Shown piece after piece: positions 1-64,000 of a stretch of 64,000 nt of DNA. The DNA lies in the NCBI GenBank assembly GCA_030758115.1, contig JANREX010000085.1, positions 1,655-65,654 of the forward strand. The letters are read 5' to 3'. The stretch's first letter is position 1. Every line of letters starts with the position of its first letter. Made by a program: the position numbers and the translations under genes. The notes beneath the pieces were generated by a model. The model was not told the origin of the DNA, made no database searches, and saw only the letters and a program-made list of their open reading frames with translations. This stretch comes from Paracoccaceae bacterium (lineage in GTDB: Bacteria; Pseudomonadota; Alphaproteobacteria; Rhodobacterales; Rhodobacteraceae).

Positions 1-1041
1 GCCGCCCGTGCCGCCCGTGCTGTTGCCCGCCGGGGCGGCGGCAAGGTCGATCAGGCCGGCAGAAAGGGTGGCATTGACCATCGGCACGGCTTGCCCAAGG
101 GCCACATCCACAGCGCCGTCAAGGCTGTTCTGGTCCAGCGTCAGGGCCAGCCCGCGCAGCGAGAGGTCCATCGCGGGTGTGAGGCGCAGACCCGCCGTGG
201 CGCTGGCCTTGCGTCCCAGGCCGGGGGGCAGGTCGATGCGCGGCAGGCCGAGGGCCGTCAGAAAGGCGCCCGTGTCCGACAGGGTGACGGCAAGCCGGCC
301 ATCCAGATCCAGCGGCATGGCGAACCCACCGTCATATCGGAGGGTTCCGCCATCGGCCCGCGCCTCAAGGCTGGCGGTGGTGGCCTCGCCCTCGATCAGG
401 GCGGCAAGATTGCCGATTTCGCCTGCAAGGCTGATCAGGCCCGCCCCTTGCGGACGGGCGGCCAGCGTGACCTGTGCCGCGCCCCGATATTCCGGCCAGC
501 GCAGATCGAGCGACAGCTCATCCATGTGATGCCGCGCGCCGCTGCGATGGTCGGTGAATTGCACCCGTCCCCCGGTGATCAGGGCGCGGTCCAGCGACAG
601 GGCAAGGGCGGTGCTGACCCCTGACGGTTGACCGGAGGGCGCCACCCCGTCGACGCCCAATTCCCAGTTCGCGCGCCCGTCGCGTCCGATCTCCAGCACC
701 ACTTGCGGATTGACCATCTCAAGCCCGGTGATCCGGACATCGCCGCCGATCAGCGACATCAGGTCCACCCCCAGCTTGAGGCTATCGGCCACCAGCATCG
801 GACCCGCTTCGGACCATTCGGCATTGGCGATCTCGACCGCGCCGGTACTGACGCCAAGAACGGGGTAATAGCTGACGGTGGTCTGCCCCCGCAGGACAAC
901 GTCGCGTCCTGTCTGGGCCTTGATCTGGTCCACGGCGACCTGTGCGATACGGTCGCCGGGCAACATCAGCAGTGCGATCCCGCAGATGACCACCATGACC
1001 ACGAGCGCGCCCAAGATCCGAAACAGCCAAGCCATCATCAT
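1..1041 (-). CDS. AsmA family protein (partial; C-terminus runs off the left edge)
   Basis: Minus-strand open frame from ATG at ~1041: MMMAWLFRILGALVVMVVICGIALLMLPGDRIAQVAVDQIKAQTGRDVVLRGQTTVSYYPVLGVSTGAVEIANA..., an N-terminal TM segment followed by an AsmA-like repeat. No stop before base 1. Confidence 0.8.
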   Translation of the reverse strand, partial: MMMAWLFRILGALVVMVVICGIALLMLPGDRIAQVAVDQIKAQTGRDVVLRGQTTVSYYPVLGVSTGAVEIANAEWSEAGPMLVADSLKLGVDLMSLIGGDVRITGLEMVNPQVVLEIGRDGRANWELGVDGVAPSGQPSGVSTALALSLDRALITGGRVQFTDHRSGARHHMDELSLDLRWPEYRGAAQVTLAARPQGAGLISLAGEIGNLAALIEGEATTASLEARADGGTLRYDGGFAMPLDLDGRLAVTLSDTGAFLTALGLPRIDLPPGLGRKASATAGLRLTPAMDLSLRGLALTLDQNSLDGAVDVALGQAVPMVNATLSAGLIDLAAAPAGNSTGGTGG

Positions 1042-1185
1042 TCCCCTTTCCGATACTACACCGACACTTTTGCTTCGGGCACCAGCATAGCAGGGCAGAC
1101 GGCGCTGTCAGGGCAAACTGTGCCGCGGTGGCGGGAATCGGGTCTGGCCCTCGTCAAGGGGCAGTCCAGTTGCTAGCATCACCGC

Positions 1186-1974
1186 ATGTGCCGTGCCTTC
1201 TGCCTTTCGCTGATACTGGTGGCCGTCCTGAACGTGGCTTCGCCCCTGTCGGCGCAGACCTTGGGGGAACCCGTCTGCCTTGATCATCCCTATGATGCGG
1301 TTGCCGGGCCGGATCAGCTGCTGCGGCTTGCGGGGCTGATCGACAGGCTGCGCCCGACGCTTGCGGCCTTCAAGGGTCTCGGCGCGGCGCTTGAGGACAG
1401 AAAACCGCGTATCTGCCTGACGCCGTCCCTTGTGCTGGAAAGCGGCTTTCTGCTGCCGGATGCCAATCGGATCGAAATCGACGGCAGGCTGGACGATGCG
1501 ATGGTGACGGCGATCATGCTGCATGAGTTGCGTCACCTTGATCAGGTCACGGCGCAGATCTGCCCCGATGACAGCCTGGCGATGGCGCAGGTCGCGCAGG
1601 CGACCTTCGCGCTTGAGGCGGATGCCAATGCCATCACCCTTCTGGTGGCCTGGCACATGCGCCGGAACGGGGAGGAGGCCGTCTGGAACGCGCTGGCGGA
1701 CTGGCCCAGCACAAGCGACATCGCCGCGCGTTTCGCGGCCAGCATGGGCGATCATGACGATCCGGCACAGGCCGTGGCCGAGGCCTTCGACCAGTGGTAT
1801 GCGTCCGAGGAGCGGCGTCAACGCTATTACATCGCGACCTGCAGCGACTACCTTGATCGGCGTGACGACAGCAAGAAGCTGCCCAGCTACAAGCAATTGC
1901 CGCAGGATTACCTGGACAGCGTGTGCCTGCTGCCGGACGGCACGCCCTATGCCTGCCGCGCGCCGGAGTTCTGA
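1186..1974 (+). CDS. Secreted DUF6782-like putative metallopeptidase
   Basis: 262 aa, signal peptide, HELRH (HExxH) motif in 'AIMLHELRHLDQV'. Confidence 0.7.
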   Translation: MCRAFCLSLILVAVLNVASPLSAQTLGEPVCLDHPYDAVAGPDQLLRLAGLIDRLRPTLAAFKGLGAALEDRKPRICLTPSLVLESGFLLPDANRIEIDGRLDDAMVTAIMLHELRHLDQVTAQICPDDSLAMAQVAQATFALEADANAITLLVAWHMRRNGEEAVWNALADWPSTSDIAARFAASMGDHDDPAQAVAEAFDQWYASEERRQRYYIATCSDYLDRRDDSKKLPSYKQLPQDYLDSVCLLPDGTPYACRAPEF

Positions 1975-2071
1975 AACCGGGGCCGGGGCAGTCCTCGGGT
2001 TGCTGGCCAGACAGCCCCGTGAGGCTCAGCAGGGTGGGGCTTTGTCCCTGCGATGCGGGTGGCACTGCGGC

Positions 2072-2716
2072 TCAGCATCCGCTGGAATTGGATGTCCCAT
2101 CCGGCATGATCGTATTGCACAGGATCGCGCCTTCCAGGGAGGCGGCATCAATCCTGGCCCCCAGCAAGACGGCCCCGTCCAGCCTGGCCCCCGCCAGCAC
2201 CGCGCCGTCGATCCGGGCCGATGTCAGGTTGACCCTGGTCAGATCGGCGCCCGTCAGGTTCGCCCCCGCAAGGTTGGCCAGTTCCATATAGGCCCCGGTC
2301 AGGTTCGCCCCCGCAAGGTCCGCGTCTTGCAGCATCGCTTGGGTCATCACCGCGCCAGACAGGTCAGCCCCCGCAAGCCTGGCCTGCCCAAGATCCGCCG
2401 TGGTCAGATAGGCCTTTGCCAGGTTTGCGCCTTCCAGCTTGGCCGCGCGCAGATCGGCGGCTGCCAGATTGGCCCCGGCCAGGGTGGCGTCGTTCAGGTC
2501 GGCGCCGCCCAGATCGACGGCCCAGAGTTTCGCCGCCGACAGATCCGCGCCCGACAGCACCGCCCCGGCAAGATCGGCGCGCTTCAGGTCGCTGCCCGCA
2601 AGGTCGCAATCTGCGCACAGCTTGGTCGCCAGCAGTGTCTGCAGGTCAGCCTCGCTCCAGGCCAGCGCATGCATCGGAATGATCGAGGCCAGAGCGGCCA
2701 GAAACAAGCCTTTCAT
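2072..2716 (-). CDS. Pentapeptide repeat-containing protein with signal peptide
   Basis: 214 aa; long run of A(D/N)LxxA(D/N/K)L pentapeptides. Confidence 0.9.
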   Translation of the reverse strand: MKGLFLAALASIIPMHALAWSEADLQTLLATKLCADCDLAGSDLKRADLAGAVLSGADLSAAKLWAVDLGGADLNDATLAGANLAAADLRAAKLEGANLAKAYLTTADLGQARLAGADLSGAVMTQAMLQDADLAGANLTGAYMELANLAGANLTGADLTRVNLTSARIDGAVLAGARLDGAVLLGARIDAASLEGAILCNTIMPDGTSNSSGC

Positions 2717-2881
2717 CGCGTCCTCCTCTGTCTTTGGACCAAGCTAACCCGTTTGCCGGGATTGGTCCTGGTTTTTCGAGATGGCGCACCTGCATGGCAT
2801 GGTGCGTCTTTTCGGTTTTCGTTCCGGTCGGCCAAATGCTAAGCCGCATCATCCCCCGACCCGTGGAACAGGGCAAGATCC

Positions 2882-3901
2882 ATGTCTGTATTCGAACGGT
2901 ACCTCTCAATATGGGTGTTCCTCTGCATCGTTGCGGGGATCGTGCTGGCCAATGTGCTGCCGGGGATGTTCGGTGTCCTGGCCTCTCTCGAATATGCCTC
3001 GGTCAACCTGCTGGTGGCCCTGCTGATCTGGGCGATGGTCTATCCGATGATGGTCGCGGTGGATTTCCGGGCCCTTGGCCGGGTGGGCGAGAGGCCAAGG
3101 GGCCTGGTCATCACCCTGGTGGTCAACTGGCTGATCAAGCCCTTCACCATGGCCGCCCTTGGCGTGCTGTTCTTCAATCACGTTTTTGCCGGGCTGATCG
3201 ACCCCGCCGATGCGGGTCAGTATATCGCCGGCCTGATCCTGCTGGGGGCTGCACCCTGCACGGCGATGGTGTTCGTGTGGTCGCAACTGACGAAGGGCGA
3301 TCCGAATTACACGCTGGTGCAGGTGTCGCTGAACGACGTGATCATGGTCTTCGCCTTTGCGCCCATCGTGGCGCTGCTGCTGGGGGTGACGGATCTGCAG
3401 GTGCCTTGGGAAACGCTGGTGCTGTCCGTCGTTCTTTACGTGGTATTGCCGCTTGCCGCCGGGGCGATCACGCGGGCGCGGCTGATGCGGCAGGGGGGCG
3501 AGGCGGCGGTGTCCGCCTTCACCGCGCGGATCAAGCCGGCCTCCGTGCTGGGGTTGTTGCTGACCGTTGTGTTGCTGTTCGGGTTCCAGGGCAATGTGAT
3601 CCTGGAAAACCCGTTCCTGATCCTGCTGCTGGCGACGCCGATCCTGATCCAGTCCTACGGGATCTTCGCCATCGCCTATGCCTGGGCCTGGAAATGGAGG
3701 GTCCCGCATGACGTGGCGGCGCCCTGTGCGCTGATCGGGACATCGAACTTCTTCGAGCTGGCCGTTGCGGTGGCCATCGGGCTGTTCGGTCTGAACTCGG
3801 GCGCGGCGCTGGTCACCGTGGTGGGGGTGCTGGTCGAGGTGCCGGTGATGTTGTCGCTGGTCTGGTTTGCAAACCGCACGCGGGCCAGCTTCCCGGTTTA
3901 G
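2882..3901 (+). CDS. acr3: ACR3 family arsenite efflux transporter
   Basis: 339 aa polytopic protein with '[36 protein letters not shown]', the ACR3 signature. Confidence 0.92.
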
Positions 3902-3919
3902 GCGCCGCCCACCTGCCCG

Positions 3920-5212
3920 TCACAGGGCCGCCAGCTTTTCCCTGGCTGCATCGACACTCACGCGGCCCTCGGCGGCGATGGCCCTCGCGACCGCCTCGAC
4001 CTGTGCGCCGGTCGCCCCGGCCAAAATGGCGATGTTGCGGGCATGCAGGGCCATGTGCCCCTTCTGGATCCCTTCGCTGGCCAGTGCGCGCAAGGCCGCC
4101 ATGTTCTGGGCAAGGCCAACGGCCACCGTCACTTCGGCCAGTTCCTGCGCCGAGGTGACACCCAGAACCCGCAGGGCTGCCTGTGCGGCGGGATGGGTTT
4201 TCGTGGCCCCGCCGACCAGACCCAGCGCCATGGGCATTTCGATGGTCCCGGTCAAGTGACCATCCGTGCCGCGTTCCCATGTCGTCAGCGCGGTATACTG
4301 CCCGCTACGGGCGGCCCAGGCATGGGCCCCCGCCTCGATCGCGCGCCAGTCGTTGCCGGTGGCCACCACGACCGGGTCGATGCCGTTCATGATGCCCTTG
4401 TTATGGGTGGCCGCGCGGTAGGGGTCGATCTGGGCCAGGGCATAGGCCTCGATCATCCCGTCGATCATCTCGTCGCCACTGACACTGTCGGTTTGCAGCG
4501 CCTGCGGGCTCAGCGTCACCGAGGCCCGTGCCAGGCGACGGTCGGCCAGGTTGGACAGGATGCGCAGCCGCGTGTGGCCGCCCGCAATCTGGGCCACGCG
4601 GGGTGCGATGGCCTCGGCCATGGTGTTGACGGTATTGGCCCCCATCGCATCGCGCACATCGACCAGGATGTGCAGCACCGCCATCGGCCCCACGGCGGAG
4701 GTTTCGAAGACATGCACCTCGATCCCGATGCAGCCGCCGCCCAGACCGACAAGGACCTTGTCGCGGGCATTGCACATCTCGCGCAGTTCAGCCTGGGCGG
4801 ACAGCAGGCGATGGCGCGCCGCCTGCGGGTCCGACAGGCCCAGAACCTGCACCTGGGCCCGCATGACCGGCTGGTCCGAAGAGGTCACAAACCCGCCGCA
4901 ACCGCGCGCGATCTTGGCCATGTAGGACGCCGCCGCCACGACGGACGGTTCCTCGACCACCATGGGGATCAGGTAATCCCTGCCGTTGATGCTGAAATTC
5001 GACGCCACCGCCAGCGGCAGTTCGAACTTGCCGATCACGTTCTCGATCATCCCGTCGGCCAGCGACATCGGCAGAACATCGCGCCCGGCCAGTGTCGTGC
5101 GATCGGCGTCACTGAGGTTTGCGGCCCGCGCCAAGAGGTCAAGACGCGCGTCAGGAGCAAGATTGCGCAGGTTCTCAAGCCGCGAAGAGCGCGGCGTCTT
5201 TTCCGTGGTCAT
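3920..5212 (-). CDS. mvaA: Hydroxymethylglutaryl-CoA reductase, class II (degradative type)
   Basis: 430 aa; '[46 protein letters not shown]', '[14 protein letters not shown]', '[29 protein letters not shown]'. Confidence 0.95.
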
Positions 5213-5313
5213 GTCTGTCGGTGTCCCCGTTCTGTCACCGACAAGCCTAGCCGCAGATCACGGCCTCTGCCTAGATGCTGTTTTGCGCGGGCAGAGGCCG
5301 GTCCGGCGATGGA

Positions 5314-5856
5314 TCAGCCGCCAAGATAGCCCTGTGTCGTGACAACCTTTGCATAGCTGCCGTTCAGGGCCCCCATGATGGTGGCATGGACCTGCGCGGC
5401 CGGAACCTTGGTATCGGCAAAGGCCACATCCCTTGCCCCGCAGGCATCCTCGACCACGGTCACGTCAAAGCCGAAATCGCGGGCGGCGCGGGCCGTGGCG
5501 TCGATGCACATCTGCGACATCGCCCCGCAGATCGTGACCGCGCCGATCCCGTGATCGCGCAACAACTGCTCCAGCCCGGTCTGGTGGAAACTGTTGGGCC
5601 GGTGCTTGAGGATCGTCGCCTCGCCGTCTTGCGGGGCAACAACCGCATGGATCGCAGCACCTTGCGTCCCGGCGACGAAGAAAGGCCCGCCTTCGGGCAT
5701 TTCGTGATGCACATGCACCACGAGGTCCCCCTTGCTGCGGGCATCCTCAAGCAGCCTGGCCGCGTTGCTGCCGACCTGTGCCATTTGCGCGACGGGCCAT
5801 TTGCCCCCGTCGAAATAGTCGTTCTGGATGTCGACAAGGATCAGTGCGTTTTTCAT
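5314..5856 (-). CDS. Cysteine hydrolase / isochorismatase family protein
   Basis: 180 aa; 'ALILVDIQNDYFDGGKWPV', 'VTICGAMSQMCIDATARAARDFGFDVTVVEDACG'. Confidence 0.92.
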   Translation of the reverse strand: MKNALILVDIQNDYFDGGKWPVAQMAQVGSNAARLLEDARSKGDLVVHVHHEMPEGGPFFVAGTQGAAIHAVVAPQDGEATILKHRPNSFHQTGLEQLLRDHGIGAVTICGAMSQMCIDATARAARDFGFDVTVVEDACGARDVAFADTKVPAAQVHATIMGALNGSYAKVVTTQGYLGG

Positions 5857-6112
5857 GTTCTATCCGGTGGCCTGTGTGGAAGACGATGTTCGATGCGGCC
5901 GGTGCTCCGGCGGTGTCCGGCCCCTGCGCCGTCAGTCACCCATGTGCCGCACATCGCAGGATCATAGCGCGATCCCGGCATGAACCAAGGATCGGAATGA
6001 ACCTTGAGGGCGGCCGCCGTGGATCGATGCGGATGCGGATGGACAACAGCGGGACGCGGGGGCACGGTTTGCAAGCGGCGGTCAGCATGCCGCCGGGCAG
6101 CCGGGAAAGGGC

Positions 6113-6505
6113 ATGAGCATGAACAGAACCATTCAGACCGACAAGGCACCCCCCTCGTTTTCCGCCTATAGCCAGGCGGTCGAAGTGCCCGCGCATGCCA
6201 GAACGGTCTATGTCTCGGGGCAGGTGGGGGCGGACGCCGACGGCCGGATCCCGGAGGATCCCGAAGATCAGCATGTCCTGGCCTGGCGCAATGTCTTTGC
6301 CATTCTCGAGGCGGCCGGGATGGGCAGCACGGATATCGTCGATGTCTTCGCGATCGTGACCTCTCGGGACGGGGTCAAGACCTTCCGCGAGGTTCGGGAC
6401 AGGATGTTCGGCGGACATCTTGCCTGTTCGACGATCATGATCGCGGGGCTTGCCAGTCCTGACTGGAAAATCGAGATCGCGGTCAGGGCTGCAAAGGTGG
6501 ACTAG
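6113..6505 (+). CDS. RidA family protein
   Basis: 130 aa; 'FSAYSQAVEVPAHARTVYVSGQVGADADG'; YjgF/RidA fold pattern. Confidence 0.9.
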   Translation: MSMNRTIQTDKAPPSFSAYSQAVEVPAHARTVYVSGQVGADADGRIPEDPEDQHVLAWRNVFAILEAAGMGSTDIVDVFAIVTSRDGVKTFREVRDRMFGGHLACSTIMIAGLASPDWKIEIAVRAAKVD

Positions 6506-6614
6506 CCGGGCTGGCCGCGGGGGTGTCCTGCGCAGGCCCCTCTTGCCAGAAAGCGGGCTGCGGCCCTACACTGTCACCGTCCCGGAGACGCGCGATCTTG
6601 ACGGGAGACATGAT

Positions 6615-6926
6615 ATGCATGCGGATCTAGCAGCAAGACGTCGCCTTCTGGTGTTGGCCTATCAACGCTACATGGAGGCGGACCGGTCCTGGAATGTCGC
6701 CAGCGAGGAAACGAGGGCCTGGTTCCCGAAAGAGGGGGCCACGCAGCTGTCCAGCATCGGCAATCCAGGCTCGCGCATCCGCGCGCTTTACGAGCGACGC
6801 GCAAAAGCCATTGCCCAGCTCGAGGTGGCGCGGATCAAGCTTGAGGTCGGAAAGCAGCGCCTGGCCGGACGGGATGGCATGGCCAAGACCCGCCATATCC
6901 TGTTCATCGCAGGCACCGTGGATTAA
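6615..6926 (+). CDS. Small hypothetical protein
   Basis: ATG at 6615; 103 aa MHADLAARRRLLVLAYQRYMEADRSWNVASEETRAWFP...; intergenic between clear genes. Confidence 0.55.
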   Translation: MHADLAARRRLLVLAYQRYMEADRSWNVASEETRAWFPKEGATQLSSIGNPGSRIRALYERRAKAIAQLEVARIKLEVGKQRLAGRDGMAKTRHILFIAGTVD

Positions 6927-6991
6927 CCAAAGCCGGAACAGATGCGCGCCTGACCCGCCCTCAGCCGGTGCCCCAGGCGCCCGAGACGGGT

Positions 6992-7687
6992 TCACCCGCG
7001 CTCTTCCACCTTGACGATCCGCCCGTCCTCCAGCGTCAGGATGCGATCCGCGCGATCCAGGATGCGGGGGTCATGGGTCACAAGCAAGGTGGTCGTTCCG
7101 CGCGCCTGGCCCATCCGCTTGAGCAGATCGACCACATCGGCGGCGCTGTCCTTGTCCAGCGCGGCGGTAGGTTCATCCGCCAGCACAAGGGCAGGGTTGG
7201 CCACAAGCGCGCGGGCGACCGCCACGCGCTGTTTCTGGCCCCCCGACAGGTTCGCCGGCAGATAGCCTGTCCTGTCGGCCAGCCCCACAAGGCCAAGCGC
7301 GTGCACGGCCGCCTGTTCCGCCGCAGCTTCGGGGACGCCGGGATGGACCTGCAGGCCCATGATCACGTTCTGCGCCGCTGTCAGGCTTTCATGCAGGTTA
7401 TGGGCCTGGAAGATGAAACCCAGCTTGCGGCGCAGCGCGATCAGCATGGCTTCGGTCGCGCCGTTCAACTCCTGCCCCAGCAGCAGGGCAGAGCCGTCCT
7501 GGACCGCGCGCAGGCAGCCGACCAGCGTCAGCACGGTGGTCTTGCCGGACCCCGAGGGGCCCATCAGCACCGTGAAGCTGCCCCTTTGCAGGGTCAGGTC
7601 GATGTCGAACAGCGCCTGTTTGCGGGCATCGCCGCTGCCGAACCAGTGGTTCAGGCGCGTGGTCGCTATGATGGGTGCGTCGCTCAT
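6992..7687 (-). CDS. ABC transporter ATP-binding protein, DevA-like
   Basis: Walker A GPSGSGKTT, signature LSGGQKQRVAVARAL, Walker B LVLADEPT; ATG at 7687. Confidence 0.92.
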   Translation of the reverse strand: MSDAPIIATTRLNHWFGSGDARKQALFDIDLTLQRGSFTVLMGPSGSGKTTVLTLVGCLRAVQDGSALLLGQELNGATEAMLIALRRKLGFIFQAHNLHESLTAAQNVIMGLQVHPGVPEAAAEQAAVHALGLVGLADRTGYLPANLSGGQKQRVAVARALVANPALVLADEPTAALDKDSAADVVDLLKRMGQARGTTTLLVTHDPRILDRADRILTLEDGRIVKVEERG

Positions 7688-7695
7688 TGCGGTCC

Positions 7696-8868
7696 TCAGA
7701 ACAGGTCGGCCGGATCGGCCGCTGCCAGCCGGCGTGTGGCGATGGTCCCGGACAGGGCCGAGAACAGGATTGTGCCCAAAAAGACGCTGACAGCCATGAA
7801 AGGCGTCATGGTCAGCGGCAGGGTGGTGATGGCCGCCATCAGCGTCAGGATGGCCGTGCCGACGATCAGGCCGGGGATGAATCCCATGATGCCCAGGACC
7901 AGCGCCTCTTCCAGCACGATGCCCAGAAAGAACTGCGGGCCATAACCCATGGCCTTGAACGTCGCATATTCGCGCAGATGGTCGGCCACATCCGTCGACA
8001 GCACCTGGTAGACGATCACAAGGCCGACCAGCACGCCGATCAGCACCCCGAAGCCGAAGATGACACCCGTCGGGCGGCGTGTCTGCTGATAGCGCAGATC
8101 CTCTTGGGCGGCATCCGCATAGCTGCGGATGCGCAGGCTGGGATCCGAAACAAGGGTCTTGAGCCGCGTGCTTACCTGCGCGGGGTTGGCGCCGGGGCGC
8201 AGCCTCAGCAGGATGTGGTCCGGCGCGTTGGAACTGCGGGCCGGGAACAGCGCCAGAAAGGTCTGGTCCGACACCAGCATGTAGCCATCGCCGCCAAAGC
8301 CGCCGCCGCCTGCAAAGGTGGCAAAGGCCGTCAGCGTGCGTCCCTGTGTCTCGAAGGCCAGGGGGCTTTGCGGGCGGATCGCGGCGGCCTCGTCGCGCGA
8401 CAGCCCGCGCGCCAGCCGGTCCAGCAGCGCCGCGTCCTGCACCTGCAGCAATGCGGCGTCCCCGGCGATCTCGGGGGACAGGAATGCGGCTTGTGCCGGA
8501 TCGACCCCGAAGGTGGTGAAGGTGATGTCCTTGGTCGCGCGGTCCCAGGGCACGTTGCCCACGAACAACCCCATGCCATCGGTCACATCGGGATCGGCCA
8601 TGGCCTGCAGCAGCCATTGGCGGGCGACATTTCCGCCCTCATTCAATGCATTGGCATCCCCGGCCGAGATCATCAGGTCGGCCTGAAAGAACTCATAGGG
8701 GCGCAGGGTCGCCGCCCCCATCGAGTTCATGATCCCCAGCTGGACGAAAACCAGCACATTGGCAAAGGCCACGCCGGCCAGGGCTGCGGCGAACCTTGTG
8801 CGGTTATGGGTCAGTTGCAGCCAGCCGATCGGCAGGCGTCCGAAAAGCCTGCGCAAAAGCCAGCTCAT
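7696..8868 (-). CDS. ABC transporter permease, DevC-like
   Basis: 390 aa; N-term 'LTHNRTRFAAALAGVAFANVLVFVQLGIMNSM' and C-terminal TM cluster typical of DevC/FtsX-like permeases; next to DevA-like and HlyD-like genes. Confidence 0.88.
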   Translation of the reverse strand: MSWLLRRLFGRLPIGWLQLTHNRTRFAAALAGVAFANVLVFVQLGIMNSMGAATLRPYEFFQADLMISAGDANALNEGGNVARQWLLQAMADPDVTDGMGLFVGNVPWDRATKDITFTTFGVDPAQAAFLSPEIAGDAALLQVQDAALLDRLARGLSRDEAAAIRPQSPLAFETQGRTLTAFATFAGGGGFGGDGYMLVSDQTFLALFPARSSNAPDHILLRLRPGANPAQVSTRLKTLVSDPSLRIRSYADAAQEDLRYQQTRRPTGVIFGFGVLIGVLVGLVIVYQVLSTDVADHLREYATFKAMGYGPQFFLGIVLEEALVLGIMGFIPGLIVGTAILTLMAAITTLPLTMTPFMAVSVFLGTILFSALSGTIATRRLAAADPADLF

Positions 8869-10088
8869 CGCTGCGCCCTGGCGGCGGCGGTCGTGTCGAT
8901 CCGGGCGATGACCTCGAGGTTGGTGAAACGTGCGGCAAGGCTGGACGATGGCTGGTCAAGCGCCACCATGACCCGGATCACGCGCGCATCCTTGTTCTCG
9001 GCCGCGTCGTCCGAGATCATGCCCTGACGCCCGACGGTCAGGCCGATGCTGTCCACGCGGCCATGCAGGGTCTGGCCAAGGGCGACCGTGACCAGTTCGA
9101 CAGGCTGACCAGGCGCCACTGCGCCGATGCGGTCCTGCCAGACTTCGACCTCGGCCATCATCTGGCTGGTATCGCCCATCTCCATGATCCCCTGTGCGGG
9201 GGGGCGTTGGCCGGGGGTGGCGTGGATATCCAGGATCGTGCCGCTGATCGGGGCAACCACCGCCGCCCGTTCCAGGTCCAGCTTGGCACGGGCCAGTTCG
9301 GCCTTGGCGGCATCGACATTGCGCGCGGCCACCACGACATCGGGCTGTTCATCCAGCGCCACGCCCGAGAACCGCTTGAGCGTCGCCTCGGCCCGTGTGA
9401 CGGCCAGTGTTGCCTGGGCCGCCGCCGTGCGCATCGCATCCAGCGTGGCCTCGGTCGTCACCCGGCGCTGGAACAGCTCCTCGGTGCGGGTCAGGCTGCT
9501 GGCGGCCTCGGCCGCGTTCGCCGTCGCCTGGTCCAGCGCCGCCTGTGCCTCGTCCCGGCTGGCTGCGACCGCGGCGCGGGTCTGCATCAGGCCGGCCTCG
9601 CGGATGGCCAGATTGGCCTCGGCCATCAGGACCGCGCTTTCCAGCGCCGTGCGGTTGTCCAACCAGGCCAGCGGGGCACCTTTCTCGACCCGTTCACCCA
9701 CCGCCACAAGGATACCCGACAAGCGGGCATCACCCGCGCCATAAGGTGCCGCCACGATCGAGATATCGCCGCGCGGCAGGATGCGGGCCAGCCCCACCAC
9801 GTCGCTGGGCAGCATCGTTTCGGCCATCTTTGGCGGCAGGTCGATATCCGGGGGCAGCGCGATGGGCGTATCGGATCCGCCACCGGGCTGCAGGCCGGTC
9901 AGCGCATAGAATTTCTGCAGGGCGGGCGGCTGGAAATAAAGCCCGATCACCGCGCCGGTGAACATGAAGACCGGGATCAGCAGCACCAGAAGCCATCGCT
10001 TGCTGAAAAACCGCCTGCGCTGGGGCGTTGCGGTGCGCTCCGACAGGCCCAGGTCAAGGGGCAGATCGGAAGGGGATTCGGGCGTCAT
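8865..10088 (-). CDS. HlyD-family periplasmic adaptor, DevB-like
   Basis: 407 aa; N-terminal TM, long coiled-coil, 'GTILDIHATPGQRP' lipoyl-like segments; 4-bp overlap with the permease. Confidence 0.9.
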   Translation of the reverse strand: MTPESPSDLPLDLGLSERTATPQRRRFFSKRWLLVLLIPVFMFTGAVIGLYFQPPALQKFYALTGLQPGGGSDTPIALPPDIDLPPKMAETMLPSDVVGLARILPRGDISIVAAPYGAGDARLSGILVAVGERVEKGAPLAWLDNRTALESAVLMAEANLAIREAGLMQTRAAVAASRDEAQAALDQATANAAEAASSLTRTEELFQRRVTTEATLDAMRTAAAQATLAVTRAEATLKRFSGVALDEQPDVVVAARNVDAAKAELARAKLDLERAAVVAPISGTILDIHATPGQRPPAQGIMEMGDTSQMMAEVEVWQDRIGAVAPGQPVELVTVALGQTLHGRVDSIGLTVGRQGMISDDAAENKDARVIRVMVALDQPSSSLAARFTNLEVIARIDTTAAARAQR

Positions 10089-10266
10089 GGATGCATCCTC
10101 TGGCGTGTTGCTGTCCCTTGCCGCGCGGCGTCGGGCGCCTTGCGGAAAAGAGACGGCGGCCCGCCTTGTGGAGGACCGCCATCACCACACCCTAGTCGCT
10201 TGGGACGGGTCCGCCTTGATCTCTGTCAGTAAAGCGCGGTCGACCGCTTGCCGCGCCTTGTCCGGT

Positions 10267-11181
10267 CTAGCGGTTGAAATGCAGCCGCAGGCCGGGGCTT
10301 GGCCAGCGCGCATGGTAAAGGCAACCGGTCCCCGAGGCGGTGATCCAGGCATCCTGCATGTCCGCGCCGCCAAAGCAGATATTGGTGATATAGGGATCGC
10401 CGGGTCCCGCAATGAAGCTGACAGGCCCGCCATCGGGTGGCACGATGCTGATCCCGCCGCGCATCAGCGTGGCGACACAGATCCTGCCATCCGCCTGCAC
10501 CGCAAGGCTGTCCAGCAGCTGATAATCGGGCAGGGTGGCCACCAGCCGTCCGGGCATGGTGAAGGGTTGGGGGGCGATCTGGCCGGGGGCGACCAGATCA
10601 AAGCTCCAGACACGGCCGGTGCGCGTCTCGGCCACATGCACCGTCTTGTCATCGGGTGACAGGCCGATGCCGTTCGGGGTGATCATGGGGGCGTTGACGC
10701 GCCGGATCTGGCTGCCATCGGCCTTGGCATAGTAGAATGCGCCATGATGCACATAGTCGGCTGTCGATTTGCCCAGATCGGTGAAGTAGAAACCGCCCTG
10801 CGCATCAAAGACGATATCGTTTGGCCCCCTGAGGGGCTGACCGTCGCAACTGTCATAGAGCGTCTCGAAGGCGCCCGTGTCGGGATCGACCTGCTGGATC
10901 GAGCCGGTGACATAGTCCGCGGGCGTGCCGACCGGCCGGGTGATCCCATCTGTCTGGGTCCACAGGAAACCACCGTTGTTGCAGACATAGATCATCCCGT
11001 CAGGGCCCACCGCCGCCCCGTTCGGGCCGCCACCCAGATGGGCAATCGTCTCGATCCGCCCATCGGGCTGCACCCGCGACAGGGTCTGGCGCTGGATCTC
11101 CACAAGGATCACAGATCCATCGGCCATCGCGATCGGTCCTTCGGGGAATTGCAGCCCCGCGCATACCTGTGTCAGTTCCAT
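10267..11181 (-). CDS. SMP-30/gluconolactonase/LRE family protein
   Basis: Starts MELTQVCAGLQFPEGPIAMADGSVILVEI; 'GPNDIVFDAQGGFYFTDLGKS'. Confidence 0.9.
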   Translation of the reverse strand: MELTQVCAGLQFPEGPIAMADGSVILVEIQRQTLSRVQPDGRIETIAHLGGGPNGAAVGPDGMIYVCNNGGFLWTQTDGITRPVGTPADYVTGSIQQVDPDTGAFETLYDSCDGQPLRGPNDIVFDAQGGFYFTDLGKSTADYVHHGAFYYAKADGSQIRRVNAPMITPNGIGLSPDDKTVHVAETRTGRVWSFDLVAPGQIAPQPFTMPGRLVATLPDYQLLDSLAVQADGRICVATLMRGGISIVPPDGGPVSFIAGPGDPYITNICFGGADMQDAWITASGTGCLYHARWPSPGLRLHFNR

Positions 11182-11409
11182 ATCCGGCCTTTCCTGCGCA
11201 TTCCCTGGTCGCCGGGGCAGCTGGCTGACCCGCGTTTCCCGATACTCACACCAACGCGATGCCGCGTCAGCCAAAAACTGCGCGCCGCAGCCTGCTGGTG
11301 CGGCTTTCGCGTGTCGCGGATCAAAGGATGAAGAAGGCGCATGCGGTGGACATGTGCGGGCTTGTGTGACCTTCTTGGTCTGAACACATCGCGATCACGG
11401 GAGGATGAC

Positions 11410-12180
11410 ATGGGAACCCTGGATGGAAAGCTGGCCTGGGTCACGGGGGCAGGGGGCGGCATCGGCGAGGCATCGGCCAAGGCGCTTGCCGCCAGCGGTG
11501 CAACGGTCGTGCTGTCCGGGCGGCGCCTGGCAGAGCTGGAGCGTGTCGCGGCCGAGATCGCAGCGGATGGCGGCAAGGCCGAGGCGTTGGCGCTGGATGT
11601 GACCGATGCCGCAGCCACGCAGGCGATCGCCGACGATCTGGCCAGCCGCTTCGGCGCGGTCGACATCTTCATGGCCAATGCCGGTATCAACGTGCCCAAC
11701 CGCGCGATGGACGCGATCACGGCGGTGGATTTCGCACGGGTCGTCGATATCAACCTGACCGGCGTGATGAACGGGGTTTTGGCGGTTCTGCCCCCGATGC
11801 GGGCCAAGGGGGGCGGCACGCTGATCCTGACCTCGTCCTGGGCGGGGCGGTATCCGTCGCGTCTGACCGGGCCGGCCTATAGCGCCTCGAAACATGCGGT
11901 GGTGGCGCTGAGCCATTCGATCAACCAGGATGAGGGCCGCAACGGGATCCGTTGCACGGCGCTGATGCCGGGCGAGGTTGCGACACCCATCCTGAAACTG
12001 CGCCCCAAACCGCCCTCGCCCGAGGATGTGGCGCGCATGCTCAAGGCCGAAGACCTGGGCGCGATCGTGCGCTACATCGCCGAGGCGCCCGCCCATGTCT
12101 GCCTGAACGAGATCCTGATCAGCCCCACCTGGAACCGCAGCTTCATCGGCATCGCCGAAATGGGCGGCGCCAAGCCCTGA
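11410..12180 (+). CDS. SDR family oxidoreductase
   Basis: TGAGGGIG nucleotide-binding motif, YSASKHA catalytic motif; ATG at 11410. Confidence 0.93.
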   Translation: MGTLDGKLAWVTGAGGGIGEASAKALAASGATVVLSGRRLAELERVAAEIAADGGKAEALALDVTDAAATQAIADDLASRFGAVDIFMANAGINVPNRAMDAITAVDFARVVDINLTGVMNGVLAVLPPMRAKGGGTLILTSSWAGRYPSRLTGPAYSASKHAVVALSHSINQDEGRNGIRCTALMPGEVATPILKLRPKPPSPEDVARMLKAEDLGAIVRYIAEAPAHVCLNEILISPTWNRSFIGIAEMGGAKP

Positions 12181-12194
12181 GGGGCGGCGGGGGA

Positions 12195-14231
12195 TCAGTT
12201 CCCCCGGCCATCCTTGTCGTCGGTCAGGTAGTCGGCGCGGGTTCTGACCTTGCGGGTCCTGTCGTCATGCGGGTCGAACCCCTGTTTGACGATTTCCTCG
12301 ACGCGGCAATTCTCGCACATGGTCAGCACGTTCAGGCGTTGCGCACCGTCCTCGCCCCGGAACATCCAGTGATCGGCCAGCCGGGACTGGATCCGCTCGA
12401 TGCCGGACCGCGTGGCGAAGGCCGTGCCGCAGATGGTGCAGCAAAATGGCGGCTCTTCGTGCAGGATGCGGCGCGGCGTGTCCCAGGCGGCGAAATCCAG
12501 TTGCGGGGTCAGGGTGATCGCGTTCTCCGGGCAGGTGGCCGCGCAGAGGCCGCATTGCACGCAGGCGCTTTCGGTAAAGCGCAACATGGGGGTTTCGGGA
12601 TTGTCCAGCAGGGCACCGGCCGGGCAGACCCCGGTGCAGGCCTGGCAGAGGGTGCAGGCGTCCGTATCGACGGTGACGCTGCCGAAGGGCGCGCCTTCGG
12701 CCAAGGGCAGCGTGGCGGCGGGCACGGGTGCGGCGCGGTTCATCTCGGCAAAGGCCATGACCAGAAGGCCGCGCTTGTCTGCGGGCGGCAGAAAGCCCGA
12801 TGGGCTTGCGGGGGCAGGTGCGACGGCCAGATCGGCCAGTGCCGCCTCCAGCGCGTCGGGATCATCCGTTTCGATCAGGGTGACCGGGCCATGGCCCATC
12901 GCATCGGCCACGGACCCCACAAGCGCGATGCTGGCGTGCAACCCGTCAAGGTCATGCTTGGGTTTGGCGCGCCCAAGGATGGCGACTGCGCCCGCCCCAT
13001 AGGCGAAGGCCGCTGCCATCACCTCGGGCCCGGCTTGCGTGATCTCGTTCAGGCCAAGCGGGATCACATGGGCGGGCAGGCCACGGCCATAGCGGCCCGC
13101 CGCGTTGATCAGCGGCTCGCCGTGATCGGCGTCATGCAACAGGATCGCGGGCGCGGTCTTTGCCCCGGCGGCATACCAGGCCTTGAGGGCCGCGCGCAGG
13201 CGCGCGGTCACGGTGGTGACATCGGGCAGCGCATAGGATGCGGCCCCGGTCGGGCAGGCGGCGGCGCATTGCCCGCAGCCCGCGCAGATCGCGGGGTCGA
13301 TCTGCACAGAGTCACCGTCGGGCGTGATCGCCCCGGTCGGACACAGCGACAGGCAGCGGGTGCATCCGGTGATGCCATTGCGCGAATGGGCGCAGAGATC
13401 CGCCAGGAAATCGATGAACACGGGCTTGTCGAATTGCCCGACCATCTGGCCTGCCTTCGCGATCACCTCGGCCACGGCGCGGGCATCCCTGGGATCGGCC
13501 CGCAGATAGCCGGGGCGCAGCTCATGGGCGGCGAACAGCGGCTGTCCGCCGGTCAGGTCCACGATCAGATCCGCGCGCGAGGTCGCGCCGTCACGCGCCG
13601 CGCCGAACCGCAGCGTTTCGCGGGACGAGGGGGCTGGCACGGCATAGGCATCGACCGCCAGCGTGAATTGCCCCAGATGGCCGGTCGCGGTGCGGATCCG
13701 GCCCTGCAGGACCGGAAAGCGCGTCTGGCGCGGCGGGGACAGTTTTGCGCCGGGTTGCAGCAGCACGGTGATGTCCAGCTGGTCCGCCAGGCTTGCTGCC
13801 GCATCGATGGCCACCTCGTCCCGTCCCAGGATCAGCGCCACGCCGTTGCTTTCAAGCGTGGTGACGCCGAAGGGTGCGGGCGCGACGGCGGCGGCGGCGA
13901 TCATCGCGGCCATCTTGGGCCCGCTGGTCTTGGCCTCGGCGGTCCAGCCCGCGGTTTCACGGATATTGGCGAAAGACAGCGCCAGATCGGGGGCCTCATC
14001 GGCGGCGATCTCCGAGAAAAGCGGGGCCTCCTGCGTGCAGGCCACGGTCACCGGCAGGCCCTTTGCAAGGGCGGCGCGGAAATGATCCAGATTGGCGCGG
14101 CACAACTGGGTGACGGATGCATCCCCCCCGCACCCGGCCCGGTTCAGCGCGCCCTCGTCCGGCGCCATCGTGCCTTCGCAGGTGCAGGTCAGGACTGTCC
14201 GGTTGGAATTCGCATTGGTTGTCATGGTCAT
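12195..14231 (-). CDS. Multi-cluster 4Fe-4S binding protein, formate dehydrogenase-associated
   Basis: Several CxxCxxCxxxC motifs: CTRCLSLCPTGA, CAGCGQCAAACP, CTLCQACTGVCP, CVQCGLCAATCP; extra C-terminal CCTICG...CENC. Coding part of the 812-aa ORF starts at MTMTTNANSN (14231). Confidence 0.88.
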   Translation of the reverse strand: MTMTTNANSNRTVLTCTCEGTMAPDEGALNRAGCGGDASVTQLCRANLDHFRAALAKGLPVTVACTQEAPLFSEIAADEAPDLALSFANIRETAGWTAEAKTSGPKMAAMIAAAAVAPAPFGVTTLESNGVALILGRDEVAIDAAASLADQLDITVLLQPGAKLSPPRQTRFPVLQGRIRTATGHLGQFTLAVDAYAVPAPSSRETLRFGAARDGATSRADLIVDLTGGQPLFAAHELRPGYLRADPRDARAVAEVIAKAGQMVGQFDKPVFIDFLADLCAHSRNGITGCTRCLSLCPTGAITPDGDSVQIDPAICAGCGQCAAACPTGAASYALPDVTTVTARLRAALKAWYAAGAKTAPAILLHDADHGEPLINAAGRYGRGLPAHVIPLGLNEITQAGPEVMAAAFAYGAGAVAILGRAKPKHDLDGLHASIALVGSVADAMGHGPVTLIETDDPDALEAALADLAVAPAPASPSGFLPPADKRGLLVMAFAEMNRAAPVPAATLPLAEGAPFGSVTVDTDACTLCQACTGVCPAGALLDNPETPMLRFTESACVQCGLCAATCPENAITLTPQLDFAAWDTPRRILHEEPPFCCTICGTAFATRSGIERIQSRLADHWMFRGEDGAQRLNVLTMCENCRVEEIVKQGFDPHDDRTRKVRTRADYLTDDKDGRGN

Positions 14232-14311
14232 GAGCACCCGGCCTGATCTATAACTCTGTTGCGTGGTTCTGACTGCTCTTGCAGTTGGTGGCAAGTGCGT
14301 TAGAAATGGAT

Positions 14312-14319
14312 TGTATACG
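14312..14319. promoter_or_regulatory. Candidate operator TGTATACG (near-palindrome TTGTATACGA)
   Basis: Lies in the divergent intergenic region between 14231 (-) and 14339 (+); resembles the TGTATACA palindrome at 17933. Confidence 0.35.
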
Positions 14320-14338
14320 ATTTTGACAAGGATAGGCC

Positions 14339-15070
14339 GTGGTGCTCGACAATCATTCAGCGCCCCGTTCCCTAGTGCTGCCACCGCCCTACACGGCGCA
14401 TTGGCTGGCGCAGGGGGACACCCAGAGGCAAGCATGCCTGCTGGCGCCCGATCACGGGGCAGGCACGCTTGTCTGGCATTGCAGCTTGCCGCAGGCGGGG
14501 CGGCGCGCCACCTCTGCCGGACGGTTCGATTTCGCGGTGGTCCTTGAGCCGGATGTGCCATTGGCCGAGGCGCGCAAGGCCTTCGTGCTGGGGATGCTGG
14601 CGCTGGGCGATGCGCTGGCCGCGCATTGCCCACCCGAGCGCGCGGTCACTTTCGGATGGCCCTCGGAATTGCGGCTTGATGCAGGTCGCCTTGGTGGCAT
14701 GCAGCTTTATCTGCCCGAGGGCGTGGCCGAGGATGAGGTGCCTGACTGGATGGTGCTGGGGGTCGAGCTGATCGCGGATCGTGATCACCTGACCGATCCC
14801 GGCAGCAAGCCCGGTTCGGTCTCTCTGAAGGAAGAGGATTTCACCGATCCGCCCGCGATCCTTGAAAGCTTTGCGTCCTACCTGATGCTGAACTTCGACC
14901 GCATGGCCCATGGCGGATATCCGGCGCTGGCGGCGCGCTACGGCGAAAAGATCGCATCCGGCGGAACGCTGGCCGAGGCGGTGGATGTGCAGGATGCCGT
15001 GGGACTCGCGCGCCTCGGGGATGCGCTGCAATCCGCGCCCTGGCGCGACGACACCGGACCAAGGCTGTGA
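14339..15070 (+). CDS. Biotin/lipoate--protein ligase-like protein (BPL/LplA-like, DUF4444-type C-terminus)
   Basis: 243 aa; 'FVLGMLALGDALAAHCPPERAVTFGWPSELRLDAGRLGGMQLYLPEGVAEDEVPDWMVLGVEL'. Confidence 0.75.
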   Translation: MVLDNHSAPRSLVLPPPYTAHWLAQGDTQRQACLLAPDHGAGTLVWHCSLPQAGRRATSAGRFDFAVVLEPDVPLAEARKAFVLGMLALGDALAAHCPPERAVTFGWPSELRLDAGRLGGMQLYLPEGVAEDEVPDWMVLGVELIADRDHLTDPGSKPGSVSLKEEDFTDPPAILESFASYLMLNFDRMAHGGYPALAARYGEKIASGGTLAEAVDVQDAVGLARLGDALQSAPWRDDTGPRL

Positions 15071-15636
15071 TCCGCCTGCCGCGCACGATCCGGCTTGACC
15101 GCTCGGACGAGGTGGTCTTCGCACAGGCCGCAACGCCTGGCGAATGGGCGGTTCCGGGGACATTCCTGTTCGCGGGCCGCGATCCCGACACGCTGGGCCG
15201 CAAGGAACAGATCGCCTTTCGTTCGGGCCTGCTGGGGGTGGAAAGCTTTGGCTGGTCCACGCTGGTCACAGTGACTTTCGTGCGCCCGTCCGACCGTGAC
15301 GCGGCGGTCGAAATGCTGGCCCGCCAGTTGATCGACAAGCTGGGCGCGCCCGATATGGCCGCAGCCCGTCCCGCCGCCGAAGAAGAGCTGACCCTGGCCG
15401 AGGATCTGTGCCGTGGTCATGCCGAAGGCACATTGATCGCCTTGCACCGCACCCAGGCCGATGGTGGTATAAGAGAGCAGTTTCGCACCTTGAAACCGCG
15501 CGACACCACGGCGTTCTCGGCCGGGTACCTGAGCGGGCATGACAAGGCGTTTCATGTCGTGGAAACCGACGAGGATGACGCGGAGGCCGAGCATTTCGAT
15601 CTGGCCTCGTTCATGGAAGAGAAGAGCACGTCATGA
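15067..15636 (+). CDS. DUF6505-like protein
   Basis: 189 aa; MIRLPRTIRLDRSDEVVFAQAATPGEWAVPGTFLF; GTGA overlap with the upstream gene. Confidence 0.7.
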   Translation: MIRLPRTIRLDRSDEVVFAQAATPGEWAVPGTFLFAGRDPDTLGRKEQIAFRSGLLGVESFGWSTLVTVTFVRPSDRDAAVEMLARQLIDKLGAPDMAAARPAAEEELTLAEDLCRGHAEGTLIALHRTQADGGIREQFRTLKPRDTTAFSAGYLSGHDKAFHVVETDEDDAEAEHFDLASFMEEKSTS

Positions 15637-16652
15637 GGGAATTCTGGGTCGCCTCCGGCCATCACCTGACACGCCTGGACGCCACCGGGCGCATGCAGGT
15701 CACGGATGAACTGATCCTGGCCTGGCTTGCCCGGCCCGAGATCGTGCCCCCCGCCGAAGCCTGTGCCGCCGAACGCGCCTTGCATGCCCGTCTGATGGCC
15801 ACGCCGCGCGCGCAGGTGTCGGTGATGGAGCGGGCCAATATCAAGGACCCGGATGCCCGCGAAAACTGGGAGTTCCTGCTGACCCTGCGCGACCGGCTTC
15901 TTGCGGCCGGGTCGATCGAGGCGGGATACCTTGGGCTGGTGCGTGACCGGGTGCGTCTGCCGCATCTGTTCTATGATCAGCTGGTGCAACTGATCCTGCG
16001 CAACGCGCTGGAGGGATGCGACGACGTGCATGTCCTGCGCGCCGCCGAGATGTTCTTTCGCCCGCAACGCGCCTTTCTGAATGACGGTGCGCTGATGCTG
16101 GCGGATGACGAGCTGGTGGCCGAACTGGAAGGCGAGATTCACAGCAACCCGCTGTTTGCCATGATGAACGGCGGCGTCGACTCGCTGGATGTGTTGAACG
16201 ACGAGAATGCCTGGACCTATTGGAGCAGGTCGGACGCGCATACGATGGTTCTGCCCTTCGGGTCGGACCCCAAGGCGCGCGCCGGTTTCGCCCGCGCCGT
16301 GGAGCGTTTCGTGCATCACCTGCTGGGCCAGCCTGTCAGCGTGACCCCGATGCTGAGCGCGAATGATGTCGATCTGCAATGGTATGTCGGCCTTGATCAG
16401 GCGGGCACCGAGGTGGGCAATGCCCTGTGGAATGGCCAGACGCCCACCGCGGCGCTGGTGGGGCTTTTCGCGCTGACCTTCGAGACATCCGATGGCGTTC
16501 TGCCGCAGATCGGATCGCAGCCCGTGTATCTTTTTGTCGGGTTGGATGGCAGCAATGTCATCCGCTTCAAGCCGCAGAACCTGGTGACAGGCCTGCCGCT
16601 GCTGGGTGACGGGATGGCCGGGGCCATACCCGCCGCGATGGGGCGCGCCTGA
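15633..16652 (+). CDS. DUF6352-like protein
   Basis: 339 aa; MREFWVASGHHLTRLDATGRMQVTDELILAWLARPEI; ATGA overlap with the upstream gene. Confidence 0.7.
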   Translation: MREFWVASGHHLTRLDATGRMQVTDELILAWLARPEIVPPAEACAAERALHARLMATPRAQVSVMERANIKDPDARENWEFLLTLRDRLLAAGSIEAGYLGLVRDRVRLPHLFYDQLVQLILRNALEGCDDVHVLRAAEMFFRPQRAFLNDGALMLADDELVAELEGEIHSNPLFAMMNGGVDSLDVLNDENAWTYWSRSDAHTMVLPFGSDPKARAGFARAVERFVHHLLGQPVSVTPMLSANDVDLQWYVGLDQAGTEVGNALWNGQTPTAALVGLFALTFETSDGVLPQIGSQPVYLFVGLDGSNVIRFKPQNLVTGLPLLGDGMAGAIPAAMGRA

Positions 16653-17188
16653 TGCCACGGGAGGTTTTGCGCCTTGCGGTCCTGGGCGTGTCGCACCCGC
16701 CCGCGAATGTCTGGGCCAGGCGCGTCGTGCGGCCTGCGGCCCTGATGGCCGAGATCCCGCCGCTGGAGCGCGGCGCGCTGATGACCGAACAGGGCGAGGT
16801 GCGCACCTATTACATGGGCGATCATGCGGTTGTCCTGCATTCGGGCGAAACCTCGCATTACATCGACAACCTGCGGGCCGCGCGCCCCTCGCTCTGGGTG
16901 TCTTGCGACGGTGATACGGTGCGGCTGGTCACGGCCGATCCCTATGAGGGCGAGGCGATGGCCAGTGATCCCGAACGCATCGTCGAGGCGCTGGCCATGC
17001 CGCCTGCCGTGGCCGCGCGGATCGAGGCGTTCATCGCCGCGCATCACGTGGAAGAGGTCTTTCACAAGCGCAAGCGCGTGCCGGTGAACATGGATCATGA
17101 TCCGCGTGCAAAACGGATCCTCACGGATGGCGAAAAATGGGTGCAATCGCGCGGCAAGGCCGGGCTGCCACCCAAGGGGGGAGAATGA
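16652..17188 (+). CDS. DUF3305-like protein
   Basis: 178 aa; 'VLGVSHPPANVWARRVVRPAALMAEIPPLE'; the next gene is DUF3306-like, a common pairing. Confidence 0.78.
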   Translation: MPREVLRLAVLGVSHPPANVWARRVVRPAALMAEIPPLERGALMTEQGEVRTYYMGDHAVVLHSGETSHYIDNLRAARPSLWVSCDGDTVRLVTADPYEGEAMASDPERIVEALAMPPAVAARIEAFIAAHHVEEVFHKRKRVPVNMDHDPRAKRILTDGEKWVQSRGKAGLPPKGGE

Positions 17189-17847
17189 CGGATCGCGAGG
17201 AGCGTGAGGGCGGCTTCCTGCGCAACTGGTCACGCAGGAAGCTGGCGGCGAAACGGGAAACCCCGGTTGTGGCCGAGGAGCCTGCAAAGCCTGCCGAACT
17301 GCCCGATCCGATCCAGGCGGAAGAGCCTGTCGATACGCAGGCCATCATCGATTCGCTTCCCTCGCTCGACGAGATCACCGCGGGTTTCGACATGAAGCCT
17401 TTCATGGCCAAGGGCGTTCCGGCCCATCTCAAGAATGCGGCGCTGCGCAAGATGTGGCTGGTCAACCCTGCGGTGCGCGATTACGCGGATCCTGCGGTGG
17501 ACTATGCCTGGGACTGGAACGCACCGGGCGGCGTGCCCGGCGGTGGCGGTGTCCTTTCGGGGCAAAGCGTTGAAAAGATGGTGAAGGATCTGATAGGAGA
17601 ACGGACCGAGCCGGAGTATGCTGACGCTGAAGCGACTGTCCCGGAGGAGACAGTGCGACCGCGCAAGGTCGCTCAGGTCACATCGGCCGAAGAGACACTG
17701 GATCCGGTCGCGCCGCAGCGTGATGAGGACAGCGACTCGCCAGATCCCGCGGTTGCCGAGAATCCCGTGACAGAGGATGAATCACCCCGGCAGGACCGCG
17801 TGGTTCTGGCGTCACAGCGACGGCACGGCGGTGCTGTTCCAGAGTGA
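17185..17847 (+). CDS. DUF3306-like protein
   Basis: MTDREEREGGFLRNWSRRKLAAK... 'PAHLKNAALRKMWLVNPAVRDYADPAVDYAWDWN'; ATG at 17185. Confidence 0.82.
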   Translation: MTDREEREGGFLRNWSRRKLAAKRETPVVAEEPAKPAELPDPIQAEEPVDTQAIIDSLPSLDEITAGFDMKPFMAKGVPAHLKNAALRKMWLVNPAVRDYADPAVDYAWDWNAPGGVPGGGGVLSGQSVEKMVKDLIGERTEPEYADAEATVPEETVRPRKVAQVTSAEETLDPVAPQRDEDSDSPDPAVAENPVTEDESPRQDRVVLASQRRHGGAVPE

Positions 17848-17932
17848 CACGTTGTTGGCAAAGCTAAGAAAAATCGACATCCAAACCTATAAATCCGATG
17901 TCACAAATTGTTGCCAAGCGTTTTGAAAACCG

Positions 17933-17953
17933 TGTATACAATATGGGTATACC
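17933..17953. promoter_or_regulatory. Paired palindromes TGTATACA (17933-17940) and GGTATACC (17946-17953)
   Basis: Two perfect 8-bp palindromes, centres 13 bp apart, ~50-70 bp upstream of the TorD-like gene. Confidence 0.5.
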
Positions 17954-18004
17954 GTAGAGCGCGAAACCTACATCGACATCGTTAGACCAGAGGTTGATAC
18001 CCTG

Positions 18005-18658
18005 ATGACAGCCAGCACAGCCCAGGCTGCGCCAGCCAGACCAGAGCACGAAGTGCTGAGGTCCCAGCAATGGGGTCTTCTGGCATCCTTGCTCGTTGCG
18101 GCGCCCGATCGGGACACGCTGGACCTGTTGGCCGGTTTGACAGGTGACGAGACGGCCCTCGGCCAAGCGTATGCGGTGCTTGCCAGAACGGCGGCAGAGG
18201 CCGATGCCGAGGACGTCGCGCGAGAGTTTTTCGAGCTTTTCGTCGGGGTCGGGCGCGGCGAGCTGCTGCCCTTTGCCTCTTTCTACATCACGGGATTCCT
18301 GAACGAGCGCCCGTTGGCCGATTTGCGCCACGACCTGCAGTTGATGGGCGTGGAGCGCGCCGCCGGGCGGTTCGAGCCCGAGGATCACATCGCCAGCCTG
18401 TCCGAGATCATGGCCGGGCTTGCCGTGGGCGACTTCGATGCCAGCGTGCTGGGTTGCGGCGCCGCCGGAGAAGCGGGTTTCTTCGCGCGCCATCTTGCCC
18501 CCTGGGTGGGGCAGTTCTTCGACGATCTGGCCGTGGCCCCCAGCGCGCGTTTCTATCGCGCGGTGGCAGAGGTCGGCCGGATTTTCACGGATATCGAAAT
18601 GCGGGCGTTCGAGCTTGAGGCGGCAGCGCATCGCGGTTCGGGCGGACGGACGGTTTGA
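18005..18658 (+). CDS. TorD/DmsD-family molecular chaperone for a molybdoenzyme
   Basis: 217 aa; 'FFELFVGVGRGELLPFASFYITGFLNERPLADLRHDLQLMG' and 'PEDHIASLSEIMAGL', TorD family motifs. Confidence 0.9.
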   Translation: MTASTAQAAPARPEHEVLRSQQWGLLASLLVAAPDRDTLDLLAGLTGDETALGQAYAVLARTAAEADAEDVAREFFELFVGVGRGELLPFASFYITGFLNERPLADLRHDLQLMGVERAAGRFEPEDHIASLSEIMAGLAVGDFDASVLGCGAAGEAGFFARHLAPWVGQFFDDLAVAPSARFYRAVAEVGRIFTDIEMRAFELEAAAHRGSGGRTV

Positions 18659-18734
18659 GATTTTGACACGGCAGAAGACATACCAGGCAGGGCACCAGAG
18701 CCTGCTGGCACAGGACGAACCCAGGGAGGATGAC

Positions 18735-18944
18735 ATGGCTGAAAGCATCAAGAAAGAAAAAGGCATAGGGCGGCGCGGGTTCTTTGGCGCAGTTGCTGCC
18801 GCTGCGACGACCAGTGTTGTCGCGGGTGGCGCGCAGCCTGTCTTTGCAGAGGAAACGGGCGATGAGCGGACCAAGGCGCGGTACAAGGAGACCGAGCATG
18901 TTCAGGCCTTCTACCGCACCAACCGTTATTACAAGGGAGCATAA
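18735..18944 (+). CDS. Small Tat-signal protein of the formate dehydrogenase operon
   Basis: 69 aa; MAESIKKEKGIGRRGFFGAVAAAATTSVVAGGAQPVFA; GRRGFFG Tat motif; 3 nt before fdhA. Confidence 0.85.
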   Translation: MAESIKKEKGIGRRGFFGAVAAAATTSVVAGGAQPVFAEETGDERTKARYKETEHVQAFYRTNRYYKGA

Positions 18945-18947
18945 GCC

Positions 18948-21908
18948 ATGCTGGTCAAACGCAGATCCACGGATGCCAACCGCAGCGGCCTGGCGGCCTT
19001 TGCGCAAAGCGTGTCCGCAAAGCCGGTCGATCGCCGCAGCTTTCTGAGAGCCTCGGGGCTTGCCGTGGGTGGCCTGGCCGCCTTTGGCGCCATCGGTGCC
19101 TCGACGGTGCGCCGCGCCGAAGCGGGCAATACCGATTTCAGCCAGCCGATCGAGGTGAAGACCAACATCTGTACCCATTGCTCGGTCGGTTGCACGGTCA
19201 AGGCCGAAGTGCAGAACGGTGTCTGGGTCGGTCAGGAGCCGGCGTGGAACAGCCCGATCAACCGCGGGACCCATTGCGCCAAGGGCGCATCGGTGCGCGA
19301 ACTGGTGCATGGTGACCGTCGCCTGAAATACCCCATGAAGAAAGAGAACGGCCAGTGGGTGCGCATCTCCTGGGAGCAGGCGATCGACGAAATCGGCGAC
19401 AAGATGCTGGACATCCGCGAGAAGAACGGCGCGGACAGCGCCTATCTGCTGGGGTCGGCCAAGTTCTCGAACGAAGGGGCGTATCTGTTCCGCAAGTTCG
19501 CGGCCTTCTGGGGCACCAACAACGTCGACCACCAGGCGCGTATCTGCCATTCGACGACCGTGGCAGGTGTTGCGAACACCTGGGGCTACGGCGCGATGAC
19601 CAACAGCTACAATGACATCCGCAACGCCAAGACCATCATTTTCATGGGGTCGAACGCGGCAGAGGCGCATCCGGTGTCGCTGCAGCACATCCTGACCGGC
19701 AAGGAAACCAACCGCGCCAATGTCATCGTGATCGACCCGCGTTTCACGCGGACCGCCGCGCATGCCACGGATTACATCCGCATGCGTCCGGGCACGGATA
19801 TCGCCATCATCTGGGGTATCATGTGGCATATCTTCGAGAATGGCTGGCAGGATCAGGATTACATCGACCAGCGTGTCTGGGGCATGGATCAGGTCCGCGA
19901 GGAAGTGAAGAAATACTCGCCCGACGTGGTCGAGCGGATCACCGGCATTCCCGAGGCAGAGCTGAAGCGCGTCGCGCAGACCTTCGCCACGCAGCGCCCC
20001 TCGACCTTCATCTGGTGCATGGGCGGCACGCAGCACACCGTGGGTACGGCCAACGTCCGCACCTATTGCAACCTGCTGCTGGCGACCGGCAACGTCGGTT
20101 CCGACGGCACCGGGGCCAACATCTTCCGCGGCCATTGCAACGTGCAGGGTGCCACGGACTTCGGTCTCGATATCGGGTCGCTGCCTTGCTACTACGGCCT
20201 GTCCGAAGGTGGCTGGAAGCATTGGTCCCGCGTCTGGGGCGTGCCCTACGATTATTTCCAGTCGCGCTTCGACGAAGTGCCGGCCAAGGGCGGGCGCGAT
20301 GCGCGTGACCGCAAGGCCAACATGGAAATGGCGGGCATCCCGTCGACCCGCTGGTTCGATGCGACCACGCTTGATGCGGAAGACGTCGATCAGCGCGACA
20401 ACATCAAGGCGATGATCGTCTTCGGCCATGGCGGCAACACCGTGCCGCGGATGGGCGACAGCCTGAAGGGGATGAACGCGCTTGACCTTCTGGTCGTGGC
20501 CGACCCGCATCCCACCACTTTCGCGGCGCTGCATGACCGGACCGACAACACCTATCTGCTGCCGATCTCGACGCAGTTCGAGTGCAGCGGCAGCCGCACG
20601 GCGTCGAACCGTTCGGTCCAGTGGGGCGAAAAGGTTGTCGATCCGATCTTCGAAAGCGACAACGACTATGCGGTGATCTACCGCCTGGCGACCAAGCTTG
20701 GCTTTGCCGACCAGATGTTCAAGAACTACGAGATGGTTCAGGGCAAGTTCTCGATGGAACCGACCCCGGAATCGATCCTGCGTGAAATCAACAGCGGTGG
20801 CTGGTCGACCGGCTATACCGGACAAAGCCCCGAACGCCTCAAGGCGCATATGGCCAACCAGGACAAGTTCGACCTGGTGACGCTGCGCGCGCCTGCCGAT
20901 GCGGGCGAAGTGGCTGGCGATTACTACGGTCTGCCCTGGCCCTGCTGGGGTACGCCCGAGTTCAAGCATCCGGGGACGCATATCCTTTACAACCCGAACA
21001 TCCCCGTCAAGGACGGTGGCGGCGCGTTCCGCCCGCGCTTCGGTGTGGACCGCGAAGGCGAGACGCTGCTGGCCGAAGGCAGCTATCCGGTCGGATCCGA
21101 GATCCAGGACGGTTATCCGCAGTTCACCTATGGTGTGCTGCAGACGCTGGGCTGGGATGTGGACCTGACGCCGGACGAATTGGCCACGATCCAGCGCATC
21201 GGCGGCAACGATCCCGAAAAGATGGCGGCTGTCAGCTGGTCGACCGACCTGTCCGGCGGCATCCAGCGTGTCGCGATCGAGCATGGCTGCGTGCCCTTCG
21301 GCAACGGCAAGGCCCGCGCCGTGGCGTGGAACCTGCCCGACCCGATCCCGGTGCACCGCGAGCCGATCTATTCGCCGCGTCCCGACCTGGTGGCCGATTA
21401 TCCGACCCGCGACGACGGGCGTCAGTTCCGCGTGCCGAACATCGGCTTCTCGGTTCAGAAATCCGCGGTCGATCGCAAGCTGTCGGAAAGCTTCCCGATC
21501 GTTCTGACCTCCGGTCGTCTGGTCGAATACGAGGGTGGCGGCGAAGAGACCCGCTCGAACCCCTGGCTGGCCGAATTGCAGCAGGACATGTTCGTGGAAA
21601 TCAACCCGGCGGACGCGTCCGCCCGTGGGATCACCGATGGTGGCTGGGTTTGGGTCAACGGTCCCGAAAACGGTAGCAAGGCACGTGTGAAGGCCCTTGT
21701 GACCGAGCGTGTGGCACCGGGCGTGGCATTCATGCCGTTCCACTTTGCCGGGTGGTTCCAGGGTGTCGACCAGCGGGGCAACTATCCCGAGGGTACGGAC
21801 CCGATCGTTCTGGGTGAAAGCGTCAACGCGGTCACATCCTACGGATATGACCCTGTGACGGGTATGCATGAAGGCAAAGTGACCCTTTGCCAGATTTCTG
21901 CGGCATAA
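18948..21908 (+). CDS. fdhA: Formate dehydrogenase alpha (catalytic molybdopterin) subunit, Tat-exported, Cys-type
   Basis: 986 aa; RRSFLRASG Tat signal; CTHCSVGC 4Fe-4S motif; 'HQARICHSTTVAGVANTWGYGAMTNSYNDIRNA' active-site region. Confidence 0.95.
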   Translation: MLVKRRSTDANRSGLAAFAQSVSAKPVDRRSFLRASGLAVGGLAAFGAIGASTVRRAEAGNTDFSQPIEVKTNICTHCSVGCTVKAEVQNGVWVGQEPAWNSPINRGTHCAKGASVRELVHGDRRLKYPMKKENGQWVRISWEQAIDEIGDKMLDIREKNGADSAYLLGSAKFSNEGAYLFRKFAAFWGTNNVDHQARICHSTTVAGVANTWGYGAMTNSYNDIRNAKTIIFMGSNAAEAHPVSLQHILTGKETNRANVIVIDPRFTRTAAHATDYIRMRPGTDIAIIWGIMWHIFENGWQDQDYIDQRVWGMDQVREEVKKYSPDVVERITGIPEAELKRVAQTFATQRPSTFIWCMGGTQHTVGTANVRTYCNLLLATGNVGSDGTGANIFRGHCNVQGATDFGLDIGSLPCYYGLSEGGWKHWSRVWGVPYDYFQSRFDEVPAKGGRDARDRKANMEMAGIPSTRWFDATTLDAEDVDQRDNIKAMIVFGHGGNTVPRMGDSLKGMNALDLLVVADPHPTTFAALHDRTDNTYLLPISTQFECSGSRTASNRSVQWGEKVVDPIFESDNDYAVIYRLATKLGFADQMFKNYEMVQGKFSMEPTPESILREINSGGWSTGYTGQSPERLKAHMANQDKFDLVTLRAPADAGEVAGDYYGLPWPCWGTPEFKHPGTHILYNPNIPVKDGGGAFRPRFGVDREGETLLAEGSYPVGSEIQDGYPQFTYGVLQTLGWDVDLTPDELATIQRIGGNDPEKMAAVSWSTDLSGGIQRVAIEHGCVPFGNGKARAVAWNLPDPIPVHREPIYSPRPDLVADYPTRDDGRQFRVPNIGFSVQKSAVDRKLSESFPIVLTSGRLVEYEGGGEETRSNPWLAELQQDMFVEINPADASARGITDGGWVWVNGPENGSKARVKALVTERVAPGVAFMPFHFAGWFQGVDQRGNYPEGTDPIVLGESVNAVTSYGYDPVTGMHEGKVTLCQISAA

Positions 21909-21923
21909 GGGAGGACAATAAAC

Positions 21924-22520
21924 ATGGCACGTATGAAATTCCTGTGCGACGCAGACCGCTGCATCGAATGCAACGCTTGCGTAACCGCTTGCAAGAACGA
22001 GCATGAGGTTCCGTGGGGCATCAACCGCCGCCGCGTGGTGACCATCAATGATGGTCTGCCGGGCGAGCGTTCGGTCTCGATGGCCTGCATGCACTGCACC
22101 GATGCGCCCTGCGCGGCCGTCTGCCCGGTGGACTGCTTCTACACCACCGATGACGCCGTCGTCCTGCACTCCAAGGACACCTGCATCGGCTGCGGCTATT
22201 GCTTCTACGCCTGCCCCTTCGGCGCGCCGCAATATCCCAAGGTCGGCAACTTCGGCACCCGTGGCAAGATGGACAAGTGCACCTATTGCGCCGGTGGCCC
22301 CGAGGCCGACATGACCGAAGCCGAATATGTCAAATACGGCTCGAACCGTCTGGCGGAAGGCAAGCTGCCGCTCTGCGCCGAGATGTGCTCGACCAAGGCG
22401 CTTCTGGCGGGCGATGGCGATATCATCGCTGAAATCTACAAGGAACGCGTTGTGACGCGGGGCTACGGCTCTGGCGCATGGGGCTGGCGCACCGCTTATG
22501 GCGATGCAATCACTGTCTGA
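21924..22520 (+). CDS. Formate dehydrogenase beta (4Fe-4S ferredoxin) subunit
   Basis: 198 aa; CIECNACVTACKNEHEVPWGINRRRV, CTDAPCAAVCPVDC, CIGCGYCFYACPFGAPQ. Confidence 0.95.
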   Translation: MARMKFLCDADRCIECNACVTACKNEHEVPWGINRRRVVTINDGLPGERSVSMACMHCTDAPCAAVCPVDCFYTTDDAVVLHSKDTCIGCGYCFYACPFGAPQYPKVGNFGTRGKMDKCTYCAGGPEADMTEAEYVKYGSNRLAEGKLPLCAEMCSTKALLAGDGDIIAEIYKERVVTRGYGSGAWGWRTAYGDAITV

Positions 22521-22535
22521 GCGGGAGTAGGGACT

Positions 22536-23561
22536 ATGAACATGAAACATCTCGCACGGCGGATTGCCGCCCTCATGGCAGTTGTCACAGTGCTGGCACT
22601 TGGCGCTGTCACCGCACCGACCGGCGCGCAGGCGCAGCAGGTCAACCCGACCGCGCAATCGGTCACGGAAGACAAGCTTTTCCAGGCGCTGCAAGGCGAT
22701 CAGATGGTGGCCGGGCGTGTCTCGATCCCCGATGACCAGGCCAGCGGCCTGATCAAGCCGGGCAACAAGTCATGGGCCGGCACACATACCGGCACCGTGC
22801 GGTTCCTGTCGATCGCGGCCGTTGTCAGCGCCATCGTCGTTCTGGCGCTGTTCTACATGATCCGTGGCCGGATCATGGTGGATGGCAAGATGTCGGGCAT
22901 CCGCATCCTGCGCTTCACCGCCATCGAACGTTTTGCCCATTGGCTGATGGCGGGGTCCTTCATCGTGCTGGCGCTGACCGGTCTGAACCTTGTTCTGGGC
23001 CGCACAATGCTGCTGCCGCTGCTGGGCGAGGGGGCGTTCTCGACCCTGACCGTCTGGGGCAAGCTGGCGCATAACTACGTGGGGCCCGCCTTCATGCTGG
23101 GTCTGCTGCTGTCCTTCCTGGTCTGGGTCGCGCACAACCTGCCGAACAAGGTCGATGCCGAATGGATCGCGCAGGGTGGCGGTTTGCTGAAGAAGGGTGT
23201 TCATCCCCCGGCGAAGAAGTTCAATGCCGGGCAGAAGGTCATCTTCTGGTCCGTGACCATCGGAGGTGCGGCGCTGTCCTTCACCGGTGTCATGCTGCTG
23301 TTCCCGGCGATGGCCGGTACGCAGGCCGACTGGCAGCTGTTCCAGCTGATCCATGGGATCGTGGCGGCTATCCTGTCCTTCGTGATCATCGCCCATATCT
23401 ATATCGGGTCGATCGGCATGGAAGGCGCGTTCGACGCCATGGGCTCGGGCGAAGTGGATCTGAACTGGGCCAAGGAGCACCATTCCCTCTGGGTCGAGGA
23501 AGTTCAGGCGAAGTCGGGCGACAAGTCGATTTCGACCAAAGGCGCGCATCCCGCCGAATGA
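22536..23561 (+). CDS. Formate dehydrogenase gamma (membrane cytochrome b) subunit
   Basis: 341 aa; 'ILRFTAIERFAHWLMAGSFIVLALTGLNLVLG', 'IHGIVAAILSFVIIAHIYIGSIGMEGAFDAMGSGEVDLNWAKEHHSLW'. Confidence 0.95.
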   Translation: MNMKHLARRIAALMAVVTVLALGAVTAPTGAQAQQVNPTAQSVTEDKLFQALQGDQMVAGRVSIPDDQASGLIKPGNKSWAGTHTGTVRFLSIAAVVSAIVVLALFYMIRGRIMVDGKMSGIRILRFTAIERFAHWLMAGSFIVLALTGLNLVLGRTMLLPLLGEGAFSTLTVWGKLAHNYVGPAFMLGLLLSFLVWVAHNLPNKVDAEWIAQGGGLLKKGVHPPAKKFNAGQKVIFWSVTIGGAALSFTGVMLLFPAMAGTQADWQLFQLIHGIVAAILSFVIIAHIYIGSIGMEGAFDAMGSGEVDLNWAKEHHSLWVEEVQAKSGDKSISTKGAHPAE

Positions 23562-23570
23562 AGAACCATG

Positions 23571-23611
23571 GCGCGTCCGGTCTTCCGCAAAGGGGCCGGG
23601 CGCGCTTTTTT
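23571..23611 (+). terminator. Rho-independent terminator downstream of the fdh gamma subunit
   Basis: gcgcgtccgg tcttccgcaaagggg ccgggcgcgc tttttt: GC stem (one G-U) followed by a T run. Confidence 0.8.
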
Positions 23612-23652
23612 CGCTTGCTTGATGTCACAGGCGTTCACGTCAGAAAGACCGC

Positions 23653-24753
23653 ATGTCAATGGCCGATGATCCGATCCTGTTGGCGGCCCGCGAGGCGCTG
23701 TCAGGGCTGAACATGCCCGATGGAACGCCCTTTCTGGGGGCGTCGCAAGTGTCGGGGCCTGTCGTCGCGAATGGCCGTGTCAACGTCACGATCATGACCA
23801 ATGCGCAGGCCGCGGCCTCGCTTGCCGGGGTCCGGGCCGAGGCCGAGGCCGCGCTGCGCGGCATTCCCGGCGTCGACAGTGCCTTTGTCGTGCTGACCAA
23901 TGAACAAAGCGCCCCGCCGCGCCTGACCACGCCCAAGCCTGCCACGGCACCAAGCGCACCGCCCAAGGTGCTTGCCGGTGTGCGCCATGTGGTTGCGGTT
24001 GCCTCGGGCAAGGGTGGGGTCGGCAAATCCACGACTGCCGTGAACCTTGCGCTGGGTCTGCGCGCCAAGGGGCTGCGGGTCGGCATCCTGGATGCCGATA
24101 TCCACGGCCCCTCGATCCCGACGCTGCTGGCCCTGCACGGGCGGCCCCGGATGGGCAAGGATCGCCGCTTGCTGCCCATGCAATCCAACGGGCTACTGGC
24201 CATGTCGATGGGCATGATGGTGGATGCCGAAACGGCGATGGTCTGGCGCGGGCCGATGGTGATGTCCGCCATCACGCAGATGCTGGCCGATGTGGATTGG
24301 GGCGATCTGGACGTGCTGATCGTCGACATGCCGCCCGGCACTGGCGACGCGCAGCTTGCCATCGCCCAGGGCACCACGCTGGCGGGGGCCGTCATCGTGT
24401 CGACACCGCAGGACCTGGCGCTGGTCGATGCGCGGCGTGGCATCGCGATGTTCCGCAAGGTGGATGTACCGATCATCGGCCTGATCGAGAACATGGCCTA
24501 TTTCACCTGCACCGATTGCGGCAAGCAGCACGCCCTGTTCGGCACCGGCGGCGCCGAGGCCGAGGCGCGCCGCCTGGGCGTGCCCTTCCTGGGGGCGGTG
24601 CCGCTGACCATGGATCTGCGGGCCGCATCCGACAGCGGCCAACCCATTGTCGCCCGAGACCCGGACGGGATGCTGGGGCGGCTATATACCGAGATGGCCG
24701 AGGCGGTCTGGTCCAGTCTGACCGTGCCCGTGCCGGACGTTCTGAATAACTGA
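23653..24753 (+). CDS. Mrp/NBP35-family P-loop ATPase (Fe-S carrier)
   Basis: GKGGVGKSTTAVNLA deviant Walker A, 'CTDCGKQHALFGTGGAE' CxxC. Confidence 0.92.
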   Translation: MSMADDPILLAAREALSGLNMPDGTPFLGASQVSGPVVANGRVNVTIMTNAQAAASLAGVRAEAEAALRGIPGVDSAFVVLTNEQSAPPRLTTPKPATAPSAPPKVLAGVRHVVAVASGKGGVGKSTTAVNLALGLRAKGLRVGILDADIHGPSIPTLLALHGRPRMGKDRRLLPMQSNGLLAMSMGMMVDAETAMVWRGPMVMSAITQMLADVDWGDLDVLIVDMPPGTGDAQLAIAQGTTLAGAVIVSTPQDLALVDARRGIAMFRKVDVPIIGLIENMAYFTCTDCGKQHALFGTGGAEAEARRLGVPFLGAVPLTMDLRAASDSGQPIVARDPDGMLGRLYTEMAEAVWSSLTVPVPDVLNN

Positions 24754-24774
24754 AAACTGCAAGGAGCCTGACCG

Positions 24775-24930
24775 ATGAAATCCTTTCTTATCGCCTGCGT
24801 TGCCATCGTCTGTATCGCCATTGGTGCGGCCAGCGTGCTGGACGGCACCTTCCAGGTCGACAGCACCTCGGCCTTCACCACCGAAGGCGCGCGTGTTTCG
24901 CCCGGCGAGCAGAACCTGATCAGCAACTGA
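24775..24930 (+). CDS. Small exported/membrane-anchored peptide (51 aa)
   Basis: ATG 24775 with 'aaggag' RBS, stop TGA 24928-24930: MKSFLIACVAIVCIAIGAASVLDGTFQVDSTSAFTTEGARVSPGEQNLISN. Too short for the supplied ORF track. Confidence 0.65.
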   Translation: MKSFLIACVAIVCIAIGAASVLDGTFQVDSTSAFTTEGARVSPGEQNLISN

Positions 24931-24954
24931 TCGGGATAAGGGCAGGGGGCCGGA

Positions 24955-26169
24955 ATGCGTCTTGCAGCACTCTGCCTGGCAATTCTTGCGGGTGCCCTGC
25001 CCTTGTCCGCACAGGATCTGCGTGGCCATGGCGGCCCTGTGCGCGCCCTGGTCGCCGATCGCCAGGGGCAGGTGATTTCCGGCTCTTTCGACCGGCGCGC
25101 GATTGTCTGGAACGGGACGGTGGCCACCCAGGTCAGCGGCTTTCACGAAGGCGCGGTGACAGCCGTGCTGCGCTTGCCGGACGGGCGTTTCGCGACCGGC
25201 GGCCAGGATGGCCGCGTGATGATCTGGGGCGCGGGGCCGGAACCGCTTTATTCCGAAACATGGCATCCGTTGCCCGTGGGCGCCCTGGCCGTGCTGGGCG
25301 ATGGCATCGTCTCGGCCGGGTGGGACGGGCGCATCGCCCTGTGGTCCGGTACGGGCATGCCGCGCATGATCGATGGCCATCAGGGGCAGATCACCGGCCT
25401 TGTCACCTATCGTGACGGTTTTGCCAGCGTCGGGGCAGACTTGGTGCTCAAGCTCTGGGGCGCGACGGGCGAGATGATTGCCCAGGTCGCCCTGCCGGGG
25501 CCACCATCGGCGTTGGCGACGGATGGTGCGGCCCTGTTCCTGGCGTCGCCAGACGGGACGCTGCGGATCCTCGACGACAGCGGCACGCTGCGCGAACTGT
25601 CGGTGTCCGCGCGTCCCTTGCTGTCCGTGGCTGTCGGTGAAGGTCGCGTGGCCGTCGGCGGGACCACCGGGGAGGCCTGGCTTGTCGACCCGCAGACCCT
25701 TGCCATCGCACCGGTGATCGCGACAGGTCAAGGCCCGGTCTGGGCGCTGGCCATTGCCGACGGGGTGCTTCTGACGGGCGGGAATGACGGCCTGATCCGG
25801 CGCTGGTCGCTGGATGGCACGGCCCTTGGTGAAGGCGCTGATGTGTCCGATCCCACCTTGACCAACCCGCGCGGTGCGCAGGTGTTCCGCGCCTGCGCCG
25901 TCTGTCACACGCTGACCCCTGACGATGGCGCCCGTGCAGGCCCGACCCTGCACGGTGTCTTCGGGCGTCGCATCGCTTCGCTTCCGGGGTACAGCTACTC
26001 GGAGGCCCTCAAGGACATGGATATCGTCTGGACGGCGCAGACCATATCCGAGCTTTTCGAATTCGGTCCGCATGCCTATACTCCGGGCAGCCGCATGCCG
26101 GATCAGCGCGTGCCCAGCGAAGAAGATCGCCGCGCCCTGATCCAGTTCCTTGAAATCGCAACACGCTAG
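24955..26169 (+). CDS. WD40-repeat beta-propeller fused to C-terminal cytochrome c domain
   Basis: 404 aa; signal peptide, 'LRGHGGPVRALVADRQGQVISGSFDRRAIVWN' repeats; C-terminal 'GAQVFRACAVCHTLTPDDGARAGPTLHGVFGRR' (CxxCH) and 'GSRMPDQRVP'. Confidence 0.9.
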   Translation: MRLAALCLAILAGALPLSAQDLRGHGGPVRALVADRQGQVISGSFDRRAIVWNGTVATQVSGFHEGAVTAVLRLPDGRFATGGQDGRVMIWGAGPEPLYSETWHPLPVGALAVLGDGIVSAGWDGRIALWSGTGMPRMIDGHQGQITGLVTYRDGFASVGADLVLKLWGATGEMIAQVALPGPPSALATDGAALFLASPDGTLRILDDSGTLRELSVSARPLLSVAVGEGRVAVGGTTGEAWLVDPQTLAIAPVIATGQGPVWALAIADGVLLTGGNDGLIRRWSLDGTALGEGADVSDPTLTNPRGAQVFRACAVCHTLTPDDGARAGPTLHGVFGRRIASLPGYSYSEALKDMDIVWTAQTISELFEFGPHAYTPGSRMPDQRVPSEEDRRALIQFLEIATR

Positions 26170-26199
26170 GCGGCGGAGCCGCGTGCCGGAGAAAGCCCC

Positions 26200-26403
26200 A
26201 TGAGCGAAGATTTCAACATGTCCATGCGCAAGTTCCTCAAGCAGGTCGGCGTGACCTCGCAGCAGGCCATCGAAGAGGCCCTGCGCGCGGCCGGTTCCGA
26301 CAAGGTCGCTGGCCAAAGCTTCAAGGCAACGATGGTGCTGAAGATCGAGGGGCTTGATCTTGAGCATCGGATCGAGGGCACGATCAGCGACCGCTCGGAA
26401 TAA
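26200..26403 (+). CDS. DUF6494-like small protein
   Basis: 67 aa; MSEDFNMSMRKFLKQVGVTSQQAIEEALR. Confidence 0.75.
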   Translation: MSEDFNMSMRKFLKQVGVTSQQAIEEALRAAGSDKVAGQSFKATMVLKIEGLDLEHRIEGTISDRSE

Positions 26404-26484
26404 GTCCGCCCATCTATCGCCCCGTCGACTCCTGCCGGAAAGGCTGACACCAGCGCCCCAGACCGTGTCGCGGGTTGATCCCGG

Positions 26485-29262
26485 CTATTCGGCCGGGATC
26501 TGCTCTTGTGCGCGTTCGATCCGGACGGCTGCGAACTTGAACTCCGGGATCTTGCCATAGGGGTCGATGGCCGGGTTGGTCAGGATGTTCGCTGCCGCCT
26601 CGACATAGGCGAAGGGGACGAAAACCATGTTTTCCGCCACCGCCCGGTCCGCGCGGGCCATGATCGTGATCGCGCCGCGCCGCGACACGAGGCGCACGTT
26701 GCCGCCCGGCACGACACCCAGACGGTGCAGCGTGGCCGGGTGGATCGAGCAATTCGCCTCGGGCTCGACCGCATCCAGAACGTGGGACCGGCGCGTCATC
26801 GACCCTGTGTGCCAATGTTCCAACTGCCGCCCCGTGGTCATCACGAAGGGATAATCGGCATCCGGCAATTCATCGGGCGAGATGACGGATGCCGGCGTGA
26901 ATTTCGCCCGGCCCCCGTCGCGCGGGAAGCCTTCGGCAAAGACGATGGGCTGACCGGGGTCGGTCGCCGACAGGCTGGGATAGGTCACGGCACCTTCGTT
27001 TTCCAGCCGCTCCCAGGTGATATTGTCTAGCGATTTCATGCCTTTCGCCATTTCGGTATAGATCTGGCCGGGATGGGTGTAATCCCAGTCCAGCCCAAGC
27101 CGCTGGGCCAGTTGGGTGATGATCAGCCAATCCTCGCGGGCCTCGCCCGGAGACGCGACAGCGGCGCGGCCCATCTGCACCTGGCGGTTCGTGTTCGTGA
27201 CGGTGCCGTTCTTTTCATAAAAGGCGGCAGCCGGCAGGATCACATCGGCGAAATTCGCCGTCTCGGTCAGGAAGATGTCCTGAACCACCAGACACTCCAG
27301 CTTGGACAGGGCATGCCTTGCATGGGTCACGTCCGGATCGGACATGGCCGGATTCTCGCCAAGGATATACATCCCCTTGATCGACCCGGCATGGACGGCA
27401 TCCAGGATCTCGGTGACGGTCAGACCTTTCTCGCCCGAGAAATCGCCGGAATTCCAGAGCCGCGAAAAGTTGCTGCGCACCGCGTCATCCGTGACAGGCT
27501 GGTAATCGGGCAGGAACATCGGGATCAGACCCGCATCAGAGGCACCTTGCACGTTGTTCTGCCCGCGCAGCGGATGCAGGCCCGCACCGGGCTTGCCGAT
27601 ATTGCCTGTCATCAGGGCCAGCGAGATCAGGCAGCGGGAATTGTCGGTGCCGTGGATATGCTGCGACACACCCATCCCCCAGAAGATCATCCCCGCCTTG
27701 CCCCCGGCAAAGGTCCGGGCCACCGCGCGCAGCTCGTCCGCGGGAATGCCGCAGATCGGGGCCATCGCCTCGGGGGTGAACTTGGCAAGATGGGCTTTCT
27801 CGGCCTCCCAGTTCTCGGTGAACTTCTCGATATAGGCTTGATCGTAAAGACCTTCCTCGACGATCACGTGCATGATCGCGTTCAGCATCGACACATCCGC
27901 ACCCGGCTTGAATTGCAGCATGTGGGTGGCGTGCCGGCGCAGGCCGACACCGCGCGGATCCATGACGATCAGCTTGCCGCCGCGCTTTGCGAACTGCTTG
28001 AAATAGGTGGCGGCAACGGGATGGTTTTCCACCGGGTTCGACCCGATGACGATCGCCACATCGGCATGTTCGATCTGGTTGAAGGTCGCCGTCACCGCGC
28101 CAGAGCCCACGTTCTCCATCAAAGCCGCCACCGAGGAGGCATGGCACAGCCGCGTGCAATGATCGACGTTGTTATGGCCAAAGCCTTGCCGGATCAGCTT
28201 CTGGAACAGATAGGCCTCTTCGTTCGAGCATTTGGCGGAACCGAAGCCTGCGATCGCGCGGCCGCGTCCATTGGTGCTGAGCGCCTTGAAGCTGTTGGCC
28301 ACCATGTCCAGGGCTTCGTCCCATGTCGCCTCGCGGAAATGGGTCATGGGGTTGCCCGGATCGACATTCATCCCCTTGGGTGCGCCCTCGCGCCGGATCA
28401 GGGGCGTGGTCAGGCGGTGGGGATGGTGGATGTAGTCGAAGCCAAACCGCCCCTTGACGCACAGCCGCCCTTCGTTGGCGGGGCCGTTGATGCCTTCGAC
28501 GGCGCGGACCTTGCCGTCCTTGATCTTGAGGCTGACCTGACAGCCGACGCCGCAGAACGGGCAGATGGACTTGACGGCTTCATCGAAATCCTTGCTGTCG
28601 CCTTGCTGTGCGGCATCCACCATCGTGGCGGGCATCAGCGCGCCTGTCGGGCAGGCCTGCACGCATTCGCCGCAACCCACGCAGGAGGATTGGCCCATCG
28701 GATCGTTCATGTCGAACACCGGATAGGCGTTCTGGCCGCGTCCGGCCATCCCGATCACGTCATTGACCTGCACCTCGCGGCAGGCGCGGACACACAGCCC
28801 GCAAGAGATGCAGGCATCCAGATTGACGCGCATCGCCACATGGCTGTCGTCCAGCAGCGGGATATGATCCGCATCCTTGGTCGGCAGGCGGCTTTCGCTC
28901 ACGCCATTCGCCTCGGCCATGTCCCACAGATGCGAGGACCGGTCGTGCGCCGTCGCGCGATCCGGCTGATCGGCCAGCAGCATCTCGACCACCATCTTGC
29001 GCGCCGAAGTGGCGCGGGCACTGTCCGTCCTCACGACCATGCCTTCGGTGGGTGTGCGGATGCACGAGGCCGCCAGCGTGCGCTCGCCGTCGATCTCGAC
29101 CATGCAGGCGCGGCAGTTGCCGTCGGGGCGATAGCCTGGCGCGGGCTTGTGGCACAGGTGCGGAATGATCAGGCCACGCCCGTTGGCGACTTCCCAGATG
29201 GTCTGGTCCTTGTCGGCCTGAACTTCCTTGCCGTCCAGGATGAAGGTGATCTTGTCGGACAT
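26485..29262 (-). CDS. fdsA: NAD-linked formate dehydrogenase alpha subunit
   Basis: 925 aa; 2Fe-2S-like N-terminus (TFILDGKEVQADKDQTIWEVANGRGLIIPHLCHKPAPGYRPDGNCRACMVEIDG), ferredoxin clusters, CPFCGVGCQ, 'CTRLCHASSVAALMENVGSGAVT'. Confidence 0.95.
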   Translation of the reverse strand: MSDKITFILDGKEVQADKDQTIWEVANGRGLIIPHLCHKPAPGYRPDGNCRACMVEIDGERTLAASCIRTPTEGMVVRTDSARATSARKMVVEMLLADQPDRATAHDRSSHLWDMAEANGVSESRLPTKDADHIPLLDDSHVAMRVNLDACISCGLCVRACREVQVNDVIGMAGRGQNAYPVFDMNDPMGQSSCVGCGECVQACPTGALMPATMVDAAQQGDSKDFDEAVKSICPFCGVGCQVSLKIKDGKVRAVEGINGPANEGRLCVKGRFGFDYIHHPHRLTTPLIRREGAPKGMNVDPGNPMTHFREATWDEALDMVANSFKALSTNGRGRAIAGFGSAKCSNEEAYLFQKLIRQGFGHNNVDHCTRLCHASSVAALMENVGSGAVTATFNQIEHADVAIVIGSNPVENHPVAATYFKQFAKRGGKLIVMDPRGVGLRRHATHMLQFKPGADVSMLNAIMHVIVEEGLYDQAYIEKFTENWEAEKAHLAKFTPEAMAPICGIPADELRAVARTFAGGKAGMIFWGMGVSQHIHGTDNSRCLISLALMTGNIGKPGAGLHPLRGQNNVQGASDAGLIPMFLPDYQPVTDDAVRSNFSRLWNSGDFSGEKGLTVTEILDAVHAGSIKGMYILGENPAMSDPDVTHARHALSKLECLVVQDIFLTETANFADVILPAAAFYEKNGTVTNTNRQVQMGRAAVASPGEAREDWLIITQLAQRLGLDWDYTHPGQIYTEMAKGMKSLDNITWERLENEGAVTYPSLSATDPGQPIVFAEGFPRDGGRAKFTPASVISPDELPDADYPFVMTTGRQLEHWHTGSMTRRSHVLDAVEPEANCSIHPATLHRLGVVPGGNVRLVSRRGAITIMARADRAVAENMVFVPFAYVEAAANILTNPAIDPYGKIPEFKFAAVRIERAQEQIPAE

Positions 29263-29263
29263 G

Positions 29264-30949
29264 TCAGACCTCTTGGGGGAAATGCTTGATGGTCAGGCGG
29301 ATCGGATTGGGGGCAGCCTGCCCCAGCCCGCAGATGCTGGCGTCGGTCATGGTCGTGCACAGCTCTTCCAGCAGGGGTTGATCCCAGCGGTCGGCCTGCA
29401 TCAGCTTGACCGCCTTTTCGCAGCCCACGCGGCATGGCGTGCATTGGCCGCAGCTTTCGGCCTCGAAGAACCGCAGCATGTTCAGTGCTGCATCGCGCGC
29501 GCTGTCGTGATCCGACAGCACGACGACAGCGGCCGAACCGATGAAGGTGCCATGCGGCTGCAGCGTGTCGAAATCCAGCGGGATGTCGTGCATGCTGGCC
29601 GGCAGCAGGCCCGAGGACGGCCCCCCCGGCTGATAGGCCTTGAACACATGACCCTCGGCCATGCCTCCGGCGGCGGCGATCACATCGGTGATGGTCGATC
29701 CTGCCGGCAGCAAGTAGACGCCCGGCCGCGCCACCCGGCCCGAGACGGAATAGCTGCGCAGCCCCTTGCGGCCGTTCTTTTCGACAGTGTTCAGGATCTG
29801 CGGCCCCTCGCGGCAGATGCGCGCGACCCAGTGCAGGGTTTCGACATTATGCACCAGCGTGGGCCGGTTGAAGATGCCGACCTGCGCGACGAAGGGCGGG
29901 CGGTGGCGCGGAATGCCGCGCTTGCCCTCGATCGACTCGATCATCGCGCTTTCCTCGCCGCAGATATAGGCCCCGGCCCCGCGGCGCAGGTCGATATATC
30001 CCTTTGGCACGATGCCTGCCTGTTCCAGCGCGGCGATCTCCTGCGACAGGATATGGCGGACGGCGGGATATTCGTCGCGCATGTAGATGAAGCAGGTTTC
30101 GGCCGCGACGCCCCAGGCGGCGATCAGCATGCCTTCCAGAAACAGATGCGGTGTGCGTTCAAGGTAATGGCGGTCCTTGAACGTGCCCGGCTCGCCCTCG
30201 TCACCATTGACGGCCAGATAGCGCGGACCCGGATTGGCCCGGACAAAGGACCACTTGCGCCCTGACGGAAAGCCCGCACCGCCCAGACCGCGCAGACCTG
30301 CCTCAAGCAGGCGGTCCTGTACCTGTTCGACATCGCCGCCATCGCGCAGCGCTTGCAGGGTCTGGTATCCGCCCGCGTTTTGGTAGGCCGCAAGCGCCTC
30401 GTAGGCCGGGATCACGGCATGAAAGTCGCCCGCGTCGATCACGGCCTGTGCGGCCTCGACCGTGGCGTGGTCCACATGGCGATGGCCGATTTCCAGCACG
30501 GGTGCCGTATCACAGCGCCCCATGCAGGGCGCGCGCAGCACGCGGATGCGCGCGGGGTCGTGACCGGCCTCCAGCGCGGTGATCAGGGCCTCGGACCCGG
30601 CCAGTTCGCACGACAGGGAGTCGCAGACCCGGATCGTCAAATCGGGTGGGGGTGTCTCATCCTCGCGGATCGGGTCGAAATGGGCATAGAAGGTCGCGAC
30701 CTCCCAGACTTCGGCCATGCCGATGCGCAGCTCCTCGGCAAGGGCGCGCAGGTGTGGTGCGCTCAGATGCCCATGGCTGTCCTGCAGGAGATGCAGGAAT
30801 TCGATCAGCAGATCGCGCCGCCGGGGCCTGTTGCCCAGCAGGGCGCGTACGTCGGCCAGGGCCTGATCGTCCAGTTGCCGACCCTTGGGGGTGCGGCGTC
30901 CCTTGCCTTTGCCGGATTTCCAGATCCCCTGGTTGTCATCAAGTGCCAT
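29264..30949 (-). CDS. NAD-linked formate dehydrogenase fused gamma-beta subunit (NuoE-like plus NuoF-like)
   Basis: 561 aa; N-term 24-kDa-like ('HLRALAEELRIGMAEVWEVATFYAHFDPI', 'CDSLSCELAGSEAL', 'CMGRCDTAP') continuous with 51-kDa-like ('GLRGLGGAGFPSGRKWSFVRA', 'GAGAYICGEESAMIESIEGKRGIPRHRPPF', 'ESCGQCTPCRVGCEK'). Confidence 0.93.
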   Translation of the reverse strand: MALDDNQGIWKSGKGKGRRTPKGRQLDDQALADVRALLGNRPRRRDLLIEFLHLLQDSHGHLSAPHLRALAEELRIGMAEVWEVATFYAHFDPIREDETPPPDLTIRVCDSLSCELAGSEALITALEAGHDPARIRVLRAPCMGRCDTAPVLEIGHRHVDHATVEAAQAVIDAGDFHAVIPAYEALAAYQNAGGYQTLQALRDGGDVEQVQDRLLEAGLRGLGGAGFPSGRKWSFVRANPGPRYLAVNGDEGEPGTFKDRHYLERTPHLFLEGMLIAAWGVAAETCFIYMRDEYPAVRHILSQEIAALEQAGIVPKGYIDLRRGAGAYICGEESAMIESIEGKRGIPRHRPPFVAQVGIFNRPTLVHNVETLHWVARICREGPQILNTVEKNGRKGLRSYSVSGRVARPGVYLLPAGSTITDVIAAAGGMAEGHVFKAYQPGGPSSGLLPASMHDIPLDFDTLQPHGTFIGSAAVVVLSDHDSARDAALNMLRFFEAESCGQCTPCRVGCEKAVKLMQADRWDQPLLEELCTTMTDASICGLGQAAPNPIRLTIKHFPQEV

Positions 30950-31027
30950 CGCGCTGCCCTGCCGGTTGATTCACCGCAGACCCTGCGTCGCAAGACAGGG
31001 TCGATCAATATGGCAGTTCCTTGGGGT

Positions 31028-31045
31028 GATAGGCAAAAGCTATCA
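31028..31045. promoter_or_regulatory. Inverted repeat TGATAG-N6-CTATCA (contains ATAG-N7-CTAT), possible LysR-type operator
   Basis: tgataggcaaaagctatca in the divergent intergenic region between fdsGB (30949, -) and the TusA-like gene (31114, +). Confidence 0.45.
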
Positions 31046-31113
31046 AAGGTCGGAATTGTCATGCGAATGGTCGTGGTATGGACAGGGCGATTTGCCCGCT
31101 CTATATCGCGCTC

Positions 31114-31341
31114 ATGGATTGGCATGATGATATAGACGCGCGTGGCCTTTTGTGCCCGCTTCCGGTGCTGAAACTGCGCAAACGGCTTGCCGCGCGCGCA
31201 GGCGGCGAGGTTGTGCGCATCACCACGACCGACCCTGCTGCAATCGTCGACATCCCGCATTTCTGTGTCGAAGGGGGGCATCGCCTGCTCTCGTCTTCCG
31301 AGGCCGAGGACGCCATCACCTGGCTTGTGGCCAAGGGCTGA
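31114..31341 (+). CDS. TusA family sulfurtransferase
   Basis: MDWHDDIDARGLLCPLPVLKLRKRL; conserved CPxP motif. Confidence 0.9.
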   Translation: MDWHDDIDARGLLCPLPVLKLRKRLAARAGGEVVRITTTDPAAIVDIPHFCVEGGHRLLSSSEAEDAITWLVAKG

Positions 31342-31377
31342 TCACTGGCACATAGACGGCCCGGCGGGGCCTGTGCC

Positions 31378-33495
31378 CTACATTCCGAAACTGGCGTAGG
31401 GGATATAGCGTACCGGCGATCCCGGTCTGATCTGAGCCGCCTCATCGGGCAGTTCGACAAGGCCGCTGGCCCATGACAGGCCACTGATCCGCCCCGATCC
31501 CTCCGACGCAAAAACCTCTGCCTCGCCCTGTTCGTTCAGCCTGGCGCGCAGGTATTCGCGCCGACCGGCCTTCTTGTCCTTGGAAAAGGCCGCAGGGACC
31601 GTGAAGGCGGCGGGGGCGATCCAGCCCGATCCCGCCATGAGCGACAGGGCCGGGCGCGCGAAGATCAGCGCGCAGACAAGGGCCGCCACGGGATTTCCCG
31701 GCAATCCGAAGACCGGCACTCCCTGCCACATGGCCAAGGCCAGCGGGCGACCGGGCTTGACCGCAATCCGCCAACTGCTCAGGTTGCCTTCGGTCCGCAG
31801 CAGCCGCGAGACGTGATCCTCATCCCCGGCCGAGGCACCGCCAGAGGTCAGCACGACATCCGCCTGCGTGGCACCCTGCATCAAGGCCTGCCGGATCGCG
31901 TCGGTGTCATCCGGCATATGCCCAAGGTCCACCGGGGTATGGCCCCAACGCGCGGCCAGCGACAGCAGCATCGGGCGGTTCGCATCAAAGATCTGATGCG
32001 GCGCCGCCTGTGCCGCGGGATCGGTCAGCAGTTCGTCCCCGGTCGACAGCACGCCCACCCGCAATGGCTTGCGCACATCGACAGCGCCGATGCCAAGCGC
32101 CGTCAGCAGCGCCAGATCGGGCGCGCGCAGGATGTGACCGGCAGGCAGGGCCATCTGACCTTCCTGCATGTCCTCGCCCGCGCGGCGGGTATTGGCCCCT
32201 GGCTTGACGGGGCCATCGAAGACCAGTTGCAGTCCATCTGTCGCGCAATCCTCTTCCAGCACGACGGTATCCACCCCTGCGGGCAGGATCGCGCCTGTCA
32301 GGATGCGGATCGCATGGCCCTGTGGCACCGTTCCGGCAAAGGGTTGGCCTGCGGCTGCGCGCCCGCTGACAAGGGGCATGCGCTGCGGGCCGTTGCCGGT
32401 GGCCGCATGGGCAAAGCCATATCCGTCGACAGCCGCATTGGGGCGGGGCGGGTTCGCGCGGCGTGCCATGGCCGGGCCTGCCAGCACCCGGCCTGCAGCA
32501 TCATGCGTCCTGACCAGATCATGACCGGTGACCGGATGCAGCACATCGCGCAGCTTGGCGAGGGCCGCATCCACCGGCACCCAGGCGACCCCTTGCGGCA
32601 TGGCAAAGCAATCGTTGCGCAGGCGCGGCGGGGTCAGATGCGACGAAAGGGCCGCGCGCAAATGTGCCTGCTGGCCTGACCCCAGGATCCAGCCCTCGGT
32701 CAGGGCGGCCTCGGGCAGGGTCTGCCGGTCCAGCAGGACGGCGCGCATCTGCGGGTCCAGCCCAGCCAGGGCCCGGGCCAGCAGCCGCACCTGATGGGCG
32801 TCGGGTGGCAAGCCGGGGTCGGCGGCACTGGCCATGCGGACGGCATCCGCCAGCATCGAGGGATAGACTTCGGCCAGCGTGATCTGTGCGGGTGCCTCGA
32901 ACGGCCAGACAGACAGCTGGCCTGCAAAGCGGCGGCGCAGGCGGGCCAGCACGGGCAGGCCGGTCAGTGTCTGTGCGCCGACCGCGCCGGCCCCGGCCAG
33001 TTGCCAGACCGATTTCGGCGTGGCACCGGGGCTGGCGGCGGCGGTTTCGGTCGCCCTGTGTTGTGCCAGCGTGGGGGGCAGCTTTGGCTTGAGATGTGGC
33101 AACCCGTCGATCTGTATCTTGCGGCCATTACCCCAGAACGGCCCGTCACCGGGGAACAGCGCGTTCAGGCGGGCTGCGACATCGCGGTAATTGCTTTCAT
33201 TGCGGTCGGTATCGGCATGGTTGTCGGCCAGCCAATCCCACAGATGCAATGGCCCGCCCGCCACGGTTGCCGCGAAGCCCGCAGGATAGCCAAAGGCAAA
33301 ATCGGCCCCCAGCAAAAGCCTTTCACCGGCCGTCAGGGCCTCTTCGATCAGTGCGATCAGCCGCGCCTCGGCCTGCGCACGGGTGGGCAGGTTCTCGGGC
33401 GCCGCGCCATCCAGCGCCAGCCAGATACTGTCCTTGCCGCGCGCGGGTTTTCCCGCCGCCGACCAATCCAGTATGGCGACGCGGGAATAGGTCAA
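31378..33495 (-). CDS. MoeA-type molybdopterin molybdotransferase with a ~300-aa N-terminal extension domain
   Basis: 705 aa. C-terminal half MoeA-like ('RTHDAAGRVLAGPAMARRANPPRPNAAVDGYGFAH', 'LTSGGASAGDEDHVSRLLR', 'FGLPGNPVAALV'). N-terminal part (MTYSRVAILDWSAAGKPARGKDSIWLAL...LLLGADFAFGYPAGF) is unrelated to MoeA. Confidence 0.85.
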   Translation of the reverse strand: MTYSRVAILDWSAAGKPARGKDSIWLALDGAAPENLPTRAQAEARLIALIEEALTAGERLLLGADFAFGYPAGFAATVAGGPLHLWDWLADNHADTDRNESNYRDVAARLNALFPGDGPFWGNGRKIQIDGLPHLKPKLPPTLAQHRATETAAASPGATPKSVWQLAGAGAVGAQTLTGLPVLARLRRRFAGQLSVWPFEAPAQITLAEVYPSMLADAVRMASAADPGLPPDAHQVRLLARALAGLDPQMRAVLLDRQTLPEAALTEGWILGSGQQAHLRAALSSHLTPPRLRNDCFAMPQGVAWVPVDAALAKLRDVLHPVTGHDLVRTHDAAGRVLAGPAMARRANPPRPNAAVDGYGFAHAATGNGPQRMPLVSGRAAAGQPFAGTVPQGHAIRILTGAILPAGVDTVVLEEDCATDGLQLVFDGPVKPGANTRRAGEDMQEGQMALPAGHILRAPDLALLTALGIGAVDVRKPLRVGVLSTGDELLTDPAAQAAPHQIFDANRPMLLSLAARWGHTPVDLGHMPDDTDAIRQALMQGATQADVVLTSGGASAGDEDHVSRLLRTEGNLSSWRIAVKPGRPLALAMWQGVPVFGLPGNPVAALVCALIFARPALSLMAGSGWIAPAAFTVPAAFSKDKKAGRREYLRARLNEQGEAEVFASEGSGRISGLSWASGLVELPDEAAQIRPGSPVRYIPYASFGM

Positions 33496-33986
33496 AGCCC
33501 GACCTCGGCCAGGATGAAATCGGCAATGGCGGGCACGTCATCCAGGTCGAACAGCGGCACCCGCAGGTTTTGCGGCACGGTGTTCGACGCGACGGCCCGG
33601 ATCGTGGGATTGCTGTCCACCAGAAGCGGGCGGCCGGTTTCCCAGCGATGCGCCTCGATCTTGGGGTGCGGCTCGCGCTTGTAGCCTTCGATCAGGATCA
33701 GATCGACAGGCGCCATCAACGGCAGAAGGTCGGCCAGTGCGGGTTCCGGCTTGTCGCGCAATTCGGTCATCAGCGCCCAGCGGTTGGGCGAGGACAGCAT
33801 CACCTGATGGGCGCCCGCAGCCCTGTGGCGATAGCTGTCGCGCCCCGGCTGATCGACGTCCGTTTCGTGATGGGCATGCTTGAGCGTGGAAATGGTCAAG
33901 CCGCGCTTGCTGATCTCGGCGACAAGCCGTTCCATCAGCCCGGTCTTGCCTGCGTTCTTCCATCCGGTGACGCCGTAGACCCTCAT
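33492..33986 (-). CDS. mobB: Molybdopterin-guanine dinucleotide biosynthesis protein B
   Basis: MRVYGVTGWKNAGKTGLMERLVAEI P-loop; 'DLILIEGYKREPHPKIE'. Confidence 0.93.
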   Translation of the reverse strand: MRVYGVTGWKNAGKTGLMERLVAEISKRGLTISTLKHAHHETDVDQPGRDSYRHRAAGAHQVMLSSPNRWALMTELRDKPEPALADLLPLMAPVDLILIEGYKREPHPKIEAHRWETGRPLLVDSNPTIRAVASNTVPQNLRVPLFDLDDVPAIADFILAEVGL

Positions 33987-34606
33987 CCCGCCGCCCCGAG
34001 CAGGACCTCGGACCGTGCAAGGTCTTCGGGGGTGTTGACGTTGAAGAAGGGATCGTAGGGGTCCGACGAAAAGGTGGCCTGGCCCGCGCCGTGCCTGTCG
34101 GTCCACAACACGATCTTGCGCAACCCGCCTTCAAGCGCTTCGCGCAGGTCGTGGCGCAGCGCCACGGGCCAGAGGCCGAAGGTCGGATGCTGCCAGACCT
34201 TGCCGGTCTCGTCCGGTGAGGCCGCCAGCGCAAGGCCCGAGGGGCCCGCGGCCTGCTGCAGGCGCGCCACAAGATCGGTCGGAAAGAAGGGCGTGTCCGC
34301 CGCCACGCTGACGACGGCATCCGCCCCGCGGGAGGCGGCCCAATCCATGCCGGCCAGCACCCCCGCCAGCGGGCCTGCATAGCCCTCGATACTGTCGGGC
34401 AGCACCGGCAGCCCCAGGTCGAAGCGGTCGGGATCGCCATTCGCGTTCAAGGCGATGGCGTCGACCTGCGGGGTCAGGCGCGCGATCACGTGATCGACAA
34501 GGCGCTTGCCGCCCAGACTGCGCCAGCCCTTGTCGCCGCCCCCCATGCGCGTGGCGCGCCCGCCTGCCAGGATGACGGCGGGAATGCGTGCAGCACCATC
34601 AGTCAT
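33983..34606 (-). CDS. mobA: Molybdenum cofactor guanylyltransferase
   Basis: 'PAVILAGGRATRMGGGDKGWRSLGGKRLVDHV', 'FNVNTPEDL'. Confidence 0.95.
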   Translation of the reverse strand: MTDGAARIPAVILAGGRATRMGGGDKGWRSLGGKRLVDHVIARLTPQVDAIALNANGDPDRFDLGLPVLPDSIEGYAGPLAGVLAGMDWAASRGADAVVSVAADTPFFPTDLVARLQQAAGPSGLALAASPDETGKVWQHPTFGLWPVALRHDLREALEGGLRKIVLWTDRHGAGQATFSSDPYDPFFNVNTPEDLARSEVLLGAAG

Positions 34607-35486
34607 TGTCGGCCCCCTTGCGGCGGCTGGATTTGCTTTCGTCGGGCACGGCCGACGGGTCGGCGTCGCGGATCAGCCGGTCTTCGCCACTCAGGCAGAC
34701 GAAGCGCTGACCGCGCAGCCGCCCGATCAGGGTCAGGCCCACGGCGCGGGCGATCTCGACCCCCCAACCCGTGAAGCCGGACCGCGAGGCCAGGATCGGA
34801 ATGCCCATGTTCGCGGTCTTGATCACCATTTCGGATGTCAGCCGCCCCGTCGTGTAGAGCAGCTTGTCCGTGGGCGAGATCCCGTTCAGGAACATCCAGC
34901 CCGCGATCTTGTCCACCGCGTTGTGACGGCCCACATCCTCGAAATAGACCAGCGGCTGATCGCCCTGACACAGCACGGTGCCATGGATCGCGCCCGCGCT
35001 CAGGTACAGCGACGGGGTGGTGTTGATCTGTTTGGCCAAGGCATAAAGCCAGCTTGTGCGCAGCTCGGTGCGGGGCAGGGTCAGCCCCTCCAGCCCTTCC
35101 ATCATGTCGCCAAAGACGGTGCCGACCGCGCAGCCGCTGGTGCGGGTCTTCTTCTTGACCTTTTCCTCGTAGGAGGTCTGGCGCGCCGTGCGCACCACGA
35201 TGGTCTCCAACTCTTCGTCAAAGTCGATGGCGGTGACCTTGTCGTCGGCATGCAGCATGCCCTGATTGCGCAGGAACCCGATGGCCAGGTAATCGGGGTG
35301 GTCCCCGATCGTCATCGCCGTCACGATCTCTTGCGCGTTCAGATAGATGGTCAGCGGACGCTCTTCGACCACCGCGATCTGGACATCCGCGCCCATATGA
35401 TCGGTGCCGCTGACCGTGCGGGTCAGCCTTGGGTCATCAGGATCCGGAAGGATGGGAAGGTCTGGGGACATTGCGCTGCTTTTCAT
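34599..35486 (-). CDS. fdhD: Formate dehydrogenase accessory sulfurtransferase FdhD
   Basis: 'SGCAVGTVFGDM', 'AGAIHGTVLCQGDQPLVYFEDVGRHNAVDKIAG', 'LLYTTGRLTSEMVIKTANMGIPILASRSGFT'; ATG at 35486. Confidence 0.95.
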   Translation of the reverse strand: MKSSAMSPDLPILPDPDDPRLTRTVSGTDHMGADVQIAVVEERPLTIYLNAQEIVTAMTIGDHPDYLAIGFLRNQGMLHADDKVTAIDFDEELETIVVRTARQTSYEEKVKKKTRTSGCAVGTVFGDMMEGLEGLTLPRTELRTSWLYALAKQINTTPSLYLSAGAIHGTVLCQGDQPLVYFEDVGRHNAVDKIAGWMFLNGISPTDKLLYTTGRLTSEMVIKTANMGIPILASRSGFTGWGVEIARAVGLTLIGRLRGQRFVCLSGEDRLIRDADPSAVPDESKSSRRKGADND

Positions 35487-35545
35487 TGAGAGGCTTATAT
35501 AGTAGCACGGCTCGCAAGGGCGCAAGATGCGGAGAGGGCGGGAAC

Positions 35546-36079
35546 ATGCTGGGGGCCATAACCGTCGAGGGGCGTGGAGCATCCGACCGGTTGCTGTTCG
35601 AGATCGCATCCCTTCTGCAGGCCGATGGTTTTCGCCTGGCTGGCGCCGTTCAGGAAAATATCGAGCGCGAGGGGCGCCGCCGCGCCGACATGGTGCTGCA
35701 TCTGCTGGCCGAAGGCACATTGCGGCAGATCAGCCAGGACCTGGGCGCGCAGTCGCGTGGCTGCTGCCTTGACCCCGCCGCGCTGGAAGAGGTCGTGGCA
35801 CGGGTCGAAGTGGCCCTGCATGACCCTGTCGACCTGCTGATCGTCAACAAGTTCGGCAAGGCCGAGATCGAAGGGCGCGGCTTTCGCCCCCTGATCGGCC
35901 AGGCCCTGGTCGAGGATATTCCGGTGCTGGTCGCGGTCGGGCGCGGCAGTCGCGAAGGCTTTGACGCTTTCGCCGAGGGCATGGCCGAATGGATCGATCC
36001 ATCGCCCGATGCGGCGCTTGCATGGTGCCGGGCCGCCATCGGACATCCCGCGGGCCAGCACCGGGCGCAAACCGGCTGA
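35546..36079 (+). CDS. DUF2478-like protein
   Basis: 177 aa; P-loop-less NTPase-like 'DLLIVNKFGKAEIEGRGFRPLIGQAL' as in DUF2478; adjacent to Moco genes. Confidence 0.8.
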   Translation: MLGAITVEGRGASDRLLFEIASLLQADGFRLAGAVQENIEREGRRRADMVLHLLAEGTLRQISQDLGAQSRGCCLDPAALEEVVARVEVALHDPVDLLIVNKFGKAEIEGRGFRPLIGQALVEDIPVLVAVGRGSREGFDAFAEGMAEWIDPSPDAALAWCRAAIGHPAGQHRAQTG

Positions 36080-36116
36080 TTGCGCACGCTAGAGTGACAC
36101 GACCCATAATGGATGC

Positions 36117-36650
36117 ATGGCCATGACCCCGCAAACCGTACCTGACGCCACCTTTCACACCCGCGTGCGCAACGATGCGCTGGGCGGTCCGAACCCCTTC
36201 GAATGGAAGCCCCTGACCACCCAGGATGTCTTTGGCGGGAAACGCGTGGTGCTTTTCGCCTTGCCGGGGGCCTATACGCCCGCCTGTTCCGAAAGCCACC
36301 TGCCGGGATACGAGAGCAGCCATGACGCTTTCCGCGCGCTGGGCGTCGACCAGGTGATCTGCCTGTCGGTGAACGATGCCTTCGTGATGTATCAATGGTC
36401 CCAGTCGCAGAACATCCGCAACGTGTTCATGTTGCCCGACGGCAATGGTGAATTCACCCGCAAGATGGGCATGCTGGTCGATCGCAGCGGGCAGGGCATG
36501 GGCATGCGCAGCTGGCGCTATTCCATGCTGGTCACCGATCGTAAAATCGACAAGCTCTTTGCAGAGCCGGGGTTCCAGGACAACCCCGCGGGGGTGCCCG
36601 TCAAGGTGTCGGACGCCGACACGATGCTTGCCTATCTCAGGACCTGCTGA
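36117..36650 (+). CDS. Peroxiredoxin (Prx5-like)
   Basis: 'KRVVLFALPGAYTPACSESHLPGYESSHDAFRALGVDQVICLSVNDAFVM'. Confidence 0.93.
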   Translation: MAMTPQTVPDATFHTRVRNDALGGPNPFEWKPLTTQDVFGGKRVVLFALPGAYTPACSESHLPGYESSHDAFRALGVDQVICLSVNDAFVMYQWSQSQNIRNVFMLPDGNGEFTRKMGMLVDRSGQGMGMRSWRYSMLVTDRKIDKLFAEPGFQDNPAGVPVKVSDADTMLAYLRTC

Positions 36651-37396
36651 CCGCATCCTGCGGTATGGCGCCATCCGCGCTGCCGCTGAGCCGCGATGAA
36701 CGACCATGCCGTCCCGGCGCGGCATGCCCGATCCTGCATCGAATGCAACGCGCTGCCTGACTGTCTGACGGCATGGGCCCGGTGGCTGTTGCCGCCCAGG
36801 CAGGTCGCGACGCTGCACTGTCGGAACAGACCTTTTCAACAAAACCGAATGCGCATTCCACCTTGCCCAAGTCGGCACGGGCGGCCGTTGCCCTGCGCGT
36901 TTTGACAGGCTGACCGGGCTTGAGCGCGGCGCGTCACCATGCGCGCCGGGCTGCGCAAAGGCGGGCGGGCCGGTTCGGTTCTTGATGGTTTCGTCATGGT
37001 CTCGTCATGCAGGATTCAAGAACAATCATTTATCAGAACCCTCAATGTTTCCAATTTAGAACATGAAGATAAAAATAGGGCAAGAAAACGGCAAAATTAT
37101 CGAAAGTGATTGATCTTCCTAAGCGTGTATCCTTAGGTATGTGTGCGTATCGAATGATACGGGCCGGATGCCCCGGAAAAGCCAAGGTTTGGCGTTGGGC
37201 CGCGCCGGTCGATAGGGCGAAACGCACGTTTTCGCGCTGATTGCAATGGTCGGACACTGGGGGGTGACGGACATGAGATTGAAGAAATTTGAAAGATGGC
37301 GACATCACGGCGGGAAATATTCAGCCTGAAGATGAACATTTTGGGGCGAATTTCCTCCCCAAGCCTACTGCACAACGAACGACAGGAAAATTTCCA

Positions 37397-38662
37397 ATGA
37401 AGATCCTAGGATTTGCACTCGCCGGAACCACGGCGTTGATCATGACAACTGCGGCTGCCGACCAGAACGAGGCCTTTCTGCTTCAGACAGGCGACAATCA
37501 TAGCGCGCAGATCACCCAGTCGGGCGACAAGAACAAGGCAGGCGCCGCGACACCCACGATGACGCAGGATGGCGAGAACAACCAGCTGGTCATCTTGCAG
37601 TCGGGCGATCGCAACAAGATCGGCCTTGAGGGCGGCGGCGTCTACCAGGACAACCCTTACGACAACGGCTCGCTGATGCGGATCGACATCACGCAGTCGT
37701 CCGACCGCAACGTGGTGGGATCGGTCATGCAATCGACCGATGATCAGAATGAGGCCGGCAGCGGAAACAGCGTCGACATCACCCAATCGGGTTGGGGCCG
37801 CAACCGCGTCGGTTATGTCAAACAGATCCAGTCCGGTACCGGCAACAACCAGCTGGATGTGCGGCAGTCGGGCTGGAAAGATCAGCTGGAAACCGTCACC
37901 CAGACATCGAATGTCGCAGCCGGCACACCGAACCGCATCACCGTGCGGATGAATGGTATCAGCAACGGAACGGGCGACCTTGGCTTCTTTGCGTCCGAGA
38001 CCGGGGCAGAAAGCTCGACCCTGCGGCAGGGGAACATCAACCCCGCAAGCCAAGGGAACTCCATCACCCTGAACGTGACCGGCACAGGGAACGATTTCGG
38101 CGTGACGCAGAATGGCAATGACAACACCGTCGGCACGCTGAACCTTGGCGGCACTTTGAACGACCTGGGCATCCTTCAGACGGGTGACAGCAACACCGTG
38201 TCCATGGCCTCTGTCAGCGGCATTGCAAATGTCATCGGCGTCAAGCAGATCGGCAACATCAACTTGGCGTCGGTATCCGTCAGCGGAACCCTCAACCAGT
38301 TTGGCGTTGCACAGCTTGGCAACAGCAACGAGGCCAATGTCACCGTATCGGGCCTGAACAACGGTCTGGCGCCGAGCCTCTGGGGCACGGCCAACTGGTC
38401 CGGTGCAGCCCTGATCGTGGCCAGCGCCAATCCCTTGCTTGACCGTGGCATGGTCACGCAGATGGGCGACTACAACCTCGCCTCCTTGACGGTCTCCGGC
38501 ATCAGCAACGCTTTCGGCCTGCTGCAGAACGGCGACAGCAACGCCATCACCGGCCTGCAGGACGGCAACTACAACCAGGCTGCCGTGGCGCAGACTGGCA
38601 ACAGCAATACCGCCAACTTTGCCCAGGTTGGAAACGGCAATTCGCTGGGCATTTCCCAGTAA
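37397..38662 (+). CDS. Curlin-repeat (functional amyloid) protein 1
   Basis: Signal peptide MKILGFALAGTTALIMTTAAA, then repeated QxGxxN / QSGxxN motifs (QTGDNHSAQITQSGDKNKAG, QSGDRNKIG, QNGNDNTVG, QTGNSNTANFAQVGNGNSLGISQ); ATG at 37397. Confidence 0.88.
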   Translation: MKILGFALAGTTALIMTTAAADQNEAFLLQTGDNHSAQITQSGDKNKAGAATPTMTQDGENNQLVILQSGDRNKIGLEGGGVYQDNPYDNGSLMRIDITQSSDRNVVGSVMQSTDDQNEAGSGNSVDITQSGWGRNRVGYVKQIQSGTGNNQLDVRQSGWKDQLETVTQTSNVAAGTPNRITVRMNGISNGTGDLGFFASETGAESSTLRQGNINPASQGNSITLNVTGTGNDFGVTQNGNDNTVGTLNLGGTLNDLGILQTGDSNTVSMASVSGIANVIGVKQIGNINLASVSVSGTLNQFGVAQLGNSNEANVTVSGLNNGLAPSLWGTANWSGAALIVASANPLLDRGMVTQMGDYNLASLTVSGISNAFGLLQNGDSNAITGLQDGNYNQAAVAQTGNSNTANFAQVGNGNSLGISQ

Positions 38663-38669
38663 GTCCCCA

Positions 38670-38698
38670 GGCCGCGCCCTGGACCCCAGGGTGCGGCC
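38670..38698 (+). terminator. Strong intercistronic hairpin between curlin-repeat genes 1 and 2 (attenuator or mRNA-stability element)
   Basis: ggccgcgccctgg acc ccagggtgcggcc: 13-bp stem with one G-U; no T tract follows. Confidence 0.55.
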
Positions 38699-38734
38699 AG
38701 AACCTCGCAGATCCCAACAGACAGGAAGATTTTG

Positions 38735-40012
38735 ATGAATATTGTAAAGATCGCACTTGCGGGCGGCACCGCCCTGACCCTCTCGATGACCATGGCAACC
38801 GCGGATGACAACAACGCCTACCTGAAGCAGGTGCAGACCGGGTCCGGCACCGGCACAAACTCGGCCCTGATCACGCAGAGCGGATCCGGCAACGATGCAG
38901 GTTCTGCCAGCAAGAACGTGACCCAGTCGGCAAGCTCCAATTCCAGCAACACCATCGATATCCTGCAGAGCGGCAACAACAACGACATCGGGCTGAACGG
39001 GTTCTCGCAGCTGGCGCAATACGCGTCCTCGCCCTTCGGCAACAGCGCGACAATCACGCAGTCGTCCAACAACAACGTTGTCGGCAAAGTGGATCAGAAG
39101 AACCGTTTCGGCGGCGCGGTCGGCGCGACCGGCAACACCCTGACGATCCTGCAGGCGACAGGTGACGACAACGTCATCAACGAAGTTCTTCAGGACAAGC
39201 ACAAGGGCGGTTCCGGCAACATCGCCGACATCACCATGACCGGCACCAGCAACACCATCGCATCCGTCATGCAGGCTGTGACTGGTGGTATCGCTGGCAA
39301 CACCATGAATGTCACCATCTCTGGCAACAACAACGGGCGTGGTGTGCTCAGCGGGTCCGCCGCAGCCTCTGGTGCGACGACCAGCACGCTCAAGCAGGGC
39401 TTTGCCGATGTGAACAACGGCAACGCCGACAAAGGTGACAACGCCCTGACCCTCGTCATCTCGGGTGCGGGCAACCAGTTCGGTGTCACGCAGCAAGGAT
39501 ACAGCAACACCGTCGGCACGCTGGACATCAGCGGCGCCAACAACCAGCTGGGCGCCTATCAGGACGGCAGCCTGAACGTGATGACCGTGGCCGCCATCAC
39601 CGGTGACGACAACAATATCGGTGTCAAGCAGGTGGGCACGTCGAACACTGCGGGTGTGACTGTCACCGGCAATGCGAACGCATTCCTGGTGTCGCAAAAT
39701 GGCGTGGCTAACGACGCATCGGTTACGGTCAACGGCAACAACAACGGCGAAGGCAACGCCTTCAGCGGTTTCGCGGCCTCGTTGGGCCTCAGCTCGGGTC
39801 TGTTCGAGCAGTTGGGTGATGACAACGGTCTGACCTTCAACGCCATGGGCAACATGAACGCCTTCGCCACCAGGCAGGACGGGTCCGACAACTCGATCAG
39901 CGGCAGCCAGAACGGCAACTCGAACCAGGTTGCCGTGCTGCAGGTCGGCAGCGCCAACCTGGCTTCGTTCAGCCAGTCGGGCAATGGCAACAACGCGGCC
40001 ATCTCGCAGTAG
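38735..40012 (+). CDS. Curlin-repeat (functional amyloid) protein 2
   Basis: MNIVKIALAGGTALTLSMTMATA signal; repeated QSG/QxGxxN units; ends QSGNGNNAAISQ. Confidence 0.88.
   Translation: MNIVKIALAGGTALTLSMTMATADDNNAYLKQVQTGSGTGTNSALITQSGSGNDAGSASKNVTQSASSNSSNTIDILQSGNNNDIGLNGFSQLAQYASSPFGNSATITQSSNNNVVGKVDQKNRFGGAVGATGNTLTILQATGDDNVINEVLQDKHKGGSGNIADITMTGTSNTIASVMQAVTGGIAGNTMNVTISGNNNGRGVLSGSAAASGATTSTLKQGFADVNNGNADKGDNALTLVISGAGNQFGVTQQGYSNTVGTLDISGANNQLGAYQDGSLNVMTVAAITGDDNNIGVKQVGTSNTAGVTVTGNANAFLVSQNGVANDASVTVNGNNNGEGNAFSGFAASLGLSSGLFEQLGDDNGLTFNAMGNMNAFATRQDGSDNSISGSQNGNSNQVAVLQVGSANLASFSQSGNGNNAAISQ
39840..40012 (+). repeat. Near-identical ~173-bp 3' block, copy 1 (second copy 41171-41343)
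   Basis: cgccatgggcaacatgaacgccttcgccacca(g/a)gcaggacgggtccgacaactcgatcagcggcagccagaacggc... with only a few differences between copies. Confidence 0.85.
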
Positions 40013-40024
40013 GCAAGCTTGCAA

Positions 40025-40057
40025 CTGCGCCCTGAACCCTCGGGGCGCAGCCATTTT
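40025..40057 (+). terminator. Rho-independent terminator between curlin-repeat genes 2 and 3
   Basis: ctgcgccc tgaaccctcg gggcgcag followed by ccatttttt. Confidence 0.75.
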
Positions 40058-40083
40058 TTCTTTCCCAAGAAGGACGTTGTAAC

Positions 40084-41343
40084 ATGACATTCACCAAGAT
40101 TGCACTTGCGGGGGGCACGGCCCTGACCCTGTCGATGACCATGGCCATGGCCGACGAAAACAAGGCATTTCTGTCCCAGACCGGTACGGAAAACAGCGCA
40201 CTCATCACGCAGTCCGGTAGCTATAACCAAGCCGGTTCCAGCGTGGATGCGATGGTGCAGCGCGGCGATACTGCCGTTGCGGGCTACAACTCGCTGACCA
40301 TCACCCAGTCCAGCGACAACAACGAAATCGGCCTGACAAATGGCGGTGTCGATCAGCGTCACCGGTTGCAGAGCGGAACCAGAAATCCCCGGAACCAGGC
40401 GACCCTGACCCAGTCGGGTGGCGGCAGCAATGTCATCGGCGGTGTCTCGCAGTACTCCGATGGCGGTCCCGGCACCGCAAACACCTCAAACGTCCTGACG
40501 GTGACGCAGGACGGAACGGCCAACACCCTGGCCAGTGTCGATCAGGTCGGCAAACCCAATGACAGCAACGTCGCCACGGTCACGATGTCGGGCACGGGCA
40601 GCAATATCGACCTGGTTCAGCAGCGCGTGGGCAACAGCGGCAGCGGCACGAACACGCTGACCATCGCAATGTCCGGCGCGGACAACGGCATCGGTGATTT
40701 CAGCGCCGGCGGTGCCGCCGCGCTGAGCGGCGCGACAGCGGCCAACTTCGTGCAGTCCGTCGCCACCCGCACTGCTGCGAACGTGATCATTTCCGGCACG
40801 AACAACCTTGTCGGCACCAAGCAGTCCGGACGGAACAACACCGTTGGAACGCTTGAGGTTGGCGGCGCCGACAACCAACTGGGTGCGCTGCAGAACGGCG
40901 CGTTCAACACCATGACCGTGGCGGCCATCACCGGCACCGGCAACAATGTTGGTGTCTCGCAGATGGGTGACAGCAATCTTGCAGGTGTCATCACGACAGG
41001 CGACCGGAACGCGTTTTTTGTCGCGCAGAACGGCGTGTCCAACGATGCGATGGTCACCATCAGCGGCGATGACAACGGACAGGCCAATGCCTTCTCCGGT
41101 GCTGCGGACACCCTTGGTCTGGACTCGGGCATCTTCGCGCAGTTCGGCATGGATAACGCGCTGACCTTCAATGCCATGGGCAACATGAACGCCTTCGCCA
41201 CCAAGCAGGACGGGTCCGACAACTCGATCAGCGGCAGCCAGAACGGCGACATGAACCAGGTTGCCGTGCTGCAGGTCGGCAGCACCAACCTGGCCTCGTT
41301 CAGCCAGTCGGGCAATGGCAACAACGCGGCCATCTCGCAGTAA
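40084..41343 (+). CDS. Curlin-repeat (functional amyloid) protein 3
   Basis: MTFTKIALAGGTALTLSMTMAMA signal, curlin-type repeats; C-terminus nearly identical to protein 2. Confidence 0.88.
   Translation: MTFTKIALAGGTALTLSMTMAMADENKAFLSQTGTENSALITQSGSYNQAGSSVDAMVQRGDTAVAGYNSLTITQSSDNNEIGLTNGGVDQRHRLQSGTRNPRNQATLTQSGGGSNVIGGVSQYSDGGPGTANTSNVLTVTQDGTANTLASVDQVGKPNDSNVATVTMSGTGSNIDLVQQRVGNSGSGTNTLTIAMSGADNGIGDFSAGGAAALSGATAANFVQSVATRTAANVIISGTNNLVGTKQSGRNNTVGTLEVGGADNQLGALQNGAFNTMTVAAITGTGNNVGVSQMGDSNLAGVITTGDRNAFFVAQNGVSNDAMVTISGDDNGQANAFSGAADTLGLDSGIFAQFGMDNALTFNAMGNMNAFATKQDGSDNSISGSQNGDMNQVAVLQVGSTNLASFSQSGNGNNAAISQ
41171..41343 (+). repeat. Near-identical ~173-bp 3' block, copy 2
   Basis: Pairs with 39840-40012. 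Confidence 0.85.
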
Positions 41344-41352
41344 TCGATATAT

Positions 41353-41426
41353 CCTGCCCGGCATCGCGCCGGGCAGGGGCATGAAAAACGAAAGACCCGG
41401 ACGCGCCATCGCGATCCGGGTCTTTT
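41353..41426. terminator. Bidirectional double terminator between convergent curlin-repeat gene 3 and the Inh-SH3 gene
   Basis: Hairpin 1 cctgcccgg-N7-ccgggcagg (41353-41377); hairpin 2 aaagacccgga-N13-tccgggtcttt (41391-41425) with flanking A/T runs on both sides. Confidence 0.85.
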
Positions 41427-41448
41427 GCTTGGTGTCATCCCCGTTGGG

Positions 41449-42192
41449 TCAGGGCGCCTTGGTCGTGTTGCGATAGGTCACGATGGGCCATTCATTCTGA
41501 CGCAGGGCCGTCTTGGCCAGCCAGCCTGTCTCGGTGCCGAAGATCGCCCGGCACCACACCCCGTCCGAGGCGCTGGTGCAGTAATCCAATGTGACAACAA
41601 GCCCCTTGTCCAAAATCCCGATGACCGGCGCATCGCGACGCGGCTGATTGCGCACGTTCAGGGTCACGAGGATTTCGACACGGCCCCGGGCAGGGTCTTC
41701 GGCCGAAGGCATCGGCGGGGTCAGCGCCTCCTGGGGGGCGCAATCCTGCGTGAAGCCAAGGAAATAGCATTTGTGTCGCGCCAAGGCGTTCGAAATCGCG
41801 ATGCTGGCGCCGTCGCCTTGCGCCCGTTCCACGATCAGACCCTGGCCGCTGTCCGACAGCGTCCCGGTGATCCGTTGCTGGTTGCCACCCATCACGGCCA
41901 GTTCCGTGTCGGCGGCATCCAGAAGACGGATCTGGCCGTTCTCGATGCTCCAGCGACCCAGGCCCACGAGCGGCGTGGCGCAGCCGGTCGCCTGTGCTTC
42001 CATCTGACTGTCCAGAACAAGCCGGCATTCCGATGATCCGCTGCGGAACGCTGGCGCAAAGACAAACCATTCGCCCGAAAATGCCTTGACCAGTTCGTCC
42101 TGGGTTTGCGCCACAGCGCCTGTTGCCGCAATTGCGGCGGCCGAAGCCGCAGCCAGCAGCGCGGTTAGCTTGTTCATCAACGCACCAGTCAT
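41449..42192 (-). CDS. Exported protein with AprI/Inh-like domain and C-terminal SH3-like domain
   Basis: Signal peptide; 'LVKAFSGEWFVFAPAFRSGSSECRLVLDSQMEAQATGCATPLVGLGRWSIENGQIRLLDA' (Inh-like); 'ILVTLNVRNQPRRDAPVIGILDKGLVVTLDYC...GTETGWLAKTAL' (SH3b-like). Confidence 0.7.
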   Translation of the reverse strand: MTGALMNKLTALLAAASAAAIAATGAVAQTQDELVKAFSGEWFVFAPAFRSGSSECRLVLDSQMEAQATGCATPLVGLGRWSIENGQIRLLDAADTELAVMGGNQQRITGTLSDSGQGLIVERAQGDGASIAISNALARHKCYFLGFTQDCAPQEALTPPMPSAEDPARGRVEILVTLNVRNQPRRDAPVIGILDKGLVVTLDYCTSASDGVWCRAIFGTETGWLAKTALRQNEWPIVTYRNTTKAP

Positions 42193-42214
42193 GTCGTCCG
42201 GGTCCTTGGTCTTG

Positions 42215-42637
42215 TCATCGGGTCTCGATCTTGCCGGCGCGTATGGTTCTTTCGACGCGCGCGAACACGACCCCGTCACGGCGCAGCACAAGCGTGGCCG
42301 CAATCCGACCCTCGGGGCCGAGGGACAGCGTGTTTTGTGCGATGGTCCGGGTCTCGCCCGGGGTCAGGGTCACCTCCTGACCCTGCTGGCTGTTGACACG
42401 TCCCGCATGGTCGCTTTTCTCGATCGTCAATTCGGCCTGCACCGGCACCTGTTCGATCCCCGTCACCAGGCCCGCGATGCGAAAGCCCTCTGGTGTCTGG
42501 TCGATCTCGATGCGCGCGCTGGCGGGCACATCGCGCAGCCTGTCCGCGCGACTTTCCTGCGGCAGGGCCAAAAGGCCCGCTGCAAAGGCGGCGATCGCAA
42601 GAGCGGATGAGCGCAGAGCAGACATCCGCAAACTCAA
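42215..42637 (-). CDS. csgH: CsgH-like curli assembly chaperone
   Basis: 140 aa, signal peptide; 'ARIEIDQTPEGFRIAGLVTGIEQVPVQAELTIEKSDHAGRVNSQQGQEVTLTPGETRTIAQNTLSLGPEGRIAATLVL'; within the csg operon. Confidence 0.8.
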   Translation of the reverse strand: MSLRMSALRSSALAIAAFAAGLLALPQESRADRLRDVPASARIEIDQTPEGFRIAGLVTGIEQVPVQAELTIEKSDHAGRVNSQQGQEVTLTPGETRTIAQNTLSLGPEGRIAATLVLRRDGVVFARVERTIRAGKIETR

Positions 42638-43275
42638 AACTGGGTCTGGGTAATCGTGACCGACCCGCCGTTGGAAATCACGACCGGACCTGTGCCGACC
42701 GGCGCAAGGTTGTTTCCGATCGCGGTGTACGAGGCGCTGGCCCCGATGCCGCTGACGGTAAAGCCGAACTGGTTGTTGTCGCCGATCTGGGTCAGGCTGC
42801 CGGACGCGCCACTACCCTGCACGTTCAGATCGGCGCGATTGCCATTGCCGATCTGGCGAATGTCACCGCTGGACGCGAGAGGGGCCAGGGTCAGGCTGGC
42901 GGTGTTGTCGTTTCCGTCCTGCTTCATGTAGGCCAGCCCAAGGGCCGCGGCCATGCTGACCGTGGCACTGTTGCCGTCGCCCGATTGCAGGAAGGCCACT
43001 TGCCCGCCATCCCCCATCATCAGGATCTGCCCGAAGTTGTCGGTGCCATCCTGAAGCGCCGGTGTGCTGCTGGCCGCCGCATCGAAGGCACCGGCGACGG
43101 TCGCATTCGACGCCTGCGTCTGGTCGACTTGCAGCGTGTTGTTTCCGGCGATGCCCAGGGGGCTGTTCTGCAGAATGTAGATCTGGTTGCCATCTCCGGC
43201 AAAAGACACGGAACCCAGAAGGGACAGCAGCGCGGCGCATTGGGTGGGGCGAATAAATGCTTTGATAACAGTCAT
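42634..43275 (-). CDS. Minor curlin-like (CsgB-like) subunit
   Basis: 'GDGNQIYILQNSPLGIAGNNTLQVDQTQASNATVAG', 'FLQSGDGNSATVSMA', 'IRQIGNGNRADLNVQGSGASGSLTQIGDNNQFGFTVSG'; ATGA overlap with csgH; start ATG 43275. Confidence 0.8.
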   Translation of the reverse strand: MTVIKAFIRPTQCAALLSLLGSVSFAGDGNQIYILQNSPLGIAGNNTLQVDQTQASNATVAGAFDAAASSTPALQDGTDNFGQILMMGDGGQVAFLQSGDGNSATVSMAAALGLAYMKQDGNDNTASLTLAPLASSGDIRQIGNGNRADLNVQGSGASGSLTQIGDNNQFGFTVSGIGASASYTAIGNNLAPVGTGPVVISNGGSVTITQTQF

Positions 43276-43461
43276 AAAATAATCCTCTGACACTCTCTAA
43301 AGATTATCATGCGGGCTGCTGTTTTGAAACCTAATTCATTACTTCTGATTGTGTACTTTCGTGATTGTGTTCGCTTTGGCCTGCATGGCTGACTGCGCAG
43401 GCGTCATGCGGCCGGATTGCATGACACCACTTTTCGCAAGCGCGGACAGAATTGGAAAATT

Positions 43462-43496
43462 ACGGGTATTGCTGCGTTTTTCAGAACAATACCCGT
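43462..43496 (-). terminator. Inverted repeat downstream of csgG (possible terminator/attenuator)
   Basis: acgggtattg-N15-caatacccgt, perfect 10-bp arms; on the minus strand lies just past the csgG stop and is followed by aatttt. Confidence 0.55.
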
Positions 43497-43511
43497 ATGG
43501 TTTTCCTGGCC

Positions 43512-44594
43512 TTATCCCACGACCTCATCCGGCAGGGGACCGGCGGGCGGGGGCGGTGCGGCCTGGCTGCTGACGCTTGGTGCCGCGCCGCCAGAGGCGG
43601 GGGACAAAAGGCGCTCGCTGACGCGCGGAAGGGCGCGGGGCCGGGTCTGGACCGTGGCCGCAGGGTTCGCGGTCATCGGGCGGCCACGCACCTGTGCCGA
43701 GGCGGGGACCTCGTTGTCGTAAAGCTGCGCGCGATAGCCCGTCAGGTATTGCTGGCCCTCGGCATCGCTTGCGAAAGCCCAGATCCCGGCTTCTGCCCCT
43801 TCGGCGATCAGGGCCATCACGGCCTTTTCAATGGCTTGCTGCACGGCAATCTGGCGCGGTTCGTTGCTGGCGCGGCCGACTTCGGCCTCCAGCAGTTCAT
43901 CCAGCGCGACATAGCTGAAGATGCTGCCGCGATCCGAATAGGAGGCCAGCGGCTTGCGCACGACGACATTGGCCAGAACCTCGCCTGTTGCGGTCGATAC
44001 CGCGCGCAGGCTGACGGTGACCACGTCAAGTTTCCATTGGCGATCGCCGCCGATCCCCAGGTAACGCGCACCGGCGCCACCGGTCATCGTGTTGGTGTCA
44101 TAGCCGATGATGCCGCCTTGCAGGATGATGCCCGCATGGGCCAGCGGCGCCAGGGCCGAAGGATCGATCGTGGTTTCGCCGCGATACTGGCGGCGCATCT
44201 CGGTCACGATGGTGCGTTCGCGCACCAGGGATTCCAGGTTCGAGCGGTCCAGAACCGTGAACCAGCGCCGGTTTCCGGCATCCTGCAGTGCGCCGATCAG
44301 GATCGGGGCGCCGCCCTGTGTGACGGCACGCGACACCGATTGGATATTCTCGCGTTCGCGGTATTGGCCGGTCAGGTCAGGGAAGTCATAGACCGATACC
44401 ATGATGCGCTGCTTGGGCGGCGGCACCTCGCGCAGGGCGCGGTTCTGGGCGGTCAGATTGCCGACCGATGCCATGTATTCGCTCTCATAGGCCTCGGGCA
44501 GTGTGCTGGTGCATCCCGCGACCAAGGCCGCGCTGGTCAGAGTCATGGCGATCGCCTGCGCCTTGCGGCGCCAGGGGGTCTTGGTATCTGTCAT
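43512..44594 (-). CDS. csgG: CsgG/HfaB family curli secretion channel
   Basis: 360 aa lipoprotein-like (VAGCTST); 'KQRIMVSVYDFPDLTGQYRERENIQSVSRAVTQGGAPILIGALQDAGNRRWFTVLDRSNLESLVRERTIV'. Confidence 0.95.
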   Translation of the reverse strand: MTDTKTPWRRKAQAIAMTLTSAALVAGCTSTLPEAYESEYMASVGNLTAQNRALREVPPPKQRIMVSVYDFPDLTGQYRERENIQSVSRAVTQGGAPILIGALQDAGNRRWFTVLDRSNLESLVRERTIVTEMRRQYRGETTIDPSALAPLAHAGIILQGGIIGYDTNTMTGGAGARYLGIGGDRQWKLDVVTVSLRAVSTATGEVLANVVVRKPLASYSDRGSIFSYVALDELLEAEVGRASNEPRQIAVQQAIEKAVMALIAEGAEAGIWAFASDAEGQQYLTGYRAQLYDNEVPASAQVRGRPMTANPAATVQTRPRALPRVSERLLSPASGGAAPSVSSQAAPPPPAGPLPDEVVG

Positions 44595-44651
44595 TTGCTT
44601 GCCTCAATGCATTGCGCCCGTTTTCGGGCGTCATATTCTTTGAAAGAAGGA

Positions 44652-45152
44652 TCAGCCTGCGGTTACAAGTTGCGGCACCACGATTTCGGTTACGGTCCCA
44701 TCCAGAGAGTCGATGATGACCAGGCGAATGGAGTCGAGCGTGCGCTGGAATTCGACGGTGGTCGTGCCGAAGGTCACGATGCCGCCATCCTGCGGGTTTT
44801 CGCCAAAGATCGCGTCCGTGACCTGGCTGGCCAGCGCCGACAGCAGGCGGCCTTCCAGCTGGCGCACGAACAGGTCCGCGTTCGACGTGCTGGGCGTGTC
44901 GATCCCGCTGCCGCTGAGGCCGTCATTCGTTTCGGCATCGCGGGCGGTTGCCGTGCGCTGCGCGTTGGCGATGGACAGCAGATGCGAAGAGTTCAGCGGG
45001 CTGCCCCCGAAAGAGGGGTTGATCGGCGTATAGACAAGGTCTTGCGCCATGGCGCCCTGACCCAGTGCCAACAGGCTGCAGGTCAGCAGCAGGCGGGCCG
45101 CGATCCGGCGCAACGGTCTGCCCTGTTCCTCAGTGTCCCGTATCGTGGTCAT
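44652..45152 (-). CDS. csgF: Curli assembly protein CsgF
   Basis: 'AQDLVYTPINPSFGGSPLNSSHLLSIANAQ', the CsgF N-terminal signature; adjacent to csgG. Confidence 0.93.
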   Translation of the reverse strand: MTTIRDTEEQGRPLRRIAARLLLTCSLLALGQGAMAQDLVYTPINPSFGGSPLNSSHLLSIANAQRTATARDAETNDGLSGSGIDTPSTSNADLFVRQLEGRLLSALASQVTDAIFGENPQDGGIVTFGTTTVEFQRTLDSIRLVIIDSLDGTVTEIVVPQLVTAG

Positions 45153-45727
45153 GATTTTCTTTCCTTCATGCTCGCGTGTCACCAGGCGGCGCACATCTTT
45201 TTTCTGCCTCGTTCCGGTGCTGGCGCATCCCGTGCGATCCTCTGCAGCCGGGTGGTTTCATCCAACTTCTTGATGCCTTGTAATATCAACTTTGAGGAGA
45301 TTTTATGTCAATTCCGCCTCATAACACTATGCTAAAGATAGATTTTTGATGAATTGTGTTTTCTGGGGCACGGCGCCGAAGTCGCTGCCTTGATGCGAAA
45401 ATCCACGTTTTCCGACTACCATTTGATATCGTGTTGCCATCACACACGTCATCTGGTGTCCAGACCGCTGCGATCGGCCGGGACCCCGGATCAGGACATC
45501 AGGGTCGCCAAGGCGATTTGCGCCGAAAGTGTCGTGCGATTGAAATCTTCGCTTGATGGATCGGCCGGTCCATGTGCCCCGCAGACCCCGTTATGGTGGT
45601 GCGGCTGCATCCGCGCTTGACGCCTTGTCGGGGCAGGCAACATAAATGAGCGGCATCCGTTTCGCGGCGCCGCCACGCCCGGCGCCGCATGCGGCAACAT
45701 CGACATTCCGAGGAAAGCCAAGCGCCC

Positions 45728-46798
45728 ATGAAGATTTCTGCCGATAATCTGACATCCCTTGCCACGGCGATCCTGGCGCATGCCGGGGCCGATACCGATG
45801 CGGCGCGCCGGGTGGCGAACCGCCTGGTGGGCGCCAATCTGACAGGGCATGACAGCCACGGCGTCGGCATGATCCCGGCCTATGTCGAGGGCATCATGGC
45901 CGGTCAGCTGGATCCGGCGGCGCATGCGCGCCTCGTGCGCGAGAACGGCCCCTTCCTTCTGGTGGACGGCCAGCAGGGGCTTGGCCATATCATCGCCGAG
46001 CAGGCGATGGAGATGGCGATCCAGCGGGCCAGGGACAACCAGATCGCGGTGCTGTCGCTGCGCAACAGCTTTCACCTGGGGCGATTGGCCGATTGGGGGG
46101 CAATGGCCGCCGAGGCGGGTTTCATCTGCATCATCTATGCGAATGTGCAGACAGCCCAACCGCTTGTGGCACCTTTCGGCGGCAGCGACGGGCGCTTCGT
46201 GACCAATCCTTATTGCACGGCGATCCCGGCCACGGACAAGAACCCGATGTTCCTGCTGGACATGGCGACCAGCACGATCGCCAAGGGCAAGGTGCGCGTG
46301 GCGCATCTGAGCGGCAAGACCGTGCCCGATGGCGCACTCATCGATGCCGCCGGGCGGCCGACCAATGATCCTGCGGTGATGTTCGACAGCCCCCTTGGCG
46401 CGCTGACGACATTCGGGGCGCACAAGGGCTTTGGCCTGGCGCTGCTTGGCGACATCCTGGGTGGATCCTTCAGCGGGGGCGGGGCCTTTGCGCCCGATCG
46501 GCAGGTGCCCTCGCGCATCATCAACAACATGATGGCGATCCTGATCGCCCCCGATGCGCTTGGCACGGGCGATGATTTCAATCGGGACATGGACGCATAC
46601 ACCGCCTGGGTGAAGGGCTCACCGCCTGCGCCGGGCGTCGAGGCCGTGCAATTCCCCGGTGATCCCGAACGCGCCTGCGCGCAGGACCGTCTGGCGGGCG
46701 GCATTCCCGTCGATCCGGGCACATGGGGCCAGTTGCTGGACACGGCCCGCGCGGCTGGCGTGCCGCAGGATCAGATCGACCGGCTCGCTGCATCCTGA
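45728..46798 (+). CDS. Ldh family (malate/lactate/ureidoglycolate dehydrogenase-type) oxidoreductase
   Basis: 'GANLTGHDSHGVGMIPAYVEGIMAGQLDP', 'GAHKGFGLALLGDILGG'. Confidence 0.92.
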   Translation: MKISADNLTSLATAILAHAGADTDAARRVANRLVGANLTGHDSHGVGMIPAYVEGIMAGQLDPAAHARLVRENGPFLLVDGQQGLGHIIAEQAMEMAIQRARDNQIAVLSLRNSFHLGRLADWGAMAAEAGFICIIYANVQTAQPLVAPFGGSDGRFVTNPYCTAIPATDKNPMFLLDMATSTIAKGKVRVAHLSGKTVPDGALIDAAGRPTNDPAVMFDSPLGALTTFGAHKGFGLALLGDILGGSFSGGGAFAPDRQVPSRIINNMMAILIAPDALGTGDDFNRDMDAYTAWVKGSPPAPGVEAVQFPGDPERACAQDRLAGGIPVDPGTWGQLLDTARAAGVPQDQIDRLAAS

Positions 46799-46822
46799 TC
46801 CGCGAGGCGGCTCAACAGCGGC

Positions 46823-47839
46823 TCAACAGTAGCCTTCGACACCCAGTTTCTGATCGGCGGAATATCTGTCGCCATGGGCCCAGCCGATCGGCAGGATATG
46901 CTCGATCCGGGTCATGATCTCATCGGTCATGGCAAGGCTGCTGCCTGCGGCGCAGTCCTGCAGATGTACGGCCTTGCGGGTGCCCGGAATGGGGATCAGA
47001 TGCGGGCCGCGCGCCAGGCACCAGGCAATCGCCAGGGCTGCGGGCGTGCATCCAAGGTCCTGTGCGAGGTCCCGGAAGGCCGCGACCTGCCGCAGGTTAT
47101 GGCCGAGGTTCGGCTCCAGGAAACGGGGGTTCGGTATCCTGAAATCGCCCTTGGCAAACCCGGCAGGGTCCGGCGCGCGGCTGGTGAACATGCCCCGCCC
47201 GACGGGTGAGAAGGGCACGAAGGCCACGCCAAGGTCCCGGCAGGCCTGGATCATCCCCAGTTCGGGCTGACGGGTCCAGAGTGAGTATTCGCTTTGCACC
47301 GCATCCACCGGACCCACGGACGCGGCTCGCCGCAACGAGGCGGGCGCGATTTCCGAAAAGCCGATACCGCCGATCTTGCCCTCGGCCTTGAAGGTCAGAA
47401 GCGTCTGCATCACCTCTTCGATCGGCACATCGGGATCGCGTCGGTGGATGTAGTACAGATCGACCTGCTCAATCCCCAGCCGGGTCAGCGAGGCCTCGAG
47501 TTCGGCGCGCAGGTAATCGGGCTTGTTGTCGAAGCTGCGCTTGCCCGTGGCCGGGTCGCGGCGAATGCCGCCCTTGGTGGCGATGGTGAACAGATCCTGC
47601 CGCCCCTTCAGAAAGCTGCCGATGATCGTCTCGGACTGGCCCATGCCATAGACATTCGCCGTGTCCAGGAAATCCACACCCAGATCCAGCGCGGCTGACA
47701 GGGTGTCATGGGCCTCGGCCTCGGTGGTCGGGCCATAGGCGCCGCCAAAGCTCCAGCATCCCAGCCCGATTTCCGAGACCATCCTGCCATCCTGACGAAT
47801 ACGGCGTGTCTGCACCTGTTGCCCTCCGTTGCGGCCCAT
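46823..47839 (-). CDS. Aldo/keto reductase
   Basis: 'MVSEIGLGCWSFGGAYG', 'DFLDTANVYGMGQSE', 'LYYIHRRDPDVPIEEVMQTL'. Confidence 0.93.
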   Translation of the reverse strand: MGRNGGQQVQTRRIRQDGRMVSEIGLGCWSFGGAYGPTTEAEAHDTLSAALDLGVDFLDTANVYGMGQSETIIGSFLKGRQDLFTIATKGGIRRDPATGKRSFDNKPDYLRAELEASLTRLGIEQVDLYYIHRRDPDVPIEEVMQTLLTFKAEGKIGGIGFSEIAPASLRRAASVGPVDAVQSEYSLWTRQPELGMIQACRDLGVAFVPFSPVGRGMFTSRAPDPAGFAKGDFRIPNPRFLEPNLGHNLRQVAAFRDLAQDLGCTPAALAIAWCLARGPHLIPIPGTRKAVHLQDCAAGSSLAMTDEIMTRIEHILPIGWAHGDRYSADQKLGVEGYC

Positions 47840-47998
47840 CGCTATCATGGTGGCCAGTTTAGCTATCAAGGCCAAGGGGATGACAGAACTTATTGTCCCC
47901 CTGCCGGACGATTCCGGTGTAAAATCGCCATGTCGCCACGCCGGAGACACCGGCGGCGTTTATTGAGACGGCGCAACACAGGATATTTGGAGAAGAAC

Positions 47999-48307
47999 AT
48001 GATGGGCGAGGACGAACACAAGGTCGCGGGGCGTTTGAATGGCGAACAGATCGAGCCTGACAAGCCGGACAACATGCTGACGCGTCTGCTCTACATGATC
48101 CTGATCGCGATCATGATCTCGCTGGCGCAGACGGTGCTGGGGGTGGCCACGCTGGTGCAATTCGTGGTCATGCTGGTCAACAACAACGAGCCGAACAAGC
48201 GGCTGGCCGATTTCGGCACCGATCTGGGCATCTGGGTGGCCAAGGCCGCGCGCTTCCAGACGGCGGCCAGCAACGTCAAGCCCTGGCCCTGGACCGAACT
48301 GGACTGA
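47999..48307 (+). CDS. DUF4389-like small membrane protein
   Basis: 102 aa; 'MLTRLLYMILIAIMISLAQTVLGVATLVQFVVMLVNNNEPNKRLADFGTDLGIWV'. Confidence 0.8.
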   Translation: MMGEDEHKVAGRLNGEQIEPDKPDNMLTRLLYMILIAIMISLAQTVLGVATLVQFVVMLVNNNEPNKRLADFGTDLGIWVAKAARFQTAASNVKPWPWTELD

Positions 48308-48327
48308 CCTGCCCGCAGCCCTGCGCG

Positions 48328-49344
48328 TCAGGCCCCCAGCAGGTCTGACACGGCCTGCCGCAGCACGGCCTCGTCGTCGGGGTTCATCGCGGGATTGCCC
48401 GCGCGGTGGCCCCAGATCGACTCGATCGGGCGGAATTCGGCATTGGGCATCATCGCGGTCTCGATCGCGCTGTCCTCGGGCGTGAAATAAAGATCCGTGC
48501 GCGAGGGCATGATGATCGACCGCGCGGTGATCGCCCCCAGTGCCTTTTTCAGATCGCCCTTGTGGACGGGGTTGTCCGAAATGTCGGACTGCATCCATGT
48601 GTCGAGGCTGGCCAACAGGTCATGGGCATCGCGGCGCAGGAAATTCGCCTCCCATGACCGCACCAGGAAATCCTCGAGCGAGGCATAGCCCACGGTTTCG
48701 TAAAGCCTTTCGCGATAGAAGGCCTGCGACATGGCCCAGCCCGCATAGACGCGCCCCATGGCGCGCAGGCCGCGCCGGGGATGGGCGGTGAAATGATCGC
48801 CCGTCCAATGCGGATCGCCCGTCAGCGTGGCGCGGACCCCTTCCAGGAAGACCTTGTTGTGCACCGATGTGCGCGCCGATCCGCAGAGGGCGCAGATGCG
48901 GGCGACCTGGTCGGGAAAGATCGCGCCCCAGTGCAGCGCCTGCTGTGCGCCCATCGACCAGCCATAGATCATGGCCAGTCGCTCGATCCCGAAAACCTCG
49001 GCCAGCAGGCGGCGCTGGGCATGGATGTTGTCCCAATGGGTGATCTGCGGAAAACGGTCCGGGCCGAACGGGGCCTCGATATTCGACGGCGATGTCGATA
49101 GCCCGTTGCCGAACATGTTGGGGATGATGATGAACCAATCGCGCGGATCCAGCACCCGGCCCGGCCCGATCAGCCATTCGGTGTCATGGTGCTGCGCGCC
49201 ATAGGAGGTGGGGTAGAGGATCGCGTTGGACTTGTCCTGCGCCAGCTGTCCATATGTCTTGTAGACGAGCCGGGCCCCTGGCAGGGTCACACCCCGTTGC
49301 AGCCTGAGGTTTTCGATCTCGAAAATCTGGTAATCCGTCGTCAC
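48328..49344 (-). CDS. Alpha/beta hydrolase, homoserine O-acetyltransferase-like
   Basis: GTG start proposed at 49344 (VTTDYQIFEIENL...); 'YKTYGQLAQDKSNAILYPTSYGAQH', 'GWSMGAQQALHWGAIFPD'. Confidence 0.82.
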   Translation of the reverse strand: MTTDYQIFEIENLRLQRGVTLPGARLVYKTYGQLAQDKSNAILYPTSYGAQHHDTEWLIGPGRVLDPRDWFIIIPNMFGNGLSTSPSNIEAPFGPDRFPQITHWDNIHAQRRLLAEVFGIERLAMIYGWSMGAQQALHWGAIFPDQVARICALCGSARTSVHNKVFLEGVRATLTGDPHWTGDHFTAHPRRGLRAMGRVYAGWAMSQAFYRERLYETVGYASLEDFLVRSWEANFLRRDAHDLLASLDTWMQSDISDNPVHKGDLKKALGAITARSIIMPSRTDLYFTPEDSAIETAMMPNAEFRPIESIWGHRAGNPAMNPDDEAVLRQAVSDLLGA

Positions 49345-49431
49345 CTGTGGACCTCGCGGGATGAATTGCGTTTTGTTGCCCTGCAAGCGGATCGTGATCC
49401 GCAACCACAGAAGATGACAAGGAGGGACAAG

Positions 49432-50238
49432 GTGCAAGAGATCAAGGACCTGGACGGACGCCGTGCGCTGGTCACCGGGTCAGCCACCGGGCTGGGCCGT
49501 GCGATTGCCGTGAAACTGGCGCAGCGGGGCGCGCATGTGATCGTGAATTACACCCGTTCGGCCGCCGAGGCCGAAGAGGCCGCCGACCTCTGCCGCGCGG
49601 CGGGCGCCGATGTGCAGGTCGTGCAAGCCTCTGTGGCCGATCCGGATGGATGCCGCGCCCTGGCCGAGGCCGCCGGGCGCTGGGGGCATCTGGACATCCT
49701 TGTCAACAATGCGGGCATCACGCGCCATGCGCGCGATCATTCCGATCTGGACGCGCTGACAAGGGATGATTTCCTTGATGTCTATTCGGTCAACGTGGTG
49801 GGGGCCTACCTTGCGCTGCAGGCCACGAAACCGCTGCTGGTGGCGGCCTATCAGGCCAGCGGGCGGGCCAGCACGGTTCTGAACACCTCGTCCATCGCGG
49901 GGGTCAAGGGGATCGGATCCTCGGTCGCCTATGCCGCATCGAAGGGGGCGCTGAACACGATGACCCTGTCTCTGGCCCGCGCGCTGGCGCCGGCGATCAG
50001 GGTGAACGCGATCTGTCCGGGCTTCATTGGCACCCGCTGGTTCAAGGATGCGCTGGACGAGGAAGGGTTCGCCGAAAAAGAGCGTAGCGTTCAGGCGCTG
50101 ACCCCGCTGGCCGTGGCGTCAGGACCCGACGACATTGCCGACACGGCGCTGTTCTTTCTGTCGGACGCCTCGCGCCATGTGACGGGCGAGCTGCTTCTGG
50201 TGGATGCCGGCATGCACCTTGGCAAACCCCGCGCCTGA
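49432..50238 (+). CDS. SDR family oxidoreductase
   Basis: GTG start after ggagg RBS; TGSATGLGRAIA, NNAGITRH, YAASKGAL. Confidence 0.9.
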   Translation: MQEIKDLDGRRALVTGSATGLGRAIAVKLAQRGAHVIVNYTRSAAEAEEAADLCRAAGADVQVVQASVADPDGCRALAEAAGRWGHLDILVNNAGITRHARDHSDLDALTRDDFLDVYSVNVVGAYLALQATKPLLVAAYQASGRASTVLNTSSIAGVKGIGSSVAYAASKGALNTMTLSLARALAPAIRVNAICPGFIGTRWFKDALDEEGFAEKERSVQALTPLAVASGPDDIADTALFFLSDASRHVTGELLLVDAGMHLGKPRA

Positions 50239-50249
50239 GCGGGGCAAAA

Positions 50250-50287
50250 CGGGCAGGCCGTGGCGTATCGCTGCCCCGGCCTGCCCG
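50250..50287. terminator. Bidirectional hairpin between convergent SDR and amt genes
   Basis: cgggcaggcc-N18-ggcctgcccg, perfect 10-bp arms. Confidence 0.65.
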
Positions 50288-50294
50288 AACCTTG

Positions 50295-51473
50295 TCACGA
50301 GGTCAGCTCGTAGGCGCGTTCGCCATGCACCGACAGGTCAAGCCCGTTGGTTTCGGTCTCGCGGTTCACGCGCAGCGGCGTGACCAGGGCTGCAACGCGG
50401 ATCAGCACATAGGTCATCACCACCGTGTAGACGCCCACGATGACCAGCCCGCCGACCTGCGGCAACCATGCGCCATGACCGAAGGCCGCGATCATCAGCG
50501 TGCCGAAGATCCCGCCCAGCCCGTGCACGGCAAAGACATCGAGCGTATCGTCGATGCGGGTGTGGTTCTTGATGAACAGAACCGCCTCCTGGCAGATGAT
50601 GCCTGCGATCGTTCCGATCACCAGCGCCTCGAACGGGCCGACATCCCCCGCCGCCGGCGTGATCGAGGCCAGGCCCGCGATCGTGCCCGTGACCATGCTG
50701 ACCAGCGAGGAACGGCCGAACTTGATGCGTTCCCACAGCGCCCAGCTGAGCGATGCCGCCGCGGCCGAGATATGCGTGACCATGATCGCCATGGCCGCCG
50801 ATCCGTCCGCCGCCAGTGCCGATCCGCCGTTGAAGCCGAACCAGCCCACCCACAGCATCGCGGCCCCGATCGCCACGTAACCCGGATTGTGCGGCGGCGT
50901 GGTCTTGTTCAGGCGCGGCCCCAGCAGCAGCGCCAGCACGAGTGCGGCCAGGCCTGCGGTCTCATGCACGACGATCCCGCCTGCGAAATCCTTTACGCCG
51001 TTCTCGCCGAAGATGCCGCCAGCCGACAGAAATCCGCCGCCCCAGATCCAGTGGGTGACCGGCGCATAGACCAGCAGCATCCACAGCGCCGAGAACAACA
51101 GCACGAAGCCAAAGCCGATCCGTTCCACATAGGCGCCCACGATCAGGGCCGGGGTGATGACGGCAAAAGTCATCTGGAAGGTGAAGAAAGCCACCTCGGG
51201 GATGGTGCCGAAAGCGTCCTCGCCGGTGACACCGATCAGCATGGCGCGTCCCAGCCCGCCCCAATAGGGGTTGTCGCTGCCAAAGGCGATGGAATAGCCC
51301 GCGATCAGCCACAGGATGCTCATCAATGCGGCAATCGCAAAGCAATGCATGAAGACACTCAGCACGTTGCGTGCGCGCACAAGGCCGCCATAAAAAAGGG
51401 CAAGGCCCGGTAAAGTCATGAACAAAACCAGTGCGGTTGCGACCATGACCCATGCGGTATCGGCACCGTTCAT
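50295..51473 (-). CDS. amt: Ammonium transporter
   Basis: 'MNGADTAWVMVATALVLFMTLPGLALFYGGLVRARNVLSVFMHCF', 'DDTLDVFAVHGLGGIFGTL'. Confidence 0.95.
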   Translation of the reverse strand: MNGADTAWVMVATALVLFMTLPGLALFYGGLVRARNVLSVFMHCFAIAALMSILWLIAGYSIAFGSDNPYWGGLGRAMLIGVTGEDAFGTIPEVAFFTFQMTFAVITPALIVGAYVERIGFGFVLLFSALWMLLVYAPVTHWIWGGGFLSAGGIFGENGVKDFAGGIVVHETAGLAALVLALLLGPRLNKTTPPHNPGYVAIGAAMLWVGWFGFNGGSALAADGSAAMAIMVTHISAAAASLSWALWERIKFGRSSLVSMVTGTIAGLASITPAAGDVGPFEALVIGTIAGIICQEAVLFIKNHTRIDDTLDVFAVHGLGGIFGTLMIAAFGHGAWLPQVGGLVIVGVYTVVMTYVLIRVAALVTPLRVNRETETNGLDLSVHGERAYELTS

Positions 51474-51723
51474 CGTTTTCTCCCCTGCCGTGACATGTGT
51501 TGCGCGGGTCAGAGCGGCTGAAAGGTGCTTTGAATAGAGGCAAATGCCGAAATAACTGCCTTAATGATGGTCGGTTTATAAAGTGACTAATTTTTGGCCG
51601 ATTATTTTGGCTTTTGCCCGCCATTTTGGCGCTTTTGTGATCGGCGCTGCTGCTGTTCCGGTGGTGGATGAATCAACGGCCGCATCGGGCTGGCGCGTGA
51701 GTCTTGCCTTGGCGCGGCTGCAT

Positions 51724-52899
51724 CTATGCCCCGCCGCGCCACCATGCGGCGGGCTTGACCCGTTTCCCGCGCCCGCGATCCAGCCAGAGCGCCAGCCTGC
51801 GCAGGGGGGACAGCGCAAGCCGTCGCCACAGCCTGTGGCGCAGCTTGCCGAAATCGCGGTTGAAGGGGCAGACCCGCAGGCAGATCGCACAATCCGAGGC
51901 CTGGCTGGCCCAGAACCCGAAGCAGCGTTCCGCGTCCGATGTCCATTTCCGGACCCCCCGGATGGCCGAGATGCCGCGCTGCTCATCCGTTGGCGGCCCG
52001 TAGGGCAGGGCCTTGACGGGGCAGGCATCGGCGCATTTGGTGCAGATCGCGCAGAATTCGGCCACGCCAAGCTTGCGCGGGCGGTCATGGTGCAGCGGCA
52101 GGTTGGTATAGATCTTGGAAAACCGCAGCCGTGGGCCATAGGCCGGGGTGATCACCATCTGGTTGCGGGCATATTCGCCCAGTCCCGCCTGCAGCGCATA
52201 GGGGATGACCAGCCCCGTGTCGTTCATCGAGGCGACGGCCTCGTAGCCGAGGTTGCGGATATAGGCGGCCAGTTGCGTGACGATCGCGGCCTCCTCGCTA
52301 TAGGCGCGCCCGGTGGCCGCGCCTGCAAGGGCCGACGGGTAGGTGGCCACAAGTCCCGCATCCATCTGGTGGCCCAGCACGATCACGTTGCAGATACCCT
52401 CGGGCAGGTCGTTGGGGGCCTCGCTCATGTCGCGGGTATCGACGCGGGTCGCATATTGCCAACGTTCATCCAGCGGCGTGATCCCGCAGAGGTCCGCGCC
52501 GAAAAACCGGGCGACACGCTTGATCTCGTCGCTCATGCGGCCGGGGTCGTCGACGGCCATGGCCTCGGGGGCGACGGGGGTGTCCGGGCGGATCGCCGCC
52601 TGAAACCCCTCGCGGATACCGTGTTCGGCGCCGCGCGCGGACAGCACGTCCGACACCAGCCAGGCCGCATTGCGCAGGGCGAAATCGCGGTGCTGGAAGC
52701 CGTCGCCCCGGCGCGGGGCGGCCTCGATCCGGTATGAGGCAAAGAAGCGGTCGGTCTTGTCGCTGCGGATGCTGCTGTCCCAGAAGGCGCGGGTGAAGAT
52801 GTCGTTGCGCTGGCGAAACGGTTCGAAATCCCCGGTCACCTCGATCCCTGCAAGGGCATCGTCCGGGTGTGTGTTCGGTGTGGTTTCGCGCTCTGTCAT
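51724..52899 (-). CDS. Reductive-dehalogenase-like / QueG-like 4Fe-4S protein
   Basis: ATG 52899 (MTERETTPNTHPDD...); 'AGLGEYARNQMVITPAYGPRLRFSKIYTNLPL', 'CAICTKCADACPVKALPYG', 'CAICLRVCPFNRD'. Confidence 0.8.
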   Translation of the reverse strand: MTERETTPNTHPDDALAGIEVTGDFEPFRQRNDIFTRAFWDSSIRSDKTDRFFASYRIEAAPRRGDGFQHRDFALRNAAWLVSDVLSARGAEHGIREGFQAAIRPDTPVAPEAMAVDDPGRMSDEIKRVARFFGADLCGITPLDERWQYATRVDTRDMSEAPNDLPEGICNVIVLGHQMDAGLVATYPSALAGAATGRAYSEEAAIVTQLAAYIRNLGYEAVASMNDTGLVIPYALQAGLGEYARNQMVITPAYGPRLRFSKIYTNLPLHHDRPRKLGVAEFCAICTKCADACPVKALPYGPPTDEQRGISAIRGVRKWTSDAERCFGFWASQASDCAICLRVCPFNRDFGKLRHRLWRRLALSPLRRLALWLDRGRGKRVKPAAWWRGGA

Positions 52900-52945
52900 G
52901 GGCAAAACGCTAGGCTGCGCGGCCGGGTCTGTCCAGCCCCGCCGC

Positions 52946-53950
52946 CTAAAGACCGATGGTCCAGATGAACAGCAGGCCAAGCCCCAGAAGGAACAGGGTT
53001 TCCACCAGGATGATCGCGCCATAGGAGGGGCGGACCCGCGCGATTTCGGCCAGGCTTGTGCGCACGCCAAGCGCCGAGATCGCCACGACCAGGCACCAGC
53101 GCGAGGCATCGGCCGAGACCGCCATCACCGCCTGCGGCACAAGCCCGGTATTGCCCATCACCGCCAGCGTGACGAACATCACAAGGAACCACGGCAATTG
53201 CAGTCGCGCGCTTTGCGCATGCCGAAAGCTGAGCATCACGACCAGCATGACCACCGGCAGAAGCGCCACGCGCAGCATCTTGACGAAGGTGGCGATCACG
53301 CCCGCCTCGTCGCTGATGGAATAGCCCGCGCCCACGACCTGCGCGACATCGTGGATCGTGGCCCCGATCAGGAAACCGCTTTCCGCGTGGGACAGGCCCA
53401 GGGCCGTGAACAGGATCGGATAGGCGATCATCGCCACCGTCGACAGGATGGTGACCGCGATGACCACAAACAGCGTATCGGTTTCACGCTCGGGCCGGTG
53501 TGGCAGGACCGACGCGATGGCCAGCGCCGCCGATGCGCCGCAGATGGCGACCGATCCGCCCGCCAGCATGCCGAAGGCCATGCGCCGCCCCAGAAGCCGC
53601 GCCATGACCGCGCCACAGCCCAATGTCGCGATCACGAAGCCGACCACGGCCAGGGCAGGGACCGCGCCGACGGTTTCGATGTCACCCACCGTCAGGCGCA
53701 GGCCCAGAAGGCCCACGCCCAGACGCAGCAGCGTCTTGGCCGCGAAATCCAGACCCGGCGCGCATGTCGGGTCGGCGGACAGGAAATGAAAGGCCATGCC
53801 GATCAGCAACGCGAACAGCATCACCGGCGCGCCATAATGTTCGGACAGAAAGGCCGAGGCGGCCGCGATCAGCGCCGCCACCATCACCCCGCGCGCATGG
53901 CTGCGCCACAGCGTTCCCGCCTGTCCCATCGTTGCTGTCATTCCCGTCAT
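52946..53950 (-). CDS. cuyZ: YeiH/UPF0324-family putative exporter, CuyZ-like
   Basis: 334 aa; 'LGVGLLGLRLTVGDIE', 'LAGGSVAICGASAALAIASVLP', 'GATIHDVAQVVGAGYSISDEAG'; 9 bp downstream of the cuyA-like gene. Confidence 0.82.
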   Translation of the reverse strand: MTGMTATMGQAGTLWRSHARGVMVAALIAAASAFLSEHYGAPVMLFALLIGMAFHFLSADPTCAPGLDFAAKTLLRLGVGLLGLRLTVGDIETVGAVPALAVVGFVIATLGCGAVMARLLGRRMAFGMLAGGSVAICGASAALAIASVLPHRPERETDTLFVVIAVTILSTVAMIAYPILFTALGLSHAESGFLIGATIHDVAQVVGAGYSISDEAGVIATFVKMLRVALLPVVMLVVMLSFRHAQSARLQLPWFLVMFVTLAVMGNTGLVPQAVMAVSADASRWCLVVAISALGVRTSLAEIARVRPSYGAIILVETLFLLGLGLLFIWTIGL

Positions 53951-53959
53951 TGTCCCGGA

Positions 53960-54979
53960 TCAGGACGCGACCCAGCGATCCGCAAAGTCGAAGGCCTTGT
54001 CATAGCCGAACAGCGCCACGGCACCCCCGGTGTGCAGGAAGACCACGCGCTCGCCCTTCTTGAAATGACCCTTGCGGATCAGGTCGATGAAGCCTGCGGC
54101 CCCCTTGGCGGAATAGACCGGGTCCAGCAGGATGCCTTCCAGCTCGGCGAACATGCGGATTGCCGCCAGCCCGTCCTCGGTGGGAATGCCGTAGCCCTGG
54201 CCCACGTAATCGGTGTTGGCGACGACATCCTCGCGTGCGACCACGCCGGGGCAGCCCAGTTTTTCGGCCGTCTTGACCGCAAGGTTATAGACGTTCTCTT
54301 CCTGCTTGGCCTTGGGGGCGCGCACGCCGATGCCCAGCAGCGGGATGCCTGCATTCATCGCCTTCAGCCCGGTGATCAGACCGGCCTGCGTGCCGGCGCT
54401 GCCGGTTGCATGCACGATGTGATCCACCTGCAGGCCACGGTCGTTGAACTGCGACAGCATCTCGAAGGCGCAGTTGACATAGCCCAGTGCTCCCGTGGGG
54501 TTCGACCCGCCGCCGGGGATCGTATAGACCTTGCGGCCTTCGGCGCGGAAACGGTCGGCCACGGCCTCCATCTCGGCGTTCATGTCGCCGCCGGCGGGGC
54601 GCTTTTCCGTCGTGGCGCCATGCATGTGATCCAGCAGCACGTTGCCGTTGTTGTTGTAGTTGCTGTCGTTCGACCCGGTGCGGTCCTCCAGCAGGATATG
54701 GCAGGCCATCCCCATCTTGGCCGCGAAGGCGGCGGTCTGGCGGGCGTGGTTCGACTGTGTCGCGCCCTGCGTCATTACCATGTCCGCGCCCTGAAGTTCG
54801 GCTTCGGCCATCAGGAATTCCAGCTTGCGGGTCTTGTTGCCGCCCGTGGACAGGCCGGTGCAGTCGTCGCGCTTGATCCAGATCTCGGGGCCGCCCAGTT
54901 CGGCGCTCAGCCGGTCAAGCCGCTCCAGCGGCGTGGGCAGATGGGCAAGAAAGCGGCGGGGATAACGGGCGAGATGCAT
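53960..54979 (-). CDS. cuyA: PLP-dependent L-cysteate sulfo-lyase CuyA-like (D-cysteine desulfhydrase family)
   Basis: '[28 protein letters not shown]', '[18 protein letters not shown]', '[19 protein letters not shown]'; genomic context with YeiH-type exporter and divergent LysR. Confidence 0.85.
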
Positions 54980-55103
54980 GGGGCAAGCCTTTCATGTTGC
55001 GTCAATTGACTTATAGGTGGTGAGTTCCGGCAAATCGAATGCGAATATCGCAAGACAAGATGCAGAATTTGCAAGTTGTGCGGTGGTCCACTATCGTCGC
55101 CCC

Positions 55104-56003
55104 ATGCACCACGACTGGCTTGAAGATATCCTTGCCGTGCTTGATGCCGGGTCATTCGCCCGCGCGGCCGAGCAGCGCAATATCACGCAATCGGCCTTCA
55201 CCCGCCGTATCCGCGCGATCGAGGATGGATTGGGCACGCCGCTGTTCGACCGGCGGCGCAAGCCCGTTGTGCTTTTGCCCGCCCTGCGCAGCCAGGAGGC
55301 GGCGTTGCGCCGTCTGGGCCAGGACACGCGCGATCTGCGCCGGGCCCTGCGCGCCGCGGCCCGTGGCGAAGGGCGCATCGTGACGCTGGCCTGCCAGCAT
55401 GCGATCACGGCCACGATCTCGCCCGGGCTGGTGCAGCGGCTGACCGAACTGGGCTGGTCCTCGGTCCGGGTGCGGTCGGGCAACCGTGATGAATGCCTGC
55501 TGCAACTGATCTCGGGCGCGGCCGATCTGGTGGTGACATATGACTATCCCGATCCGGCCGATACGCTGGAGCCGCCGGGCCTGATCGCCCGGCGCATCGG
55601 CCGCGAGACGCTGACCCCGGTCTGCCTGCCCGAGGTGGCGGCCGCGCTGGGCGACGATCTGCCCGTGATCAGCTATCCGCCCGAGGTGTTTCTGGGCGAA
55701 CTGGTGGAACGGCATCTGTGGACCGACCTGCCGCCGGGGCGCAGCATCACCCGCCGCGCCGAGACCGCGTTGACGCTGGCCGCCTATCACTATGCGCTGA
55801 ACGGGATCGGCATCGCCTGGCTGCCGCTTTCACTGGTCAAGGCGGATCTGGATGCGGGCAGGCTGGTCCGGCCCCTGGATGCAGGGCCCGATCACGCCTT
55901 GGATGTTCGCCTGATCCGCCTGGCCGACGGGGGCGACGCCGGCACCCTGCAAGCCTGGGAGGCGCTGGTGACGGCGGCGGCGTGGCGCGGGGCAGGGGGC
56001 TAG
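55104..56003 (+). CDS. cuyR: LysR family regulator, CuyR-like
   Basis: MHHDWLEDILAVLDAGSFARAAEQRNITQSAFTRRIRAIEDGLGTPLFDRRRKPV; divergent from cuyA. Confidence 0.82.
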   Translation: MHHDWLEDILAVLDAGSFARAAEQRNITQSAFTRRIRAIEDGLGTPLFDRRRKPVVLLPALRSQEAALRRLGQDTRDLRRALRAAARGEGRIVTLACQHAITATISPGLVQRLTELGWSSVRVRSGNRDECLLQLISGAADLVVTYDYPDPADTLEPPGLIARRIGRETLTPVCLPEVAAALGDDLPVISYPPEVFLGELVERHLWTDLPPGRSITRRAETALTLAAYHYALNGIGIAWLPLSLVKADLDAGRLVRPLDAGPDHALDVRLIRLADGGDAGTLQAWEALVTAAAWRGAGG

Positions 56004-56884
56004 AACGCATCCCAGATCATGCGGCCCATGTCGTCCAGCCTTTCGATCGAACAGAACAGCGAGATCGTCAGGTTGGCCGTCCATCGGTCGCCACCCATCC
56101 GCACAAGCGTGCCATCGGCCAGTTCATCGCGGATCGAGAATTCCGGCAGCCATGCCACGCCTGCCCCCGCCAGCGTGCGCCGCTTGAGCGCCTCGGCCAG
56201 CGCATCCATGTAGCGGATCGACAGGGCCGTGCCGCGATTGCCGATGGTGCGGTCGACCACCGTGCCAAGGAATGTATTGGGATCATAGCTGAGGTAGGGC
56301 ACCGCGATGTCCCCATCCCCCAGCAGCCGCCAGCCGTGCCGTGCCGCCGCATCGTGCAGCGCCACGGGGATCAGCCGCTCGGTGCAGATGTCCTTTCGCA
56401 CGAACCGGGTCTCATCCAGGATCGGGGCCACGTCCTGATGCCGGTAATAGAGCAGGAACTCGCAGGCCCCTTCGGTCAGCAACTGGCAGCAGGCCGTCAG
56501 CGTGTCCGACAGCACGCGGGTGCGCAATTCGGGGTGGCGGGTTTCGAATTCCGCCAGCCGGGGTTGCAGATAGTTGACCGAGATGGCGTGCAGCGCGGCA
56601 AACCGCTGGAACGAGGCATTGCCGCGTTCGGCCTCGCGGATCGCCTGCCGCGTATCGGTCAGCTGCGCCATGGTCTGCTGTGCGATGGGCAGGAACTGGC
56701 GCCCTGCCTCGGACAGTTGCACCGGGTAGGTGGCGCGGTCGATCAGCGGCACGCCGATCCAGTTCTCCAGCGACCGGATGCGTCGGCTGAAGGCGGATTG
56801 GGTGATGTTGCGCTCTTCCGCGGCGCGGGTGAAATTCAGTGTCCGCCCCAGGCAGACGAAATCGCCAAGCCAGTTGATGTCCAT
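56000..56884 (-). CDS. LysR family transcriptional regulator
   Basis: MDINWLGDFVCLGRTLNFTRAAEERNITQSAFSRRIRSLENWIGVPLIDRATYPVQL; ATG at 56884; divergent from the TRAP operon. Confidence 0.9.
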   Translation of the reverse strand: MDINWLGDFVCLGRTLNFTRAAEERNITQSAFSRRIRSLENWIGVPLIDRATYPVQLSEAGRQFLPIAQQTMAQLTDTRQAIREAERGNASFQRFAALHAISVNYLQPRLAEFETRHPELRTRVLSDTLTACCQLLTEGACEFLLYYRHQDVAPILDETRFVRKDICTERLIPVALHDAAARHGWRLLGDGDIAVPYLSYDPNTFLGTVVDRTIGNRGTALSIRYMDALAEALKRRTLAGAGVAWLPEFSIRDELADGTLVRMGGDRWTANLTISLFCSIERLDDMGRMIWDAF

Positions 56885-57100
56885 CACGCCCCCTTGCCTG
56901 ATCATGCTAGGCAGGGCGGTTTTGTCATGCAAGATCGGAATAGTTTGATGTTTCATTTGAATTGGCCCGATCCGCGGCCCCGGGCTTAGCATCGGGCTGT
57001 CCCCTGTTGTTGCATCAAGCCGAATCAGCCGGGACCCCGACACAAATGTCCAAGAAGGCCGGACAAGCGGCCTCGCGATCCCAACGACAAGGAGTATGAG

Positions 57101-58093
57101 ATGACTTTTTCCTGGAAAACCGTTCTTCCGGCCGCTGGCCTGGTCGCGGCGGCCTCTGTCGCGGCGCAGGCTGCCGACACGACGATCCGTCTGTCCACCT
57201 ATGTCAACGAATCCGACATCCGCTATGAAGGCTTCGTGCATTTCGCCAATCTGGTCGCCGAAAAGACCGGCGGCAGCGTCGAGGTGCAGATATTCCCGTC
57301 CTCGACCCTGCACGGCTGGTCCGAAGGTGTGGATGCGCTGCAGGGCGGCGTGTCCGACATCAGCTGGATCCCCGCCGATGAACGCCTGCCCTGCTACCGT
57401 GTCACATCGCTTTATCCCGCGGCCATCGACCTGGAAAACCAGGTTGCCATGGATGCCGCCTATGCCGAGCTGATCCGTGACGAGGCGGCGAATGTGGGCC
57501 TCGTGCCGCTGTTCAACTCCAACTATTCCTATGATCAGGAGTGGTGGTTCGAAGAGCCGATCGCCGATCTGGGCGATCTGCAGGGCAAGCAGGTGCGCTC
57601 CATCGGGCCGCTGGTCAGCATGATGATCGAGACCTGGGGCGGCGCGCCGGTCTTCGTGGCCCCCAAGGAAGTGTTCCAATCCGCCGAGCGTGGCGTGGTC
57701 GACGGGATCAACATGGGTGTCGCCACCTATTCCAGCTGGCAACTCTGGAGCGTGATGCCCTACATGGTCAACGCCAGCCTCTTTTACGGCAACATCCAGT
57801 ACATGATGAACAAGTCCAAGTTCGACAGCCTGACCCCCGATCAGCAGGCCGCCGTCACCGCCGCCGCGCGCGAGACCGAGGAATGGCTGAAGCCGCGCTA
57901 TGAAGACTGGGTCGACCAGCGCGTCGGCAATGCCGTGATGAAGGGCGGCGGTGCCGCTGTCGCCATCAGCCAGGACAAGCGGATGGAGCTGATCAACAGC
58001 GTCCAGGGCAAGTGGAACGAGACGGTGCAGGCCGCGTGTGGTGCGGAACTGGCAGGCTCGGTGCTGTCGCTTTTCGCCGACAACGCGCCCTGA
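57101..58093 (+). CDS. TRAP transporter substrate-binding protein (DctP-type)
   Basis: Signal peptide; 'KTGGSVEVQIFPSSTLHGWSEGVDALQGGVSDISWIP', 'LQGKQVRSIGPLVSMMIETWGGAPVFVAPKEVFQSAERGVVDG'. Confidence 0.93.
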   Translation: MTFSWKTVLPAAGLVAAASVAAQAADTTIRLSTYVNESDIRYEGFVHFANLVAEKTGGSVEVQIFPSSTLHGWSEGVDALQGGVSDISWIPADERLPCYRVTSLYPAAIDLENQVAMDAAYAELIRDEAANVGLVPLFNSNYSYDQEWWFEEPIADLGDLQGKQVRSIGPLVSMMIETWGGAPVFVAPKEVFQSAERGVVDGINMGVATYSSWQLWSVMPYMVNASLFYGNIQYMMNKSKFDSLTPDQQAAVTAAARETEEWLKPRYEDWVDQRVGNAVMKGGGAAVAISQDKRMELINSVQGKWNETVQAACGAELAGSVLSLFADNAP

Positions 58094-58113
58094 TCATCAT
58101 CGGCAAGCCTCTC

Positions 58114-58132
58114 GCCCGGCCCCGTGCCGGGC
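58114..58132 (+). other. Intercistronic hairpin between TRAP dctP and dctQ
   Basis: gcccggc-cccgt-gccgggc, flanked by agcct...aggc extending the stem. Confidence 0.5.
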
Positions 58133-58161
58133 GGAAGGCCTGACTGGCAAGGAAACGTGAC

Positions 58162-58665
58162 ATGCAAACGGGACTGGACCGCGCGATCGCGGTGGTGGAA
58201 CGGCTTGTGGTATGGCTGGCGGCCGGCGGCGCGCTGATCGTCCTGATCCAGATGGTCTGGATCAGCTACGGTGTGTTCACGCGCTATGCGCTGAACGCGC
58301 CTGACCGGATGGTGACCGAGGCGACGGCGCTTCTGCTGTTCCCGGTGGCCTTCGCGGGCCTCGCCTATGCCATGCGCGAGGATGCCTATCCCAAGGTGAC
58401 CATGCTGACGGATCGCCTGCCGCCGATGGGTCGCAAGCTGGTCGGCATCCTGAACCTGTCGCTGATGGCCGGGGTGGGGCTGTTCTTTTCGCTCGCAGGC
58501 ATCAGGGCCACGCAAAGCGCATTCAACTCGGGCGCTTCCTCCGAGATCCTGCTGTGGCCGCGCTGGATGTTCTGGGCGCCCGGCGCCACCTCGCTCATCG
58601 TCTTTTCGCTTTACGCCGCGCTGCTTCTGGCGCGGCTGATCCGCACCCCCGCGCAGGAGGTCTGA
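58162..58665 (+). CDS. TRAP transporter small permease
   Basis: 167 aa, four TM segments, position between dctP and dctM. Confidence 0.88.
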   Translation: MQTGLDRAIAVVERLVVWLAAGGALIVLIQMVWISYGVFTRYALNAPDRMVTEATALLLFPVAFAGLAYAMREDAYPKVTMLTDRLPPMGRKLVGILNLSLMAGVGLFFSLAGIRATQSAFNSGASSEILLWPRWMFWAPGATSLIVFSLYAALLLARLIRTPAQEV

Positions 58666-58668
58666 GCC

Positions 58669-59970
58669 ATGGAATGGTATGAAGTGGGCCTTGGCCTTCT
58701 GGGGCTGCTGATGCTGCTGATCGGCATCGGGCTGCCCATCCCCTTCGCGCTGGCGGCGGCATCGCTGCCGTTCCTGTGGCAAATCCAGAGCTTCGAGACA
58801 TCGCTCGTGTCCTCGCAACTGAAGCTGTGGGGCGTATGGATCGACTATATCCTGCTGGCGGTGCCGCTGTTCGTCTTCCTGGGCGAATTGATCGGCAAGT
58901 CGAACATCGGGCCCAACCTCTACCAGTTCCTGCATCAGGGCTTCCGGCTGCGCGGCTCTGCGGCCTATGGCTCGATCGGGGCCTGCGCGGGCTTTGGCGC
59001 GGTCTGTGGATCATCAATGGTGGGATCGCTGACGATCGGCGGTGTGGCGCTGCCGGAAATGCTGCGGCTGGGCTATGGCAAGGAACTGTCCTCGGGCGTG
59101 CTGGCTGCGGGCGGCACCCTGTCGGTGCTGCTGCCGCCCAGCCTGATCCTGCTGTTCTATGGCATCGTCACCGACCAGAGCATCGGTGATCTCTTCATCG
59201 CGGGTGTCATTCCCGGGCTGATCCTTGTGACCTTGTTCTGCGTCGTGGTGATGATCTGGGGCGTGATGCGCCCCGACGATATCCCCGCGCAGGAACAGGC
59301 GGTGCGGATGGGCCTGTTCCAGATCGCCGCCACCGTGGGCCCCATCGCCCTGATCGGCCTGGTGATCACGGTCGCGATCTACGCGGGCATCGCCACCCCG
59401 ACCGAGGCAGCCGCCGTCGCGGCACTGCTGACGGTGATCCTGGCCTTCGGCGTCGGCGGTCTGGGCTGGGACGGGTTTCGCGACGCGTTGCTGGCGACGA
59501 TGCGGACCATGGGCTACCTGGGCCTGCTGCTGTCGGCGGGCACGCTGTTCGGCTTCGTGCTGACCTATTACCGCGTGCCTTACGAATTCACGCAGTTCTT
59601 CCTGGCCTTCGATCTGTCGCCCTATGTCGTTCTGACCATCGTGCTGATCTTCTACATCGTGCTGGGGATGTTCCTTGAACCGGTGTCGATGACCTTCATC
59701 ACCCTGCCGACTATATTTCCGCTGATGGCGGCGGCGGGGTTCGACCTGATCTGGTTCGGCGTCGTCTACACCATCACGATGGAGATCGCGGTGCTGACGC
59801 CGCCCGTGGGGCTGAACCTCTACGTGATCCAGGGCATCAGTCGCGGACAGGTCTCGATCGGGCAGGTCATCACCGGCTGTCTGCCCTTCATCGCCGCCCT
59901 TGTCGTCCTGATCGTCGTCCTGATCCTTTTCCCGGAGACCGCCCTGTGGCTGCCCGAACAGATGAAGTGA
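58669..59970 (+). CDS. TRAP transporter large permease
   Basis: 433 aa; 'GFGAVCGSSMVGSLTIGGVALPEMLRLGYGKELSSGVLAAGGTLSVLLPPSLILLFYGI', 'TPPVGLNLYVIQGI'. Confidence 0.95.
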   Translation: MEWYEVGLGLLGLLMLLIGIGLPIPFALAAASLPFLWQIQSFETSLVSSQLKLWGVWIDYILLAVPLFVFLGELIGKSNIGPNLYQFLHQGFRLRGSAAYGSIGACAGFGAVCGSSMVGSLTIGGVALPEMLRLGYGKELSSGVLAAGGTLSVLLPPSLILLFYGIVTDQSIGDLFIAGVIPGLILVTLFCVVVMIWGVMRPDDIPAQEQAVRMGLFQIAATVGPIALIGLVITVAIYAGIATPTEAAAVAALLTVILAFGVGGLGWDGFRDALLATMRTMGYLGLLLSAGTLFGFVLTYYRVPYEFTQFFLAFDLSPYVVLTIVLIFYIVLGMFLEPVSMTFITLPTIFPLMAAAGFDLIWFGVVYTITMEIAVLTPPVGLNLYVIQGISRGQVSIGQVITGCLPFIAALVVLIVVLILFPETALWLPEQMK

Positions 59971-60734
59971 GGCGCGCCGACGGCTCGACCTATCGCCGTG
60001 CCGGGGCGGGGCCTGCGCTGGTGCTGGTGCATGGCTACCTGGGCGGTGCGGCGCAATGGCAGCATGAATTCGCCCGCCTGTCGGACCGGTTCGACGTGAT
60101 CGCCCCCGATCTGCCGGGCTATGGCGATGCGGCTGCGGCGGGTTGCATCGACCGGATTGGCGGTTTTGCCGCGCATCTGGCCGGTCTGGTGGACGAGCTG
60201 GGCCTCGAACGGTTCCACCTGATGGGGCATTCCATGGGTGGGATGATCGTGCAGGAATTCGCCGCGCGCCATGCTGACCGGATCGACAAGCTGATCCTTT
60301 ATGGCACCGGACCCCTGGGGCTGATGCCCGACCGGTTCGAGCCGCTGGACGTATCCCGCAAAAGGCTGGCCGAGGATGGCGTCGCCCGCACGATCCGCCG
60401 CATCGGATCGACATGGTTCCGCGATGGCTGTGCCGCACCGGGGTTCGAACTGGTGGCCAGCCTGGGCGCGCAGGCCAGCGAAACCGCAGCCCAGGCCGGG
60501 CTGGACGCCATGAGCCGCTGGGACGGGCGCGAAGCCCTTGCAGGATTGGCGATGCCCGCGCTGGTGCTCTGGGGCGATGGCGATCAATCCTATCGCTGGC
60601 CCCAGGTCGAGGCGCTGTGGCGTGGCCTGCCCGACAGCCAGCTTGCAGTCATTCCGGGCACCGCCCATGCCGCGCATCTGGAAAAATCCGCCCTGTTCCA
60701 GGCCATCGTCAGCGATTTCCTGCAGCCTGCCTGA
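59967..60734 (+). CDS. Alpha/beta fold hydrolase
   Basis: 'PALVLVHGYLGGAAQWQHEFARLSDRFDVIAPDLPGYGDA', 'GHSMGGMIVQEFA', 'HAAHLEK'; GTG 59967 overlaps the dctM stop (GTGA); an upstream GTG at 59946 is an alternative. Confidence 0.9.
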   Translation: MRRADGSTYRRAGAGPALVLVHGYLGGAAQWQHEFARLSDRFDVIAPDLPGYGDAAAAGCIDRIGGFAAHLAGLVDELGLERFHLMGHSMGGMIVQEFAARHADRIDKLILYGTGPLGLMPDRFEPLDVSRKRLAEDGVARTIRRIGSTWFRDGCAAPGFELVASLGAQASETAAQAGLDAMSRWDGREALAGLAMPALVLWGDGDQSYRWPQVEALWRGLPDSQLAVIPGTAHAAHLEKSALFQAIVSDFLQPA

Positions 60735-60807
60735 GCAGGGTCGCGTGGCCTTGCCCCTTCGGTCCAGCTTTCAGCGATTGCACGCGGGGCATTGATCCTG
60801 CCTTTCG

Positions 60808-61068
60808 TCATGCGCCGATCATTGCCTCCGCCAGCGCGATCCACAGCGGGATCGACAGGATCGCAACCGGCGTGCCCAGCCCGGTCGATGTGCCGACACA
60901 GGCCGAGGGATTGGCCGCGGGCAGGGCGGCGCGCAGGGTCGGCGGCCCCGAGACATCCGAACTCGACGAGGCCATGACCGCCAGCACCATGCCCCCGATC
61001 AGAAAGGCGAGGGTGGGTTGCTGGATCTGGGTCAGGATGGTGGTGGCGATATCGACGAGCGGGTCCAT
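60808..61068 (-). pseudogene. Internally deleted sodium-dependent bicarbonate transporter (SbtA/SBT-type) permease remnant
   Basis: 86 aa: N-term 'ILTQIQQPTLAFLIGGMVLA' resembles SBT N-terminus and is joined directly to 'ASSSSDVSGPPTLRAALPAANPSACVGTSTGLGTPVAILSIPLWIALAEA', resembling SBT C-terminus. Confidence 0.6.
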
Positions 61069-61141
61069 GCGGGCATTCTCCTGATAGGGTGTCACAGGCT
61101 TGTGCCGCAGCTTGCGTTGAATAAAAAATATATAGTTATTT

Positions 61142-61165
61142 CATTTATGTTCGTTTTTATAAATG
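61142..61165. promoter_or_regulatory. AT-rich inverted repeat CATTTAT-N10-ATAAATG
   Basis: catttatgttcgtttttataaatg within an ~60-bp AT-rich stretch between the SBT remnant and the M20 amidohydrolase. Confidence 0.4.
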
Positions 61166-61266
61166 TATAAACCTGCGCCGCCCCAAGGATCGAGGCTTGA
61201 GCAACGCAGGCGCGCCGACTAGCGTTCCGGCATGCCCGACACCCCCCGGATGACAAGGATTTGAGC

Positions 61267-62688
61267 ATGGCCAAGACGAACGAAAACCCGATCTGGTCCC
61301 ATGTGGACGCCAAGCGTGACGCCTTCATTGGCCTGGCTGACCGCGTGTTCGACATGCCGGAAATCGCCTATACCGAGGTAAGGTCCTGTGCCGAACATAC
61401 GGCGATGCTGCAGGCCGAGGGCTTCCGGGTCACGCAAGGCGTGGCCGGCATTCCCACCGCCGTCATCGGTGAGGCGGGGCAGGGTGGGCCTGTCATCGCG
61501 ATCCTTGGCGAATATGACGCGCTTCCGGGCCTCAGCCAGCAGCCTGGCCTGGCCGAGCCGCGGATGATCGACGCCTCGGGCTTTGGTCATGGCTGCGGGC
61601 ACAACCTGCTGGGATCGGCGGCGATGCTGGCGGCTGCAGCGGTGAAGGACTGGCTGGAGGCCGAGGGTATCGCCGGGACCGTTCGTTACTATGGCTGCCC
61701 CGCCGAAGAAGGGGGGGCCGCCAAGACCTACATGGTGCGTGATGGTCTGTTCGACGATGTGGATCTGGCGATCACCTGGCATCCGGCCAGTTTCAACGGT
61801 GTCGATGATGCGCGCTCGCTGGCCAATACGCGGATCGATTTCACCTTCACCGGCAAGGCCGCCCATGCCGCCGCCGCGCCGGAACTGGGACGCTCGGCGC
61901 TGGATGCGGTGGAGCTGATGAATATCGGTGTCAACTACATGCGCGAGCACATGCCCGATGATGCGCGGGTGCATTACGCCTATCTGGATGCGGGCGGCTC
62001 GGCGCCCAACGTGGTGCAGGCCAAGGCGACGGTGCGCCAACTGATCCGCGCCCGCGACCTCAAGGGGCTGGCCGATCTGGTGGCCCGCGTCCGCGCGATC
62101 GCCGATGGCGCCGCGCTGATGTCGGGCACCAAGGTCACCTCGCAGGTGTTTTCCGCCGTGTCGAACCTTGTGGGCAACCGCCCCCTGGAAGAGGCGATGC
62201 AAGCCGCCTTCGACAGCCTTGGCCCCGTGCCCTTCGACGAGGGCGATCTGGCCTTCGCCCGCGAGATACGCAAGACCCTGACGCCCGAGGATATCGCCGA
62301 CGTGTTCCACCGCCTCAGCATGAAGCCCGATTACGATCTGGCGCTGTGCAATTTCATCGCCCCCCTCGACCGGCCTTTTGCGGGCGGGATGGGATCGACC
62401 GATGTGGGCGATGTCAGCTGGGCCGTGCCAACGGTGCAGGCACGGGTGGCGACCGCCGCGATGGGCACGCCGCTGCACACGTGGCAACAGACCGCGCAGG
62501 GCAAGGCGCCTTTCGCTCACAAGGGCATGGTCCATGCGGCCAAGGTGATGGCGGCCACGGCACGGGCGACACTTCTTGACGACCGTCTGCGGGCGGCGGC
62601 GAGGAAGGCGCATCAAGACCACCTTGCGGCCTTCCCCTATGCCTGCCCGATCCCCGCCGAGACGCGCCCGCCGATCGCCGCCGAATAA
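61267..62688 (+). CDS. M20 family amidohydrolase (AbgB/IAA-amino acid hydrolase-like)
   Basis: 'ILGEYDALPGLSQQPG', 'GHGCGHNLLGSAAMLAA', 'GCPAEEGGAAKTYMVRDGLFDDVDLAITWHP'; ATG at 61267. Confidence 0.93.
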   Translation: MAKTNENPIWSHVDAKRDAFIGLADRVFDMPEIAYTEVRSCAEHTAMLQAEGFRVTQGVAGIPTAVIGEAGQGGPVIAILGEYDALPGLSQQPGLAEPRMIDASGFGHGCGHNLLGSAAMLAAAAVKDWLEAEGIAGTVRYYGCPAEEGGAAKTYMVRDGLFDDVDLAITWHPASFNGVDDARSLANTRIDFTFTGKAAHAAAAPELGRSALDAVELMNIGVNYMREHMPDDARVHYAYLDAGGSAPNVVQAKATVRQLIRARDLKGLADLVARVRAIADGAALMSGTKVTSQVFSAVSNLVGNRPLEEAMQAAFDSLGPVPFDEGDLAFAREIRKTLTPEDIADVFHRLSMKPDYDLALCNFIAPLDRPFAGGMGSTDVGDVSWAVPTVQARVATAAMGTPLHTWQQTAQGKAPFAHKGMVHAAKVMAATARATLLDDRLRAAARKAHQDHLAAFPYACPIPAETRPPIAAE

Positions 62689-62794
62689 GACGCGGCGCGG
62701 CACGAGGTGGGGCAGGGGCAGGCTTGATCCACATCATGGCCCTGGTGCCCGCTGCCGGGTCAAAGGGCGCAAGTTCACGGCAGCCGCATGGCGC

Positions 62795-63309
62795 ATGAAA
62801 CCCGCACCTGGCATGGCCTTCCTTGTCCTGATCCTTGCAGATACCGGACTTGGCGCGCTGCGCCTGCTGGATCAGCGGGCCGAGCGCGCGGAATGCAACA
62901 GGCCGGCAGGTCTGCAGCCCGCCGATCCGGTTCCATTCAGCCACCGGATGGTGGCAGGTCTGCCCGATCCGGCGCGCCGCTGCCGGGACCCGGTGTGGAC
63001 TGGACCGCCATCGATGACCGGACCGCGCGCGCGACCGTCCGGCATGACGGGCTGGAGCAGGCGGTCGATGTCATCCCGGGTCCCGAGGGCCGCCCCGTCG
63101 AGGTCCGTTTCCAACGCTGGCGCAACGCCAATCCCGACAGGCCGCATCGCCTGCAACCCTTTGGCGGCGACTTGTCCGACTTCCGCAAGGTGCAGGGCGA
63201 TCGGCTGCCATTCCGGGTCGAGACGGGCAACATGTTCGGCGCCGATGACCATTTCCCCTTTTTCCTGGCCGGGGTCTCGGCGATCCGTTTTCCGGGATGG
63301 CCGCCATGA
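62795..63309 (+). pseudogene. DUF6544-like gene remnant: frameshifted and apparently internally deleted
   Basis: N-terminal piece in frame of ATG 62795 (MKPAPGMAFLVLILADTGLGALRLLDQRAE...HRMVAGLPDPARRC); C-terminal piece in another frame (VDWTAIDDRTARATVRHDGLEQAVDV...GGDLSDFRKVQGDRLPFRVETGNMFGADDHFPFFLAGVSAIRFP). Confidence 0.6.
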
Positions 63310-63355
63310 TGGTGCCTGTCTTGTGCGTGCATGCGGTTCCGCCTTTGGCACCAGC

Positions 63356-64000
63356 CTAAGGCGCTGCCTGTGCCGCCAGGTCCAGCGGCTTGCGGCCCAG
63401 CAGCAGCCAGAGCGCGAAGGCAAGTTCGGCAAGGATGCAGATCAGATAGGCTGGCTGAAACGCGGCCAGCGCCGCCGGGGCCGCGATGCGCAGCCCGCTG
63501 CCTGTCAGGTAGACAAGGCCCGCCAGGATGATCGCGCCCCCCAGTATGCGGACCTGCGCGCGCATCAGCAGCCTTCCGGTCAAAAGGCAGCAGACACCGA
63601 AGAAGACCAGCCCCATGTCATAGCTGACACCATGGCTCTGGATGGCGGCAAGGGCGCGAACCGGATCCGCCCCGGCCCAGCCAAGCGCGCCATGCAGGCC
63701 GGGCAGCGCGCTGCCGATGATCGCCGCCTGCACCAGCCGCATCGCCAGTGCGGCCAGCGCCAAATCCCGCCCAAGAGGAGCCAGCAGCCCGAACAGCAGC
63801 ACGCCCACCGCGACATCGGCAAGGGCCATGACCGTATCGGCCAACAGACCCATGCGGAACAGGGCCTCGTGCTGCACAAGGTTGCGGGCCGTCGCTTCGG
63901 CATCGGCGGGCAGGACCAGGGTGCCGCGCACATACCCTTCCGCCCAAAGGCCGCACATGATGATCACAAGGTAGAGAAGGCCAGCCAGCCGTGGTTGTGC
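63356..64000 (-). CDS. DUF4386-like membrane protein (partial; N-terminus beyond right edge)
   Basis: Open frame continues to base 64000 (AQPRLAGLLYLVIIMCGLWAEGYVRGTLVLPADAEATARNLVQHEALFRMGLLADTVMALADVAVGVLLFGLL). Confidence 0.82.
   Translation of the reverse strand, partial: AQPRLAGLLYLVIIMCGLWAEGYVRGTLVLPADAEATARNLVQHEALFRMGLLADTVMALADVAVGVLLFGLLAPLGRDLALAALAMRLVQAAIIGSALPGLHGALGWAGADPVRALAAIQSHGVSYDMGLVFFGVCCLLTGRLLMRAQVRILGGAIILAGLVYLTGSGLRIAAPAALAAFQPAYLICILAELAFALWLLLGRKPLDLAAQAAP

Follow-up and report, generated by a model that had tools for sequence, protein, structure and literature searches.

An accessory gene island that accompanies FDH3-type formate dehydrogenase in Alphaproteobacteria and its probable role in enzyme biogenesis

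Why should the genes of a Tat-exported respiratory formate dehydrogenase (FdhABC) be accompanied by genes for a four-cluster ferredoxin-like protein, a ligase-like protein, several domains of unknown function (DUFs), a chaperone and very small proteins? A preliminary description of one such locus suggested an undescribed module for maturation, Fe-S loading or electron transfer. We followed up this proposal in a 64,000-nucleotide stretch of DNA from a Paracoccaceae bacterium (GCA_030758115.1 JANREX010000085.1:1655-65654; hereafter, the window) and in homologous loci of other genomes.

Gene content and enzyme subtype

Every gene named in the preliminary description is present in the window, as seen from translations and from Pfam and NCBIfam profiles; these genes and four further cofactor genes are as follows:

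12195..14231, minus: cytoplasmic four-[4Fe-4S] protein of 678 aa that has a further C-terminal CxxC...CxxC site (Pfam Fer4 matches)
14339..15070, plus: biotin/lipoate-ligase-like (BPL-like) protein (PF16917), probably non-catalytic (BPL_LplA_LipB_2, 153 bits)
15067..15636, plus: DUF6505 protein (Pfam, 200 bits, above cut-off)
15633..16652, plus: DUF6352 protein (Pfam, 150 bits, above cut-off)
16652..17188, plus: DUF3305 protein, linked to MobA (Pfam, 116 bits, above cut-off)
17185..17847, plus: DUF3306 protein, without a transmembrane (TM) segment (Pfam, 60 bits, above cut-off)
18005..18658, plus: TorD-family chaperone, FdhM-like (PF02613, Nitrate_red_del, 101.9 bits, cut-off 22.2)
18735..18944, plus: 69-aa Tat peptide, TIGR02811-like (44.7 bits; own profile)
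18948..21908, plus: FdhA, Tat-exported catalytic subunit
21924..22520, plus: FdhB, FDH3 beta, Fe-S subunit (FDH3_beta, NF038355, 338.9 bits, cut-off 240)
22536..23561, plus: FdhC, cytochrome b gamma subunit (formate-DH-gamm, TIGR01583, 151.7 bits, cut-off 115.85)
23653..24753, plus: Mrp/ApbC-type ATPase, a paralogue distinct from the genome's other Mrp (ParA/NUBPL, 329 bits, above cut-off)
24775..24930, plus: 51-aa single-TM microprotein of an FDH3-linked family (without a Pfam or NCBIfam match)
24955..26169, plus: WD40-cytochrome c, probably periplasmic (signal peptide, CxxCH)
26200..26403, plus: DUF6494 protein, not FDH3-specific (Pfam, 102 bits, above cut-off)
31378..33495, minus: open frame holding MoeA (from about residue 291)
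33492..34106, minus: open frame holding MobB (from about residue 41; TIGR00176, 155 bits)
33983..34606, minus: MobA (TIGR02665, above cut-off)
34599..35720, minus: open frame holding the FdhD sulfurtransferase (from about residue 114; NF001943 and TIGR00129)

The content was thus as described earlier, but the layout was not: the four-cluster gene runs on the minus strand (14231..12195), divergent from a plus-strand run spanning 14339-26403. A plus-strand placement of this gene was rejected, the plus-strand frame there having no such content. Beyond 26403, an NAD-linked fds operon (FdsA and a NuoE-NuoF-like fusion; 26485-30949, minus) is followed by MoeA, MobB, MobA and FdhD (31378-35720, minus); the FdhD frame scored 145.7 bits to NF001943 (cut-off 269) and 137.7 bits to TIGR00129 (cut-off 140.9).

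Both FdhB and FdhC exceeded their family cut-offs. FdhA fell below that of the general Fdh-alpha equivalog (TIGR01591; 466.5 versus 666.25 bits), despite which it was matched over almost its full length by 9vap_A (1249 bits), its nearest solved structure, which is FdhA of Shewanella oneidensis. Its translation holds an apparent Tat-type signal (DRRSFLRASG) and an ARICHST motif whose Cys, judged from the sequence, would occupy the active-site position. The Tat peptide scored just under the TIGR02811 cut-off of 48.45, and its position and RR motif fit that family.

Conservation of gene order

Using the FdhB alignment, we fetched 80 loci from GTDB genomes, 51 of which had full flanks, and gene presence at these 51 alphaproteobacterial loci was scored by tblastn. 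The 4Fe-4S protein, DUF6352, DUF3306, TorD and FdhABC were present at all 51, and the BPL-like protein, DUF6505 and DUF3305 at 50 each; the Tat peptide was detected at 44 by tblastn and at 51 with its own profile. Mrp occurred at just five loci and DUF6494 at none. As gene order was identical in 48 or 49 of the 51, the set is conserved far beyond chance, and the block of 4Fe-4S, BPL-like, DUF6505, DUF6352, DUF3305, DUF3306, TorD, Tat peptide and FdhABC genes is nearly invariant. Annotated plasmid records of Microvirga and Sinorhizobium contain the same genes, and Sulfitobacter-type plasmids carry a divergent operon of 4Fe-4S, DUF6494, Mrp, BPL-like and DUF6505 genes. Counting against a dedicated system, most of the accessory genes are missing locally from the FDH3 operons of Variovorax and Loktanella plasmids (plasmids only). 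A conserved promoter operator was also considered and rejected: TTGTATAC-like sites occur in both intergenic regions of the window island, but GTATAC was found in none of 42 orthologous divergent regions.

Phylogenetic profile against FDH3

Occurrence was profiled in 142 alphaproteobacterial genomes, almost every one from a different family (relatedness was limited by this sampling and lies outside the statistics). FDH3 beta was above cut-off in 20. The 4Fe-4S protein, DUF3305 and DUF3306 were each present in 20/20 genomes with FDH3 and 3/122 without (Fisher P = 1.6e-21), followed by DUF6352 (17/20 versus 3/122, P = 3e-16), the 51-aa peptide family (14/20 versus 2/122, P = 5e-13) and DUF6505 (11/20 versus 2/122, P = 1.4e-9). 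BPL-like matches of more than 100 bits, a threshold picked after the scores had been seen, occurred in 14/20 and 2/122. Hence, none of these seven was equally common with and without the enzyme, the outcome that the preliminary description had named as counting against it, and its proposal of a dedicated module for this FDH subtype is borne out by occurrence and conserved order. Nonetheless, the absence of DUF6505 from 9 of the 20 FDH3 genomes counts against a dedicated system.

DUF6494, which had been included among the dedicated genes, does not belong there: it was found in 15/20 FDH3 genomes and 10/122 others, so that 10 of its 25 carriers lack FDH3, and several copies adjoin sdhCDAB.

Individual genomes add detail. 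G028 has the accessory genes even though they are dispersed across its chromosome, i.e., they co-occur without linkage. G125 (98% complete assembly) is a real exception, having kept the 4Fe-4S, FdhD, MobA, DUF3305 and DUF3306 genes without FDH3; these proteins may therefore serve another molybdoenzyme there. In two genomes scored as FDH3-negative, G071 and G127, the contig carrying FdhA is cut off at that point, and the FDH3-negative carrier G053 has just a distant 4Fe-4S protein (33%). The core set is missing from G086 and G016, whose only FdhA-like enzyme is a distant one, and DUF3305, DUF3306, DUF6352, DUF6505 and DUF6494 were absent from all 14 control genomes, including Escherichia coli.

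Link to cofactor synthesis and role of the island

The island often adjoins MobB-MoeA-MobA-FdhD genes: of the FdhB-bearing loci L001-L090, 27 carry MobA and 25 carry FdhD. In G125, G229 and G051, DUF3305-DUF3306 are immediately preceded by MobA and FdhD. Moreover, the NCBIfam model NF011058 combines MobA with DUF3305. The window MobA aligns to its positions 8-205 and the window DUF3305 to 222-369; the 49 aligned DUF3305 homologues all match the model as well. A search of 385 genomes for a natural MobA-DUF3305 fusion revealed adjacent genes and no clean single-frame fusion. E. coli TorD has been reported to interact with MobA (PMC10609526), and a handover between chaperone and cofactor hence has precedent.

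We consider it probable that the island is dedicated to the biogenesis of FDH3-type respiratory formate dehydrogenase. Its most likely role is cytoplasmic cofactor loading and proofreading before Tat export, which is favored by the frequent MobA/FdhD adjacency together with NF011058. Among the three functions proposed earlier, maturation fits the cytoplasmic proteins better than electron transfer, for two reasons: a simple hydropathy scan showed no signal peptide or TM segment in these members, whereas the enzyme itself is exported by Tat, and the island has MobA/FdhD joined to it.

The four-cluster protein is central to the main alternative, which we regard as fairly unlikely, namely that the accessory set serves electron transfer, with this protein acting in the cytoplasm and the WD40-cytochrome c taking up formate electrons in the periplasm. 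It resembles HdrA and polyferredoxins and has 16 conserved cluster cysteines in four [4Fe-4S] sites (280/290/293/297, 316/319/322/326, 526/529/532/536 and 557/560/563/567), besides a further conserved CxxC...CxxC pair (Cys 598/601/639/642); the WD40-cytochrome c gene lies shortly downstream of fdhC in several lineages. However, the lack of an export signal or TM segment in the four-cluster protein and the Tat export of FdhA place the two on opposite sides of the membrane, and in G125 the four-cluster gene adjoins FdhD-MobA without FDH3. Electron transfer also leaves the BPL-like protein, DUF3305, DUF6352 and DUF6505 unexplained.

Delivery of cofactor or sulfur to several molybdoenzymes beyond FDH3 would account for DUF3305/3306 occurring with MobA and FdhD in G125 and G229, the former without FDH3. 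We judge this quite unlikely given the near-exclusive association with FDH3 (20/20 versus 3/122) and the absence of the DUFs both from E. coli with its other molybdoenzymes and from G016 and G086 with their different FdhA-like enzyme.

Individual accessory proteins

The lipoate-ligase-like gene had been described as unexpected in an FDH operon, yet it is a standard member (50/51 loci) that lacks the ligase lysine. Its product has a clear BPL_LplA_LipB domain (153.4 bits, cut-off 27), and its closest solved relative, 3bfm (E = 7e-37), is a "biotin protein ligase-like protein of unknown function". The lysine of the KxxG motif is needed for ligase catalysis. The protein was aligned to the Staphylococcus aureus ligase; among 62 homologues, this lysine occurs in none and no alignment column exceeds 33% Lys, and the protein is, on these sequence grounds, probably a pseudoenzyme. 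It is very improbable, despite the domain match (153 bits) and the solved homologue, that the protein is an active ligase modifying an FDH component with lipoate, biotin or a different acyl group, in view of the missing lysine and because a Pfam search detected no lipoyl or biotinyl domain in the island.

Predicted models of DUF6352 (AF2; pLDDT 93, pTM 0.90) and DUF3305 (pLDDT 91, pTM 0.75) had no match in the PDB at E ≤ 0.001 (Foldseek, PDB only), and the two are provisionally regarded as candidate new folds. PDB sequence searches gave no convincing match for DUF6352, DUF6505, DUF3305, the Tat peptide or the 51-aa family. The many invariant charged residues of DUF6352 suggest a binding or active site.

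The 51-aa peptide appears from its sequence profile to belong to an unannotated, FDH3-linked family of membrane microproteins: relatives of 40-80 aa were found at 42 of the 51 full loci. They have a single hydrophobic helix at the N-terminus and a short tail in which an Arg is conserved, and their genes sit close to fdhC or next after FdhD-MobA. Look-alikes of 41-47 aa, under the profile threshold, follow fdhC on plasmids of Sulfitobacter, Sagittula and Loktanella.

Mrp is linked to the island in some lineages and not in others (5/51 loci), which does not support its general membership of the module. The window copy has a NUBPL/ParA domain and a C-terminal CxxC (CTDC), scores under the NCBIfam ApbC equivalog cut-off (314.8 versus 348 bits) and is 46% identical to the genome's second Mrp. 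Phylogenetic analysis placed it with FDH-linked copies of Paracoccaceae and one Mesorhizobium copy (100/98), and Sulfitobacter-type FDH-linked copies with non-linked Rhodobacterales copies. From these separate positions, Mrp seems to have joined FDH islands on two or more occasions, and such repeated entry favors a real but replaceable Fe-S role.

A proposed biogenesis pathway

In the favored cofactor-loading and proofreading system, MobA would make the bis-PGD cofactor and FdhD would sulfurate it, and DUF3305 and DUF3306 would pass it from MobA/FdhD to apo-FdhA, held on a putative scaffold of the BPL-like protein, DUF6505 and DUF6352. The four-cluster protein (and Mrp where present) could supply Fe-S clusters or reducing power in FdhA-FdhB assembly, while TorD would guard the Tat signal until loading is complete. 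The Tat peptide may be exported together with the complex. On the membrane/periplasmic side, the microprotein could serve near FdhC, either in assembly or as a small subunit, and the WD40-cytochrome c could be an optional electron acceptor. The roles of the single DUF proteins are ones that we infer from linkage and sequence only. Tentatively, in a full version that we regard as less likely than not, FDH3 may possess a separate assembly machine in which DUF3305/3306 shuttle between MobA and FdhA, the four-cluster protein donates Fe-S clusters or electrons, a dead ligase fold forms the scaffold with DUF6505 and DUF6352, the microprotein is an overlooked FDH3 subunit, and DUF6352 and DUF3305 are new folds.

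An oxygen-tolerant tungsten enzyme that has come into use for CO2 reduction is related to the FDH3 enzymes (PMC13397495). With a different complex FDH, maturation of the alpha subunit has been reported as what chiefly limits heterologous production (PMC13396061). The island offers a short, testable list of co-expression genes. It further draws attention to six uncharacterized protein families, of which two gave confident models that match no solved fold, and to a microprotein family that lacks annotation.

Relation to known systems

The module can be called undescribed only in part. No paper in the open-access literature searched names DUF6352, DUF6505 or DUF6494, whereas TorD (as FdhM), the Tat peptide and the DUF3305/3306 linkage have been published (PMC4464133, PMC4148689, PMC3623810). 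For DUF3305/3306 with FDH, the only report in this literature is that of Bay et al. 2015 (PMC4464133), whose FdhGHI-linked DUF3305-DUF3306-fer4-Tat operons share with the island the DUF pair, ferredoxin, Tat protein and chaperone. DUF6352, DUF6505 and DUF6494 are unnamed in that survey, which termed DUF3305/3306 putative membrane proteins, whereas hydropathy showed no TM segment here.

The near full-length match of FdhA links the enzyme to S. oneidensis FdhAB (PDB 9VAP), of which Cys-W coordination and oxygen tolerance are features (PMC13397495); in contrast, no PDB chain was matched by the Tat peptide or the 51-aa family in sequence search. Deletion of the S. oneidensis Tat peptide gene (SO4508) moderately lowered growth rate (PMC3623810). 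With NarJ/TorD (REMP) maturation, and particularly FdhM of Campylobacter jejuni, a TorD homologue essential and specific for FDH (PMC4148689), the island shares a TorD-family chaperone next to Tat-exported FdhABC, but at least six further dedicated families are present besides the chaperone. The genes of the FdhD/MobA bis-PGD pathway likewise occur in the window and adjoin many homologous islands; to this pathway, the island adds DUF3305 as a partner, joined to MobA in NF011058.

Island-associated genes and sites

DUF6494 directly adjoins sdhCDAB-type genes at three loci (L094, L095 and L098) from genomes without FDH3, the exported respiratory formate dehydrogenase type, and this suggests a broader role for the small protein alongside respiratory Fe-S enzymes. 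At L091 and L125 (genome G125), the four-cluster gene is divergent from FdhD-MobA-DUF3305-DUF3306; the G125 assembly is 98% complete and lacks FDH3. An unannotated, FDH3-linked family of single-TM microproteins (40–80 aa), founded on the product of window positions 24775-24930, is encoded often 3′ of FdhD-MobA or of fdhC. At L008, on a Halomonas plasmid, the FdhA match is split into three pieces with shifting frames, possibly through sequencing error or decay.

The motif GTATAC occurs four times in the 64-kb window, and three of these sites (14313, 17934 and 17947) fall within the island's two intergenic regions. It was found in 0 of 42 orthologous divergent regions searched.

Neighboring genes

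NAD-linked formate dehydrogenase genes, comprising a NuoE/NuoF-like fusion and FdsA, adjoin the FDH3 island. These and two further window features are:

26485-29262, minus strand, FdsA
29264-30949, minus strand, NAD-linked formate dehydrogenase subunit with NuoE-like and NuoF-like parts fused
37289-38662, open frame of 457 aa that matches a curlin repeat
1186-1974, member of the DUF6782 putative metallopeptidase family, scoring 281 bits

Follow-up and report, generated by a model that had tools for sequence, protein, structure and literature searches.

The curli locus and its gene products

The window, i.e., the whole stretch of 64,000 nucleotides of a Paracoccaceae bacterium that was analysed, contains at positions 37397-45152 eight reading frames, all open, and the features listed in Table 1. 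The original prediction described here three large curlin-repeat subunit genes facing a csgF-csgG-csgB-like-csgH unit that carries an additional gene for a protein with Inh and SH3 parts (Inh-SH3; gene inhSH3), and this arrangement is borne out by the reading frames and the domain matches.

Table 1. Genes and other features of the curli locus, with positions in the window
Feature	Position	Strand	Evidence
CgA1, large curlin-repeat subunit 1	37397..38662	+	421 aa; Curlin_rpt 3e-18; dN/dS 0.19
CgA2, large curlin-repeat subunit 2	38735..40012	+	425 aa; Curlin_rpt 1.3e-11; dN/dS 0.19
CgA3, large curlin-repeat subunit 3	40084..41343	+	419 aa; Curlin_rpt 1.1e-20
Convergent gap, putative bidirectional terminator	41344..41448		two strong hairpins
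inhSH3, Inh-SH3 protein	41449..42192	-	247 aa; Pfam, AF2, Foldseek, linkage
csgH	42215..42637	-	NF041112 57.3 bits vs cut-off 35
csgB-like curlin-repeat gene	42634..43293	-	219 aa; Curlin_rpt 6.6e-8; 22-residue repeat
csgG, lipoprotein channel	43512..44594	-	360 aa; PF03783 1.6e-49
csgF	44652..45152	-	PF10614 5.8e-26

Compared with Rhodobacteraceae bacterium EhC02 (L080), which is the nearest relative, the dN/dS values of the eight genes lie between 0.04 and 0.26, implying that all of them are under purifying selection and thus that the locus is not a product of chance. The frames of csgB, csgH and inhSH3 overlap or almost touch, which is consistent with the three genes being on one transcript. 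The gap between the two convergent units has a minimum free energy of -60.7 kcal/mol on the + strand (z -5.7) and of -58.4 kcal/mol on the - strand (z -6.7), with one of its two hairpins being flanked by A- and T-runs, and it is likely that this gap acts as a bidirectional terminator. Note also that GC-rich hairpins are present between the subunit genes, at 38663-38734 (-31.9 kcal/mol) and at 40013-40083 (-28 kcal/mol, directly followed by a T-run), both with z about -4; these hairpins may set unequal mRNA levels for the three subunits. The convergence of the subunit genes on inhSH3 is found in the window's genus, in two near relatives (L081, L082) and in Cognatishimia (L087), while in most others the subunit genes diverge from csgF. 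A short csgA between csgG and csgB, found in many relatives, is absent at the window locus.

That the three large proteins, each of more than 400 aa as predicted, belong to the curlins was confirmed by a check named beforehand, with Curlin_rpt being matched above the Pfam cut-off in all three and also in the csgB-like protein. The large subunits show an N/Q ladder of 11/22-residue periodicity and the csgB-like protein has repeat spacings of 22,22,22,22; the AF2 model of CgA3 (pLDDT 80.4, pTM 0.79) consists of about 30 short repeated strands. In the clade that has Inh-SH3, the large subunits mostly start with DxNxAYLxQxG and the repeats right behind the signal peptide and have no glycine-rich leader resembling N22; in CgA1, the Sec signal is followed at once by DQNEAFLLQ. 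The CsgB-type protein opens with a similar motif. The E. coli channel CsgG binds N22, while CsgE binds the repeats (PMC6957492). With the N22-like leader missing, the recognition of curlin in this clade would thus probably differ from the E. coli mode. Multi-component fibres, which the original prediction had named as possible, are plausible.

The CsgG channel, CsgF and the exported curlin-repeat subunits together place the locus among the curli or type VIII secretion systems. The window CsgG aligns with CsgG of the PDB over residues 19-288 (E 1.2e-47) and then continues into a proline-rich C-terminal tail of 72 aa, ending with PDEVVG; the window CsgF shares the N-terminal segment NPxFGGxPxN with E. 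coli CsgF; and the product of csgH scores well above the cut-off of the CsgH family model. For CsgH of Rhodopseudomonas, it has been proven that the protein inhibits curli amyloid in the way of CsgC (PMC4838910).

The original prediction also took the lack of csgE, together with the extra Inh-SH3 protein, as a sign of a variant assembly pathway. The lack itself holds, since a profile search up to E = 10 over the locus and over the whole genome of the bacterium (97.8% complete) gave no CsgE, and so no homologue elsewhere in the genome of the kind that had been named beforehand as refuting. The significance attached to it does not hold: according to a 2012 survey, Alphaproteobacteria are without csgC, csgD and csgE (Dueholm et al., PMC3521004), and this class-wide absence was reproduced here, with CsgE above its family cut-off in 0 of 385 alphaproteobacterial genomes. 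The idea that a missing csgE is out of the ordinary was thus ruled out, and the system, lacking the CsgE of E. coli-type curli, is to be filed with the alphaproteobacterial CsgE-less kind. The survey also reports that subunits can carry as many as 22 repeats and that csgA/B can be present in up to six copies, and it describes csgH (PMC3521004). As to csgD, no regulator was seen among the six flanking genes scanned, though an HMM cannot exclude csgD because CsgD is a LuxR-type regulator. Clustering of the remaining reading frames of 28 loci gave no gene common to the clade that could replace csgE or csgD, the sole consistent extra gene being an IalB-like one that lies next to csgG in another set of relatives.

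This gene (IalB family, PF06776) adjoins csgG at L070:7228-7959, L071:7020-7685, L073:7253-8035 and L074:5476-6144. In the same four loci CsgF has only 95-116 aa, and its match to the family falls mainly in the N-terminal third, as though nothing but the part that inserts into CsgG had been kept; the IalB-family gene is possibly a different accessory for the relatives with shortened CsgF.

Linkage of Inh-SH3 to curli genes

In the gene maps, inhSH3 is the final gene of the csgF-csgG-(csgA)-csgB-(csgH) unit. With the window protein as query, a full-length homologue was found in 6 of 150 genomes of the family, the other matches being short and covering the SH3 side only. When 85,462 genomes were scanned with a pattern derived from an alignment of the protein, 17 homologues were obtained, all 17 located in curli loci; the gene order csgF-csgG-(csgA)-csgB-(csgH)-inhSH3 is present in 16 of them, with the seventeenth being a decayed curli locus. 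That scan is biased in that its pattern was built on curli-linked members; the window-protein query alone and a whole-length profile search give the same picture of linkage. Among 397 genomes of the family, Inh-SH3 is present in 12 and CsgF in 21, with both present in 10 (Fisher p = 9e-13). The two genomes having Inh-SH3 and no CsgF are one with a decayed curli locus (G013) and one represented by a fragmented assembly (G679).

In the former, the locus (L058:8957-10775) retains a 3' fragment of csgB, csgH and inhSH3, and part of a flavin-dependent oxidoreductase (GMC-type, as judged by eye) precedes csgH in the same frame. In the latter, two Inh-SH3 fragments are situated at the ends of contigs and have no csg genes nearby, which decides neither way on linkage. 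Another genome (G553) has two curli loci with Inh-SH3, L061 and L062, the second of which is without csgH and has the most divergent Inh-SH3. In Oceaniglobus indicus (L096:9959-10637), Inh-SH3 is broken across three frames beside curlin genes, and the 20 kb examined contain neither csgF nor csgG.

In the CsgG tree the loci with Inh-SH3 form one group (support 92/87), which is consistent with one gain of Inh-SH3 and no loss in the intact loci of the clade. The CsgG of this clade has a proline-rich C-terminal tail of 60-100 aa, the end of which, (D/G/E/N)E(V/T/A/I)(V/L/I)G, is found in 19 of 21 loci of the clade and in 0 of 14 other loci. In addition, the loop that matches the constriction of E. 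coli CsgG (YPASNF) is without the aromatics Y51 and F56 and has L or V before SRAV. The tail, the altered loop and the N22-free subunits are associations at the level of the clade which common descent alone could explain, and as the association of the tail with Inh-SH3 has one origin in about 20 sequences, it provides no independent events for an analysis of co-variation. CsgF-positive relatives outside the clade are without Inh-SH3, and thus CsgE-less curli do not in general depend on it.

Linkage and phylogeny together give good support to Inh-SH3 being part of the curli system, as the original prediction had supposed for the extra protein, and it is probably a dedicated part of the curli machine of this clade. 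No description of such a curli component was seen in any of the papers retrieved. It is noted that the linkage shows membership of the system rather than an activity, so that the role of the protein has to be inferred.

Fold and possible roles of Inh-SH3

Inh-SH3 comprises a signal peptide, a barrel resembling Inh/I38 (about 36-122), a helix and an SH3b domain (about 170-242). In the window protein, the SH3_3 match scores 29.4 bits (cut-off 27), while the Inh match of this protein alone is below the Pfam cut-off (19.6 vs 25); in the Inh-SH3 family, Inh is matched in 11 of 12 members, with a best E of 3.5e-10. The AF2 model (pLDDT 87.9, pTM 0.77) has eight main barrel strands, the helix and an SH3b-like domain, and both the Pfam family matches and Foldseek identify the eight-stranded barrel as of the Inh type characteristic of I38. 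The Foldseek matches include U-Omp19 (7mhw, 5e-5), the marine metalloprotease inhibitor 6iy4 (6.6e-4) and SH3b cell-wall-binding domains such as that of lysostaphin, and Omp19 is also found by a sequence profile search with Inh-SH3 (6.7e-5). That Inh-SH3 might be a diverged CsgE was examined and rejected: comparison with the CsgE profiles gives an hhalign probability of 1.5%, and CsgE is not among the top 50 Foldseek matches. Inh-SH3 is thus predicted to be a barrel of the Omp19/I38 type joined to an SH3b domain and unrelated to CsgE.

Based on this fold, one possible though tentative role is that of a dedicated protease inhibitor, whose N-terminal trunk and barrel would keep a protease, either periplasmic or of the serralysin type, from cutting unfolded exported curlin. 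This is consistent with the Inh matches in the family and with the structural similarity to U-Omp19 and three metalloprotease inhibitors (6iy4, 1smp_I and 6ixx_I). Once the signal is cleaved off as predicted, the N-terminus of the mature protein reads QSxxELIxAFSGEW, with Q and W invariant, and this trunk is similar in length to that of about 10 residues which the I38 inhibitors insert into the protease. Matches to the serralysin C-domain (PF08548) are also present in the window's genome, but these are C-terminal domains only, and the conserved neighbourhood of inhSH3 has no protease gene. The invariant residues, moreover, are for the most part G, W and C at structural positions in the two domains rather than a proven inhibitory motif. 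As the inhibitory activity of U-Omp19 resides in a disordered N-terminal region and not in the barrel (PMC9486555), the fold alone is no proof of protease inhibition by Inh-SH3.

An equally tentative possibility is that Inh-SH3 is a second anti-amyloid holdase that overlaps in function with CsgH. This would agree with the position of inhSH3 directly after csgH and, in the four loci that lack csgH (L057, which is the same as L092, and L062, L093 and L094), directly after csgB; the relatives in Donghicola have lost csgH and kept inhSH3, and no csgH above the cut-off is present elsewhere in the genomes G039, G777 and G778. The known periplasmic inhibitors of curli, CsgC and CsgH, are likewise small beta-rich proteins. 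However, no relation of Inh-SH3 to them in fold or sequence is established, and most loci keep both csgH and inhSH3, indicating that the two are not simply interchangeable.

We consider it rather unlikely that Inh-SH3 is an analogue of CsgE, docked in the periplasm on the proline-rich CsgG tail and either gating the channel or feeding curlin into it. This idea draws on the class-wide lack of CsgE, on the coincidence of Inh-SH3 with the CsgG tail in one clade, on the constriction loop, where L or V stands at the position of E. coli F56 and Y51 is not conserved, and on the N22-free subunits, for which the E. coli mode of recognition is seemingly altered. These traits, however, all mark one clade and may have been inherited together; a profile relation to CsgE is lacking, and other CsgE-less alphaproteobacterial systems do without Inh-SH3. 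Moreover, over-expression of CsgG allows E. coli to secrete even when CsgE is lacking, and thus a replacement of CsgE is not strictly needed. The fuller version, in which Inh-SH3 would be a functional substitute for CsgE, docked on the peptidoglycan or the CsgG tail and both holding and gating, with the new tail, the constriction and the N22-free substrates as parts of one scheme, is in our estimate improbable.

Finally, a decaying, functionless relic is a very remote reading, for while decay does occur among the curli loci of relatives, as in G013 and in the broken inhSH3 of Oceaniglobus, the low dN/dS values and the eight open genes of the window locus largely refute it.

Proposed working of the locus and comparison with known systems

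The bacterium, a marine-type one, has a complete curli gene set, of the CsgE-less kind that is ordinary for its class, plus one conserved extra gene. We regard as likely the joint reading that this is a complete CsgE-less curli locus with Inh-SH3 as a dedicated component of the clade, its role being inferred. By homology, the four curlin-repeat proteins would be exported by Sec, kept unaggregated in the periplasm by CsgH, and released via the outer-membrane channel CsgG, with CsgF and the CsgB-like subunit mediating nucleation and holding at the surface, where the three large subunits would build either a single mixed fibre or fibres that are alternatives to each other. Inh-SH3 is predicted to be periplasmic, where its SH3b domain would most likely anchor the barrel at the peptidoglycan or at the mouth of CsgG, and the protein would hold unfolded curlin or shield it from proteolysis. 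Dinoroseobacter shibae belongs to the same family as the bacterium of the window. It forms fibres from a CsgA homologue (PMC12281610), which suggests by analogy that systems of this kind may work.

Apparently, what is new here is Inh-SH3 as a conserved curli accessory, the CsgE-less kind, the long and multiple subunits and csgH being already known. The export of curli in the absence of CsgE has posed a question since the 2012 survey, and the present clade, which includes culturable bacteria, supplies a concrete conserved candidate gene together with a matching change of the channel. Inh-SH3 is likely a new class of amyloid- or protease-control protein in functional amyloid systems.

With the alphaproteobacterial curli of Dueholm et al. 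(PMC3521004), as described in the available text of that survey, the window locus shares the csgA/B-type subunits, csgG and csgH, the csgF found in some genera, the lack of csgC, csgD and csgE, and long, multiple subunits. The extra gene of the survey is csgH; the window adds Inh-SH3 and the CsgG tail of the clade, neither of which is described in that text. With csgBAC-csgDEFG of E. coli it has in common the CsgG channel, CsgF, subunits with a Q/N ladder and two opposed transcription units. By contrast, it is without CsgE, CsgD and CsgC and has the extra Inh-SH3, its subunits are about 3 times longer and have no N22 leader, and its CsgG is about 80 aa longer. As to the CsgC/CsgH inhibitors (Taylor et al. 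2016, PMC4838910), the window csgH passes the family model and adjoins csgB, and inhibition of curli amyloid is predicted for it by family. With the I38 (Inh) inhibitors and Brucella Omp19, Inh-SH3 shares the predicted barrel (7mhw, 6iy4, 1smp_I), a conserved cysteine pair and a short trunk before the barrel, but it differs from them in being fused to an SH3b domain, in being encoded in a curli operon and in that no lipobox is seen.
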